From Patagioenas fasciata (lineage: Eukaryota; Chordata; Aves; Columbiformes; Columbidae): a stretch of DNA of 64,000 nucleotides. A program made the translations under genes and the position numbers. Below, piece by piece: positions 1 through 64,000 of this stretch; within the stretch, counting starts at the first letter, position 1, and each line of letters opens with the position of its first letter. The stretch lies in assembly GCF_037038585.1 (NCBI RefSeq), contig NC_092526.1, positions 40,745,501 to 40,809,500 of the forward strand. Reading direction: 5' to 3'. Below the pieces are notes generated by a model. The model was given only the letters and a program-made list of their open reading frames with translations. It made no database searches and had not been told where the DNA came from.

Positions 1-200
1 AATACAAAGAACCAAAAATACTACTGTCCTCCTTTTCTTCCTGAAACTTCGTCTTTGAAGCGGAGCCTTCAGGGAACAACCATGAGGAGGATGATAGTTT
101 GGCAGAAGTTGTAGGATAACACATTTTGCATCCTAGGGTAGGATAACTGAAATCATGTGTGGATAAAAAGCTTAGCTCACTTTTCTTTAAAGAAACTAAC

Positions 201-3200
201 CTGAGAAAGATACCGTGTGCCCATTCCGAATGGAAACTTCATTGGTACAATGGCAATCCCTTTTTTCTTCCAGTAGTTTTGTTTGTTAAATTCACTGACA
301 GCTGCTCTCCTACTGTAGAAGGCAGATTTCTCCATACATTCATTCCAGCACCGTTTCAAGTTTTGTGGATCAAGCTTTTGTTTGAAGTGTGTCTGCTCGT
401 TCTCCTTATACATGTTGATTTCCCTAATCTGCAATAATAAAACGAGCAGCTATCGCATAATCTTGTTAAAGGCAGACTGACCACGTTGGAGGACTGCTAC
501 TGTTTTTTGAACAGTTACCAGTTTAGTTCAGTTTTTAAGAGCACGCTATTTGCTCAACAACTAGACATTGATTTAAAAGTATATTAATTTTAGCACAAAC
601 TATGTTCAACTTAGAAAATATTTGTTCAAACAGTTGAGCTAATCTAAAGGGTTTTAACTCTCAGACCGCAAAGGCTTCATTTCAGGAGGGAAGATGCCTT
701 CATTTTGTCACCTTTTCTGGTGATAAGCCGGTTTTATCTGCAACTCCCATGATCCACGTTTCTGTCACCAGCGCTGACTGGGGAAAGCCAAACCCTCGGA
801 ATGCTGTGTTTGACGGCAAGTTTGTTTTGCAGGTGTAAGCCCAGCATCTCAAGTTGGGAATCTTGTACGCGTTGTCCATTTTTAACAAGGCTACTTCTGC
901 CACCTGTGGTAGGGGACAAACACGTATAGTTCAATGTCACAACAGTGCCTCTTTCAAATTCACATTTAAATCCTTCTCACCTCATATAAAGACCTTAACT
1001 TGAGACAATTAGCTTTCAAATTGGGTTTCTGCCGCTCACTGATAGCAAGAATACTCTTATGCACACATGCAGGCTTTATTCATACACTCATGCAGCATGT
1101 TAGTTTTCAGTTCTTTTTTGATATTCACAGAACACAGCTGATGTTCCTAGGAGAGGAGTGCTGGGCAGTAGTTAAAGATTAACAGGTGCTTCGTTTTACA
1201 TTGATTTTGCTCCCTCTTTGATATCAAAAGCCACACAGGCAGATGAGATTTAAAGCAACAGGATCTATGAAATGAAATGCTGAAAGCGTTCTAAATTATC
1301 ACGTCCTATGGGAATTCACAGTTAGTTGTTTAGTTCCACCAGAAAGAATAGGTGCTGCAGTCTACTATGTCTTCTGGTTCTTACAGTTTTCTTTAAGACA
1401 TTTCACGTGACAAACACAAAAACACGAGAAAAGGAGAATCCCATATTAGATACTGCAAATTAGGTTCTACGAGTCAGTACCAAAATAACAAGTTTAAAAA
1501 TGTTCTGATGCCTCCTGAAGAGGCCACTGGGTCTCTTTAATGTTAAACAAATTTCTCAGAATGGTAAATTTAAGCCTGTATTTCTGCTGAACTTTGAACA
1601 ACAAACTTCACAACATTTCTGCATAGAAACAACTGAAGATCGTTTTGCTGTAATAACTATGCATATAAATAGTGTCATATAGTGCTACTTTTTCACTTAT
1701 GAAATACAAGTTGAAATGTTATTTTTAAACGTCTTTTCTTTAAATTATGACCACAATTTTTACAAACTTCAGAGAAAGCACGTGTATGAAGCTGATCAGT
1801 CTTGAAAGGGTTACCGATAAATCAGAGGGAATACAATGTATTGTTATAATAGGACTCTAAGCTACGCCAAAGTTTCTTCCCAGAAATGTCTGTTCTAATC
1901 TTGATGCAATCACAGAGAATTAAAATACATGATTTTCTGCTAACTGAACAATAACCAAGTGAAGCGCAGATTACTGGAGTTCAGCTTCCATGCTGGAAGA
2001 CCGGTCATTATTAGGATGAGCACCAAGCATCTCAGCCCTCTCTACAGCTGCACTCCACAGAAGAAAGAATAAACCCCACAATACTTCCTTGGGAACACAG
2101 AGATAAATCACACTGGCCCAGGAAATAAACCTGGGCTGTAAGTTGGGTAAAGCTGACGATTTTATTTCAAATAAACTCATTTCTGCTTTTAAAAGTGTTG
2201 AATTATTAATGCTATGCTAATTGGATCAAAAGGAATCACACAGCTAGAGCACTGGTTATTGATGCCATTAATTAGGGAGCGATGTCAGAGGTCAGGCTGT
2301 TATCATGGGATATTCCAGCTGCAGGTGAGTTGGATGGAGAGGCTTCTCAGCTGGTTATCACTGCCTCCACTTCCAGGTCCAGCTTCACTGGATCATTGTA
2401 GAACTTCATCTTAAGACGGTTCTGACATGTGAGCTGCATTGAAGTTCATGCTTTTGATCATGGATTTGTTCCTAACCCAGGTTGTTTTTCAGAACCACGC
2501 TAGGCAGCAATAGCCTGGGCACTTACACTGACAGATTTCAGAGTCCAGAAAATACCCACAGTTGCGGCAATGACAAGCAGGTGAGGGGCAGTAACCTCAA
2601 ACATTTCAATTACAGCTAGAATAGCCTATGCAAACACAAATAGCCAGTGACTGATAGCAAACCAAGCAACGTGTTATACTTTGAAGACCTATAAGTGAGG
2701 AACTGAGGTATTCAGCACAAAAAACACAGACCCAGTACAGAAATGTATGAAGACAGTAACAGGTCAGCTACCAGTATGAATTTTCTGAAGGTTAAGAAAG
2801 GTCTTTCTAGCCTTGTAGACATACATAAGGCTTTCAGCAGGCATAAATGCAATATGTATATTAAAAGGAATACACTGATAGTTGACAAGTTTATAATGTG
2901 AAACTAAGCCTGATAAACCATTCATGAAGTGAATGTGTAGAAAAATATCAAGAAGCAGTATAGCGCTTCACTGAACTGAATAAGGAAAGGTTAAAGCACT
3001 GGGTGTAGATTTTCCACCAAGGCACAGTCCCTACATCAAATGGCTATATGATTAACAATTCATGTGGCAAGGGGATTCAGCCTTCAGCATTTTCCCTCCA
3101 CCCTATAAGATCTATCAGCTTAGAAAATCCTTACCACAACTGATTCGTCAGGGGTGCATCCTCCATTAATGTAATACTGGGCATCCACTGCTTTGATCCT

Positions 3201-6200
3201 ACCATCATTCATGAAGCCAACCTAGAAGGATCAACAATAACCTGTTTAGAACTTGGCATTCATTCATTTCTTCCGTGCTTGTAGATTTTGAAAACGAATG
3301 TAACCCATGCAATCAGGGTCATACTGCACTATGGATTTCTGGGCAGCGTTGGGTGAAACTATAGAAGGGCAAGAGAGAATGAAAGTGTGTTCCTGAGACC
3401 TTGGCTTTCCCACCTGGCACCTGTACAGGTACAGCTGATAACCGGCAACGTCAGCCCCCTGGAGAGGAAGCAGCAGAGAAGCCCAGTGGCTTCCTGCGTA
3501 TTGCCTGAGATGAGCGATACGTGTGTCATATAGGAATGTCAAATCATGCTCTGACAGTACGAACAGTGTCTGGTAGATGGAGTCTGACATTTGTTTTTCT
3601 TAATGAAGAAATGTTCTCTTTGTCTCACATCTCTCTTTTCACCTTAAGGGAAGCATCTGATAAAACCTCTCTTACGTTTCCTGCATCGTAGAGATGGCAA
3701 AGGCGGCAGAATTTGTCCTGATGCAAAGTTATGACTGATGACAGTGCATGAGCAGGGAAGAGATTAACTTCCTCCACAGGGTGAGGTTTCCTGTACGACA
3801 CTGTTTCTGTGAATATCTAGCTGCTCCTTTGCATGAACCCAACCATATGGGCGGTTTAAAATAAACCTCTGCAGAAGCTTGAGCTAGTTTGGCATCCCAT
3901 TCGCAGAAAGACAGACAGAAAGAGCTATTAATATAGAAGGAAAATGACATGAAGGGACCAGAAAAATCAAAACAAACCCTTGCAGAGATACAGGCAGAAT
4001 CAGAGAAAGGGCTGTACAGCAACTTTGTCTCTTGGTTTCCTAGCCAGTTGTTTTATTTGAGAAGCGATCACACTCATTTTCATTGATAGAACCAATATTA
4101 ACCAGTAATGCTGAAATACTTATTCACAGAATATGGGCGTGTATTTTTTTCACTGAATTCTTGTGACACTCACTTTATATTTACCAAGAAAAGGATGTCG
4201 GCCACCAGTGATTAACATATCGTCCCCTCGGCTCAGAATAAGACGGACTGCTCTGCTGGTTCTAAATCAACAAAAGAAAAGCCAAATTTCAGTCAAAATA
4301 AGAGATGTTATTAACAAGATGGCTATTCATCATGTATCCAGATCTAGCCATGTATAAAAACATGCATTTAGATTAAATTTAATAGGCTTAAACATATGCT
4401 TAAATCTATGTCTGGAGCTCTTTTTTTTTTTTTGCATTTATAATCTTGTCAGAATTTTCACTTCATCTCTTGAAAGCCAACAAGACAACTCAGTGCAAAC
4501 TTCTTCTGAAGAAATGGGTATTTCAGTGTTTAAGACTGAACCACGTTAAGTGAGCTAACAGCAGGTAGCACTCAACCTTAAACAAGAAATATTCGCCTCT
4601 TAGCTATTCAGAATTGTATTGAAATAGGACACCCTTTGAATAAAACCAGAACATGGACAATAATAAACGATGAAAATTAGTCTGCAAATGCATATACCAT
4701 TTTGTAAACATGTATATAAGATGTAAAATGAAGTCCTAACAATAAAAACGATGGTTTAAACTATAAAATGATTACTTTTAGCATGGCCTGCTTAAGCCAA
4801 AACACAGATAACATGGCTAAAAATAACCCAGAGCAGTTTGTCCAACAGTGACAGCAGTGCCAAGGGAAATGCACTGAACTAGCCACTCGGATGACAAGAC
4901 CATTTTAGTTACGACAGGATGCAGCTGGATGTGCGTTCTGCAGCAAATCAGTTATGCCTATTAAAGAAGTTACTATCCCCTGACAGACAGTTGCCAGTGC
5001 TGTCCTGCCAAATTTGGAGGCTGGAGCTTTACGTATTAAGATTACTAAACTAACTAAAGTAGTATTAGCAAAAGCATTGTATCTAACAGATTTAAGCTAG
5101 TTTTGTGTGAAAGGCATGGGAGACTGAACTAGAACTCTCGTTCTTAAAAGAGGTTCTGCTCATGAACTCGTCCTTCCGCACCCTGCTGTGCCAGGGAAGT
5201 TCACATCTGGATGGTCAATACCATGCTTTGATGTCAGCAGTTCGGGACTTGTCCTTTTGAAACGCTAATTGTTTCAACAACAGTCCTAGCCTATACCAAT
5301 ACCAACTTCTTCAAGTCCCATTAATTTAGTTGGGGCTGGAGCTGCTAGCAAAACAAAGAAATGCACTGAATGGTCTTACAAAATGTGAACAGTCAGGATT
5401 TTGTGACTTTTTGGTGAGTGACTTTGGGAAAGGAGAAAGCATTTGAGCCAAAAAGCAAAACTTGTTCAGCCCATTTTCTCTTTGGATCCCACACACACAG
5501 CCCACACTCACTTGTTAGCTGCCACTGCAGCAACACATGCCAGTAAACCAGCTTTCAGGAGTTTCCCACCAAAGGCTCCACCAACTCGTTTAACATGGCA
5601 CATGATCCTGTTGGCCGGAACGCCCAAGCTTGCAGCTACCATCTCCTGTAAAACCAGTTTGGATCTTTTATGCCAACACAAACCAAGCCTAAAAGTTAGG
5701 TTCTGAAATAAAAACCTCTTCTAGAAAAGGATTCCATAGATGTTTCTAACTGGTTTGGTTTGAAATCAGATGAAAATAATTTTCCTTTATACTAGGTTGA
5801 AAAGCAAGAAAAAGGTAACAAACACTCAGCAGTGTTCATATTTAAAATCTCCACCATGGAGACTGCGAAATGGTCATGGACAAATGTGAGGAGTAACACC
5901 TTTGGATTTCATGACCTAAACAGTCAGAGGTTTCAGGTGTAAGAAGAAGGGATTAGAATACAGTTTTTATTATTTTTATTACTAAGATCATAAAATTGAT
6001 TTTAATTTTTAATTCAAATAAAACTTGTTTATTATTAATCTACAGCTTGCTAGTGTCAGAAACATTCTTGCTTCAAATCATTTGCTCAAACACAAAGTTC
6101 TTCAATACTGCTTGGCTATTGGCAATACAATAATAACAGGAATGATGAAAGGAACTGAACTGGGCTTTGAACACAAAATGCCAGCGTTGAGTCTGCAATA

Positions 6201-9200
6201 CTCTCAGCTTCATGCACCACAGCTACTGCAGACCGTATGCAGGCCATACGCTACGTCAGCGCTTGCTTTACCATTTGCCATCGTGAAATGATCCGAGGGC
6301 TGGAGCACCACTCCTGTGAAGAATGGCTGAGAGAGCTGGAGCTCTTCCGCCTGGAGAAGAGAAAGCTCCAGCGGCCTTTCCATATATAAAGGGGGCTTAT
6401 AAGAAACAGAAAGACTTTTTAGCAAGGCCTGTACTGACAGGACAAGGGGCAACAGTTTTAAACTGAAATAGGATAGGTTTAGATTGGACAAGAGGTGAGA
6501 CACTGGAACACGTCGCCCAGAGAAGTTGTGGATGCCCCATCGTTGGAAGTGTTCAAGGTCAGGTTGGACGGGGCTTTGAGAAACTTGACCTAGTGAAAGA
6601 TACCCCTGTCCATGGCAGGAGGCTTGGATTAGATATCTTTACAGGTTCCTTCACACCCAAACCATTCTATGATTATGATTTTGGCACCGAGTAGCAGTCT
6701 CACCTCCAGCTATTACATCTGATCAAACCCTCAGAGACTGTGACTTCGCAGGGTGCTGATTGCTCCTCACCTCAGTGGAAAGCGAACAGGGACGGAGGAG
6801 CCTCGGCACTCCACAGGGAGCTTTTCATGCCTACAACAGTGGGGCACGAGGTACTTTGTTCAAAGGAAGAGACTTTTCCTTCCTCTTTATCCTCACGTTG
6901 TAGTGGTCAGTGTTTATCAGGATACAGCAGTACTACAGAGCAGTTGTTGTTGGATAATCCACATGGGCAATTTCACGTTCCTACCGCTTCTAAACTGTTC
7001 AGCTGAATCTGTAAACCCAACTTAAAAAGCTCTATTGTCGCAGGTTCAGCCACCTCCTCTGAGAATGCTTTGTATTACCTGAATAAATGCTGGATGCTGT
7101 GTTGATACATACACATCCATTTCTTTATCCTCTCCCTTTGGAACAGCAAGCACACTCTGAGTCTCCAAGTAAAAGTGTTCCTGTCCCCCAATGCGAATCT
7201 CCCCTGACCCAAAGAGGAAAACACACGTGTTACTGAGGGAAAAGGCCAGAAGAAATGAACCAGGAAAGAATGAACTTCCCATCATCGTGTAAATTATGGT
7301 AATCAGTGTCAAATCTTCTGATGCTTCTTGTGCGAAACAGAGGAAACTCCTTGCAGGATTAAATTGGTCTTGTTCCAGTGGCAGCAACAGAACTTGATTA
7401 ACAGTAACATGATATTACCCACAAGTGGTGACAATATTAAATAAAACAGAGATGAATTAAACAAAGCATGAGACTGAAGTAGTAGCAGGACCACAAGACC
7501 AGTAGGTTTAATCACACTTTCTTCCAGTTGACCAAGAGCTTTCTCAGGCCTAATGGGTGTATGGAAAAAAGGTCAAGCTGGGACTTAAATAGCAGACAGA
7601 CAAACCCAAATACTGACAACGTCTCACCAAACTTATTCTGCAGTTTACCTTCAATTATATCATCAACAGTTTCAAATGCCTGATCAACATTTCCTTGTTC
7701 TAATTTTCTTTTTGGCTCAAAGAACGAGTTGTGCTTTATAGCTTCCTGTAGCAAAGAAAAACGGAATTAGTTTTTTACTATTTCAGTATTTTAAAGGTTC
7801 TCAGCTTCTTGTGGCATTTTGCTCCCAGGATAAACACCATTCTCTTCAGAGATTTGTACCACCAGCTATCAAGTCAAGGAGCAACTGTATTTCATCACTT
7901 TACTGTCCTTGTTGATAAGTCTGTGTATTCAGTTGCAGCAATTAATTCCTGGTGTGTTTGGTGTTACTGATGGCAGCAGCTTCTGAAGGAAACACCTTCA
8001 GTTTATTCAGCCTGCGCTTCCTCCTCATACATCTAGTGAGCGACCAAGAGAGCACAGAATAAGATTGCAACCCTATTGGCCGAAGAGCGATGTCACTAAG
8101 AGGGGAAGAAATCACAAGGACTAGGTAAAAATACAATCTATTTATCAAGTACGATTTGCTCTCTTTCTAATAAGACTTAATCGGAGCTTCAGCTGTAGCG
8201 AAATATTCACAAAATCTGCCAGTTGTTAAAAAGAAACTACTTCTATTTTCACACCAGAAAGACGGTTCTGTTTACACACCACGTGCGCTGTGGAAACAAG
8301 CTGTAAAGTGACTACCAGAACTAATGCTGCTTCCTGCACACGTGTCCTTAGCTCCTCACTTTCACACGTCTCATCAATCCACTTTCCCTATGGATCCCAT
8401 AGCCCACTTCTAAAATGCTCTACATCCCTAACACCTTTCCCTCTGTTTTCCCTCCACATTTCCTATGTTTCCAGCCTAACTTTTTGGCTTGCTAGCTTGA
8501 CAACAGACACAAAATGCTGAAGATAATCAGTAGATCATTCTGCCAATATAAACACATTGATTAGCTAACTGGAAGCTACCAAAGAAGAGGGCCCTTCTTT
8601 TCTATTCTTATGTTCATTTTATTGAACTTGTGAGACCTTTGAGACTGTTGCCTAGTGGTCAAAATTATCCAAAAGGTTGAAAAGTTATTTATAGGGAGAC
8701 CGACAGATTGGTTAATTGGAGTTTGTATTCATCTTGTTTCCTTAGCAAATCATGCTTAAAAAGCAAGTGAACAGTTTGAACTGCTTCTTCCATTGCTTAT
8801 ATAGGGGGAAAAAAAAGGGGCAAGAAAAAAGAAATGATTGGTACCTCAATTGTTAAGATCACTGGTTCCAGCGCTTCATACTCTATCTTCACTTGTGCAG
8901 CTGCTTGTTTGGCATGAACGTCTGAGTCTGCAGCCACAGCACAGACAATCTGGCCCACACAAATCACCTGTGAAATACACATTCAAGTCATCCCCACAGG
9001 TGCTGCTGATATTCTTCTTTCACGTAACCACTATTTAAGTTTCCTTTTTGGAATTTTGTTTTGACTTAGGATCCTTGCATTTTTTAGATCATCCATGAAG
9101 CCAACAAATCATTAGAAATACCAGTAGGAGTGGGGAATCAAGCAAAAACACCATTAAAAAAATGGACAAGTGATTTGGGAGCCTAATTTTCAATAAAATA

Positions 9201-12200
9201 TACTTTTCCAACAACTCGGATGGTTTTGTTACTGACTTATTTGTTTTTCTCTAGGTAGAATAAAATGTGCATCAGCTATTCTGAAGCTGAAAAGAGAGTG
9301 GGGAAAAAATGATAAGAATTTACCTTGCTATATGCCTAAAGTGATTCCCTCATGTACACAAAATACAGAAATCAAAGAGTCAGAAAGTATGATTTCATAT
9401 TAGAAATCTGAAGAAAAAAAGTAAAAAAGGAACAAAATCAGTCAAAAAAAGAGATTGTAGTTATACCTTGTTTCTTGCAAATATAATCTCTGGATCATCG
9501 GAGTAGTAAAACTCATTTGTAGCTGGTACATCATGAGCTGTTATGATATCGAACACACCTGGTCCTTTCAAAGCCTCTGCGGTATCGATAGATCTGATTA
9601 GGATATGGGAAGAGAGAAGCATAATTTGTTAGTTTTACAAGGTGTTGCACAGGGGAAGGAACACAATACAGAGCTGTTTGTTGTGCTGCCAGGACCTCCT
9701 CGTAGGTTTACACGTGTCTTTTCCTTCTATCTCCGGCACGGGAAGAGGTGCAGGTTAAAGGCAATTCACAATTCTACTGTCCTGCTTTGCTTCTAGGAAA
9801 TACTCCAGATGCAACAGGGACATCACTGGCCCATAAGATTGACTGAACTGCATTGACTGCAGAAAAAGCACTGCACGATTATGATGCTACATTTGCAAGT
9901 TTCTAAGACCTCACAGCCTACACAGATCTCAAACTGATCCAAATAAGCATCAGGAAATGGAGAGTTCATGTAGGAAATTATAAGAGAAATGGCAAGTCCA
10001 GTATAAATGGAGAATGAATGGGAACGTGTGGGTGTAGAAGCATCAGAAGGAATGGCAGAAAGTCTATGAGAATGGCACGTTTTGACAGCACCCAGTTTAG
10101 CAGGACATCAAGATCCCAGCACAGCTACAGGCATCTTCTCTGGACACCAGGATCAGAAGACAAAGGAGAGTGAATAAATCCTAGTGACTCACAGAGATGG
10201 GAGAGATGTCAGCTCCTTGATGGTACCAAAAAGAGCCCATCCAAACCCAGCATACTACCACCAACCTACGAAGCAGCCAGGAAATATGACAAGGACTCTA
10301 CAGCTTGCAGCCCCAGTCCTCCTCATCATCACAATTAATCCTGACCAGACCACCTGAATACACATCTTGGTGCCTGAATGTTGGGCACACAACTGGGTTA
10401 TGTGCATTTTGGTGCCTGAATGTTGAACAAACTGCTAGAATAGGTGTGTCTTGGCAGTATAAAAACATAAGTAAAACCAATAAAATCCTCTTCCCATCTT
10501 CCTCTCTTCTAAGGCCTCAAATGAGCTTCGCTACCTTGTTGCTGCAACGTTGTAGTCGGCTCTAAACATCTCAGCAATTCATAATAACATTTTCTTCAGA
10601 CACACTTTGAACACTTACACAATTTTCGCATGAGCTCTGGAACTAGTGACGACAGCCAGGAACAGCTCCCCATCCACCGAAGGAAGGTCAGCGACGTAAA
10701 CGGCTTCGCCAGTGGTGTGCTTAATTCCAGACTGGTGCATAATGGGCCGTCCTACAGGATCCTGGGGAGACTGACTCGGGTCTATGTCCTGTACAGTCAA
10801 AAACACACACCCCATCCCCAAACAGTTAAAAAAATAATAGCCATGTTATTCTTCTATTAATCAGAAAATCAGATTAAGGAACAACTGTTCCTATTGTCAT
10901 CTCCTGTTCAGTATTGGACACAGACTGACTGCGGCTCCTGGGGATCTCTGCCATTGTTTCTCTTAAGGGGCCTCCTGAGAACATTGCACAGGTTGGTCTG
11001 CTTGCATTTTCTTCCTTAATTGTTCACCTCAAAGTGATACAAACAGCACTTCTTTTTCAGGACAGTTTCCTCCTTTACTGATTGGTGTCATGAAGTTTTG
11101 ATATTTTTCCAAATTTGTCTCAGAATATTTGGCTCTGTATTTTACCAGTCTTGTATTTGGAGTTATTTGCAGTGATTCCTGGGATTTGTCTTCCTTGCTG
11201 AAAGATTGCAACTGATCAACATAAATCAGTGAGAAAATGTTGTTCAAATAGTTCCTTCGCAATTTCATTTCTTTGCACCTGTGTATGAATTCAATGCCTT
11301 CTTAGCATTATTTTGCTCAGTCTTTTTTGAAAGTTAATTGTTGCCCGTTAATTCTGCCTTGCCAATTGTTGCCAACCTCCAGCACACTTTTCCAATTTCT
11401 GGGTAAGTGTTCACACAAACCTGTTCCTTTTCTACGTTTAGAACTACTTAATTGCTCACAACTCACAGCCTTTTTTCTTCTATAGCTTCCAGCTACACAC
11501 TTGATCTTCTGATCTTGGTGTCCAGCTTCAATAGCTTCTGCCTGCACACTTGTACCTCCTGCACTTTCTGGCACATCGTCTGCTATCATCCAAGGCCAAG
11601 AACAGGCGTTTTTCACTTGAGTGTCTCAGGTTCCTCAAATGGGGATCTCAGCCAAACCATGTGAACTTCTCCACTACCAGAATGACCAAGTATTTCTCTT
11701 TCAGGACATGCATTTCCCCCCCACACCTTAAAAAGCTTAATAACGTTCAGATTAAGAACTCCAGAAAAAAAGCGGGACATGTAAAATTAGACAGAAATTT
11801 AAAGCTAAAAACAATTGTTCTGGGTTTCTACATAATTTCTGTTGCTCAGTGCCAACTGATCTGCATAACAAACTCTTGCCATTTCTGTTGTTTAGTCACT
11901 TTTTGGCAGCTGGGTAATAAATTGCTGAAAGTCACAGAGAACTAATTCTTTTGATCCTGGTCCCTTTTCTAAGTCTGTAGTGTCTTTTTTTTTTTTGATG
12001 AGAACTCTGAAGGAAGCCAAAGACAGCAACTTGAATAAATCTAAAGTATTTAAAGCTAAAATGTTATTCTAAAGAATATCTGAAAATGAAAAAAAAAAAT
12101 ATTTACCCAGATGGCATTGGAATTTTCTTTAGGTTTTCAAAAGCTTGACATTTTTACTTGTGTACTGAGGCTATCAAAATGCCAAAAATCCTTGCAGGAG

Positions 12201-13593
12201 ATGCCACCGTGATGGAGGCACAAGGGTGAGCTCAGAAACGTGCCCGGTTCTCTGGTGCGCTCTGCTGCTCACTTCTGCAATACTCTCGGTAGCTGGATCA
12301 GACAGCCAGCAACAACTTCATCCTGACTCCTAAACCTACAGTCAGGCCTAGGAGCCCTCTGAGATCTTAAGACAAGTGTATCTTCAGACAAGAACACTGT
12401 AGTTGTAGCTATAGACTTGGACGTTTTTATCAAATCTTATAAAGCACAGAATAATCTTAGAATAAAATCACTTGCCTGGAATATTTGGATACTCTGAGGC
12501 ATTTTGGTTTTGAAATCTTGTAGGGCACTCCTATATTCCACAGGTATGCCAGGATAGTGACAAGGATCCTGAAAAGGAAGTGAATTCCTGCTAAAACTCA
12601 CATTTTTAATCCAATTTTAAAAAGCTAACAACCAAAATCACCAAATACAAACTCTTTAAACTGGAAATTCCTTCAAGACTATCACAAGCTAGAAAGGCTC
12701 TAAAATAACAATTTGAAAACACAGTAAAGTTTTGAGATTTCACTAAATAATAGTTAGAAATATATGGGATTCAACAAATATGTTTGCTTAAAGTAAGCAA
12801 CATACAGCAGGGACAGTCAGAAGAGCTTTGTTCTGGGCTCTAATCAGAACTGGCACAGTTTACCGCTAACAGTAAATTACCTGGTAATGGTAATGCAGAG
12901 GAAAGAGCTCGAAGGAACACAGAAGAAAAAGGCAAAAGGGAGATTTTTCCTCATAAGAACAGATTTAAGACAAAAATAAGTAAATTACGCCTGGAATGTA
13001 ATGGGAAGTGAAATTTTAGAGTCCTCCTTTCTCAGTCAACAACTGGTACAAGGAGGAGGGTCGGTTTAACAACTAGGGCTGCTTTCCAAAGCCTTGATTT
13101 CTGTTCTCTCTATTTATGTGTTGAACTACAGACAGATGGAGTAAGACCTCAGGTACATTTTGTTTGCTCAATACCCATACATTGTTGCACTAACATTACT
13201 CAATGCTTTTAAAGCCTGATGTCCAAAGTAAAGATACCTGAGCACCTAAAAATGAAATTAGCATCTCCCCATCAGTCTCTTGGCGAGCTTATGTTATTCT
13301 GTAGATCTGAGCCCCGAAGACAATGTTTAGCACATTGTACAAATTACAAGCATCAACACACAGAAAAAAAACCAAACCAAACCAAACCACAACTTTCATT
13401 TTCTTGCGCAAAAGCAGACATGGACAACTCATTTACCATTGTCGTTAATGACTGCAGCACTTCCAGGAAAAATCTGTAGAAGAAACTGACTATCAAAGTT
13501 TTCTTATAATCTGCTTTTTCACCACTGGCTGAAGGAGCAATTTCTTTAAGAATGAGTCTGCAAGCTTCATCCAAGATTTGTTCATTCCAGTGT
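201..13593 (-). CDS. AOX1: AOX exons 15-26: molybdopterin-binding domain (partial)
   Basis: Exon 17 carries [20 protein letters not shown], the usual start of the molybdopterin domain. Exon 21 has [11 protein letters not shown], exon 22 has [11 protein letters not shown] and exon 25 has [15 protein letters not shown], all known cofactor or substrate-channel segments. Exon 26 ends with GMGTRYLSQ, just before the segment that in human AOX1 continues into the HGGIEMGQG motif. About nine further exons, including the catalytic glutamate, should lie left of base 1. Bases 1-200 are intron. Confidence 0.94.
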
Positions 13594-16500
13594 CTGTCAG
13601 GAAGAATAATGGCTACAATCAGACCAGGACGAAATCAACACAGATTGCAGGAATACATTTGTACATGGACCACGGGCATAATCCTGCTCACAATGAAGCA
13701 GAAATATGGATTCTAATAATGGCCTGCAATTCTGAAAACAGGTCTACGTTGCTCACAGAAATTAGATCCCTTAAGTGAATGGGACTGAGTGCTACGCCAG
13801 CCTTCTTCAAATAAATAAATAAGACATATTGCTGTTTTAAAGCTGATTTAACAGCCTAACGGATGATCACTATTCTGCAGATACTGTCCTACATTTAAAG
13901 AGAAGCAGATAATAGTATTGATGCCAGCTGCAGATGCTTTCAAGGGATCTGCTTCATGCTGGATAGTTGTTACATTTTCTGCAAAGGCTGTCTCTGGTTA
14001 ACTCTCCATAGTTACACAACCCTATAAAAATATAAATCTGTTAGAATAAATTTAATCACGTAAACCAGTAAAAAATAATGAGTACTTCAACTAGTCAACT
14101 AGCAGCATATCAAATGGTAAAACATTCCAGTGGGACTCTGTTTAGATAAATGGTTTTATAGTACTTGAACTATTTATTATTTGGAAAGATGCTGTCAAGT
14201 GGGAGGAAATGCCAGGGATTAACTTCAGAGATTATTAGGACCTTGTAGATGAAGAGATATTGAAAAGATTAAGGCTTGACTTTTATTGGGTGCATCTCAA
14301 GTTCTCAAACTTTTCTCTATTGCAGCCAAAGTAAAGGACTCCAGGGCACTGAGAGCAGATGTTATCAAACCTACGGGACAGAGCATCCGTTCCCAACGCT
14401 TGAGTTCAGGTGCACCGCTGACTGCATCCACCTACCTCTCAGCCCACCTCTCGTGCCTCTGCATACTTCACATGGAGTCGCATCCACGTGCAGACTCCTG
14501 AAAAGTCATCATTAAGGCTTGTCCAGATCATTCACCTGGACACCCGTGGCACCAGCCAGGCAAGTTAAATCTTTCACAGAATCACAGAATGGACTGGGTT
14601 GGAAAAGACCTCAGAGATCATCCAGTCCAACCCTTGGTCCAACTCCAGTCCATTGACCAGATCATGGCACCAAGTGCCATGGCCAATCTCAGTTTACAAA
14701 CCTCCAGGTGAGTCCAGCACCTCCCTGGGCAGCCATTCCAGTGCCTGACCACTCTCTCTGCATAGAATTGCTTTCTAATAGCCAGCCTCAATTTCCCCTG
14801 GCAGAATTGAAGCCCATGCCCCCTTGTCCTGTTGCTGACTGCCTGGGAGAAGAGACCAATCCCACCTGGCTAGAACTGCCCTTCAGGTCATTCTAGAGAG
14901 TGCTGAGCTCACCTCTAAACCTCCTCTTCTCCAGACTGAACAAGCCCAGCTCCCTCAGCCTCTCCCCATAGGGTTTGTGTTCAAGTCCCTTCCCCAGTCT
15001 TGTTGCTCTTCTCTGGACCCGCTCCAGCACTTCCATCTCTTTCCTGACCTGCGGGGCCCAAAACTGAACACAATACTCCAGGTGTGGCCTCCCCAATGCA
15101 GAGCACAGGGGAAGGATCACTGCCTTGTCCTGCTGACCACGCTGGTTTGGATACAGGACAGGACACCATTGGCCTTCTTGGCCACCTGGGCACACTGTTG
15201 GCTCATGTTGAGCTTCCTGTCCATTAGTCCCCCCAGGTCCCTTTCTGCCTGACTGCTCTCCAGCCACTCTGTGCCAGCCTGGAGCGCTGCAGGGGGTTGT
15301 TGTGTTTCTGTATTTCCATGCTACAAGTTCTCCACGTCCCTTTATTTAGAGATACAGAGAAGGCAGAGGAATTGTACCTTCCGATGAGCGTCCCACAGGT
15401 TTGTTTTGCACAGACTGTGGTCGAGACAGCACCTCCGCAGAAAATGCTTAAATCCTTTATGATGTCTGTACCTTCTTCAAAAAGGACTCTCATTCCAGCG
15501 TTGATCATTGGGAGCGCATTTTCCCGTCTCGGTGCTTGTCGAAATGCAGATACATACTCCCCCTGAGCAAGATCAGACACAATTGGTAACCTGCAGATGT
15601 GTAAGGATCTGAAAGCAGAACTTTGTGACACTATGTGAAGCAAGAGAATAAAAAATGATGAGCACAAGGTCAATTTCCTTCAATTGCTATTGCCCTCATC
15701 TTTTTAGGGTCAACTTTTCTCTGAATATCATCACTCTTTACATATCACCAACTACCTGCTGAGTTGTGGTTTTTGGCTGAAACTGGGAGATAGTAGGGCA
15801 CAGGATCAAATGTAAGGAATTCAGGGAGTGAGCAGTAACAGTGTTACTTTAACACAGGGGTTATGCCCCCTCCTGCTCTTATTTAATAGTCTTTAACTCT
15901 GTATAAAGGAAATCTAAACAAACTAGTAACTTACCTGCCTAGAATGCGGGATATGGACAGAGACCAGGATCTCTTCTGGCATGATGGTATCGTTACCAGC
16001 TCCGTCTGCAAAAATATCACTCAAAGGAACCTGTCGCTTTCTTCCTAAAAAATTACAAATGCAGAAATTTCTGTATAATTGTGCAATTAACATACATCAA
16101 TCATATTTTAATTGGCAAGAAACACCTGCAGCCCTCCCGAGTAAATAATAACTGCAGAGTTTATATAACAAATTATCAGTGGTATGCTCTATAACTACAA
16201 ATGACTGCTCCATCTTCCACAGTATCATAACAACAGAGTCCTAAGGAAGTGCCCAGAAATCAATCCCCATTCCAAAACCCTCCCTTCTGATCACGCCACT
16301 ATGACCCCATGCCCACTCCTGCCAATCCGCTCCAAATCTCTGCAGCTGCTGTCATCACTGCCTTTGCTTCTAAAACATACAGAACGAGGAAATAACTGAA
16401 TGGGAAGCAAAAAAATTATACATACGACTAAAGACGGGATTTTCAAAAGAGAAGAGGACAAAGTTCTGTAAGGAACCTAAATCTGTAGTAGCCCTTTGAA

Positions 16501-19500
16501 CACTTAAAATCAATCTATGCTACACTGGGTTTGCCAATATCACTACACACTTTAGCTAGCAAGCAGAAGTGTAACATTTTAACAGATATAATTGGTTTCA
16601 TTAATTAAAGCAGCTCTGTTGGTTCAAGGAGTTATGTTGGTAGGACTGTAGCTGTACCAGGAACACAATTGTCAAGTAGCATTGTCATTCTGCAAGAACA
16701 CAGAGGCATAAACATTGTACAGATTGAAATCCACAGCGTTTCCCCAGTGTGGAATTTAACCACATGTGACAGATGAAGCCAAAGTGTATTTTTTACTAGT
16801 CTTCTGTCCTTTGTACTTTTCAAATGCTACCTAAAGGGTCCATTGCATTTTAAAATAAATGATTTCTTAGTACTAGACAATATTTATCTTGCAGTAACCC
16901 TGACCTATCCCAAGACTCTCTATAACCAGATAATCTGATGTGCCATTTTTAAAAGGTTAATGTATTAAACTACTCCCCTCACATTCAGTAAACACAATAG
17001 TTCAAGACTAGCTGCTTTACAGCACGATCATCTTCTTTGTGTTACATGTGATGATTACACTGCTACCTGTTAATCCTAGAATATAATTTAGCATTAAAAT
17101 TGCATTCCTCAAATATAAATAGTGTGACAGCAAAGTTTTAAACAAGGAATTTTTTTCTGATGGAGTGTGAATCTGAAAAATAACATTATTAGGAATAGCA
17201 TCACTGGCAGTTCTGGATCTTTGCCTTTGCAATTCCATCTAGAACACACTTGGTTTCCACACATAAAGATCATTGTCCAGTCCCATCTGTGAGCCTGCCA
17301 GGATGTAGGAAGGTGCATTTTCTCTTACACTGTGATCTAAGATAAATACTAAGAAGTAATAGTGTCTCTGCAGCCTCCTTTTCTTGCACAATCCACTTTT
17401 CCTGTGTTTCATTGACTACTGCTTGGTAAAGAAATACATGCAAAATCCGTGAAAATGCCCCAAACCCTCTCCCAGCAGTAAAGTTCTGCCAGGTTGACAG
17501 AACCAGATATCCATCAGTGATCCTACTCATCACTCAGATAAGTAGGCACATCGTTAGAATTGTTAAGAAGATGCAAATATTTGTAATTTCACTTGTCAGA
17601 ACAACATCCTGCTGGGTATTTTTCATCTCAACGTCAAAGTATGCAGGAAGAAGTCAGGGAAATTACACTGCATAAAGTTTTGTGTATTTGTTCCAAGAAA
17701 TTCTGGCTCAGAACAACCCCTTAAAGAACGTGTATTTCAGGGTGCAGAGTGGAGTATGACATGGTTTGAAATGGCAAGATGCACTCTGCCGGGATTGAGA
17801 GGAAAAAGGGACATGAGCCATCTAGAAGGAGAGCATGCAAGTCCAGACCACCACACAGCTCATACTTACCAATAATTTCAACAGCTTACCCTCAACATGA
17901 GAAGCTTTGACATGTTCCTCATCTGCAAATGGCTTCTCTTGCGGGTGTGATCTTGTATGAGGGTGGGAAAGGGCTCCTGACCAAATGCTCCTGTGTTGGC
18001 AATTCCCCTCTCCCTGCACCTCTGGCACTACCACAGGCGGGCTGGCTGCGCTTACCTTTCGACACCAGACTGAGCAAACAGTTGCTGGCTGCCAGAATAG
18101 GATTCAAGTCTGAGGTTGATTTTCTACTGATGATGTTTCCACCTAAGGACTTGAAAAAAATAAATTTATGTCACCTTTCTCCATCACAGGATCCCAGAAT
18201 GTCAGAGGGTGGAAGGGACCTGGAAAGCTCATCCAGTGCAATCCCCACATGGAGCAGGAACACCCAGCTGAGGTTCCACAGGAAGGTGTCCAGGCGGGTT
18301 TGAATGTCTGCAGAGAAGGAGACTCCACAACCCCCCTGGGCAGCCTGGGCCAGGCTCTGCCACCCTCACCCCAAACAAGTTTCTTCTCATCTTTAAATGG
18401 AACCTCCTCTGTTTCAGTTTGCACCCATTGCCCCTTGTCCTGTCACTGGTGTCACCGAGAAGAGCCTGGCTCCATCCTCCTGACACTCCCCCTTTCCATA
18501 CTGATCCCCATGAATGAGTCCCCCCTCAGTCTCCTCTTCTCCAGCTCCAGAGCCCCAGCTCCCTCAGCCTTTCCTCACACGGGAGATGCTCCACTCCCTC
18601 CAGCACCTTGGTGGCTGCGCTGGACTCTCTCCAGCAGTTCCCTGTCCTTCTGGAACTGAGGGGCCACAACTGGACACAATATTCCAGGTGTGGTCTCCCC
18701 AGGGCAGAGCAGAGGGGCAGGAGAACCTCTCTGACCTACTGACCACCCCCTTCTAATCCACCGCAGGTACCATTGGCCTTCCTGGCCACAAGGGCCCAGT
18801 GCTGGCTCATGGTCACCCTGCTGTCCCCAGGACCCCCAGGTCCCTTTCCCCTACGCTACTCTCTAATAGGTCATTCCCCAACTTATACTGGAACCTGGGG
18901 TTGTTCCTGCCCAGATTCAAGACTCTACACTTGCCCTTGTTATATTTCATTAAATTTTTCCCTGCCCAACTCTCCAGCCTGTCCAGGTCTCTGGATGGCA
19001 GCACAGCTTCCAGTGTCACCAACTCCCCCCAGCTTGGTGTCACCAGCAAACTTGCTGACAGTCACTCTATTCCCTCGTCCAAATCACTGATGAATATATT
19101 GAATAATACCAGTCCCAGTACTGACCCCTCAGGCACATCACCTTCACGTTTTTATGTTAGGCGACAACATACCATGCAGACTACCCATAAATTTATATCT
19201 ATCGAAAGCTCAAAGATGCATGGATAGAAAACACACTGCTAAAAACAGAATTAAAAATGCAAATTTTACATATAGTCAGAAGTAACTTCACATTTGTTAC
19301 AATTTGTTACAATTGTTTTTGCAAGTAACGCACAACATACAGCAACGTTCCTTATCTGTTCTCCTCCCAGAGTTCTCAATTGCTGCAAGACAGCGCGGAA
19401 AACCTTTGTCTTCTCTTCAGGGAGCTCTGAGATTGCATTTGTCAGGATGTCTTTCACTAGAGACAGGTTGCAGGCAGCTCCCACAGTTAACCCTGCAAAC

Positions 19501-22500
19501 AAAACATCGTGAAAGTGTAACTTGCGCATCGTTTTATTGCCCAGGTTTGAAAACACATCTTCGGATGCAGAGCGAGGGCTGCTCGCGTGGAATTCAGGCA
19601 GATACAAGGAGAAGCGCCTTTGTGTGTTAATGGATTGTGACCTTTCCTTCAGGACACTGAGGGTAATTTCATGAAATGATGAAATTGAGCTAATAGCTCA
19701 CCACTTCTAAATGGGAAATCACTGCTCTGCTTCCAGTTGTCCACTCCAGCTGCTGCCCTTGTGCTACCTGTGATTGATTAAATGTTTAGGTGATGTTTCA
19801 TCCAAAGTTGAATCAGCTTCTAATGTCTTTCAACAGGCTCTTCCTATTTTTAAACATGATTTTCATCACAATTTGATCTTGCTTTGCATTTGTACATTCT
19901 AGTTATTCTCCTAAGGTATGGGTAGGTAGTATTTGCAAAAAAAAACCCAAACACTCCGAACATTGAATATGCTATTCTTTTTCACCAACAGAAAGACAAC
20001 CTAGATGTATTTATATTAGTAGTTATGCATTTGGGCATTTTTAAGATAATGAAAATGTCACTATTATAAAATAGTGCCTTTCTAGTCAAAATTACTAATG
20101 TACTTTATTTATGTAATGTATGGATGTTGTGAACAAACACTGGCAGTAAACTTGCAGAACATAATTTATATTTAATTAATTCAGACTATTATAGTAAGTT
20201 TACACCTATTTCTAGGTTTTTTTTTCCAATTTCAATAGAATTTATTTAAAATCTAAAACGTAGTCTAACTTCAACAAAAAAAATATCTGTGCTTATCTTA
20301 AATATATAAATTGAGGTATAATCTACTGCCATAATCTACTGACCGTCATCCGTGCGTTTCACCACATTCAGATCCGGAATCCTTGCAGGAGCAACAACAA
20401 TTGGATAGAACACGCCTTTAAATTTCATCTCGGGTCCTACCAGAGAGGAATAGACATTTCCTATAATGACATCTCCAATGGAGTGGAGAGTAAGCTTAAG
20501 GATGAAATCGCAAGAAGGAGGAGGAACGCACACTGCAACCACAGCCATGTGTACACATACCCAAACTGGTGTTCCCGACCATAAGAGGTGCTTTGGGGTG
20601 GGCAGCTTTCAGATCCACTAATTCATCCAGGCTTATGGGAGAAATCCACGTCATTCGCTCCCCGTGAAAAACCAAAGTTCTTTTTGGTTGATTTTCAGCA
20701 ATTCTCTGATTGGGACATACGGCAGATTTAAATATTTAGACATAAAGACAGGTGTGAGGTCTAATAGACACTAGACTGAAAGTCAAAAGAAGTTCTTAAA
20801 CAATGGCAGTTCTGCTTAATCCCTCAAAATTGGACAGAAATGGGACTGTTATGCCGGTTCTTCGCACAGTGGTAAATTTCTAGACTGCATGAGTGGAAAG
20901 TCTTCCATTAATTCCAATTGGCTAATAAACAAGATGGATAATAAATAGCCCCCAAGCAAAACATGTAGGAATGGATCCTGCAATCACTGAAAAGTGAGAA
21001 AAATCCTTGGGGAGGTGTCTGTACAGTTAACTTCCTCAGAGGGCCCAATGACGCTGGCAGCAGCATCCCTTTCTAGATCAAGCGAGGACATCTCTGGCTG
21101 TTCTAGTGCTGATTGCTGATCACTTGGAAACAGCCTGTGGACTGGCAGTGGTACAAAAAGATGGTCAGCAGCCCTGTCCCACAGTTACCAGCCCTTCTCT
21201 GTAACCAGCCAGCTAGTTACAGAGAATTTTGGCTTTCAATCTATAGATTGACAATAATGCAAAGCAAACAGCCTTCAGTTATTGTAGGGCAAACACCGCT
21301 GTCAACAACTGAGGATGCCTGACACCTTCCATTCCAGTGCCCTTATTTCAGCTGCTTCTGTCTGTCTGTAAGCATGGGGGCTCCTCTCCAGGCTGGGTGG
21401 CTGCCCGAAGCTGATGTCTTGACAGAAAAGACCAACAAAACCATGAAGCCACAAAATGGGGAAAATGCATTGTTTTGCCAATGTTAAGAAGTGTTTGACA
21501 TTCAGTTTGTGGAGAATCATTTGTATCTTCAGGTGCTGCACTGGAAACACAGGTTAAGTTACTTCTTTGTCTCCTCATCTAATATCAGACTCTGCAAATT
21601 CTTTTTTCCAATATGATTCTTTTTCTTACGTGAATATTCAATAAGCTCACGGGGAAAAAAAAGTAATATAATTTTGGATTTACACTAAAATGTTATGACA
21701 TTTCTTCTGATGAATTACTGTTAAGCACGACTTCAGAATGAGTTCTGAACTGCGGACTAAGGAAAAGACAGAGCTAAAGAACAGGCCATAAGCAGAAATA
21801 TTTACCATTAGTTCTGGAGGAAATATAAGCTCCTGGGTGGGATCTAAGGGCTGGAATTCATCTGTTGAAAACAGTCTGGTGGAAACCTTAAAAAGAAATA
21901 AACCAAGCAAAGACCAAGAATTTCTCTCATCATTAATTCCACACCCCCATCCCCCACAAAAAGAAAAAATCATAGCCAAACCATGACAGTCCCACCAAAA
22001 TCAGTATAAAATTAGTAGTTCCATTATCATTTGGATGTGGTGCTAAACTATCATGCATCATTTGGAGCTGCTGAAGTGACGGAAGCATTCATCATAGTTT
22101 CCCAAGGTTCCCTGCTAACACAAATGACTGTCTAGAGTTAAGTAACTAGAAGACTAACCACAGGTTTCCTGTGGTCCTGCTATAAGAAAGGAGCTGGTTT
22201 CATGCCAATGTACAGTACTCAAAAAGCAAATAAGTAGATCAGATATTATTGAAAGAAAATGGAGAGCAAAGTCAAATATTCATATGGATAAGAGGTTTCA
22301 TATACAATTACAATCATAACTCTGATTTTTTAAGAATGCAGCAGTTCTTCGGACTCCAGGCAGCAGTCAGATTCCTAAGAGGCCAGTGGCTACATTCAGA
22401 TCACCAGTGATCACTGATTTAACCCGGTTCCTGATCATCACAATATGATGATCACTGAATAGAGCTGAGACTATTAATATTCCTGAACTTGAAGAACTGG

Positions 22501-25500
22501 AGATTCAAACTACCTAATACCAACTATCAGCCACATCATCACCTTCTCATACAAATATAAACAAAGAATCCTTGATTTTTAGAAATAACTCCATATTTCT
22601 TGGGAGTAATAATAAAGTATCTTATTTTACAAATAGTATTATGTAAGGTGAATAAGGCAGAGGAAAAAAATGGCAGAGCATCCTGCATTTACCTTAATTA
22701 CAAGAAAAAGCCATGCAATATTCTTTCTGTAAGTTTTATGTCTAAACAGGACATATAAATACTTCAAACCCTACCTTCTCTTCCTTGTCAAACGAAGAAT
22801 CATCCTGATCCAAGCAACACTTTCCATTTGCTTTCCTTTGACAACAAATGGATTCCTAAAGCAGAAATATTCCATTAGTGAAATATTGCCCAGAAAGGCA
22901 ATGAGTTAAAGCCTGCTTAAGCTGATAAGTGTCTCTCTATATTTCAATAAAGTTCTAGATGAAGTTTAATAAGAAGCTAAATTGGAAGGATTACGTGTCA
23001 AAGAAGTGATATGAAAAACAGTCTAAAATCATTCAGTGTTGAAGTCCTTAATACAAAATAATTCATACTATGTGAAATGCAGTTGAGCTTGTGAGAGAGC
23101 ACATAGGTGGTCTGCATTATTCCTTTTGCCCACTGTTACCTCTCCCATTTCTTTCACTGCAGGCTTCTGACATGTTGCATTAAATGATCAATTACTAAGA
23201 ACATTGATCCAAGTTCTGCTCTTATTTATGCCAGTGCTGACCTACAGTAAAACACATGGAGTTCCTTGAGATTACTCTTCATAATCCAGGTTGGACACCA
23301 AGTTCATTTGTGCTATTCAATTTTTGTGATGGGTTAGGCCACTATACACCTTACTTGGACCTACATCTCTTAACAGAGGGAAGAGATTATCTTAATGAAA
23401 ATCTTGATTGTTTATATACATATATATACACTAATGGTCACAATCGCGTATTCCTGTCACCAGTACTTCTTACCTTACAGAAGGTTTCACAGGCATCTAG
23501 GATTGGCCTATATCCAGTACAGCGGCATAAGTTCCCTGAGAAAAGGAAACCATACATACATGCACGCATATGTACGGCCAACAGTTCAAGGACATACCTA
23601 CATCTTAAAAAGTGGCAATATTTACCAGCCAGAGCTGCGATCATCTGCTCTGAAGTTGGTTCTGGGTGGTTTCTTAGCAAAGTATATATGGACATGACCA
23701 TTCCAGGGGAGCAGAAACCACACTGGGAGCCATGGCACTTGGCAAGCCTTTCCTGCAACGGAACAGCACAAACAGCTCTCCTTCCAGCACACACCACCAT
23801 TAATGAGCTCCCTCTTAAACGGGAGATGCCACACTAAATGTTGTCTTCATCCTAAATCAGACCTTTTAAATAAAACAATTTAAGCAATCTCAAATAAGAA
23901 GAATTATTTTGAGTGTGATGCCAACACATATCTTACTGAGGAAGTTAATTAACCTACATTGGATTTATGTCTTTTTTACATTCATACCAAACAGCAGCTA
24001 GAGGGGCATTGTCCTGGATGCACTGCTAGCCCAAACAGAGCACCAGCCTGATCCACTCCGACAACTCTTACACATCAACCATTTGATCAGGCTGTCAGTA
24101 TTAAAGCAAGATCCATCCTGGGCTACATCTCATCAGCTTTGATCAACCAACCGTCAGAAACTTGTTTAGCAGGGAGAATAGTCATCATATGACATTCTCG
24201 TGCCCTAAAAGCAGCGCCAGGCAAGCAGCCCGTGCAAAGGAAGCGCTCAGCAACCCTCTCACCTGAACCGGGTGAACCCTGGTTTTGGTGCTGCCAACAC
24301 CCTCCACGGTGGTGACCGCTGCACCGTGCAAGGAGCAAATGGAAAGCAAACATGCGTTTGCTGAATAATGCCTTTGGAACATAAAGGAGAAGAAAGAACA
24401 TGAATATTATTATCATTTTGCTGTCGATCAAGACACAGTTCATACTTATAAGGCGGTCATTATCATCATTTTAAAAGAGAATAATCTTTATAGAAGGGAT
24501 CACTTACTGGCTGTGTCTCTTTTCCCCAGTATAAAAACTGTATTTATGAGGACAGTTCTGCAGAATTTACATCTTTCTTAATACTTCAGCCTTTCCTAAT
24601 TGCCCTCTTGTCTCTCCTGCCCACAAGAACCTGTCAGGTGTGTTTTGGAGGAGGAAGATGGGGAAGAGAGGCTTGGTACAGTGGTTTGGAGGAAGAAAAG
24701 AACTGCTGCTGCAAATTGGTAATCTAATCTCTGACCCAAAGGAAATTCTGATGGAAAATAAATACCATTCCAAATAGCAACAACATACCTAAATGAAAAT
24801 TCATCAAAGCTTTTCATCATTAGCAACATTCTGTTTCGTGTTACTACAGTTGAAATGTTTCCGTTCAAGTGCCATTCTGATTGTTTTAATTTCAATTCTT
24901 TTAATAACTTTCAACATTTTCATTGCATTCCAATATAATTCAACTGTCAAAAGGAACAACTGGAACATTTTGACTTTTTCCCCCACCTAAAAAACTATAT
25001 TCAGTTGACAATGACATGTTACCATCTAACATTTTGCCCAGAGCTTTCTCAATTTCAAAGTAATTTATTCCAGTTTTCAGCTTAATGAAACTCAACATTT
25101 TCTATTAAGGATACCTTATCTTCTTCGAAACTGGCTCGTAAGTTGATATCATCACGGTGCAGGCACCACAGCCGCCCCCTCCACAGCCATACTTAGTGCC
25201 TGTAAGACGGACTGAAAATGCTATCGTTAAGGAAAACAAATTATCAGGTTTCATTTTGGCGTTTACTCTGCTCAAAAGCTTGATGCCATGAACTGCTAAG
25301 GAACATAGAGTTGGTTTGGTATGATAGCATATGTATCAGACACCTTTCTCTAATACGCCCAATTAAAATTTTCAGTGAAAATAAGATCGAAGCTAGAGAA
25401 TGGCACAACCAACATCCTGTTGCCAAGGAAACAGAAAACTTGATCCCGACTTCTTTTGGAAGAAAAGTAAGTTGAGGCAGAAAGAGGAACTGAAGAAGTT

Positions 25501-28082
25501 CTCCAAGCGAAAATACGAAAGGAAGAAATGAATAATGGGCAAAATCTTTTCAGACTGCCCTGTCAAAAGCCAGAGGTGTTTGTCAGAGTGAGGGTTAGCG
25601 CTTTTCGCTTGCACTGAAGAGCTGAGATACATGCATTGCTTTCAGGTCTTATGTAATTAAGCCCTACTGCTTTTTTCACTGTAAAGTGTTTTACCGAGCC
25701 CTTTCACAGACCTCCTAACCTGTCAGATAAAAGAAATACATTAAGATCAAATGCCTTCCCTTCTTGCACTTCTATTTACTTGTCAATTTACAATGAGCCT
25801 TCCAGTTATTAACAGTGGTCTAATCTGCTGATTCCTATGGCATTTAGCCTCAAAAAATGAGGCTAATAAATAAATATCTCTCTATATGTAAACATATAAA
25901 TGCCTCCCTAAGCATCCTGTCATCTGACCAGTAACAAACATGTTTTGACTTAAGTTTTTCTTTTGAGACAAACAGAAAGGCAAACAGAAAGACTGTCTCC
26001 TGTGTGAATTCTCCAGTGTCCAGTAGCTCCTTTGCCCGGGGGGCTGTGTTTCATGAGACAGTCTGGGAAGCTGCAGAAAGCAGAGATTCTGTCCCTCCCC
26101 ACACGTGCTCCCTGCTCCAGCTGTGAGAACATCACACGACAGCTTCATCAACACCGGGAATAAGGTTGTGGCACAGAGGGTTTTTAAACAGCTCCTGAGA
26201 ACTATTGAGAGCAGACACACGCTCAGGCCTCTGAAACGGGGAAGTGCAAGAGAGGAAAAGATCAGAGCAAGTGCTGTGCGATTTGTAGCAACCCAGAAAG
26301 CCACTGAGCTGTGGCTGAAATCAAGACAGTAGGAAAGAACCTTCCCTGCAAAGACAGAACTGTCAGCGAGACAGCTCTAGCTCACCCAACTTCTGCCTCA
26401 TCTAACTAATTTCTTTGTGTTTTAAAAACATACTTGTTTGTATCTACCTACTATTAAACACGTGGGTTTTGTTTCTTTAGTTTAGAAATCTGTTTGGAGT
26501 TGTTGTCATAAGAAAAAGCAGATTACTTCGAAATTCCAGCGGACTCAGGGTCTTATTGCAACATCTCCCGATTCCTAGGAGACAGACTTTTACAAAACTT
26601 GGAGATTGCTGTTTTGCCGAGCTTTACTTACACGTGCCAAAAGGTTCTCGGGTTTCTGTACGGCGGGAGAGGGGAGGAACACATACACACATACACATCA
26701 TGCCTCATAGCATAACTTTGTGTAGGAAAGAAGGCTAAAAATACAGCAGCTCACTGGAGAGTATTTGGCTTAAGAAAGACACATCATTTAATATGGTTGT
26801 TTTATCTTACGGGAACCATATTTTCCTTAACCTCGTAAATAACCTTTTAATTATTGTATCATTTATAAGAATTTGGTTTGAATGAGTGACTTAAGGGAAC
26901 AGGCAAGAAAAGGATACGCTTCTTTCGCAGATAAGACAACAGCGTTTCTTCAGAATCAGCATTCTTCTCTATTATCTGCGGTTACAAATTATAAACAAGG
27001 TTTAACTTAGAAACTAACGTTTTTCAAAATTCAGGGCATGGATGGTATTCCCACATGGCTAGAAGAGAATCCTTCTGTGGTTCCCTCTCATAGAACTTAA
27101 CTAATTGCCCAAGTCACATGCGAATTTGGGTTCCTTCTGGAAATTCCTTCTCGAACAGATACGTTTCCAGGAAAGAAGCACCAGGTCACCTTGCAACTAC
27201 TTAAAATTTAACTGCTGCTCAGTGAAAGGTCATACGGAGGGAATTTAACTTCAGCGACACTAGAAATAAAAATGCAGCAGTACTTTCCTACAATAGAGGT
27301 AGCAGAATATAAAGAATTAATGATTTGCAGATTTTAGAGCCTTCCTGGTACTTCAGCGTCCCGGGATGGCCACCAGATGAAGCATGTAAGGCTATCAGCA
27401 GCACCCATTTTTCTTCCAGCTTTATTTACATAAGCTTTCACTTGCTGTAAGGGACTAACAACAGAGAGCAATAGAAATGCCTGGATTCTTGATCAATTAC
27501 ACTTATTCCTTTGCTTAGAATCAGCTAGTTCCTTCCAATTGCATTGAATCTACAACCAGCTGAAGTTTGTTCTTGCAATATCATCTTTATGTTGGCTGAT
27601 AGTCTGTATTTTGGCACCTAAGTCTTGCTGACTTTCTGTTGTGCCTCTGAGAATCTGATACCACCTAATGCCTCTTCTCTGATACCATCAAAGATGAGAA
27701 GCCAGGCACGTAGAAATGAAAAGCTAGTTTGCTCACTAGCCAAATTTCACACCCAGCTGAAAGTCCATTCTGACGTTCTTCTTTTTCCCCAAAAAAACCT
27801 TGTGCTTCTAACAGCACTTGCTATACACAGCAGTGTTAGCTAGCTAAAGTACCGCTTGGAGAGAGGAGATGGGAAGGAACGCTTTTGGAGCCTTGTGTAA
27901 CGATTCGGTTGTACTCCCATGAGGAAGAAGGCTGAGGAACGCAGATCTGTGCCCACCCCCGGCGGGGTTTCCTTCTGGAACACAGCCCCCCTGCCTGCAC
28001 ACTCCTTCCGGCCAACACTTACCTTCCTGCCGTTCACATAGAACAGCAGCTCCTCGGCCCCCGCCGGCCCCTGCAGAGCCAT
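201..28082 (-). CDS. AOX1: Aldehyde oxidase, 5' 26 coding exons (3' end outside window)
   Basis: Molybdo-flavoenzyme that oxidises aldehydes and N-heterocycles in the cytosol, using two [2Fe-2S] clusters, FAD and molybdopterin. Coding exons, 5' to 3' on the minus strand: 28082-28023, 26975-26918, 25211-25115, 24371-24263, 23752-23626, 23535-23474, 22855-22775, 21886-21806, 20705-20561, 20436-20344, 19492-19341, 18149-18056, 16044-15935, 15562-15378, 13593-13437, 12568-12476, 10788-10619, 9593-9467, 8967-8845, 7745-7649, 7203-7079, 5645-5512, 4261-4174, 3221-3135, 903-712, 428-201. I joined them by hand: phases agree at every junction and there is no stop in 3075 nt (1025 codons, against about 1340 in the family). 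The start is the ATG at 28082, followed by [20 protein letters not shown]. Sequence matches AOX better than xanthine dehydrogenase. Birds can carry two AOX genes, so the paralogue number (AOX1 or AOX2) is not certain. The catalytic glutamate exon is beyond the left edge. Confidence 0.96.
6285..6680 (+). mobile_element. Older CR1 LINE 3' fragment
   Basis: Plus-strand CR1 in AOX intron 21. The segment GAGAGAGCTGGAGCTCTTCC corresponds to the LRELGLF region, and the 3' end reads TTCTATGATTATGATT. It is more diverged than the minus-strand copies. Confidence 0.85.
10364..10452. repeat. Short tandem duplication in AOX intron 17 region
   Basis: Two imperfect units of about 43 bp, each beginning TTGGTGCCTGAATGTTG, lie in tandem between AOX exons 17 and 18. 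Confidence 0.6.
12476..12568 (-). CDS. AOX1: AOX exon 16 with a GC 5' splice site
   Basis: This 31-codon exon starts after TTTTCAG and encodes [19 protein letters not shown], matching human DPVHYPSLADKYESALEDL. It ends CCAG and is followed by GCAAGT, not GT. Only this junction keeps exon 17 in phase, and no GT lies at the position. GC-AG introns are a known minor class that needs an otherwise good donor match, which is present here. Confidence 0.88.
13364..13390. repeat. AACCA simple repeat
   Basis: A short (AACCA)n-type run about 45 bp from AOX exon 15. Confidence 0.7.
14572..15308 (-). mobile_element. CR1 LINE fragment, 5'-truncated
   Basis: Minus-strand CR1 in AOX intron 14, ending only about 70 bp from exon 14. 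Its 3' end reads as the reverse of TTGGACTGGATGATCTCTGA. The reverse transcriptase tail ([13 protein letters not shown] and [13 protein letters not shown]) is still readable. Confidence 0.92.
15378..22855 (-). CDS. AOX1: AOX exons 7-14: linker and FAD-binding domain
   Basis: Exon 7 is a cysteine-containing linker ([15 protein letters not shown]). Exon 8 carries [15 protein letters not shown], the usual start of the FAD domain. Exons 9-10 carry VGNTSLG and [14 protein letters not shown], the flavin-binding segment in its aldehyde oxidase form rather than the XDH form. Exons 11-14 cover the rest of the FAD domain, with [20 protein letters not shown] in exon 14. Exon 9 must begin at 20705: a start two bases later would put a stop in frame. 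Confidence 0.94.
18182..19142 (-). mobile_element. CR1 LINE fragment, 5'-truncated
   Basis: Minus-strand CR1 of about 960 bp in AOX intron 11, ending 33 bp from exon 12. Same subfamily as the copies at 28298 and 44018; remnants of the C-terminal reverse transcriptase region are readable (for example [20 protein letters not shown]). Confidence 0.92.
23474..28082 (-). CDS. AOX1: AOX exons 1-6: two [2Fe-2S] cluster domains
   Basis: Roughly residues 1-171. Exon 3 carries the plant-ferredoxin type motif CGGGGCGAC, which holds three of the four cluster-I cysteines. Exon 4 continues with [20 protein letters not shown], contributing another conserved cysteine stretch. Exon 5 has [11 protein letters not shown] and exon 6 has [11 protein letters not shown], the cluster-II cysteines. 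All cysteines expected of a working electron-transfer domain are present. These exons are widely spaced (about 1 kb between exons 1 and 2, 1.7 kb between exons 2 and 3), whereas exons 5 and 6 are only 90 bp apart. Confidence 0.95.
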
Positions 28083-28200
28083 GGGTCCCGGCAGAGCCAC
28101 AGACCCCGCAGTGCCCGCTGCAGGAAGCCCCGGGCACGGGAGAGCCGGGGCGGAGCTGGGGGTGGAACAGCCCCGGGTCCCGGCCCCGCCCCCGCCAGCT
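28083..28200 (-). promoter_or_regulatory. AOX proximal promoter / 5' UTR, GC-rich
   Basis: The 120 bp upstream of the AOX start codon are strongly GC-rich and contain two GC boxes on the minus strand: one around 28183-28196 (GGCGGGGGCGGGGCC) and one near 28147-28155. I see no TATA box in range. The transcription start is inferred, not seen. A tandem repeat and a CR1 begin immediately upstream, so the promoter available to this gene is short. Confidence 0.55.
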
Positions 28201-28205
28201 GCGGC

Positions 28206-28297
28206 CACAGCTGGAGCTGCTGCATAACGGACTGACTGTCCATGCAGCCACCAGCCAGCTGCGCACAACAGCTGGAGCTGCCACACAACAGAATCAC
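28206..28297. repeat. Tandem repeat copies flanking a CR1, near side
   Basis: The motif ACAGCTGGAGCTGC followed by a CAC/TAACGGACTGACTG block occurs at about 28206-28237 and again at about 28268-28297, a period of about 62 bp. The same unit reappears at 29152-29212 on the far side of the CR1. So the CR1 sits inside a short minisatellite just upstream of the AOX start. Confidence 0.6.
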
Positions 28298-29155
28298 ACC
28301 GAATCGCAGAATGTCAGGGGTTAGAAGAGCCCTGGAAAGCTCATCCAGTGCAATCCCCCCATGGAGCAGGAACACCCAGCTGAGGTTCCACAGGAAGGTG
28401 TCCAGGCGGGTTTGAATGTCTGCAGAGAAGGAGACTCCACAACCTCCCTGGGCAGCCTGGGCCAGGCTCTGCCACCCTCACCCCAAACAAGTTGCTTCTC
28501 AGATTTAAGTGGAACCTCCTGTGTTCCAGTTTGCACCCATTGCCCCTTGTCCTGTCACTGGTTGTCACCAAGAAGAGCCTGGCTCCATCCTCCTGACACT
28601 CCCCCTTTCCATATTGATCCCCATGAATGAGTCACCCCTCAGTCTCCTCTTCTCCAGCTCCAGAGCCCCAGCTCCCTCAGCCTTTCCTCACACGGGAGAT
28701 GCTCCACTCCCTTCAGCATCTTGGTGGCTGCGCTGGACTCTCTCCAGCAGTTCCCTGTCCTTCTGGAACTGAGGGGCCACAACTGGACACAATATTCCAG
28801 GTGTGGGCTCCCCAGGGCAGAGCAGAGGGGCAGGAGAACCTCTCTGACCTACTGACCACCCCCTTCTAACCCACCCCAGGTACCATTGGCCTTCCTGGCC
28901 ACAAGGGCCCAGTGCTGGCTCATGGTCACCCTGCTGTCCCCAGGACCCCCAGGTCCCTTTCCCTACACTGCTCTCTAATAGGTCATTCCCCAACTTATAT
29001 TGGAACCTGGGGTTGTTCCTGCCCAGATTCAAGACTCTACACTTGCCCTTGTTCTATTTCATTCAATTTTCCTGCCCAACTCTCCAGCCTGTCCAGGTCT
29101 CTGGATGGCAGCACAGCCTCTGGTGTGTCAGCCACTGCTCCCAGCTTGGAGTGAC
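28298..29155 (-). mobile_element. CR1 LINE fragment upstream of AOX
   Basis: Minus-strand CR1, very close in sequence to 18182-19142. It lies inside the tandem repeat next to the AOX promoter. Confidence 0.92.
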
Positions 29156-29212
29156 TGTCCCCACAGCCAACAGTCCTCAACAGCTGGAGCTGCCGCACAA
29201 CGGACTGACTGG
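29152..29212. repeat. Tandem repeat copy, far side of the CR1
   Basis: It starts GACTGTCCCCACAGCCAACA and runs through CAGCTGGAGCTGCCGCACAA to GACTGACTGG. It closely resembles 28234-28297 on the other side of the CR1. Confidence 0.6.
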
Positions 29213-29559
29213 ATCCTTTCAAGGGATATTCAAACTCAAGCTTTCTCCAGTGGGATCAAAGCCAGCAGTACAGGGATCATGAGCCTCATGGGAATTTTGC
29301 ACAAATTTGCACTCACAAAATAACGGGCAGTAACTCCCAGGTAATATAAGCACTTGTAAAGGTGACCTGTGCAAGCAAGGGTTTACAGAATCATAAACAT
29401 TTTTCTCTTCCTGTTTTATCTATACAATTCGTTTTCCTATTTTTTGTAAAACAATCAAAATCCTTATTAGTGGTACACTAAAATATTAAATGTAAAAAAA
29501 TTGACTGAATAAACATGAGACAAAGCAGCTTTGAAGCTATAAAAAGAAGTTTAAATTAC

Positions 29560-29679
29560 CTTGTCCTCAGCAAAATAACCTTAATCTGTGTGACAGCTAC
29601 AGATTATTTTTGCTCTCAAACATCATGAGCTGTTTTTCACATGTTTTTCCTGGCAAGAGCTTCTAATATATCAGCTGAT
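29560..29679 (-). pseudogene. Decayed AOX exon 18 relic
   Basis: This stretch aligns along its length with AOX exon 18 (9467-9593). It shares the donor context TTACCTTGT (plus strand), a central identical block CATCATGAGCTGT and the position of the acceptor. It is 120 bp against 127. Reading the minus strand, IDTAEAL of the intact gene appears as ADILEAL and ITAHDV as TAHDV, with several stops between them. It is a dead exon of a second aldehyde oxidase copy in the same orientation as the intact gene. Confidence 0.68.
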
Positions 29680-30711
29680 CTGGTAAAAGAAGCGCATTTA
29701 ACGAAGATTCAACAATATTTATGCAGTAACTAAAGTAAGCAACCATTTTGCAGAACAGTTAAAATAACTTTATCCTAGGAAATACCAAAGTAAATCTTCT
29801 CCGCGTATAGAACATAAATCTGAGCAACAAAAACAGGATGGAAGGAAAGAAGGGCAGCAGCAACAATTATTTCAGAGGTACTTAAATTAACTTCCGTGCA
29901 TCTTCAGGTATCTTTCTTTGTCCTTTGTTACTTTGAAAGATATCTACATGAAAAGAAATGGAAGAAACTAAGGTATGAAGCTCTAGGCCTTATATTTTAT
30001 TGAACTGCCATGCTTTTATTTGGAACATTGTAGCAACCTACCTGGTAACACCTGAGGCTGGTGGAACAACAGGAACTTCACTGAAAAATGATTGAGATCA
30101 TCTCCAAAAAGATGGTTTTTTTCTTGAGAATATGAAGCATGGGTTTCTGTTTCTAGCTTTCAAACCACAGGCAATAAAGAGAAATAATCATTTAAAAAGC
30201 ACTTTGCTTTGCTGCTGCAGTGCCAGCATAGGGAACACAAACTGTAACAGATACTTGGTTTGGATTTCTAACGATTCGGTTGGTGGAGCTGATCATCAGT
30301 GAAAGCTAGCAAGAACATTGAAATAAAATAAAAACTAAAATTAAATTAAAAACCACCCACAACAATTAATCACAAATTTGGTAAACAAATAGAAGAAAAA
30401 AAAAAGTATAAAAATATTTGATGTGTAATTCTTTTTAAAATAACATTGAATCAGGATAGAATCCATCTTCCAAACTATTTCTGCACCTCTTCATAATGGT
30501 CGTGCTAATATAGTGAGATACGCAGTATGTTTCAGAAAGAAAAAGCCTGTTTACTGCAGCTCCTCAGATAGTAACAGCTCTCTTTTGCAATACAGATCGC
30601 ATTGCCTGGCCGAGCTTCGTACTGGAAGAATACTCATACTGATGGAATACTTTCTTTTTCCTGCGAGGTTCTCTATGAAAACGTCCTGCTGTCCCTGTCC
30701 ATTCCCAGTCT

Positions 30712-30870
30712 CCGCGTGGTCTCTGAACTGGTGAGCCCAGCCAGACAAGCTGTGTAGGGGACAAAGGTCACCTCTATAAACTACCTTGCTGGCAGTGCGT
30801 TTAACTCCAAATTCCTACACGGAGCATTCTATGGGATCCTGGGGAAGCTGCCTCAGGGCTACAGACTGTC
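30712..30870 (-). pseudogene. Decayed AOX exon 17 relic
   Basis: This matches AOX exon 17 (10619-10788). Shared plus-strand blocks include GATCCTGGGGA, GCAGTG..TTAA.TCCA and GAACT.GTGA..CAGCCAG. Reading the minus strand, QDPI, GVKRTA and VVY..DL of the molybdopterin-domain start are still recognisable, but a stop interrupts them. It lies about 1.03 kb from the exon-18 relic; the intact intron 17 is 1025 bp, so the pair keeps the original spacing. I found no other AOX exon relics in 29.2-33.6 kb. Confidence 0.72.
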
Positions 30871-31057
30871 CTAAAAAAACCCCAAACCAAACCCCCAGAC
30901 CAAAAGCAGAACAGAAAACAGCTGTGGTATTACTTAGATATTTGTAAATAATGCTTTTGTGCCTCTTACTGTTTATGGTTATAGTTCAAGGCTTACACGT
31001 AGAATGGACACACCTGATAGCTATATCCAGGACTACATTCTGATATGTATCAATCAT

Positions 31058-31290
31058 TAGCTTCTCTGTGGGATGCGACCAGAGATCACGTCACAAGCCT
31101 TACTCAAGTTGAGGCAAACATCATCTCCTGCTCTCCCCTCGCTGACCAGGCCAGCTGGCTCACTGCAGGCAGTTTTTGGGTTACCAAAGCATGATGTCCC
31201 CTTTGGAAATCAACGCCGACTGTCTTTAGCATGTATGGAAACTGCTTCCAGGACTATTTTCTCCACCAGCTTCCCAGGTTCCAATAGAAG
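31058..31290 (-). mobile_element. Ancient CR1 reverse transcriptase relic
   Basis: The minus strand reads PGKLVEKIVLEAVSIHAKDS and EGRAGDDVCLNLSKACDVI, close to CR1 PGKVMEQIILEAISKHMKD and EGRAVDVVYLDFSKAFDTV. A stop and other changes show it is old. It lies between SGO2 and the AOX relic exons. Confidence 0.65.
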
Positions 31291-31374
31291 CTACTGTTAA
31301 GTACAAAGCCTATAGTTTGGTTTGATATTTTCAAGAATATATTATAAAACTAAGAGTATCAGTTACACCTCTTT

Positions 31375-31700
31375 AAAAAGGTGTGCGGCATCAGACCAGA
31401 GGTCTAGCTAACCGAAGAACTGGTCTCTCAAAGTTTCAGTACTGAATGCCCTTGGAAAAAGTATAAAAGGCTTCTCCAGAACACTCTTCCAGCTTTCAGC
31501 AATTCGCAATTCATGGACATCCTGTGCCAGAAAAGGTATTTCTGGTAATTCCTCATAGCTTTTTCTTCCATTAATTTGTCCAATCAATTTTTAAGCCCAT
31601 GTAAACTAATAACATCTACTTCTGTAGTAAGGAATTCCTCAGCGTAGCTGCACAGTCTGTGAAGAACCACCTTCTATAGCCAAAAGAAGGGAACTTACTT
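31375..31700. mobile_element. Ancient CR1/L3-like LINE relic
   Basis: The stretch from CAGACCAGAGGTCTAGCTA through AATTCGCAATTCATGGACAT to AAGGAATTCCTCAGCGTAGC resembles the old amniote CR1/L3-like 3' region as I remember it. A library search would be needed to name it or orient it. Confidence 0.45.
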
Positions 31701-31948
31701 GTATCCCATTACAGATAAGTTACAGCTGTTGTGGTTGCAAAATGAACCTGAACCTTACCCACCGCAGTCTGTAAGTTGTGTGGGCTGTGAGCTATAGTCT
31801 GCACACCCACCATCCAGATAATGCCAGACCCATCTATTTCGGTACATCTATCAAAATTTGGGACGCTTGTGTCTGTTCCAACCAGCAGCAAGAAATGGTT
31901 CCACTCATGGTAAATATGAAAAACTCAGAATAAAATTCCCAAAGGTGA

Positions 31949-31954
31949 TTTATT
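31949..31954 (-). terminator. Candidate SGO2 polyadenylation signal
   Basis: AATAAA on the minus strand, about 295 bases past the SGO2 stop codon. No other strong candidate lies closer. Confidence 0.45.
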
Positions 31955-32247
31955 TTAAATTCTCATTAACACATACACTTTTCTAACAAATTAAGAAGTG
32001 CTGCAAACTCTTTGAACAGATTAGAAATTACTGACCAGAAATGCAAAACACAAGAGAGGAGCCTAACCTGCATTTACCTTCCTCAGTGAAGTAATTCTGT
32101 GTCCTCGTATGGGGGATCCTTTCCAGGAAACTCCACTTTGGAAAACCCTTCTGAATAAAAAACCAATAAGCACTCTACACTGCTAAACACGCATATATAT
32201 AAGTGTACCCATTTTAGAAGTATTGTTCGTGAAGGCAAATCTCTTCT

Positions 32248-33832
32248 TCAAATAAATGTTGTTTTACTTTTAAAGCTTCTTTTCTTTTTTATTCTATAGA
32301 CTGGGGATTCCAGAAATTGTGTATCTGTAAATTGATCTCCACGCCTTAATTTGCTGTAAACAATAGAAATCAAAGACATCACATATGAACGTCACCAAGT
32401 ACCTATGTAACTATAATAATTATATAATAACCCTTCCAAATGGTAAATACTCTTAATGAAAGCTTGAGACATTAAATAAATTAAATGTATGGAAAATAAA
32501 TATGTCTGAAGTAGCAAGGCATAAATAACTACTGTTTTCCAAAATAATGCTAAAAACAGTTGTCTTTTTATGTGGGCTTGTACAACATTAATATGTGAGT
32601 AATGATAATTTATTCCTATAAGACAGAACTCAAAAATGATTTAAAACAAAAGCTTAACAACACCCATTCAGGATAGCGTACATAAAAACAAAATATAAAT
32701 AGGAGAGAGCGATCTAAAATCTTCAGTAACATCCACATTTGTTTCTGTTATTTGTTACTGTCTCTCTGCAGAAATGCAGCACATTATCATTGGGGGGTAA
32801 AAGAGGAGAGTGTGTCAATATCATAATATCACAGCATTTTGCCGTAGTCCTTTCAGTCTCAACACTATTACAGGGAAATCTTTACACTGTCTTTACCGCA
32901 TTCTACTAACACACAACACAGCGCAATTTTGGCTTAAATTAATATTATACTAAAGAACAACAGCAAAACAACCAACCAAGAAATCACAATCAACTTAGTG
33001 CCAAAAAACTCAGAATCTTTTCAGAAGTAATCAACTTAAAGGTCCATTGGGATTTAGATCTGTTCACCTAAGTGGAATGATACTAGTTTTCTTAATGGAA
33101 GTTTGGCTTTAAAATCCTTTTAAAATTGTTACTAGTTATTACACAATTTGTGATCTATCTCAGAAATCCCATGCCACTAAATTTGCCAAGAACACTGAGA
33201 GGTAAAGAACTAATTATCAAATCAATAAATCTTAAACTCAAATGATTTGTTATACTAGATAGAGCTAGTTAAAGCAAAACAACTCAATTACATCATATTA
33301 GTGCACGCAGTATCTTGCCACTTAACATTACAAGGACATTATTAGGGTATTAATTTACATTCAAGCATAACATTTACAGTTATCCACCTCTAAAGGGGTT
33401 TAGATCATGATAAACACTAAGAATTCACCATGAATCACTACTAGTATAAAATGTTGCATTATATGCTATGTTTAAATTTTGAGGATTGAATATTGTGGGT
33501 GTCTTATTCTGGCACTTGGAAATCCTGCCCCACTAACAGGAAATGCTTTCTATCAACACTGAAGCATCACCGCAAAAGAGAATTGTGAAAAAGACAGTTC
33601 AACTGTTTATTTGGGGGCTTTAATAGCAAACCTTTAATAGGGATAATTATGTATTCCAAACCCCAAAATTTTACGTTTACTTACCAGTTTAGACTGGGTT
33701 CTTTGTAGCAAATAGTGGCTCTTCCTCGTCTAGATGGTGCTGCTGAGTTTTCTTCTACAGTTTTGGGGGATTTAGGTAAGGAAGTGTGAGACTGTATGCT
33801 ATTGCTTGTCAGATCTTGCAAAGCCTTTCTCC
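32248..33832 (-). CDS. SGO2: SGO2 last two exons: C-terminal shugoshin motif
   Basis: Exon 7 ends [15 protein letters not shown], and exon 8 starts [19 protein letters not shown] and ends KSKTTFI before a TGA at 32248-32250. Together they form the basic SGO box that reads phosphorylated histone H2A at the inner centromere. Human SGO2 stops shortly after EPSL, whereas this longer KLRRGD...SPVY tail is as in SGO1. If exon 7 were not spliced, the protein would end EPSLNW. Confidence 0.93.
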
Positions 33833-36800
33833 CTGTGAATACAGGAATATACAGGTCTCCTTTTATATATTTTTCTGAATCATAAACTTTCAATTCCTCA
33901 TTATTTTCAATCAGTATTTCTTAATTTGGGTACTTTGGTTACCGCTTCTAGTCTAAAGATTCTCAACAAAAAAGCCTGGACACTTTCCCGTGTAACCTCA
34001 TCTGGGTGTTCCTGCTCCGGCGGGGGGATTGCACTGGGTGAGCTTTCCAGGTCCCTTCCAACCCCTGACATTCTGGGGTTCTGTGTGATAGATGATCAAA
34101 GCAGCGTTCAACACAGCCCTGGCTGTGCCCTGGCTCCCCGGCCATTTCCAGAAAGCCACTGTAATCTGCAGTGAGCGGCTCCAGACTCCCCAGTTACTGC
34201 ATTTCACAAAGTAAAACCGCACACAGCTCACGGCCTCGAGTGCAGGGGAAGGGACACGTGTATCATGAGAAGATCCAGCCTGGGCCAGATTTCTCCAGTC
34301 CTACTGGTTTCCAACTGGATGCCGGCTCTAAAACCAACGCACAATGCCAGACTACACAATCGACATTTAGTTTGGAGACAAATATTTCGATAACTTGGGA
34401 GAAATACTGAAATTACTACTTAGCTCACATTTCAAAAAAAATCTCAGCCCCTTGTAGATCATAGTCTCTCTGAAAAGCACCAAGAGTTAATGCAGACAGC
34501 AATCCAAGATGAAATAAAATACTCTGTGTTCCATAAAAGTTCTTCCAAGAGTGTACAGTCCTCACTGATACGAGTTTTAAATTGATTGTGTTCAGATGAG
34601 AACATTTGGGATACAGTTTTACAAAGGAACTGAATTTAAAACTCTCTTATCTTCACTTCTTGAGTTTGAACACGTCACCTTAAACCCTCTGAGGCAGCAA
34701 ATGGATGCTATTGATCTCACAGAGGAAATTCATACATATGGGATAAATGATGAATTTGTTGTTGTGCCTATCGTGAGATGAATAAATTATATCACTGTTT
34801 ATTTACAAAGCTGTTAAAGTGTTTTCTTTCTTTATCATAGCACCTGAATGCCTTGTACAGTCTAGCATACACACTCTTGATGGATGACCAAGCTGACAGT
34901 GATGAATTACTACAGTCCTGTAGAAGAATCCTGCTCTGAGATGAAGTGAAACATCTCAACAGGTAAGACCGATCATTTCATCAAGTATTCTGAAATACCT
35001 TAAACACAAACATGAAGTCAGAGGTTCTTCACTGGACTTCTGCTCACTTTTCAGACATATGAAGGTGACTTTGGGCTGCTTGCAGCAAACCCCTCCAGAT
35101 TTATGAAGGTAAAAGAAAAAGCATTGTCTTTTGACAGAGTTCATTAAGGGAAAGCAATGCGCATTTGGTTTACACAAGAGGGCTTTCTGAGCATGAGAAC
35201 CCTCCGAGTTTGGCGGCCTCACAAATCAGTCTTGATTTGTTCTCATTTTAAAGTGAAGGTAAACTCTTGTTTTGAGCTCCTCCTAAAGCTCAAGGTTGGA
35301 AATGAGCTGAGTTTCTCTTTCAGCAGTAAGAGTTTTGAGACTTCTATGAGTCTGCATTATTACAAAAGCTGGATGCCTCTGAGTGTGAATATTTACATTC
35401 ACATAGATTATACCATATAGAGACTTTCATTACAGGAGCCTTTCAAGGTATATTTCTAAGTAGAACTCAAGGTGGCGATCAGAAGAGCTGGCATCATCAG
35501 AAATCATGGCATTTCCTTGCTTTCTTTTAATTCAAGATATGGATTTAGATATAGGGTGAACAATGATCTGGCTTTTGAACTATGCTTAAACCGGCAAAGA
35601 TCAAATGATGAGCTTGCTTTTTATGCCAGTAGTCTTTGATACTGCTGATCACAAGGGTTTACTAATTTATCATTAAAGTTTCTAAAATTACGGGATCCTT
35701 TTCCTCCCCTCCAAAGAAGGAAATGAAGATGAGAAGATGCAACTGCAAATTACCAGGACTAGCACCTCACATGATGGTCTAATGCTGCCAGTATTTGTAT
35801 TAGATATGTTAGTCATCTATTCCTTAAACTCCTTTACAGTAATTTTGTTGTATGATAAAAGAATCTAAACCTATCTTCCAAACTACACTTTAATTTTTAA
35901 TTATTTTCTTAATTTAATGTATCTTACTGAAAGAAGTTGTCACATGAAAGTTTGCTCATGGGTAGATTCTAGAGAAAACCTGCTCAAAGTAGTTTTTCTA
36001 GATCTCACAATTCCTGTTGAATTGCAGTGGTCCTAAAGAAATAGAAAGGAAGTCTTTAAATCCAGTTGTGTTCTCCATTTATGAAGGGAACTGTGTTCAC
36101 TCTTATTTCCCTTGTATAAAAGCTCAAGTTATTGTAACCTTTCTGTCCCAAGCTTTCTGAATTCTGTCACAGTCTTTGAAAAATTAATACAAGCTCCAAC
36201 TATAATTGCTCCTCAATAATGTGGACTACTTACATCTGCCCAATCAAATATCATCTTGGAATATACTGAAAAATAACAAGGATATTAGTTACCACAATTA
36301 AAAAAAAAAAAGATGTTGTAACTGATATATGATATAGAATAATTTTAGTGATTTTCAGTCTTTTTGCATCCCTGTTTTATCCACTCGAAGCAATCAATAA
36401 GAGCAGGATAGCATTAAGATAACTTGCCACTATTTCAGGCACTATCTCATTCAAAATGCCATTTTTTCCTCACCATCCACTTACCATGACAAGGTGTCAG
36501 AGTCTTTTTGTCAGTCTCTTTAGAAACATGATCCAGTTTTTGTTCTGCCTTTGCAGTATCCAGTGCGTTAGTACGATCATTTTCCCCACAGATTTCAGAG
36601 TTTTTCGGTATAGAGAAATTCATAGAAGCATCATGGTTACCAAGAGCTGGGAGCTCCACACTGGAAAGAGCTTCCTGGAAAAAGCTCTCTGTGTTTAATG
36701 GCACATCCTTAGAACATTTCACAGGTAGGAATTTCAAAAATTCTGATTTTTGAGCTGTATGCTTTAACTTGCTCATCAAGGAATCTCTCTCCCAAGGGGC

Positions 36801-39800
36801 TCTCTGGTCATCCAAAATATTCTGCCTCCCCTGATCTATATGCTTGGAATAATTTTTGTCTGGTCTGGTCTCAGTAATACCAGCACTAAACCTGGGTTTG
36901 CACTTGATCTTATCATCAGGAGAATTACTAATGTGAGGGGTTTTATGTGCCACTGACGGGGAATCTACTTTCTTTAGCATATTAGCATCACCATCTACTT
37001 GTTCTTTAGCCTGTGGCGTATTCATAGATACACCATTCTGAGTAACTAAAGCTACTTGCATTTGCTGAGTTTCAGTTACTTTATTTCCAGGAACAGCCCC
37101 CACGTGCAATGCATCCTTAGATTTTAATTCTTCATTTTTACACCCTGAGAACTGTCTGAGATTTTCTTTTGGTATTATACATGCTTTCCTGCTGGCCTTT
37201 GCCAATGTATGTTTTAATCTCCTGGGCGAAAAATGGCTACTCTTTTGGTCTGCTTTCTGGGGAATTTTATGAATGCTGCCACTTCCAGTTTCTCCACTTT
37301 GTCTATAACTACTTTTATTGTTGTATTTTCTCTTTGTGATATTCTTCTGGTCTTGTTTCCTCTTGCTGCTATGCTGGTGTACCTCTGTTTGAGACTTTTT
37401 TGAAACAGATTCCTCATACTGCCCATTTTCCTCTCCATGGTACTCTGCATTGTCCATTTTAGAAGGGTTTTGAAAGGCTTTCCTGTTTCTTTTTGGTTTG
37501 CCACATTTCTCATCTGTATGCAGAAAGTCCTGCTGGGAAGGCAACACATTAGAAGTGTTATCTTGGAATGGTAGATTTGCAGCACAACAAACCTCTGGTG
37601 GGATCTTGTTACCAGAGGTGTTTGAGTCTGCTTTTTGTATTTTGCTTTCCACATCTTCAGACATTCCTGAGAAAGCTTCTTTATTTGTCTCCTGTTTTCC
37701 TGGACTCATTAAGATAACCTGGCATATCCCCCCAGCATCTCTAGCTTTACTTGGACAAAGTTGTTCTTGATAATATTTGCCAATATTTAGCAAACTCTGC
37801 TTCCCTACGGAATTGCCTGTGGGTAACTGTTGAGTTTGTGAGTCGGTAGTTCTTGACACTTCATTACTGTCAGCCCTAGTGGCCCTTTCTTCTACATAAA
37901 AATTTGAACTGACTTCAGTCTTGCTTTTAATTTTCTCTTTATCCTTCTTAGAATATTTTACTTTTCTGAAATTTGCTAACATTTGATCAGAATTGGCAGT
38001 ACTATTTTGATTTCGGTGTAATTTGTCTTTCGCTGTAACTGTGAGTAGTTCACCTGCATCACTGGCAGTCAACTCCATATCAGCATCATAAATGGTTTCT
38101 TCGGGCTTTGTCTTTTCAGTAAAAAGCAGCTTCTTAAAGTCTATCTTACTTTCATTGCTAAATTTAAGAGCTGAAGGGATAACGTGAGATGAGTCACTTG
38201 AACTTCCCTGAAGATTCACGTCATTGGTATTGCTGCTGCTGTCGATACCATGATGATGCAGATTATTTGAGCTACGTTTTTTATCAAAATCCTTTAGATT
38301 AGGTTGAGTTTCTGACTTAGGAATTACCGCATGTTTCTTTCTTTCAGTCAGCTTCCCACAGAATGGCACTGAACTATGATGATATTGTTTCACGAGCTCC
38401 TTGGACTGTCCTAAAGGTTGTGTATTTTCCACCTGAGTCAGGTAGGCACTGCTGCAAGTTAGTTCTGTGCATAATCGATTTTCTGCAAAGAGAAACATTT
38501 CAGTAGCTTGGGGAAAGAAAGAATATAGTTACCAGAATAAGACAGATTACTGAAGGTTGGACCAGAAGCATAGAAAACTACAAACTGTGTAAATCTCTTT
38601 TTTCTTTTTTTTTTTTTTTTTTTTCTGAATATACATATTCTGCGGTTGGTCCTTAAAAATTCACTTAACTAGTGCTGATTTAATATTTTACCGAAGTTGG
38701 GTATAAGTAAAAAGTGTGTTTTTCTACAACTGCTTTGGTTATCATTTGGTTAGCTTATCAAAGTTTTATTCTGCTCACATTAATTTTGTTACATTTCAGC
38801 TGTGTTACTTCAATGAACATTATTCTACAAGTGATTGTCAGAACACCCATACTTATGGGTGATCATTCTATTTTTTATTAGTTTATTACAGTTTAGGAAT
38901 CTGACTATACCTTCTGTAGTGCACATCAAATAATGAATCATTAAATGTTAATTCTCAGATCGCTCTGGAAAATAAATCAGCTGTACAGAAATACCTCCTA
39001 CCTTTTAAAGATATCTTTTTGTCAATGGTTGTTTCCACCGGGTCTATTTCAACGAACTTTTGATTATTTGTACCAGAAGGCACTGATAATACAAACTTGA
39101 CTTGATCTGAATGCATTTCTTTTGACAAAGTAGTGGTACACTTGGGAGGATTTGGTATTTCACACACCAAAGGGCTATCTTGCTGTTGTGCAGTAGCTGT
39201 TGCAATTAAAGGAAGATTCAATGGCAGTTCTACAGATCTGAAAAGAGGAAATGTTACTGTGAAGATCTGTAGTACATTTTATACCAAAACATCCAATTTT
39301 TTCCAACATTCCCTTAATAATGCTTAAAAGCAGAAAACAAGAACTCGAGTATGAAATCTGTTCTATCTTAGGGGCAAATGCATTTTTCAGTATAGAGAAT
39401 CCATCCTCATGCTGCTGAGATCCCATGAAGAAAGAAGCAAGCTGTTCAAACACAAATTTTGTCTACCAACCCACATACATTAACTCCAAGTTGCCAATGG
39501 GTAATTTCCGAATGAGACAGGAAATTGTTTCTTACTACCTCAAAAATACTGTCCTCTTTTTGTTAAAAAACAAGTTTCTCTTTTAGTGAATTTGCCTGTC
39601 AGCTAAAGCTTCATATCAGCTGCATTTTCCTGGAGAACCAGACACATGTTTTGGTAAACATAGCAATGGAATGTGAAGTTATTGATAAGCATGGCTGGAC
39701 ATCTCGTGAGAGGGGCAACAAGAAACAGGTGACCAAAAACTGACCAACGGAGTATAACATCCCATTCACGTGAATACTTCATGTAAAAGTGGGAGATCAT

Positions 39801-42800
39801 GAGGATCTCATTCCTTTCTCCCTTCCTTTTCCCTTTTGCTTATGGCCGACATTAGGAGAGGACCTTGCGAGTTGTCCCTGCAAACTGAGGCCTAGTGAGA
39901 GACTGAATCCAGCTCCAGTTGGCTGCAGAGTCCAGTCCAGGACTTCGGGTGCCGGCTCTGCAGTTCCTGGGACTTTTAAGACTGGTTTTGTATATTTTGT
40001 ATTATTTTCTCTATTCTTATTAGTAGCATTAGCAAAACATGTTTACTTTTTCCAACTCTCTTCTCTCTGTCCTTCTTTCCCTCCTGATCGCCTGTCCTGA
40101 GTGGGAAGTGGGGAGAGGGAGGGACTGAAGGGGGAAGGGAGGGGGAGTGGAGGTTAACAATACATCTGCCAGGGGTTTTATTGTCACCCCGCAATCAAAA
40201 CCCTCGACAAATACTTAGGACAATAGACAAAGATTAGTTGTAAAAAAAAATGAAAATCCAGAGACGCTTCTCAACTTGCACATTTAACAGAAGCACCTAC
40301 CCAGCTGACAGCTGTGTGCTCTTGAGCTGGTCATCAGTGGGGCTGCCGGGACCGGGCGACAGAGGAACACAGCTCTCAAGATTCTTTCAAAAGAACAACA
40401 GTGGGGAAGTAGAAACAGTTGAATATTCTCTTATAAGTATCAGAAATAGCCCAAAGCAATGTATAGACTTCTAAAATGTAGAAATAACTACTGTAAAGTG
40501 CATTATACATACAGAAGCACAGGGCAACACTAAGTAACTGTTTAGAACGGACAATAAAAAGTGGTGTGGGTTTTTTTTGAAATTAACAGTAATTTAGCCA
40601 TGACACAAGGATTACCATGTTTCCCAGTACAGGTTCCACATGCAAGATATTTCTTGCAGGACTAACCAGGGGAGGCACGTAGCTCACTCACTGGTGAAGA
40701 ACATCACATCCCCCAGTACTAATGCTATGTCTTTTTCTTTTAAACCACATGACTTCATGAGGACTAACTGGTATTTAACTTTTACATACTTTGTTAACAA
40801 GATTAAACCCTACATTTTTAGTGCAAGCAACAGCAAAATTTCATTTATTTCACTAGCCTAGGGCTTCATCCCAAGTCTGAAGGAAATGGGGTATATGTTT
40901 TGAAATGCACGTATATATGCAAACGCAATACATGATTTCAACATTGCACTCATTTAGATGCTTTGAAAATATTATCGTGCAAAACGAGTTCAATATGGTA
41001 ACAGTTAAAAAAAAGTCTCACCTCAGAAAGACTGCTTGTTTTTATTGCAGTTAAAAGATTAACATTCAAAAATGCTTCTATTTCTGTCAGAGTTTTATTC
41101 TGCGTGTAAAAGGAAAAGTAATTTAAAAAATATTTTAAATGGCTTCTGGCTTAAGAAAAGATATAAAGGTAAGTCTACGTTGTATTTTTTTTCATTCAGT
41201 TAAGCACAAACTGATTTCTTATATCATGTCAACACCTATAAACATAAAGGTGAAGCTGGCACTAAAGCAGCTGTGGATACACATATCCAGTGACGGACAA
41301 AATACCCAGTATACAAAAATCCTATGAAAGAAAACTCAAATGAAAATAATATGCTATCGCTTGATATAACCTCCCAAATCTGAGGTGTATATTATACATC
41401 ACGATTTTAAGAAGCAATATTGTTTGCAAAAAAGAGAAATGCTTGGTTTAGCTGATCTAAGTTGAAATGATATTACTTGCAGCATACCAAACTGGTTAGT
41501 TTTTGACGAAGCAAGATATTATGAAGCTGCAGCTTTTCTACTTCCTTCTGAAGAAAAATCTTCTCATTCTTTAGCTTCCGAGAATTTTCTTTCTCCACAC
41601 TCAAAGCCACAGCTAATGCTTTATTATTTTGTTTTAAAGATACTTTAAACATAGATGAGTTATCTAAAGGAGACAAAATCATATTATTTTCAAAAGCTTC
41701 ATTTCAAGGCCCTCTCTGCATAAACTATCACTACATAACAACGCTTTATCTGGGGGTTGTGGCGGAACAATAGCAGAGCCTGACGCTTTCTAATATGAAA
41801 CTGTTTCTGCTGGCTGCCATTCTGACCGCTATTCTGTCAGCTTCACGCTCAAGTTTATTTCATGCATAGATTCTGCTCTTGTTTGTGGGTTTTTTAATTT
41901 GTGTGTGTTTGTGGTTTTTCTTTTTAACAAGGTTATTGTAAGACGAAAGCATTTAGAGTTTCACAGGCATAAAAATATTTCTAAAAAAAAAAAAATCCCA
42001 AATATTTTACAAATCAAAGAGTTCAAACATTTTGAGCATAAGTGTGGGTTTTGACAACAGAAAGCAAAAAGCATGAAGCTAGAAATATAACTTCCACTGT
42101 CCTAACGACAACCTGCCCACTCACACCTGTTGCAGAATGTTTTAGGAACCTTTTTTTTCTGGTGAGCAACACTGCATATTATCAAGATGATTTTTTGCTT
42201 CATGTTCGTAGAACACACAGAGTTAACTTGAACTCAAGGTAGGGACCATGCTCTTTTATAGTACAAAAAGGAGCAAAATTAGCTTGAAATCTGCTCCAAC
42301 TATTAATACATCTCATCATCTCCTTATGTTATTCCTTCTAGAGCCTGTAATTCAAAATTTGCAATGCCATATTTCTTTGCTTTGGGAAACAGGCATAAGT
42401 CTGTGGAACCTTGTTAATCCAAACATTATGCTTTGCAATTGCTATTCAGATCAGTGAATTATTTGTTTTACTGCACTGTGGAGATTTCTAAAGGATATCA
42501 GTATTGTTCATCTACGTTGTTTAGTTTTCACTGAAAATTAGTATTTTTTACCCAACCATCTACCATGACAAACCCATGTTTTAATTTAAATCTGACTTAC
42601 TGGGAAAACAAAAGACCTTCTGGCAAGTGACTAAATCAGCAGATGAATATTTGTAGTTTTCCTTGATTCAGTAAATTCACTCAATGAAGAGTTTCCTGTC
42701 AACCCCATGGCAATACCAGGTATTTTACTATGGCAACAACACTTTGAAAGGTCATCAGTTTGACTCATTTTGGTACCTCATTTTTCAGATGGCCCAAATG

Positions 42801-43210
42801 GCCATGGACATGCACTTGAGTACAGTCTTTTACAAAATACTGGCATGCCAAAGAGCGTCCACTGAAAATACTCAGAGAATTAGATAAATAAACAACTTGC
42901 AATCACGTGTTTTAACTTTCAGACTCTCCTAAAATTCTCAACATACCACATTAATACTTTTAACAGGCAGCGATTCAGCAAGTCACATTAAATATAATTA
43001 CCATTCCTTTTTAAGTCATACATTCTAACTACAATAGACGGCTTAGGTTTTCTTTTACTTGTACTTACTCATTAATTTAGTTTTGATTTTGGATGCTAAA
43101 GAAGCATTCCATTTCGCAGCTTGCAATGTTCCATCTCTTTTCTGCATGTGTCCTCTAACAGCATCCGAGGTGACAATGGGGGATGATCGAGCGGTCGCCT
43201 GTTTCTCCAT
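32248..43210 (-). CDS. SGO2: Shugoshin 2, complete coding region
   Basis: Centromere protector: it recruits PP2A to keep cohesin from being removed in meiosis I and mitosis, and helps place MCAK and the chromosomal passenger complex. Coding exons on the minus strand: 43210-43069, 41663-41488, 41099-41022, 40383-40301, 39237-39002, 38482-36485, 33832-33685, 32353-32248. All phases agree and the product is 988 residues (human about 1265). The start is the ATG at 43210 ([10 protein letters not shown]); SLASKIKTK follows, as in human SGO2. The N-terminal coiled coil and the C-terminal shugoshin motif are both intact. The gene shares orientation with AOX and SPATS2L and points away from the KCTD18 remnant, as in mammals. 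A solo LTR lies in the intron between exons 4 and 5. Confidence 0.96.
33975..34098 (+). mobile_element. CR1 3' end fragment
   Basis: Short plus-strand CR1 tail in the SGO2 intron 6 (GAGCTTTCCAGGTCCCTTCC and on), the same subfamily type as the copy at 18182. Confidence 0.85.
34099..36484. other. SGO2 intron 6, no further feature seen
   Basis: AT-rich intron between the large exon and the C-terminal exons. I see no gene, known repeat or clear conserved block beyond the CR1 tail at its left end. Confidence 0.6.
36485..38482 (-). CDS. SGO2: SGO2 large central exon
   Basis: One 1998-bp exon encodes about two thirds of the protein. It is rich in Lys, Ser, Asn and Gln and looks disordered. [20 protein letters not shown] matches human TVYDADMDLTASEVSKIVTV, and [13 protein letters not shown] matches human FRKVKDSSSEKKR. 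Outside such islands similarity to human is low, as usual for shugoshins. The exon ends CATG at a GTAAGT donor; reading on without splicing would add only a short tail. Confidence 0.95.
38597..38634. repeat. Poly-T tract
   Basis: A nearly pure run of T with single C interruptions, just upstream of the SGO2 large exon acceptor at 38482 in the genomic sense. Confidence 0.8.
39550..40209 (+). mobile_element. Solo LTR (endogenous retrovirus fossil) in SGO2 intron
   Basis: A 660-bp element that begins TGTCC and ends CGACA, flanked on both sides by the 5-bp target duplication AATAC (39545-39549 and 40210-40214). There is no internal coding region, so it is a solo LTR, likely of an ERVL-like family given the 5-bp duplication. 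It lies antisense to SGO2, 91 bp from the exon at 40301. A second copy is at 54995. The clear match between copies suggests an age of tens of millions of years at most. Confidence 0.8.
41022..43210 (-). CDS. SGO2: SGO2 exons 1-3: N-terminal coiled coil / PP2A-binding region
   Basis: Exon 2 (41663-41488) encodes [20 protein letters not shown] followed by [20 protein letters not shown], the conserved shugoshin coiled coil with a clear heptad pattern, which forms the PP2A-B56 and dimer interface. Exon 3 ([20 protein letters not shown]) matches human NKKLIDIEALMNNNLITAIE. Exon 1 carries [11 protein letters not shown]. Confidence 0.95.
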
Positions 43211-44017
43211 CACCAAAATGAACCTGTACATTGTCAAGGGGAATGCCCAGATAAGACATGACCTTTCTCACACTTTTAAAAATCAAGTTTCATTATCTCT
43301 TATGAGGATTTGTTATCTTTGAAGCTGAGAAAATTGCTTCAGTCTTTACCTTTGTTCAATTCAAACAGGTTAGTGAATGGGTCCTTGAGATGTAAGTCAC
43401 ACTATCACAGAGTGGCAAAATATTTAACTAATAAACACGAAGACTGAAAGGATCACAGATTTTTGATCTTCTCCATTCCCTCAAATATCTATCCAAGTTT
43501 ACACTTAAAAGGGAAAAAAGCCTCAATGTTCTATCCCTTCACAATACGACCAGACCAGCTTTTGCCTGGACAAATTTGAAGTGGAAACATTTAAACGAAC
43601 TGCATTATAAAGCCTATAAATTTAAAGACAATTTTAAGACAAATAAATTAAACAGTATTCCCTGAAGATAAAACAAACAGTTTCAGAACAAATATGAGGC
43701 CTTGGTACTTATTTTAAAAACGTTCTTTAAGCTTCAATGATTGTTTCTTGCTAGCCTTATCTACAGTCATGCTGTAGCTATAGCTAAATGGAAAGTTGAA
43801 TGTATTCATGAGGTGTCAATGTGTACATCTTGTTATCTGCAGTCTCTCAGAGAAAGCAAAAGTAACTACAAATAGCACTATGCCAGAAACTAGTTTCTTG
43901 ACCAACTATGTTGCTTCAGCATGCAATGAACTGGCTCATTTTAAAGTGGTCACAGTTGTTGATGACAAGAGGCTTTGTACTGGAATATGGCACCCAGGGA
44001 GAGGGGCTCGCTGGCAC

Positions 44018-44551
44018 ACAGCATCCCAGAATGTCAGGGGTTGGAAGGGACCTCGAGAGCTCATCCAGTGCAATCCCCCCATGGAGCAGGAACACCCAGC
44101 TGAGGTTCCACAGGAAGGTGTCCAGGCGGGTTTGAATGTCTGCAGAGAAGGAGACTCCACAACCTCCCTGGGCAGCCTGGGCCAGGCTCTGACACCTTCA
44201 CCATGAAGAAGTTTCTTCTCAGATTTAAGTGGAACCTCCTGTGTTCCAGTTTGAACCCATTGCCCCTTGTCCTGTCACTGGGTGTCACCGAGAAGAGCCT
44301 GGCTCCATCCTCCTGACACTCACCCTTTCCATATTGATCCCCATGAATGAGTCACCCCTCAGTCTCCTCTTGTCCAGCTCCAGAGCCCCAGCTCCCTCAG
44401 CCTTTCCTCACACGGGAGATGCTCCACTCCCTTCAGCACCTTGGTGGCTGCGCTGGACTCTCTCCAGCAGTTCCCTGTCCTTCTGGAACTGAGGGGCCAC
44501 AACTGGACACAATATTCCAGGTGTGGGCTCCCCAGGGCAGAGCAGAGGGGC
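44018..44551 (-). mobile_element. CR1 LINE fragment abutting the CpG-rich promoter
   Basis: Minus-strand CR1, same subfamily as the copies at 18182 and 28298 but cut shorter at its 5' end. The CpG-rich promoter begins directly after it. Confidence 0.92.
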
Positions 44552-44559
44552 ACAAGTAG

Positions 44560-44880
44560 GAAAGGAGCCCCAGTAAAGCACCTCGGGGAGGCAGCTCCCG
44601 CGGCGGGACGGCCCTCGGCTCCCTCCCCTCCTCATCCCAGGGGCTCCGGGCTCCCTCCCCTCCTCACCTCGGAGGTTCCGGGCTCCCCCTCCTCAGAGGC
44701 TCTGGGCTCCCTCCCCTCCTCCCGTCGGGGCGGTCCCGCCAATGGCCGTTACGCGCGGCCGTTGCTCCGCGGCGCTCGCGGCCCCTCAGCGCCGGGGCCG
44801 GGGGAGGAGGATCAGCCTTAAAGCCGCACACGGACCCCGCGCTGTGCGAGGAGCCACTGGGAATTACACCGCCGGTGACA
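44560..44880. promoter_or_regulatory. CpG-rich promoter between SGO2 and KCTD18 remnant
   Basis: Very GC- and CpG-rich. At 44734-44743 the minus strand reads ATTGGCGGGA, an overlapping CCAAT/E2F-like site of the kind found in cell-cycle genes, which suits SGO2. A good minus-strand donor (GAG/GTGAGG) at about 44667 could close a noncoding first exon. In mammals SGO2 and KCTD18 are head to head here, so this may once have been a shared promoter. Confidence 0.5.
44611..44728. repeat. GC-rich minisatellite in the CpG-rich promoter
   Basis: About four imperfect units of the type GGGCTCCCTCCCCTCCTC, spaced roughly 28-33 bp, lie directly upstream of the CCAAT/E2F-like site. Confidence 0.6.
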
Positions 44881-44927
44881 CCTCAACAAAGAGATACACG
44901 AAGGCAACAATAAATTGACAAACTTAC

Positions 44928-45887
44928 CAGAGAAATCAGTAACGCCCTGTGCTCCAGAAGTCGGAGATAAGAGGCACAGCCAGGCTGTAGCAGCTACAGC
45001 TGCCTTTACATCACAACCTACATCCATCTTCCGAGATGCCTGCTGATAAAACAGGAAAAGCTCTGTCACCCGTGTTAAAATGGTTTACATGTACGGTCAC
45101 AGTGTTTATTTCAGACACAGGATATACATAAACGATTAGTCTAATGAAGTGCTTTTCCCTAAAATCTGTTCAGAGCCGCTCCATGTACATTCTCTATCAC
45201 AGGCTGTGTCCAGCCCAGCCATTAGTTCAGGTGGACGTTAATTCCTAAATTTGATCCAGGATTTGTGAAAATCTTAAGAGAGTTAATGTTTTAATTTATT
45301 TGAAGGTTTACACAGATGTGGAAGGTTTGAATTAAACCAGCATTAGGTTCCATAATGCAGCAACCATCAGGAAAATCTCACCTTTCTGTGTGCTGACATT
45401 ACAATATGCTGTGAAATAAATCAAAGGAATCGCACAATAAGTATCAGCAGCATGATTTGAAAATGTATCTTTACGAGCTTATTATTTTCATAATCTGGAG
45501 AGTCTCTCTTTTCTATCTTGTGTATGCTATATAGCACATTTTCTCAGTGTGGCCCTGAAGCTGCAAAACCCCACGCTTCTATGCAATCCCCTTCAAATAC
45601 AGAGCTGATCCAGCACACTTTGTAGGGCTTTGGTACATTTCCCCTTCAAGGCAACTTGGAAGTGATTGTAGCCACCGTAAAACTCTGGCCAAATACATGA
45701 GGAAATAACCTCATGTAACTTCAAAAACAGAAAACCAACCAAATAAAACTTACCTCCTCATCTGTTCCAGAAGGCAGCGTGTTCCTCCAGACCGGCTCAG
45801 GAGTTTCCATTTCCTCCAGTCTTACAACAGCCTGGAGTCCTGAAGGGGCCATCACCAATTTGCTTCCATTTAATGTTTATGCCGCTA
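44928..45887 (-). other. Two candidate 5' exons upstream of SGO2 (uORF)
   Basis: Exon A (45887-45754) follows CCCACAG and ends at GAGGAG/GTAAGT. It holds an ATG at 45852 opening MAPSGLQAVVRLEEMETPEP. Exon B (45039-44928) follows ATCAGCAG and ends at CTCTG/GTAAGT. The frame runs from A to B without a stop for 70 codons. If B is spliced to the SGO2 first coding exon at about 43222, the frame ends at a TGA that overlaps the SGO2 ATG (TGATG). I do not recognise the peptide. These may be SGO2 5' UTR exons or a separate small gene. Confidence 0.4.
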
Positions 45888-46999
45888 CTGTGGGCAATAA
45901 ATTTCAAACAAAACATCAAGGACTGCCTTTCCACCTGTGCTCATACTTTCCCTTACACTCGGCTGAGGAACTCCCACGCTGTAATATTTCACACGTAAAA
46001 ACCTCCTGTTAGTTGCCAGCTGCTCAGAGTGGGGAAGAGCTTAAAGCGCTGCCAGCTTTCACAGCCTATATATCTTAAAATACATATTAAGAGCAGAACG
46101 GTGGGTTAAGAGCAGAACTGAGAGTGAGGGAAAGAGAGAAGAGACAGATCTGTTGGAGAAGCCCTGACCGTGTGGGAAGTGTTGCATTGAGTTTGTCTCA
46201 CTAGATACCTGCAAATCTGTCTCTGAGAAAAATCTTGCCTGAGGAATTGATCCCATAAGGTCTAGTAAAGTGTGAGCTATGACTAAAGCACTTCTGGTGG
46301 GTAGATTATATAGAACGGCTTCTCTCTCTCTGGATCCTCTGATGTCGAACAGGACTGGAGCTCACACTGTAAGTTTTTCCTGAAATTATAGGATTAAGAA
46401 TACATTTTCCTCTAATCACAGCCTTTCCTGCACAAGCTTAACGAAAATTCATTTCTTCATGCCTCTTCCCTCTGACAAATTTGACTGAATTTAGTAAATG
46501 GAAGCACAAATACACAGAGGATGAGTGTGTAAACCCGGCTTCCGTTGGGAACTAGTAAAAACCACACCAAAACACAAAGTGCCTGTGTTCGTTTCCCAAG
46601 GACACGCAGCTCAAAAGGCAGTTTGCTTGTGCAGGCTGATAATGCTGCATGCTTCTATACCAAGGAAGTAACCATACCTCAAACAGTTAAACCTGAGCTC
46701 CAAAGCTTACCTATGGCGTTGGTATTTTGCGTAGACATAACCAAGTTAACTTGCTAAGGTAAATACAGAGAAACTATTTAAATACAATAAGGGCACGTTC
46801 CTTGCATGCGCAGTGTATAGTTAAATAACTGGCTTTTTACTGGACTTCAGACAGGAATTAAAATATATTGTTAACCTTTGGGATTTAGTTCTCTCTTACT
46901 ATATTTTCTAAACATCTAATTATCTTGTAACTTGAGACAGTTTGCACAAATTTAGAGTTTGACCCTGTTAACTTCTGCACACCCCTACTGGTTCTTTGG

Positions 47000-47130
47000 C
47001 AGCTGTATTCATAGGTGTAGGCTCTTACCGTAGGATGGCGGCGGCTGGAGTATTTTCTGCTGCTGTCGTGCCAATTTTTGCTGCCCAGACACTCCCCGCC
47101 CACGCAGGGAGCTCCAGGCAGACACAGGTG
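47000..47130. promoter_or_regulatory. Second candidate promoter, KCTD18/SGO2 5' region
   Basis: The plus strand reads AGGATGGCGGCGGCTGG at about 47032, close to the YY1 consensus AAGATGGCGGC. A GC box (CCCCGCCCAC) follows at about 47094. On the minus strand CCTACG/GTAAGAG could end a first exon; on the plus strand GACACAG/GTGAAG could end one. It lies about 450 bp upstream of the KCTD18 exon-2 remnant. No transcription evidence is available here. Confidence 0.35.
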
Positions 47131-47572
47131 AAGGGCATTTGTTGGCAATGTGGCACTAGTGCCGCCGCAGCTTCAGCGTGACTCGCAGCCCTAGTTAAAA
47201 AGCAGGTTTTAAAGAAGCCACTTGGTTATTAGTACAAAATTACTGCATTTTTAGTGCTGTGAACTATGCCCAGAGCAAGATTTCCCAGAACATCCTTCCA
47301 GTGCTTTCTTCGCATGTACTGACTGTATAATGCTGCTCACCTGTTTGTCCCAAAAGAGTCACCTCTGGATTTCCTAGCAAAGTAAAACACCATAGGTTTT
47401 TACAGTAAAAGAATATTTGACTATTTGCACTAACACGTCTCCAGCACTGTTTTCAAAGCAGATTTCCAGTATCGCATAACAAACGTGCAAGAGCTGAGCT
47501 AACGCTTAGGTCTCATATAGAATATTCTCAGCCTTAACTGGCATTAGATTTCTTTTTGTTTGTATGTTTCAG

Positions 47573-49713
47573 GTTTGAATGGCTTGTGATGAACACCCTC
47601 ATCTGCAGACGCAATGGCAGAGATGCCCAGGGTGTCCATCCAGGCACGAGTCCTTGTGCCGCTTTAATGTCCAGTGCTGGCTTCTGTGTGCAGTGGGCGC
47701 TTTCCTCTCAAAGTGGCTGAATCAGGTGAGTATGTTCAAACTGTAAATATGACATTCTGATCAGGGAGCCCTGTGGCAAATGCACGCTTTTATACATATT
47801 TCTGCATTTTATAGTGTATATCTTTTCCCAATTTGCTGAGCATTGGTTGAGTTCTTCAGCTCCAGGACATAGAACAATTATGTGTGTGTGACTTTACACC
47901 TACAAGTAATTCACCTGAATTGCACAGACCACCCATGTTTGCAAACATCCGTGTTTGTACAGCGCTTGGCCCTGCCTCAGCTCAGGCCAAACCATGGCTT
48001 GGCAATCTACTTCTTCACTATCAATATCAAAATAGATAAAATTGAAGTTGGCAGAGTATTTGGCATTTAACTTGGATCCTTCTTATGAATCCCTGTATTC
48101 TCTGTCATTATATAAGATTTAGATCTCATCTTCGCTTCGGAATACTTCATTACTCAGGAAAGATTGCATTTTTCACCACCATGGCTTGATATGAAAGCTT
48201 GAATAAAACTACTCATGGCTCACATGTCACACTTGTGACTTGAAAATCCTGCCAAAGCATGTCCATTTTAAAGACCTGATGGATGGAGAATAGTAATGCT
48301 TCGTTGTACCCTTTTGACTGTTTAAAATATCTGAAACATTCAACATTTTTCTGGGCAGGACTTTGCTACCGTCTCCATGTTGCTGTGAACAGCCCGTTGT
48401 GTGCAGCTGTTTGGTCCAGTTCTGCAGTGGTCCCTGAGCCCAGCAGCCAAAGGACAGAAAAAGAAACAAAAAATCCCTGTAAAACCACAGCAATATTCTT
48501 TCTGTTTCCAGGAGCATGTCTAATTGGATCGAGATGGAGGTCTGTTTAAAGATCTTTTGGATTATCTGCATGGAGAAGCTTGGATTCCTGAAGATGAACA
48601 AATTCAAATTGCGTTGTAGGAGGAAGCAGATTATTTTGGCATCCCTTGTCCATACCTGACTGTTCGGCTATTCAAATGGAGACGTGTTCTTTAAGGTCAA
48701 ATAGAGAGCTTAAGAAGGTCTTGACATTTCTTCCATTTTAAAAGAAGTGCTCTCTAATCCGCATCATTCTTTAGCATCAGATACTAAAATTACAGTATAC
48801 GCAAGTTCGCACTTTTTAATCACCACGTTATATCAGCAGTAAATCCAGAGCTGATAACGCATAATAGAAGAATGAAAGATGAAAGCTTATTCAACTAAAA
48901 ATATTGCATTGTTATTCATGTTGTGTATGTTGTGGTTTCTATTTTTTTCAGGCTTTGTTAGATTTCTGCGACTCTCATGATTCAGTTTGTAGCAAGCCCA
49001 CAGTTTGGTTCCTGCGCTACCTCAACACGTCTGGAGCGAGCTATGGAAGTAAAATTATTGGGGTGTGTGCCACAAGAGCTGATGGGACTGGTGCAATTAG
49101 TAAAGAGCTAAGAACAAAAATTCACAGTAAAAGCATTTACAAAAGGTAAGATGACTGTCAAACACAGGAAAACATTATGAAGTGAGAATGAACACTCACA
49201 AATTATAATAATAGCTAAATATGTTTATTCCAAGAGTATCTGGACACTAGTGTCAGGTATCTGTCCTCCTACTGTGTTTTCCCTTTGAATAAATGATTGG
49301 GATTTACAAGTATCGGCTTTAGACCATCAGTTCTGTCATTATTCTCTTACTAACACCTGTTCTTTCCCAAATACCCATGTTTTAGCAGCAGGTGTTCCCG
49401 GGCACACTGATCATAGGAGGGTGGCTATTTAGGACCTCTTAGACAAATGAAAATGAAATTTAAGTAACATTTTCCTTTCCGTGTTACAAAAAATTTATTA
49501 TTAAGTCCTTCTACTTAGGATTTGGTTAAAAGAATGATCCATGTCACCAGCGTTACATTTTTAAGGACTTAGCTAGAGCTAGCACATAACTGTTACCTTT
49601 AAAACAACATTTCTAGAGAAGCTGGAAATAACGTCCAATACCTCTGGAGCTATTATTCAGTGGCTGAGTTGAAAAAGATGATGGATGCTTTCAAGGCCTG
49701 GGAAGGGAGAGGC
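47573..49713 (+). pseudogene. KCTD18: KCTD18 unitary pseudogene (BTB/KCTD family)
   Basis: KCTD18 encodes a BTB-domain protein. Four exon remnants lie in the ancestral place and order: 47573-47725 (start of the BTB domain), 48512-48717 (rest of BTB), 48952-49145 and 49617-49713. The first is badly decayed, though LASVCSGRFPL survives next to a good GTGAGT donor. The second keeps LFKDLLDYLHGE and EEADYFGIP but has an extra base near 48528, a TAG at 48617-48619 where family members have CAG (Gln), and a frame slip near 48655. The third is fully open (LRYLNTSGASYGSKIIGV) with both splice sites. The fourth keeps EAGNNVQYLWSYYSVAELKK but lacks a GT donor where the next exon should join. The C-terminal exon (WRVPHELIECW) was not found up to SPATS2L. 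Introns are retained, so it is not a retrocopy. Confidence 0.9.
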
Positions 49714-52700
49714 AGAGTATTAATTTTGTTCTTTTACTTCAGTATGACTATTTTACAGAAAAAACCACAGCCGGCTTAAAATAAAGCAGAAACCCTGCAC
49801 CATTTTTTCATATAAATATAATTTCAGGCCCTTTTCAAAGCTGCTGCTTTCCTATACATCTATATCTATATACCCACAGACTTTTCACTCACGCTGGTCT
49901 CTGGTTCAACACGCATGAATGTTTCAGCGCGGTTTGTTCCAGCAGTTTGCTGCACCAGCTGCACCATCTCGCATTTCTGTCCGTGTCTGTTGTCCCCTCC
50001 CGTGGTGACGGCCGCACTGAGCCAGGGCCCCTGTGTCCTGGGGAGCCCCTGCTGCAGTCACCAGGATACAAATGTGAGGATTTATACGATTTTGACACGG
50101 CCCAGTCACTATTTGGGGAAGAAGCCTCACAACATGAACTGCCATCCCTGAGCTCCCCTGGCACAACAGGCTCCAAGAAACTGCTACAAGCTCTAAGATC
50201 AATGTTTGCCTTCCAGAATTATTAGTTTCTCTTTCACGGTGATGTTTTCAAACATGTTAAGTGATGATTTTTTAACCCTTTTTTTCCAAACATACCTAAA
50301 TAATTTAAACTTTCCCAACAACTCATCTGTTACCTTCTCTTTTTACTTTTCCAACTGTGTATTTGGTCCTTTATTTTGCTGAGTTCTCCCCTTACTCTAA
50401 GTTTAATCTTACACAGAAGATAAACAGCTCCAACACACCTGGGTGTGTTTCCACTTCCAAAATACTCTATAAAGTGCAGTGGGAATTACGTGTGTGTGTG
50501 ATGCAAACAGCTGGACTTGCACTTCCAACCAGCCTTGCTGGCCCTAAAGTCCAGCCTTGTCCTGCCCGTAACTCCCGCGCTGAGCCCTGTACAAACCGCT
50601 GGCATTCAAGGGAGAATCACACATCACCAGCTCTGTAATTAGACAAATAGAATTTTGGGTTTGTTCTGCTGGAGACGGGCCCGAGAGCATCCACTTACTT
50701 ATGAGTGTTGTGAGCAGCAGCTGCTCGGCCACCACTCACCCAACACCTTTCAATGATCTGCAGAAGCCTGCTCAGGAGGAAGCTGACTTAGGGAGTGAAA
50801 GAACTTCCAATTATCCTCTCAAGGGGAGAAGCTATCAGGAAGGAATAAAAGTCAGCAAAAGGTTAGATTTTCTTTCTTTTTAGGAGGGGTTACAAAAAGA
50901 AAATGGAAGTAAGTTTCACAGCTTATGTAAGGACAATATAATAAGATTCCTGTGTAATATCTGCATGGAAATGATCTTACAGTGAGGGTACAGGCCACAC
51001 TGCATGGCAGGGGATGAATTCTGAAAAGCTGCCTATCTGGTGGGTGTGTACAACACAAATTCTGAAGTTTTGGTTCCATTTACTCAAGACATTCAGCTTA
51101 GGAGCATGATAGTTAATTACTCAGACAGCAGCAGTGCTTGCAATGGCAAGAAAGCCAGGGGTTACCTATTCATGTTTATTTTGCTTTCACCACTCCTCCA
51201 GATGAAGATGAGCTATTTGCCTTTTAGGCAAATTATTTGTTTTACTGATACTCACACATGGAAGACTATAGAGGTATCGAGAGAAATCAAAAGCACCCAT
51301 AAGAAACGCACCTGACTCTACACTTTGCAGTGGTTTTTCAAGGGCCACCAGAAGTCCAGCGGTCAGCACTAAGGGAGCGTGCCGCTGGCAACAGGAGCAA
51401 CGGCAAAAAACCCCAAAGAAGATGCTCAAGTGTCCTGCTCTGAGCGACCTCAGCAGAAAATAAACCCTTTGAATGCCCTCCTGATGCTGCCCCTTGGGCA
51501 GCTGTTCACCTGACGGCAGGTCTGATGCTTTCCTACGTGAAATAACTCCCATTAAAAGCCTGTTGAGCACGGAGGTGGCTCTCGCAGGAAGGTTCTGATC
51601 CGCGCACTCGTGGCATTACAGTCCAGCTCAACCCAAAAGCTCAGTCCAGTCCAGGCTCGGCTGAACGCTCCCCGCTGATACCAGCTGAATTAAGCAAATC
51701 CAATTTAATAAGATCACAAAGCTCAGGTACTGCAAAGCAGCAAACACCAGAATATTTTAGAAATAAGATTTTAATTTTTTGGGAGAAACAGGTTTTCTGA
51801 AATACAGAATCAGAACACTAAGACTAAATGAAATTTGAACTTTCATAGAAAACTTGGAAGGACGTAGTATCTGCTCAAATATGTACCTCCACATTCGGCT
51901 GCATGTTGCTGTGACAGATTTATTAGTCATAGCTCTTGCTATGGACAGATGGTTCCTACAGCAAAAATATAGAAAAATAATTTGGATTCAAGTCTCGAAC
52001 ACATGCAACTTCTCATATGCAAAAAAATAAATCCAGCTAGTGATAGAAAAGTGGCTGATCGGGATGGAGAAGAGGGCTGTGCATCTGAATAGCCATGACT
52101 ATGTACATTCCGAACTTAAGAAATGAGCATATCTCCTCAGTCTCATAAAAATAGTTTGTCAATGAAAAATACCAATATGTAATACATTTAATACAATTTA
52201 TACTTGGATTTAAAGATCTCAGATTATGGAATGATAAGCTAAAATCAAATGTACTGCTTTTTCAAATGTTCCTGTATATAACAATACTTTCTGTGTACAC
52301 AGTGTGCATGCATTTATGTGTATACACGCACAGAAAGAAAGAGGTGTATAGAGATTTGCAGGATTATCAGATTCCATTGCAGACCACAGCATGCAGGCTT
52401 CCTGCGGTCCTTCTACCACAGGCTGCTCTACAAACCAATAATGTTGGCGGTATAATCACATATCTACAGCAGGTCTTTTGCTATGATGATTTAATTATAT
52501 TTTTTTCTCAATCTAGATTTCATTTTTCTAAGAAGTAAACGCTGCTTTGGTGAGATTCTAGACTGCCATGACAAAATAGCTGTGAATGTATTGGGGAAGG
52601 CCTTCAAATTATGAATTTTGATACTTAGTAAGGAATAAAATCACCACGTTTTAAGCAGCAACAGATTTAAAACAACTATGTTCTGACTTATTTTCTTCGC

Positions 52701-52762
52701 CAGCAAGCACCCAGAGCAAGAAACTCAAACCGAAGAGGTCGGATTTCTCTGTGCGTGGTGTT
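49714..52762. other. KCTD18 remnant to SPATS2L stop: no gene recognised
   Basis: I searched for the missing KCTD18 C-terminal exon (WRVPHELIECW, LLGSLRHMAP) and did not find it. The right part should be SPATS2L 3' UTR. Short open frames at 49947-50225 and 51187-51570 match nothing I know. Confidence 0.55.
51919..51924 (-). terminator. Candidate SPATS2L polyadenylation signal
   Basis: AATAAA on the minus strand about 840 bases past the SPATS2L stop. Other weaker signals exist, so the choice is uncertain. Confidence 0.25.
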
Positions 52763-55700
52763 TCAAGCCACCAGAGTGAGGGCTGGCACAGCGAGGACGG
52801 TGGCGTCGGCCGGCACGTCCACGCCGGCGGGCCCCAGGTGGCAGGGCAGCACCCTGTCCACGCCACCCACAGGCCGCGGCTTGGCCCCCTCGCCCCCAGG
52901 CTGCTTGCGCCGTGGCTTCTCCCAATGCACCGGCTGCTCTGAGGTCCTTGCGGCTGTGGACTGCTCCTGGCTCTTCGCAGCTCCTTTGTTTTTAGATCGG
53001 AAGCTGTTGTGCTGCTGTCTTCTGTGCTCAGCCCTGGAGCCGCTCCTGGTGTGGTTTTGATCCGCCTCGTTGCTGGCACCTTGTGACTTCACAGATCCGT
53101 TTGGCCGGGTGGTTTGGTGCTGGGGGTTGAATCTTCGTCTCTGGTTAGAAGGCCCATTCTACCCAAAAAGAAATTAGGGAACTGTCAGGTCATCTGAATC
53201 CTTCCGACAGGACATGAAAGCCAGAAATCAGAATTAACAAGAATTACAGAATAAAATTTTCAGTGTAACTAGGAGAGGGAAAACACTACACAGTTTTGGT
53301 TGTTGCCAGAGTTCTCGATAACACTTAAAAACAAAACTGGGAGAACATGCTACATCTGAGAAGCCTGAACATATAGATGGCGAGTCACCACTGATGGCAG
53401 CTGGAAATCTGTTGTGATTTGAGAGAATACAGAAAGGGGATGAAAGAGCAGACATCTCAACAGCAGCAGTTAAGAAGCACTGATGAACCTGATACCGACC
53501 AATCGCTTCCAAAACACCTTTCCTAATAAAGTATTGTGTAAATACTACAGTAAGACTGCGGGGAAGAACAGAAATTCACATATAACTTGAAGAATCCCCA
53601 CAGTGGGAGAGATGCCCCTTGTGACACCTTTGACCCTCAGTGGGAAGTGGCTGAATTGCTTCATTTGCACGACTGCCGGGGCAGCTGATTCCATACGTGC
53701 ACTGACATCTCGTAATGCTCCTATATTTCCCTCCAGGCACCTACTTCCTACTTGAGCCCCAAATTCCTCCCGGGACAAAAGCCAGACTAACTTCAGCTGC
53801 AACTTTACCTCAGCACAACAGTACAAGGACATTCTAAGGTGCTCTTAGAAGGAAATATCTACCAGGAATACAGTACCCCACTGTAAGCTGCATTATACAG
53901 CTGCTGAAATAATATGCTGGCAGGATTCCACTTTCAAAGTCCATTTAAAAAAATCACACTTCCGCTGCACATCAACTGATCATTTGTCAGGATCAGGAAT
54001 AAATGTTTCTCCATCATAGCATGTAGGGCAATTAGCTCTTATGGGGGTTTTTCCTTTTCCAGCCTATTAACTGGCACTAGTCACTTCTGAACACCAGATA
54101 GTGGTCTTTGCTGGTACAGCATTTCTGGTACTTCCATCTTCTGTGTTCACACTGCCCTGAGAGTGTAGCTGGAAAATATATAGTTGCGTATTTTCAAAAA
54201 TCATTAAATATATAGACTGAAAACCACTATTTGATTTTGTATTAACAACTTGCAACGCTGCATGTTTTTCTGAAAAAATGCGGTGCAGTTCATCAGTGGT
54301 TTCTTACCTGCTTATTTGTCGGGATTCCTTGGGAAGAAGATTCTGTAGGACTGGAAGAAGGATGACTTTGTACTTTAGCGCTGGCTGGTTTATTATCAGA
54401 GTTCTTGGCGTTACTAGAGGACTTGCGGCTGTGTGTGTTTTGCTTGCCAGTCGTTGCACGCGAGGTCATTGAAGACAGCACCGAACTACATGGTGTTCTT
54501 GAGGAATAGTTGTTCTTTGGGTGAGAAACTATAAAGAAAGTATTCTGTGTTATCAGTTAAACGACCAATATCTAAACACAAGGCTGTGTTGTTACTCTGC
54601 TCACAGTTAGTTTTGGTAGCATGGTTCTGGATAATGAAGTAAGCTGGATAACTAGCGTCAGAAAAGGCAGAAGGATAGGGAGGAAGGAGCGATGTTTGCT
54701 GCCTGTATATGTACCAGCTACAACGCAGGTAAGAGTCACGAAAGCTTCCTTAGTATGTCTAAATATTTTTTTTAAGAAGAATTAAGAAGGAGTCTAACAC
54801 CTCTTGCTCATAGTTCTCTAATGAGACGATTAACAAAGGTTCTTCTGTACCGTGGACATCCAGAAACATCAAAACTGAATGCACAGCGCTAATCCACCTC
54901 ACGGAGGTCATGGCAGCCCACACCACGAGGAACCAGCGCTGCTCATCTCAGTACAGTCCTGCTCCCTGTTTCTCAGTGTTCTGTGACTGCATGGTGTCCT
55001 GGTTTTGTTAAAAACAAGTTTCTCTTTTAGTGAATTTGCCTGTCAGCTAAAGCTTCATATCAGCTGCATTTTCCTGGAGAACCAGATCCATGTTTTGGTA
55101 AACACAGCAATGGAACGTGAAGTTATTGATAAGGACAGATTCACATCTCGCAAGAGGTGCAACAAGAAACAGGTGATCAAGGAACTGACCAACTGAGTAT
55201 AACATCCCATTCACGTGATACTTCATGTAAAAGTGGGAGATCACGAGGATCTCGTCCCTTTTTCCTTATGGCCGACATTAGGAGAGGACCTTGCAAGTCG
55301 TCCCTGTGAACTGAGGCCAGTGACAGACTGAATCCAGCTCTGGTTGGCTGCAGAGTCCAGTCCAGGACTTCAGGTGCCAGCTCTGCAGTTGCTGGGACTT
55401 TCAAGATTGGTTTTGTATATTTTGTATTATTTTCTCTATTCTTATCAGTAGCATTAGCAAAACATTTTTTTCCAACTCTCTTCTCTCTGTCCTTCTGTCC
55501 CTCCCGATCGCCTGTCCTGAGTGGGAAGCGGGGAGAGGGAGGGACTGAAGGGGGAAGAGGGTGTTAACAATACATCTGCCACGGTTTTATTGTCAGCCCG
55601 CAGTCAAACCCCTCGACACCGAGTTTCTTAACCACTTCCACATCTGGATGCCAAGTGCACCAAGCAAATCCTTGATTCCTCGCTCTCTCCGTTTCCGCAA

Positions 55701-58700
55701 ACTCTCCCAGCTGCCTGCGTCTGCGCGATGGCCCCCGCGCAGTCTCCAAGAGGACTCTCAGCCTACTGAACTCAAGTTCTTGATCTAAATTTGCTGTTCT
55801 GACTTTTCCAGTTACGGAGTTTTCCTGTTTCCCTCTGATACAGATGACAAAGAGGCTCACTTCAGTGAGACACATGCTGTTTTATCTAAGAGGTACTTCT
55901 CTTTCTCCACTTTCAGTACAAAGAAAGATGTGGAATAATTTTAGCAACTAAACATCATCTGTTAGGTTTTTTGAGGCTCTTATTCACCTACACCCTCATC
56001 AACTACTTCTCTCACTAGGTGTCCTCTTCAGAAAAAACAACGCTATGATCTGCACAACGAACGGAATTTTCTGTCCAAAGCAGAGGGAGGCCAGTTGTTC
56101 TACCACTCCCTCATCTAAAACAGACTGCTGCACATGGAAGCCCATATAAAAATGCAGGGACTTGTCATAAAAATGTATTTTTAACAAAAAAGATATACAA
56201 GGAAGGGGTACAACCCACCATCAGGCATTCTGGATATATGTCACTCCAATTTTTTTGCTTCTCCCTGTTGTTCCTTATGTCTCCTGTCCTCTCATGCCAC
56301 AACTCCTTTGCAGGAGCTCTGTGGGTTCGGTTATTGCTTTTGCTAAAGCCCTCAACAGAGGCTGCTCTTAGCCAGAGGCCTGGCCTAACCTCTGCTGGAG
56401 GCACGTTTGCAGCTCCTAGCAGGACACGGGCCTCACGCGAGATGCTCCAGACAGACACATCTTTTGCGCTGAAGAGCTCTTAGCAAAGACATCCCAACAG
56501 CATGAGGTGCTCATCTGCGGTCGCTGTGGGGACGGCAGCGCTCTTCAGGCAGTCCCTGTAAGGTGCTTCCCTGCCTTCTGACTTCGGCGACCTCATTTCA
56601 ACAGCTCTGCGGCAACTGCGCCCAAGGAATGCTTTACTGAAATGAGGTGTAAATAATTAACTTGAAGAATTAACTGCAGCTGGAAGTTATTTAGGAAAGT
56701 AGTTTTATGAGTTTATAAAAAACCCCAGCCTACAGTTGTATCAATAGCAGCTGTGGTTGTGCCAGCTGGGGTAATCTTTACAGAGTTTTCAGTCTGTTAA
56801 GCTCAGGGCAGGAGGGAGGGTCTGTGAGGGGACTCTGAACAACCAGGTGTGTTACTGGGAAGCTTGTGCTTTGCTTTGAAACATCCTGGGTTGGCTTCAA
56901 TGAGAGACAGGACGAGGGGTCAGATGGATCTCCAAGGTGTTCTGCAAAAGCAATTCTTACGGTCTAATGAATTAAAGCGGTTGCTCCTCAAAGGAGTCAG
57001 TTCTGTAGCTGTGCAGTCAAAGATCACTATGGCACACTCTGTGATTTTTTTCTTTTTCTATTTCCAGTAACTCCTTGAAAACATTAATTTTCTTCCTGAA
57101 ACTGTTTTCCTTCCACCAAGTTCAGTATTGTGTTAACAGTTTTTCTCCTGAGTGATGGTACTGACAGGGTATCATGGGACAGGGTAACATGTGGGGCAAA
57201 GCATTACAGCGTTTACCTTTTAGGGTGAGGGGAAAAAGCACAATAGATGAGAAATAGGCTATCTCGTATTTTTCAACAGGGACATGATGCTTGGAGCAGA
57301 AAATGAACCCGATTTTCCAAGCAGAAGGGCAGATGGTTTGAAAACAGAAACATTTGGGACTACCTTTAGCTCCTGATAAAGGCAGCGAATCCTGCTCTAA
57401 AGTGGGGAGTTACCTCCTAGCATGAGAGATCTGGTGTCAGAACATCACACTCACACAGAGAAGCTTCTCTACAGGACCCTGCGTTAGCAGGGGTGTTGGA
57501 CCAGGTGATCTCCAGAGGTCCCTTCAACCCCGACCAGTCTGTGATTCACTAGTTACACATAAATCACTGAATGTGAGTGTTCCCCCGAGCTGACTTTCAA
57601 TTCCACTTGGAAACCCCATCTAGATGGAAAACTCCAATGGATCTGAGTAATCCCCAGAAGTCTCTGACAACGAGGGCCCTGTGCACGTGCAGCCGCACCG
57701 TGTAGCACACGTACACCGAGCTGAGCGTGCCGTGTACTGTAAAGCTGACTTGTGTGTGTCCAGCAAGCCCACCGCATCCAGGCCCCACATTCACGTCACA
57801 CACACGCTGGCAGCACGCATGCTGTCACTTCTGCCGGCGTTTCCCAAACAGGTGCGTGGAGCGCTGTGTTCTGAGAACCGCGGTGTGAGGAATCACCAGC
57901 ACTTACTTTCTCCACAGAGCTGGATTTGGGTTTTCAGCTGTTCTGTGTCACAGGAAAATCGGGCAGACCTGCCCAGCTCTTCGTCGTATTTCCGTTCACT
58001 CACAAAGTGCTGCAAAAACACAGACAAGTTAACGGTAATTTACATTCAGAGAAAAAGGCTATATGGGTGGTACAGAAACCAAGCAATACTTCAGCTCGCT
58101 TTCAGTCTCAGCAAACTCTTGACCCTGCCCTGTACACAGTGTCTCTCTGCAGAACCAAGTGTTTTCCCACCCTTACCAAATCAACACCTCACCGCCCAGT
58201 GACAGGTGGATGACTCCCACGCTTGGGAAGCAGGTCATTTCCTCGGAATATATGTGTTTGATGGCTGAACCTGAAGCTATCAGGTTTACTTGTTAATTTG
58301 GTCTGATTAATTATAGACAAGCAGCAAAACACTGTGCAAAAACTATGAGGAGATATCCTGCATGTCTCTGATAGCGCCTGTCCATGCTGTAACGGTTTGA
58401 GAGGGCACACGTTCCCTGCGACAGCTCTTCCTTGGCATTTACACAGAGCTAAAATACCCAGGCAGAAGCGATCGCCTGACCTTGATTTCAGCCCTGAGCT
58501 CCGAGAGCTGCGCCTCAGCCATCTGACTGGCCAGGTCCGTCAGCCTCTTCAGCTCCTCTGCTTTCTTCTGCCGAGCCGTCAGGATCTCCACTGCCAAATA
58601 CCGACAAGCAATCGTTAGCACTAGGAAGGGAAAGTGCTCTGCAGTTTGTTACTCTTTGGGCATTAACAACTGCGCATCGCATGTGAGACAAACACATATC

Positions 58701-60792
58701 TCAGACCCCCAACTCCAACTCGACATCCAATACGCTGCTTGCACACGTTAGGTCAATCAGCATATTTCACTGGACTGCTCGATGTCGGAGCGGTCTGGAA
58801 ATGGGACAGCTGTCGGAAAATGAAAGTTAAACCAATCCTTCCACATTTACACAAATAGGGGCAAAGAGACATTGCTTTGAGTTTTCCAGTGCCTCAGTTT
58901 TAAACACAACACCAGGGAGCCTTCCATGGAGACATGGAAAGAAGCATTACATTGAGTCAACAACCTGTTTCTGAAGACAAGCTGTATTTTATTTGCACAG
59001 GGACAATTAAGTTCCCTGAAAAAAAATCTGTTCATTTACGTTAAAATTACCAGCACTGCGATTTTGCTTTCAAGTTCAGCATATCCATAGTTGCCATTTC
59101 TACAGCAAAGCAGCATTACAATGGTCAACAATCTCTATGAGAAAATATTAAATACTCACTACTGCCCATCTTGTGTGTTTTATGTAACAGAGGGGTGAAT
59201 AGTTATGTTCTTACAGGAAAAGCTTAACCACGAACCACAAAGCAACAGTCCACTTACATGCAGGATAGTCTGACATTACAATTTGGGTAGAAAATTATGT
59301 CTATGCAAACTCTATTACCTACATGGTGACTCAACGTGAAAGCAATAACTCATTAATTGGCTGGTAGTATCAGCAGTTATGGCAGAGAGGAAAGACAGTA
59401 TCTAAATGTAAAATAAGAACAAAGGGTTGGGGTGGGAAGGGCCAGCTCCTTCAGCCCCACTCGTAGACCTGCGCCTGCATCATCACTTATGCTAAGAACT
59501 ATCGCTCTAGCTCAGCTTTAACTTCATTTTTGTGGAACACTGTCTACAAGTCTGAGAGATTTCTATTGGATTAAATGAGCAGTTTACTAGCTGTTTTTCT
59601 TTGTCCAATAGTTCTGATTTATTGCTTATTCTAGGTAATGCTAATGCTGTTTCCCTCCGAGGTCAGCACCCCTTTGTTGAAGTGACTGCCCGAACCATAC
59701 GATCTCATCACAGACTGGCATTTATCTCTGCATGAGATGCCCGCCAAATACTCATTTAAAAAAACCCCTGAAATGATCATATTTGGAAATGTTCCCAGTA
59801 TTGACAGTAAGAGTAAGATTACCCACTGTAAACCAGTCCTCCAGTGCAGCAAAGAGATGTAAAAATAAATAATAACATGAATCTTGGTTAGCACGTCACA
59901 GTCCTATCACAACTTTCTGCCTCAAGTCCTGAGGGCACTTCCCAAGCCCACAGCGGCCCGAGAGCCTTCAGAAGCCACGGGTACAGACACACACACAGAG
60001 AACTGAGAATTTCTTTAACAAAAACTTTCGTGATTCTGCCATTTCGTGCTTATTCCTCTCTATTGAAACACACCCCCTTGGTTACTGGGCCATGAATACC
60101 GTATCTCAGTTGGGGTATAAGACAGATACGGTGGTTGCCTAATAAATGGCTCACTGTTCCTCCCTCCTCCAAACCACAATATATATACACCTTACATATG
60201 TGAAAACCAGAGAGGACATGAATGCCTGGAATCAGACCAACTCCCACAGATTATTAAAAGAACAGATTCCAGTAAACGTCTGTTTTTTTATTTTTTCATT
60301 GTTCTAATTCATAAGCTTGATCACTATCCCTTAAAGGTATGCAAGGCCACACAACAGCCTATTCCGCTAGTAATTTCCACTGTTCTAATTCATATATGTA
60401 ATATAAGCAACCAAACAGCGATTAAGGAACGGAAAAGAGTGGTCAGAAAGCTCTGATAAGTAAGCAGAAGGAACAGATAATTTAAATTTAACTTCATAGG
60501 AACTTTTGGTTTACCTTAACTTGATAAAATCGAAATTTTGATGCACAATCCTTATAGATAGAAACCATACAGAAACTACCCTAGAACATCAAAGACTTAT
60601 TTGATCACATACGTATACAATGACAGATGTTGGAATGCTGCTAACCAAATTTATCTACTGTGTAATTTGCTGCCAAACAAAACAAATGTTTCCAAGACTA
60701 TTCCAAAAGTTCCCTGTGTATTCTTTTACTTACTGGCTTCTTCTTTAACTTTATCGATTTCTGCCATTAATGACACTTCTTTGTCTACGATG
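52763..60792 (-). CDS. SPATS2L: SPATS2-like protein, five 3'-terminal coding exons (5' end outside window)
   Basis: SPATS2L (SGNP) is a nucleolar and stress-granule protein of the SPATS2 family. Coding exons on the minus strand: 60792-60734 (IVDKEVSLMAEIDKVKEEA), 58590-58481 (EILTARQKKAEELKRLTDLA and on), 58009-57907 (HFVSERKYDEELGRSARFSC), 54528-54308 (SHPKNNYSSRTPCSS), 53158-52763 (NGPSNQRRRFNPQ to VPALTLVA, then stop). Phases agree at every junction. The first three form the conserved family coiled coil; the last two are the low-complexity basic tail. It matches human SPATS2L to the final residues (VPAVTLVA in human). The N-terminal exons lie beyond base 64000. It is tail to tail with the KCTD18 remnant, as in human. 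Confidence 0.96.
54995..55618 (+). mobile_element. Solo LTR, second copy, in SPATS2L intron
   Basis: A 624-bp element with the same ends (TGTCCTGG...CTCGACA) and body as 39550-40209, antisense to SPATS2L. Its two flanks do not form a matching short duplication, unlike the other copy. No internal region is present. Confidence 0.78.
55619..57906. other. SPATS2L intron, no gene seen
   Basis: Apart from the CR1 tail at 57474-57548 I see no recognisable feature. Confidence 0.55.
57474..57548 (+). mobile_element. CR1 3' end fragment
   Basis: Short plus-strand CR1 tail (GGACCAGGTGATCTCCAGAG) about 360 bp from SPATS2L exon 57907-58009. Confidence 0.8.
58591..60733. other. SPATS2L intron, no gene seen
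   Basis: No recognisable exon, RNA gene or intact repeat. A weak GGTTGGGGTGGGAAGGGCCA stretch near 59425 may be a very short CR1 scrap. Confidence 0.5.
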
Positions 60793-63700
60793 CTAAAAAA
60801 GGAAAAAAAAAGAAAGAAGAAAACCACAGTTTAGTCCATGCTAGAACTCCATTCAAAAGCAATAACTACACAAAGACTTCAGACCTTAGTTCCTTAGTTA
60901 TGGGTAGTTTTGAAATGAATAAGACTTAAAAAATCAAAGCTGAAGAGACAGCTATGCAAACTGACTGTAAAAAATGAGTGATAATGAGTGAATGCTGCTT
61001 TACACAAACACCTCAGTGCTGGCCTGGCCGTGTGTCCACACAGGTGTGGAAGAGACCCTGTCTGACCTCCTCAGCACCGCAACCCTCACATCAATCAAGT
61101 GTCTCTTTCCTAATGATGCCAGATACACCACTGCTGCTGCCCAGGCTACAACAGCTTTGCTCTCCGTGCAACATTCAGAATAAAACAGAATTAAAGTCCA
61201 CATTGGAAGAGCTCCTCCTCTTCCTTAAATAGAGATCTTCTCACAAAATACGTCAGGGTAATCAGGGCAATGGTTTGTGGTGTAAGGAAGCATATGCACA
61301 AACGAGACTGAAGAGATTGTTGTGGCCTGCCTGATCAATTGATCCTGCCTTCCGCAGCAGGGGAAATAGAACAGCGGGATTTTATGGTCGAGCATACTCC
61401 CATGATGGAATGACACTTGTTCCAGTTGGGCCTCATCATTCTCCACACATACGCATTACACTTGGACTCGAAACAGGCAGGTGACAACTCCAGCTTGCTC
61501 ATCTAAGCAGCGATCATCTATTTTCAATCAGCTTTTGTAACTATAGGCTATCATACACTTCCTTGGCTTTCACAGCAGGTGGCTGAAATGAGTCTTGCCA
61601 GCTCTCACCTGTTTCTACCCTTCAGAGAAAAAGAGATTTTAATGTCCTTTAGCCTTTTCCCCTAAATGTAAAGAGTCTGCATGTGTTCGCTTTTGCTGTT
61701 TCTGTTACTAAAGTGCTGCCCTAGTGTCTTACACAAACTTCTGGCTGCTCCCAAGAGCAGAGCTCACCAGCACCGTGTATTGGCCCAGTCCACTCTGCCA
61801 CTGTTTCCTCCCTGCTCTCACAACAGATCCTTGCTGAACCCCTTGGGCCCTAACATTTTATTTTGATGCCAAATATAAACACTTTTAATACCAGAATGAG
61901 AACAAGGCCATAATAGTCCTACATTTATCATATTTCCCACTCCTAATGTGTTAGTGTGTCTCTGATGAACATTTCAGCAAAGTTGGATGTTGTAGTGGTA
62001 GAGACCAGGACAGATGAATTTGACAGAGAGCAACCACCTGAGTACTTCCCTTGTAGCTACAAACTAACATCAGGAAAACCAAAGAACAAAAGTGTTTGGT
62101 GCCTCTGTCAATCTGAGAGCAGTTAAAGTGCTGTAGAAAGATGAGGTGAGAAGTAAATTATGCTGACAGCTGCCCCTTTTACAGCTTCACACTCAGAACA
62201 AATTCTGAATTTGTTCTGATGCTAGTGGAAACAAATTAATCTTCTAGTTTAATGCATGAAATTTAGTGCTTGCACAGTGAAAGTATCTTTTCGTCAACTG
62301 CAATAACTCAAAATCCCACTAAAATGATTAAAGTTATTAGTGCCTCTTCAGAAAAGCTGCCTTGGATTGCCAGGCTGGCTGGTGTACAGTGTAGAGCTTT
62401 ACTGCTGAGAATCACAAAGGGTCCAGATGACCAGAAATTTCTCTTCCTTTCACCTCTTCCAGGCGTTATGATAAACCTGTTGTGCTGGAGAGATGGGGAA
62501 ATGAAAAGCCCGAGCTGACAGGGGTGCAAACACGCTGCCCCAGCTGCCGAAGGCAAACCACAGGGGTCACCGCTCGGAACGGAATTCAAACGAGTCCTTT
62601 CAAAACTCTGTTAAACGCCCATGGAAATGTTTCACATACACACTTCCTTTCTAGTGTGAACATATTTGACCCACAGGTGGGGTGAAAAGGCAACAGAAGA
62701 ACCTCTAAGCCAAGTGTGTATTCCACACCTCAGCCCAAAACGCAGAACTTGTCCCTGTCGAGCTTTCAGCACAAGGAACTAGAACGATGTTATGACAATG
62801 TCAATAGAAAGCCCAATCACCTATAATGGGCGGTTACAAGCTTTATATTATTACTGAACAGCCATGCTATGTTGTAATCTGAGAAATGATACTTCAAGTT
62901 TTCTTTATAGTAATAAACCTGTCAGAAAAAGCTGTTGTTGCATCATGTATTTTGCAATGACTCAGTAAATGATATTCTTCCAGGATTAGCTCAGGAGTAT
63001 TTAGATGCTGATGGCAGTCGATGGCTGCTATTTGATCCCTGCATTAGCATATGCACGGTGTTTACACAGCAAGCCAGATTACCTGAATTTTCATTCTGAC
63101 TGTAAGCAGACAAACAAATGACAGAATAAATCCATCTCGCTGAAATCCTTCCCTCTGCAGCATCCCAGCTGGTAAAAGTAAAACTGCCCAAAAGCTTTTA
63201 TTCAAGTTTACTTTGTGTTATTCTTTATTTACCTTCATGGTTTAGTGGTGCACTTGGCAGTCTTGAGTTAACGACCGGGCTCAATGATTTTAAGGGTCTT
63301 TTCCAGCCAAAATGATTCTATGAAAATGCAGCTGGGCCAGAGCAGAGGAGGCTCGTCTTGCTTTGGGCCAGTTCTGCACGCAGTTAATTACATCTGGCCC
63401 CTGCTATTTTCCATTTGTGGTTGGAAGCAGTGTTCGGGCAAGCAGCAGATGTTTCCTTTCAGTTCTCCACATGACTGTGTGGGTGCCCAATATGTGAAAA
63501 TGATTTTCTGGCAAGAGGCGTTATGTGGAACTGTGGCTCCTTTTGTGCTCTATGCATTTCACTCAGTCTTCCCGGGGCGCTCTTTTTATCCCCAAGATCG
63601 CTATTCAGTCTCTTGGTGGCAAAGCGAGAACACGATCAGAGGGCACAGGTTCTAACCTTGGCAACAAGCGTCTTGAGCGCGCTCTGGGGAGAGGGACTGT

Positions 63701-64000
63701 TTCTTGGCCCCGTTTCATTAAAATGCTAAATCCAGAAGCAAGCAGTGCATCGTTGTTCATGGCACACCTGCTTTGTTAGTTAACTGTGTGTCACACAGGT
63801 GACTTTAGAAATACCAGCGTAGCACTGAGCGAGCGCATTCAGGAGTAACGCACCCGTTAGGTCAAGCTGTGAAACACCGAGCCACACAGGGACACGGGCT
63901 TCCACCGGCAAGCATCACTCAACACTTCCCGCTGCTAAAAGCAAAGGCTCTTGTGAATCTTTCTGCTAAAGTTTTCAGGACTTCTTAGGCCACGTGTGCT
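60793..64000. other. SPATS2L large intron, running off the window
   Basis: The next upstream exon (RYRVMIKEEVDSSVKKIKAA in human) is not present, so the intron is longer than 3.2 kb. Only a CR1 tail at 63233-63322 is recognised. Confidence 0.6.
63233..63322 (+). mobile_element. CR1 3' end fragment, other subfamily
   Basis: Plus-strand tail of the GGTTTAGTGGTG...CTTGGCAGT type, ending AAATGATTCTATGA, in a SPATS2L intron. Confidence 0.8.

Follow-up and report, generated by a model that had tools for sequence, protein, structure and literature searches.

The sequence studied here is a 64-kb window, that is, the whole stretch of DNA that was analysed, taken from a pigeon assembly of 1.45 Gb in 359 contigs; it contains no runs of N. 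Residues 1–220 of KCTD18 are left in the window as remnants at positions 47573–49713 of the plus strand, flanked by SGO2 and SPATS2L, both of which lie on the minus strand. The features of the locus are:

32251..43210, minus strand: SGO2, the neighbour on the 5' side of KCTD18 (tblastn, eight blocks; its exons contain no stop)
47573..47725, plus strand: remnant of KCTD18 exon 2, residues about 1–53 (tblastn, frame-aware alignment, splice signals)
48512..48717, plus strand: remnant of KCTD18 exon 3, residues 53–123, most of the BTB domain (tblastn, frame-aware alignment)
48952..49145, plus strand: remnant of KCTD18 exon 4, residues 124–188, open frame (tblastn, PF19321 at 2e-31)
49617..49713, plus strand: remnant of KCTD18 exon 5, residues 188–220, open frame (tblastn, PF19321 at 5e-19)
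49714..57907, plus strand: interval where the exons for KCTD18 residues 221–431 were expected and not found (tblastn)
57908..58015, minus strand: SPATS2L exon piece on the 3' side of KCTD18, PF07139 positions 259–294 (profile match)
60732..60794, minus strand: SPATS2L exon piece, PF07139 positions 204–224 (17.6 bits)

Using tblastn with six bird KCTD18 proteins, we obtained blocks for residues 24–33, 36–53, 56–100, 98–125, 123–188, and 188–220, all in this order and on the plus strand. A sequence-only reading of the same DNA had placed four KCTD18 exons between SGO2 and SPATS2L in this direction, and the tblastn blocks bear it out. Over the six proteins, E values ranged from 9e-17 to 1e-20 for exon 3, from 7e-27 to 3e-28 for exon 4, and from 6e-15 to 1e-16 for exon 5. 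The matches of the exon 2 pieces (0.03 to 3e-4) are weak by themselves; their order and strand agree with those of the other exons. In exon 2, the stretch RHESLCRF (47642–47665) is followed by a frame slip near 47669 and then by FPLKVAESG, which runs up to a GTGAGT donor, while the start of the exon was placed by inference from an acceptor-like AG. The KCTD18_C profile (PF19321) covers exons 4 and 5 at positions 12–108 of 309 only (2e-31 and 5e-19), exon 5 being the last recognisable piece of the gene. Sequence identity to the first 50 KCTD18 proteins among the matches listed was 74–79%.

Splice signals were good at six of the eight exon borders. The acceptor AG is kept at exons 2, 3, 4, and 5, and donors are kept at exon 2 (GTGAGT) and exon 4 (GTAAGA); the donor of exon 3 (AAG/GTCTTG) is poor. 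The donor after 49713 had been described as missing. The site is indeed unclear, yet a GT lies 3 bases past 49713 (AGA/GTATTA). A retrocopy was ruled out by the kept introns (four exon pieces set apart, with AG/GT signals); the earlier claim that the introns are kept and that this is the original locus therefore stands.

On the 5' side, the SGO2 blocks cover residues 1–904 and 906–988, that is, 987 of the 988 residues of the Columba livia protein, and the two stops within blocks are intron run-on at exon ends. An SGO2 open frame at 36450–38528 (minus strand) is 92% identical to the protein of Columba livia and 86% to that of Caloenas nicobarica; one further row reached 84%, followed by a shearwater at 73%, and 98 rows had an E value of 1e-50 or better. 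These values place the window in a pigeon or dove that is probably not C. livia itself. SPATS2L was seen through three PF07139 stretches, with 57908–58015 as the best of two in the first search. The piece at 60732–60794 scored below the Pfam cut-off (17.6 bits against 25), its order and strand agreeing with those of the piece at 57908–58015. Both neighbours had been called intact; this holds for SGO2, while SPATS2L was followed through the three Pfam stretches only. For chicken, one study groups KCTD18 (ENSGALG00000008155) together with AOX1, SGO2, and SPATS2L in a single region (PMC12993601). With the chicken gene set for comparison, the pigeon remnant lies at the ancestral place, with SGO2 and SPATS2L as its ancestral neighbours.

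An open frame at 23438–23833 (minus strand) was also observed inside the window; it seems to resemble the iron-sulphur portion of aldehyde oxidases, which would fit the chicken SGO2–AOX1 neighbourhood. Dispersed repeats at 18185–19043, 28295–29155, and 44015–44552 have a mutual identity of 95–96%, and a shorter inverted copy at 33974–34089 is 88–89% identical to them. These are presumably CR1 LINE 3' ends and, if so, would mean that CR1 elements have been active in this pigeon fairly recently. Another repeat pair, of about 620–660 bases in the same orientation and 87.6% identical, has one copy among the SGO2 exons (39550–40209) and the other where the 3' half of KCTD18 was expected (54995–55618).

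For the reading frame, the window was aligned in a frame-aware manner with a consensus of 40 bird KCTD18 proteins chosen from the 120 listed. Together with tblastn, this alignment revealed a start that could not be recognised, a frame that slips three times, and a premature TAG. Residues 1–23 gave no tblastn match in any frame and fitted poorly in the frame-aware alignment. Besides the slip near 47669 in exon 2, exon 3 carries a slip near 48523–48526, with an extra base near 48526, a premature TAG at 48617–48619 made by substitution, and, near 48656–48675, a net loss of bases which shifts the frame. The frame slips that the sequence-only reading had put near 47670 and 48655, its inserted base near 48528, and its Gln-to-stop change at 48617–48619 were all recovered by the alignment. 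The BTB_2 profile gave 44 matches, none of them at the KCTD18 locus, where the BTB domain is broken in frame and stopped.

The loss goes deeper than had been described, as residues 221–431, half of the protein, were not found. Using eight bird proteins, tblastn gave no match to this half below E 0.5 in the 64-kb window, and in the whole 1.45-Gb assembly a full-length condor query gave a single chance-level match to it (E 6.6). The interval 49714–57907 ends at the nearest SPATS2L exon found and may hold further SPATS2L exons. The search was controlled with C-terminal halves of KCTD18 from gull and chicken, which were randomly back-translated, decayed by 8, 12, 20, or 30% base change plus an indel every 60 bases or so, and placed at 50000–57000. 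At a threshold of E 0.01 they were recovered in all 240 trials at 8–20% base change and in 78 of 80 trials at 30%; the planted halves were each in one piece, whereas introns may divide the real one, which makes the control somewhat favourable. As far as these searches see, the 3' half appears to be gone from the assembly, most simply by deletion. Several independent disabling lesions are present: three slips, the TAG, the unrecognisable start, and the missing 3' half.

Exons 4 and 5 are counted against a complete loss, as both are still open and have good acceptors and one good donor, which is what a truncated product would need. The gene might then live on in shortened form, with these exons coding part of a KCTD18_C-like protein by means of a new start or flanking exons. 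However, the genome-wide search did not find the remainder of the C-terminal domain, and two exons of 194 and 97 bases could plausibly have stayed open by chance at such divergence. Compared with the bird consensus, 13 of the 97 residues of exons 4–5 differ (11 in exon 4 and 2 in exon 5); the 40 birds average 3.7 such differences and reach 9 at most. Seven of the 97 are unique replacements at residues otherwise invariant in the 40 birds, which themselves average 0.3 unique replacements and never have more than 2. The open exons also changed as often as the broken ones. Changes affected 15 of 87 readable codons in exons 2–3 and 13 of 96 in exons 4–5 (p = 0.54; 28 of 183 in total), and constrained first and second codon positions were changed at 12 of 141 sites in the broken exons and 13 of 167 in the open exons (p = 0.84); as these counts are small, a weak difference in constraint between broken and open exons would escape. 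Broken and open exons have changed alike, which indicates a loss of selective constraint. We therefore consider a surviving truncated gene very unlikely, nothing suggests such a protein, and the loss looks complete.

Slightly less likely still is that a duplicate of KCTD18 elsewhere took over from the copy at this locus. Searching the assembly with full-length condor KCTD18 gave 18 matches, three of them at the locus (residues 56–101, 123–189, and 183–220). Elsewhere the query met 14 BTB-region matches at 32–46% identity, four of the 14 above E 0.2. The KCTD18 remnant as query gave 11 matches, five at the locus and six elsewhere at 29–40% identity. Away from the locus, both searches thus yielded BTB matches at 29–46% identity and the one match at E 6.6, which argues against a duplicate, although the assembly may be incomplete. 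No second KCTD18 was found in the 1.45-Gb assembly, where the other pieces were of BTB domains at no more than 46% identity, beside that one match; only the best candidates were scored, and the result holds as far as the assembly is complete. This outcome is consistent with a unitary pseudogene.

Least credible of all is an assembly or sequencing error in an intact KCTD18. Sequencing errors can give single-base slips such as those near 47669 and 48526, but the kind of lesion makes an error unlikely: 28 of the 183 readable codons are altered, exon 3 has losses of several bases and a stop that arose by substitution, and the 3' half was not found genome-wide, in a window that has no N runs and SGO2 exons free of frame errors.

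KCTD18 of other animals was investigated in a protein collection whose rows are one representative per 90%-identity cluster, so that an intact pigeon KCTD18 could be hidden. At lengths of about 195–620 aa, 297 of 680 candidates matched and 120 were listed. Birds were named in 82 of these 120 rows, at 380–461 aa, i.e., with full-length or nearly full-length KCTD18; the flamingo record (P0001) is named as a low-quality protein, which may reflect either a damaged gene in that lineage or just an assembly error. Of the 120 rows listed (297 matched), 114 are named and none of these is a columbid, nor, at 66–210 aa, is any of the 3 host-named rows of 13. A hidden pigeon fragment was not detected either, as none of 133 rows had more than 2 of 13 window-specific states of exons 4–5 (best P0228, with 2). 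A pigeon protein would be expected as the nearest relative of the remnant, and its absence from these rows was therefore counted for the loss. Two named columbids do turn up for SGO2 in the same collection; other bird orders, ducks and hawks for example, likewise lack a named entry in the 120 KCTD18 rows listed. The missing columbid KCTD18 thus points weakly towards loss in pigeons.

The remnant resembles KCTD18 of birds, crocodiles, lizards, and mammals in that residues 24–220 align and PF19321 matches it. It differs from KCTD18 of other animals in having no open frame through the BTB domain and no C-terminal half that could be found. In one study, zebra finch KCTD18 is reported as present, though truncated by genome gaps; its dN/dS against chicken of 0.41 was flagged as high, alone among 20 KCTD members, and the faster change was put on the chicken side of this finch–chicken comparison (PMC3711925). 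The orthologue reported as present in the zebra finch is a broken remnant in this pigeon.

Taken together, the kept introns, the synteny, the several lesions, the lack of another copy in the searches, and the orthologues of other birds bear out the earlier proposal of a unitary pseudogene. We are highly confident that KCTD18 of this columbid lineage has lost its function and is decaying in place. The frame of this single KCTD18 gene is destroyed through the BTB domain, a predicted cullin-3 adaptor; the gene probably became dispensable in the columbid lineage, its 3' half may have been lost by deletion, and the loss, seen here in one assembly, is presumably fixed in the species. Among the unitary pseudogenes of vertebrates, COA1/MITRAC15 offers a parallel: it is a different gene, reportedly subject to recurrent erosion, that some lineages retain while in others it has decayed.

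The sequence-only reading had considered the loss worth dating across birds. This narrows to the pigeon lineage. Over all remnants, 25 of 308 constrained first and second codon positions were changed (d = 0.08). The avian neutral rate is about 1.9–2.5 per site per billion years. This suggests that the loss is some 30–45 million years old (32–43 by that rate), a rough estimate with a wide error, as the changes number only 25 and the rate is uncertain. The ages of the pigeon family would put such a loss near the base of the family; our prediction is therefore that it is common to most pigeons, if not to all. We lean somewhat towards a single loss of KCTD18 in the common ancestor of today's pigeons and doves, which would make them a natural knock-out some 30–45 million years old.

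Little work has been done on KCTD18. One study predicts that its BTB domain binds cullin 3 in a 1:1 complex (PMC10856315), and another names KCTD18 as a strong G-beta-gamma binder in pull-downs (PMC9976452). A report of KCTD18 loss in pigeons, Columbidae, or Columbiformes was not found among the open-licence papers listed. Annotators would learn that the absence of KCTD18 from this pigeon is genuine, more than a gap in the assembly. Birds, reptiles, and mammals otherwise keep the gene; a lineage that has long lived without it would mean that at least one bird can dispense with KCTD18, and would offer a natural contrast for its role. If the loss is common to all pigeons, a whole bird family would do without this predicted cullin-3 adaptor and G-beta-gamma binder.
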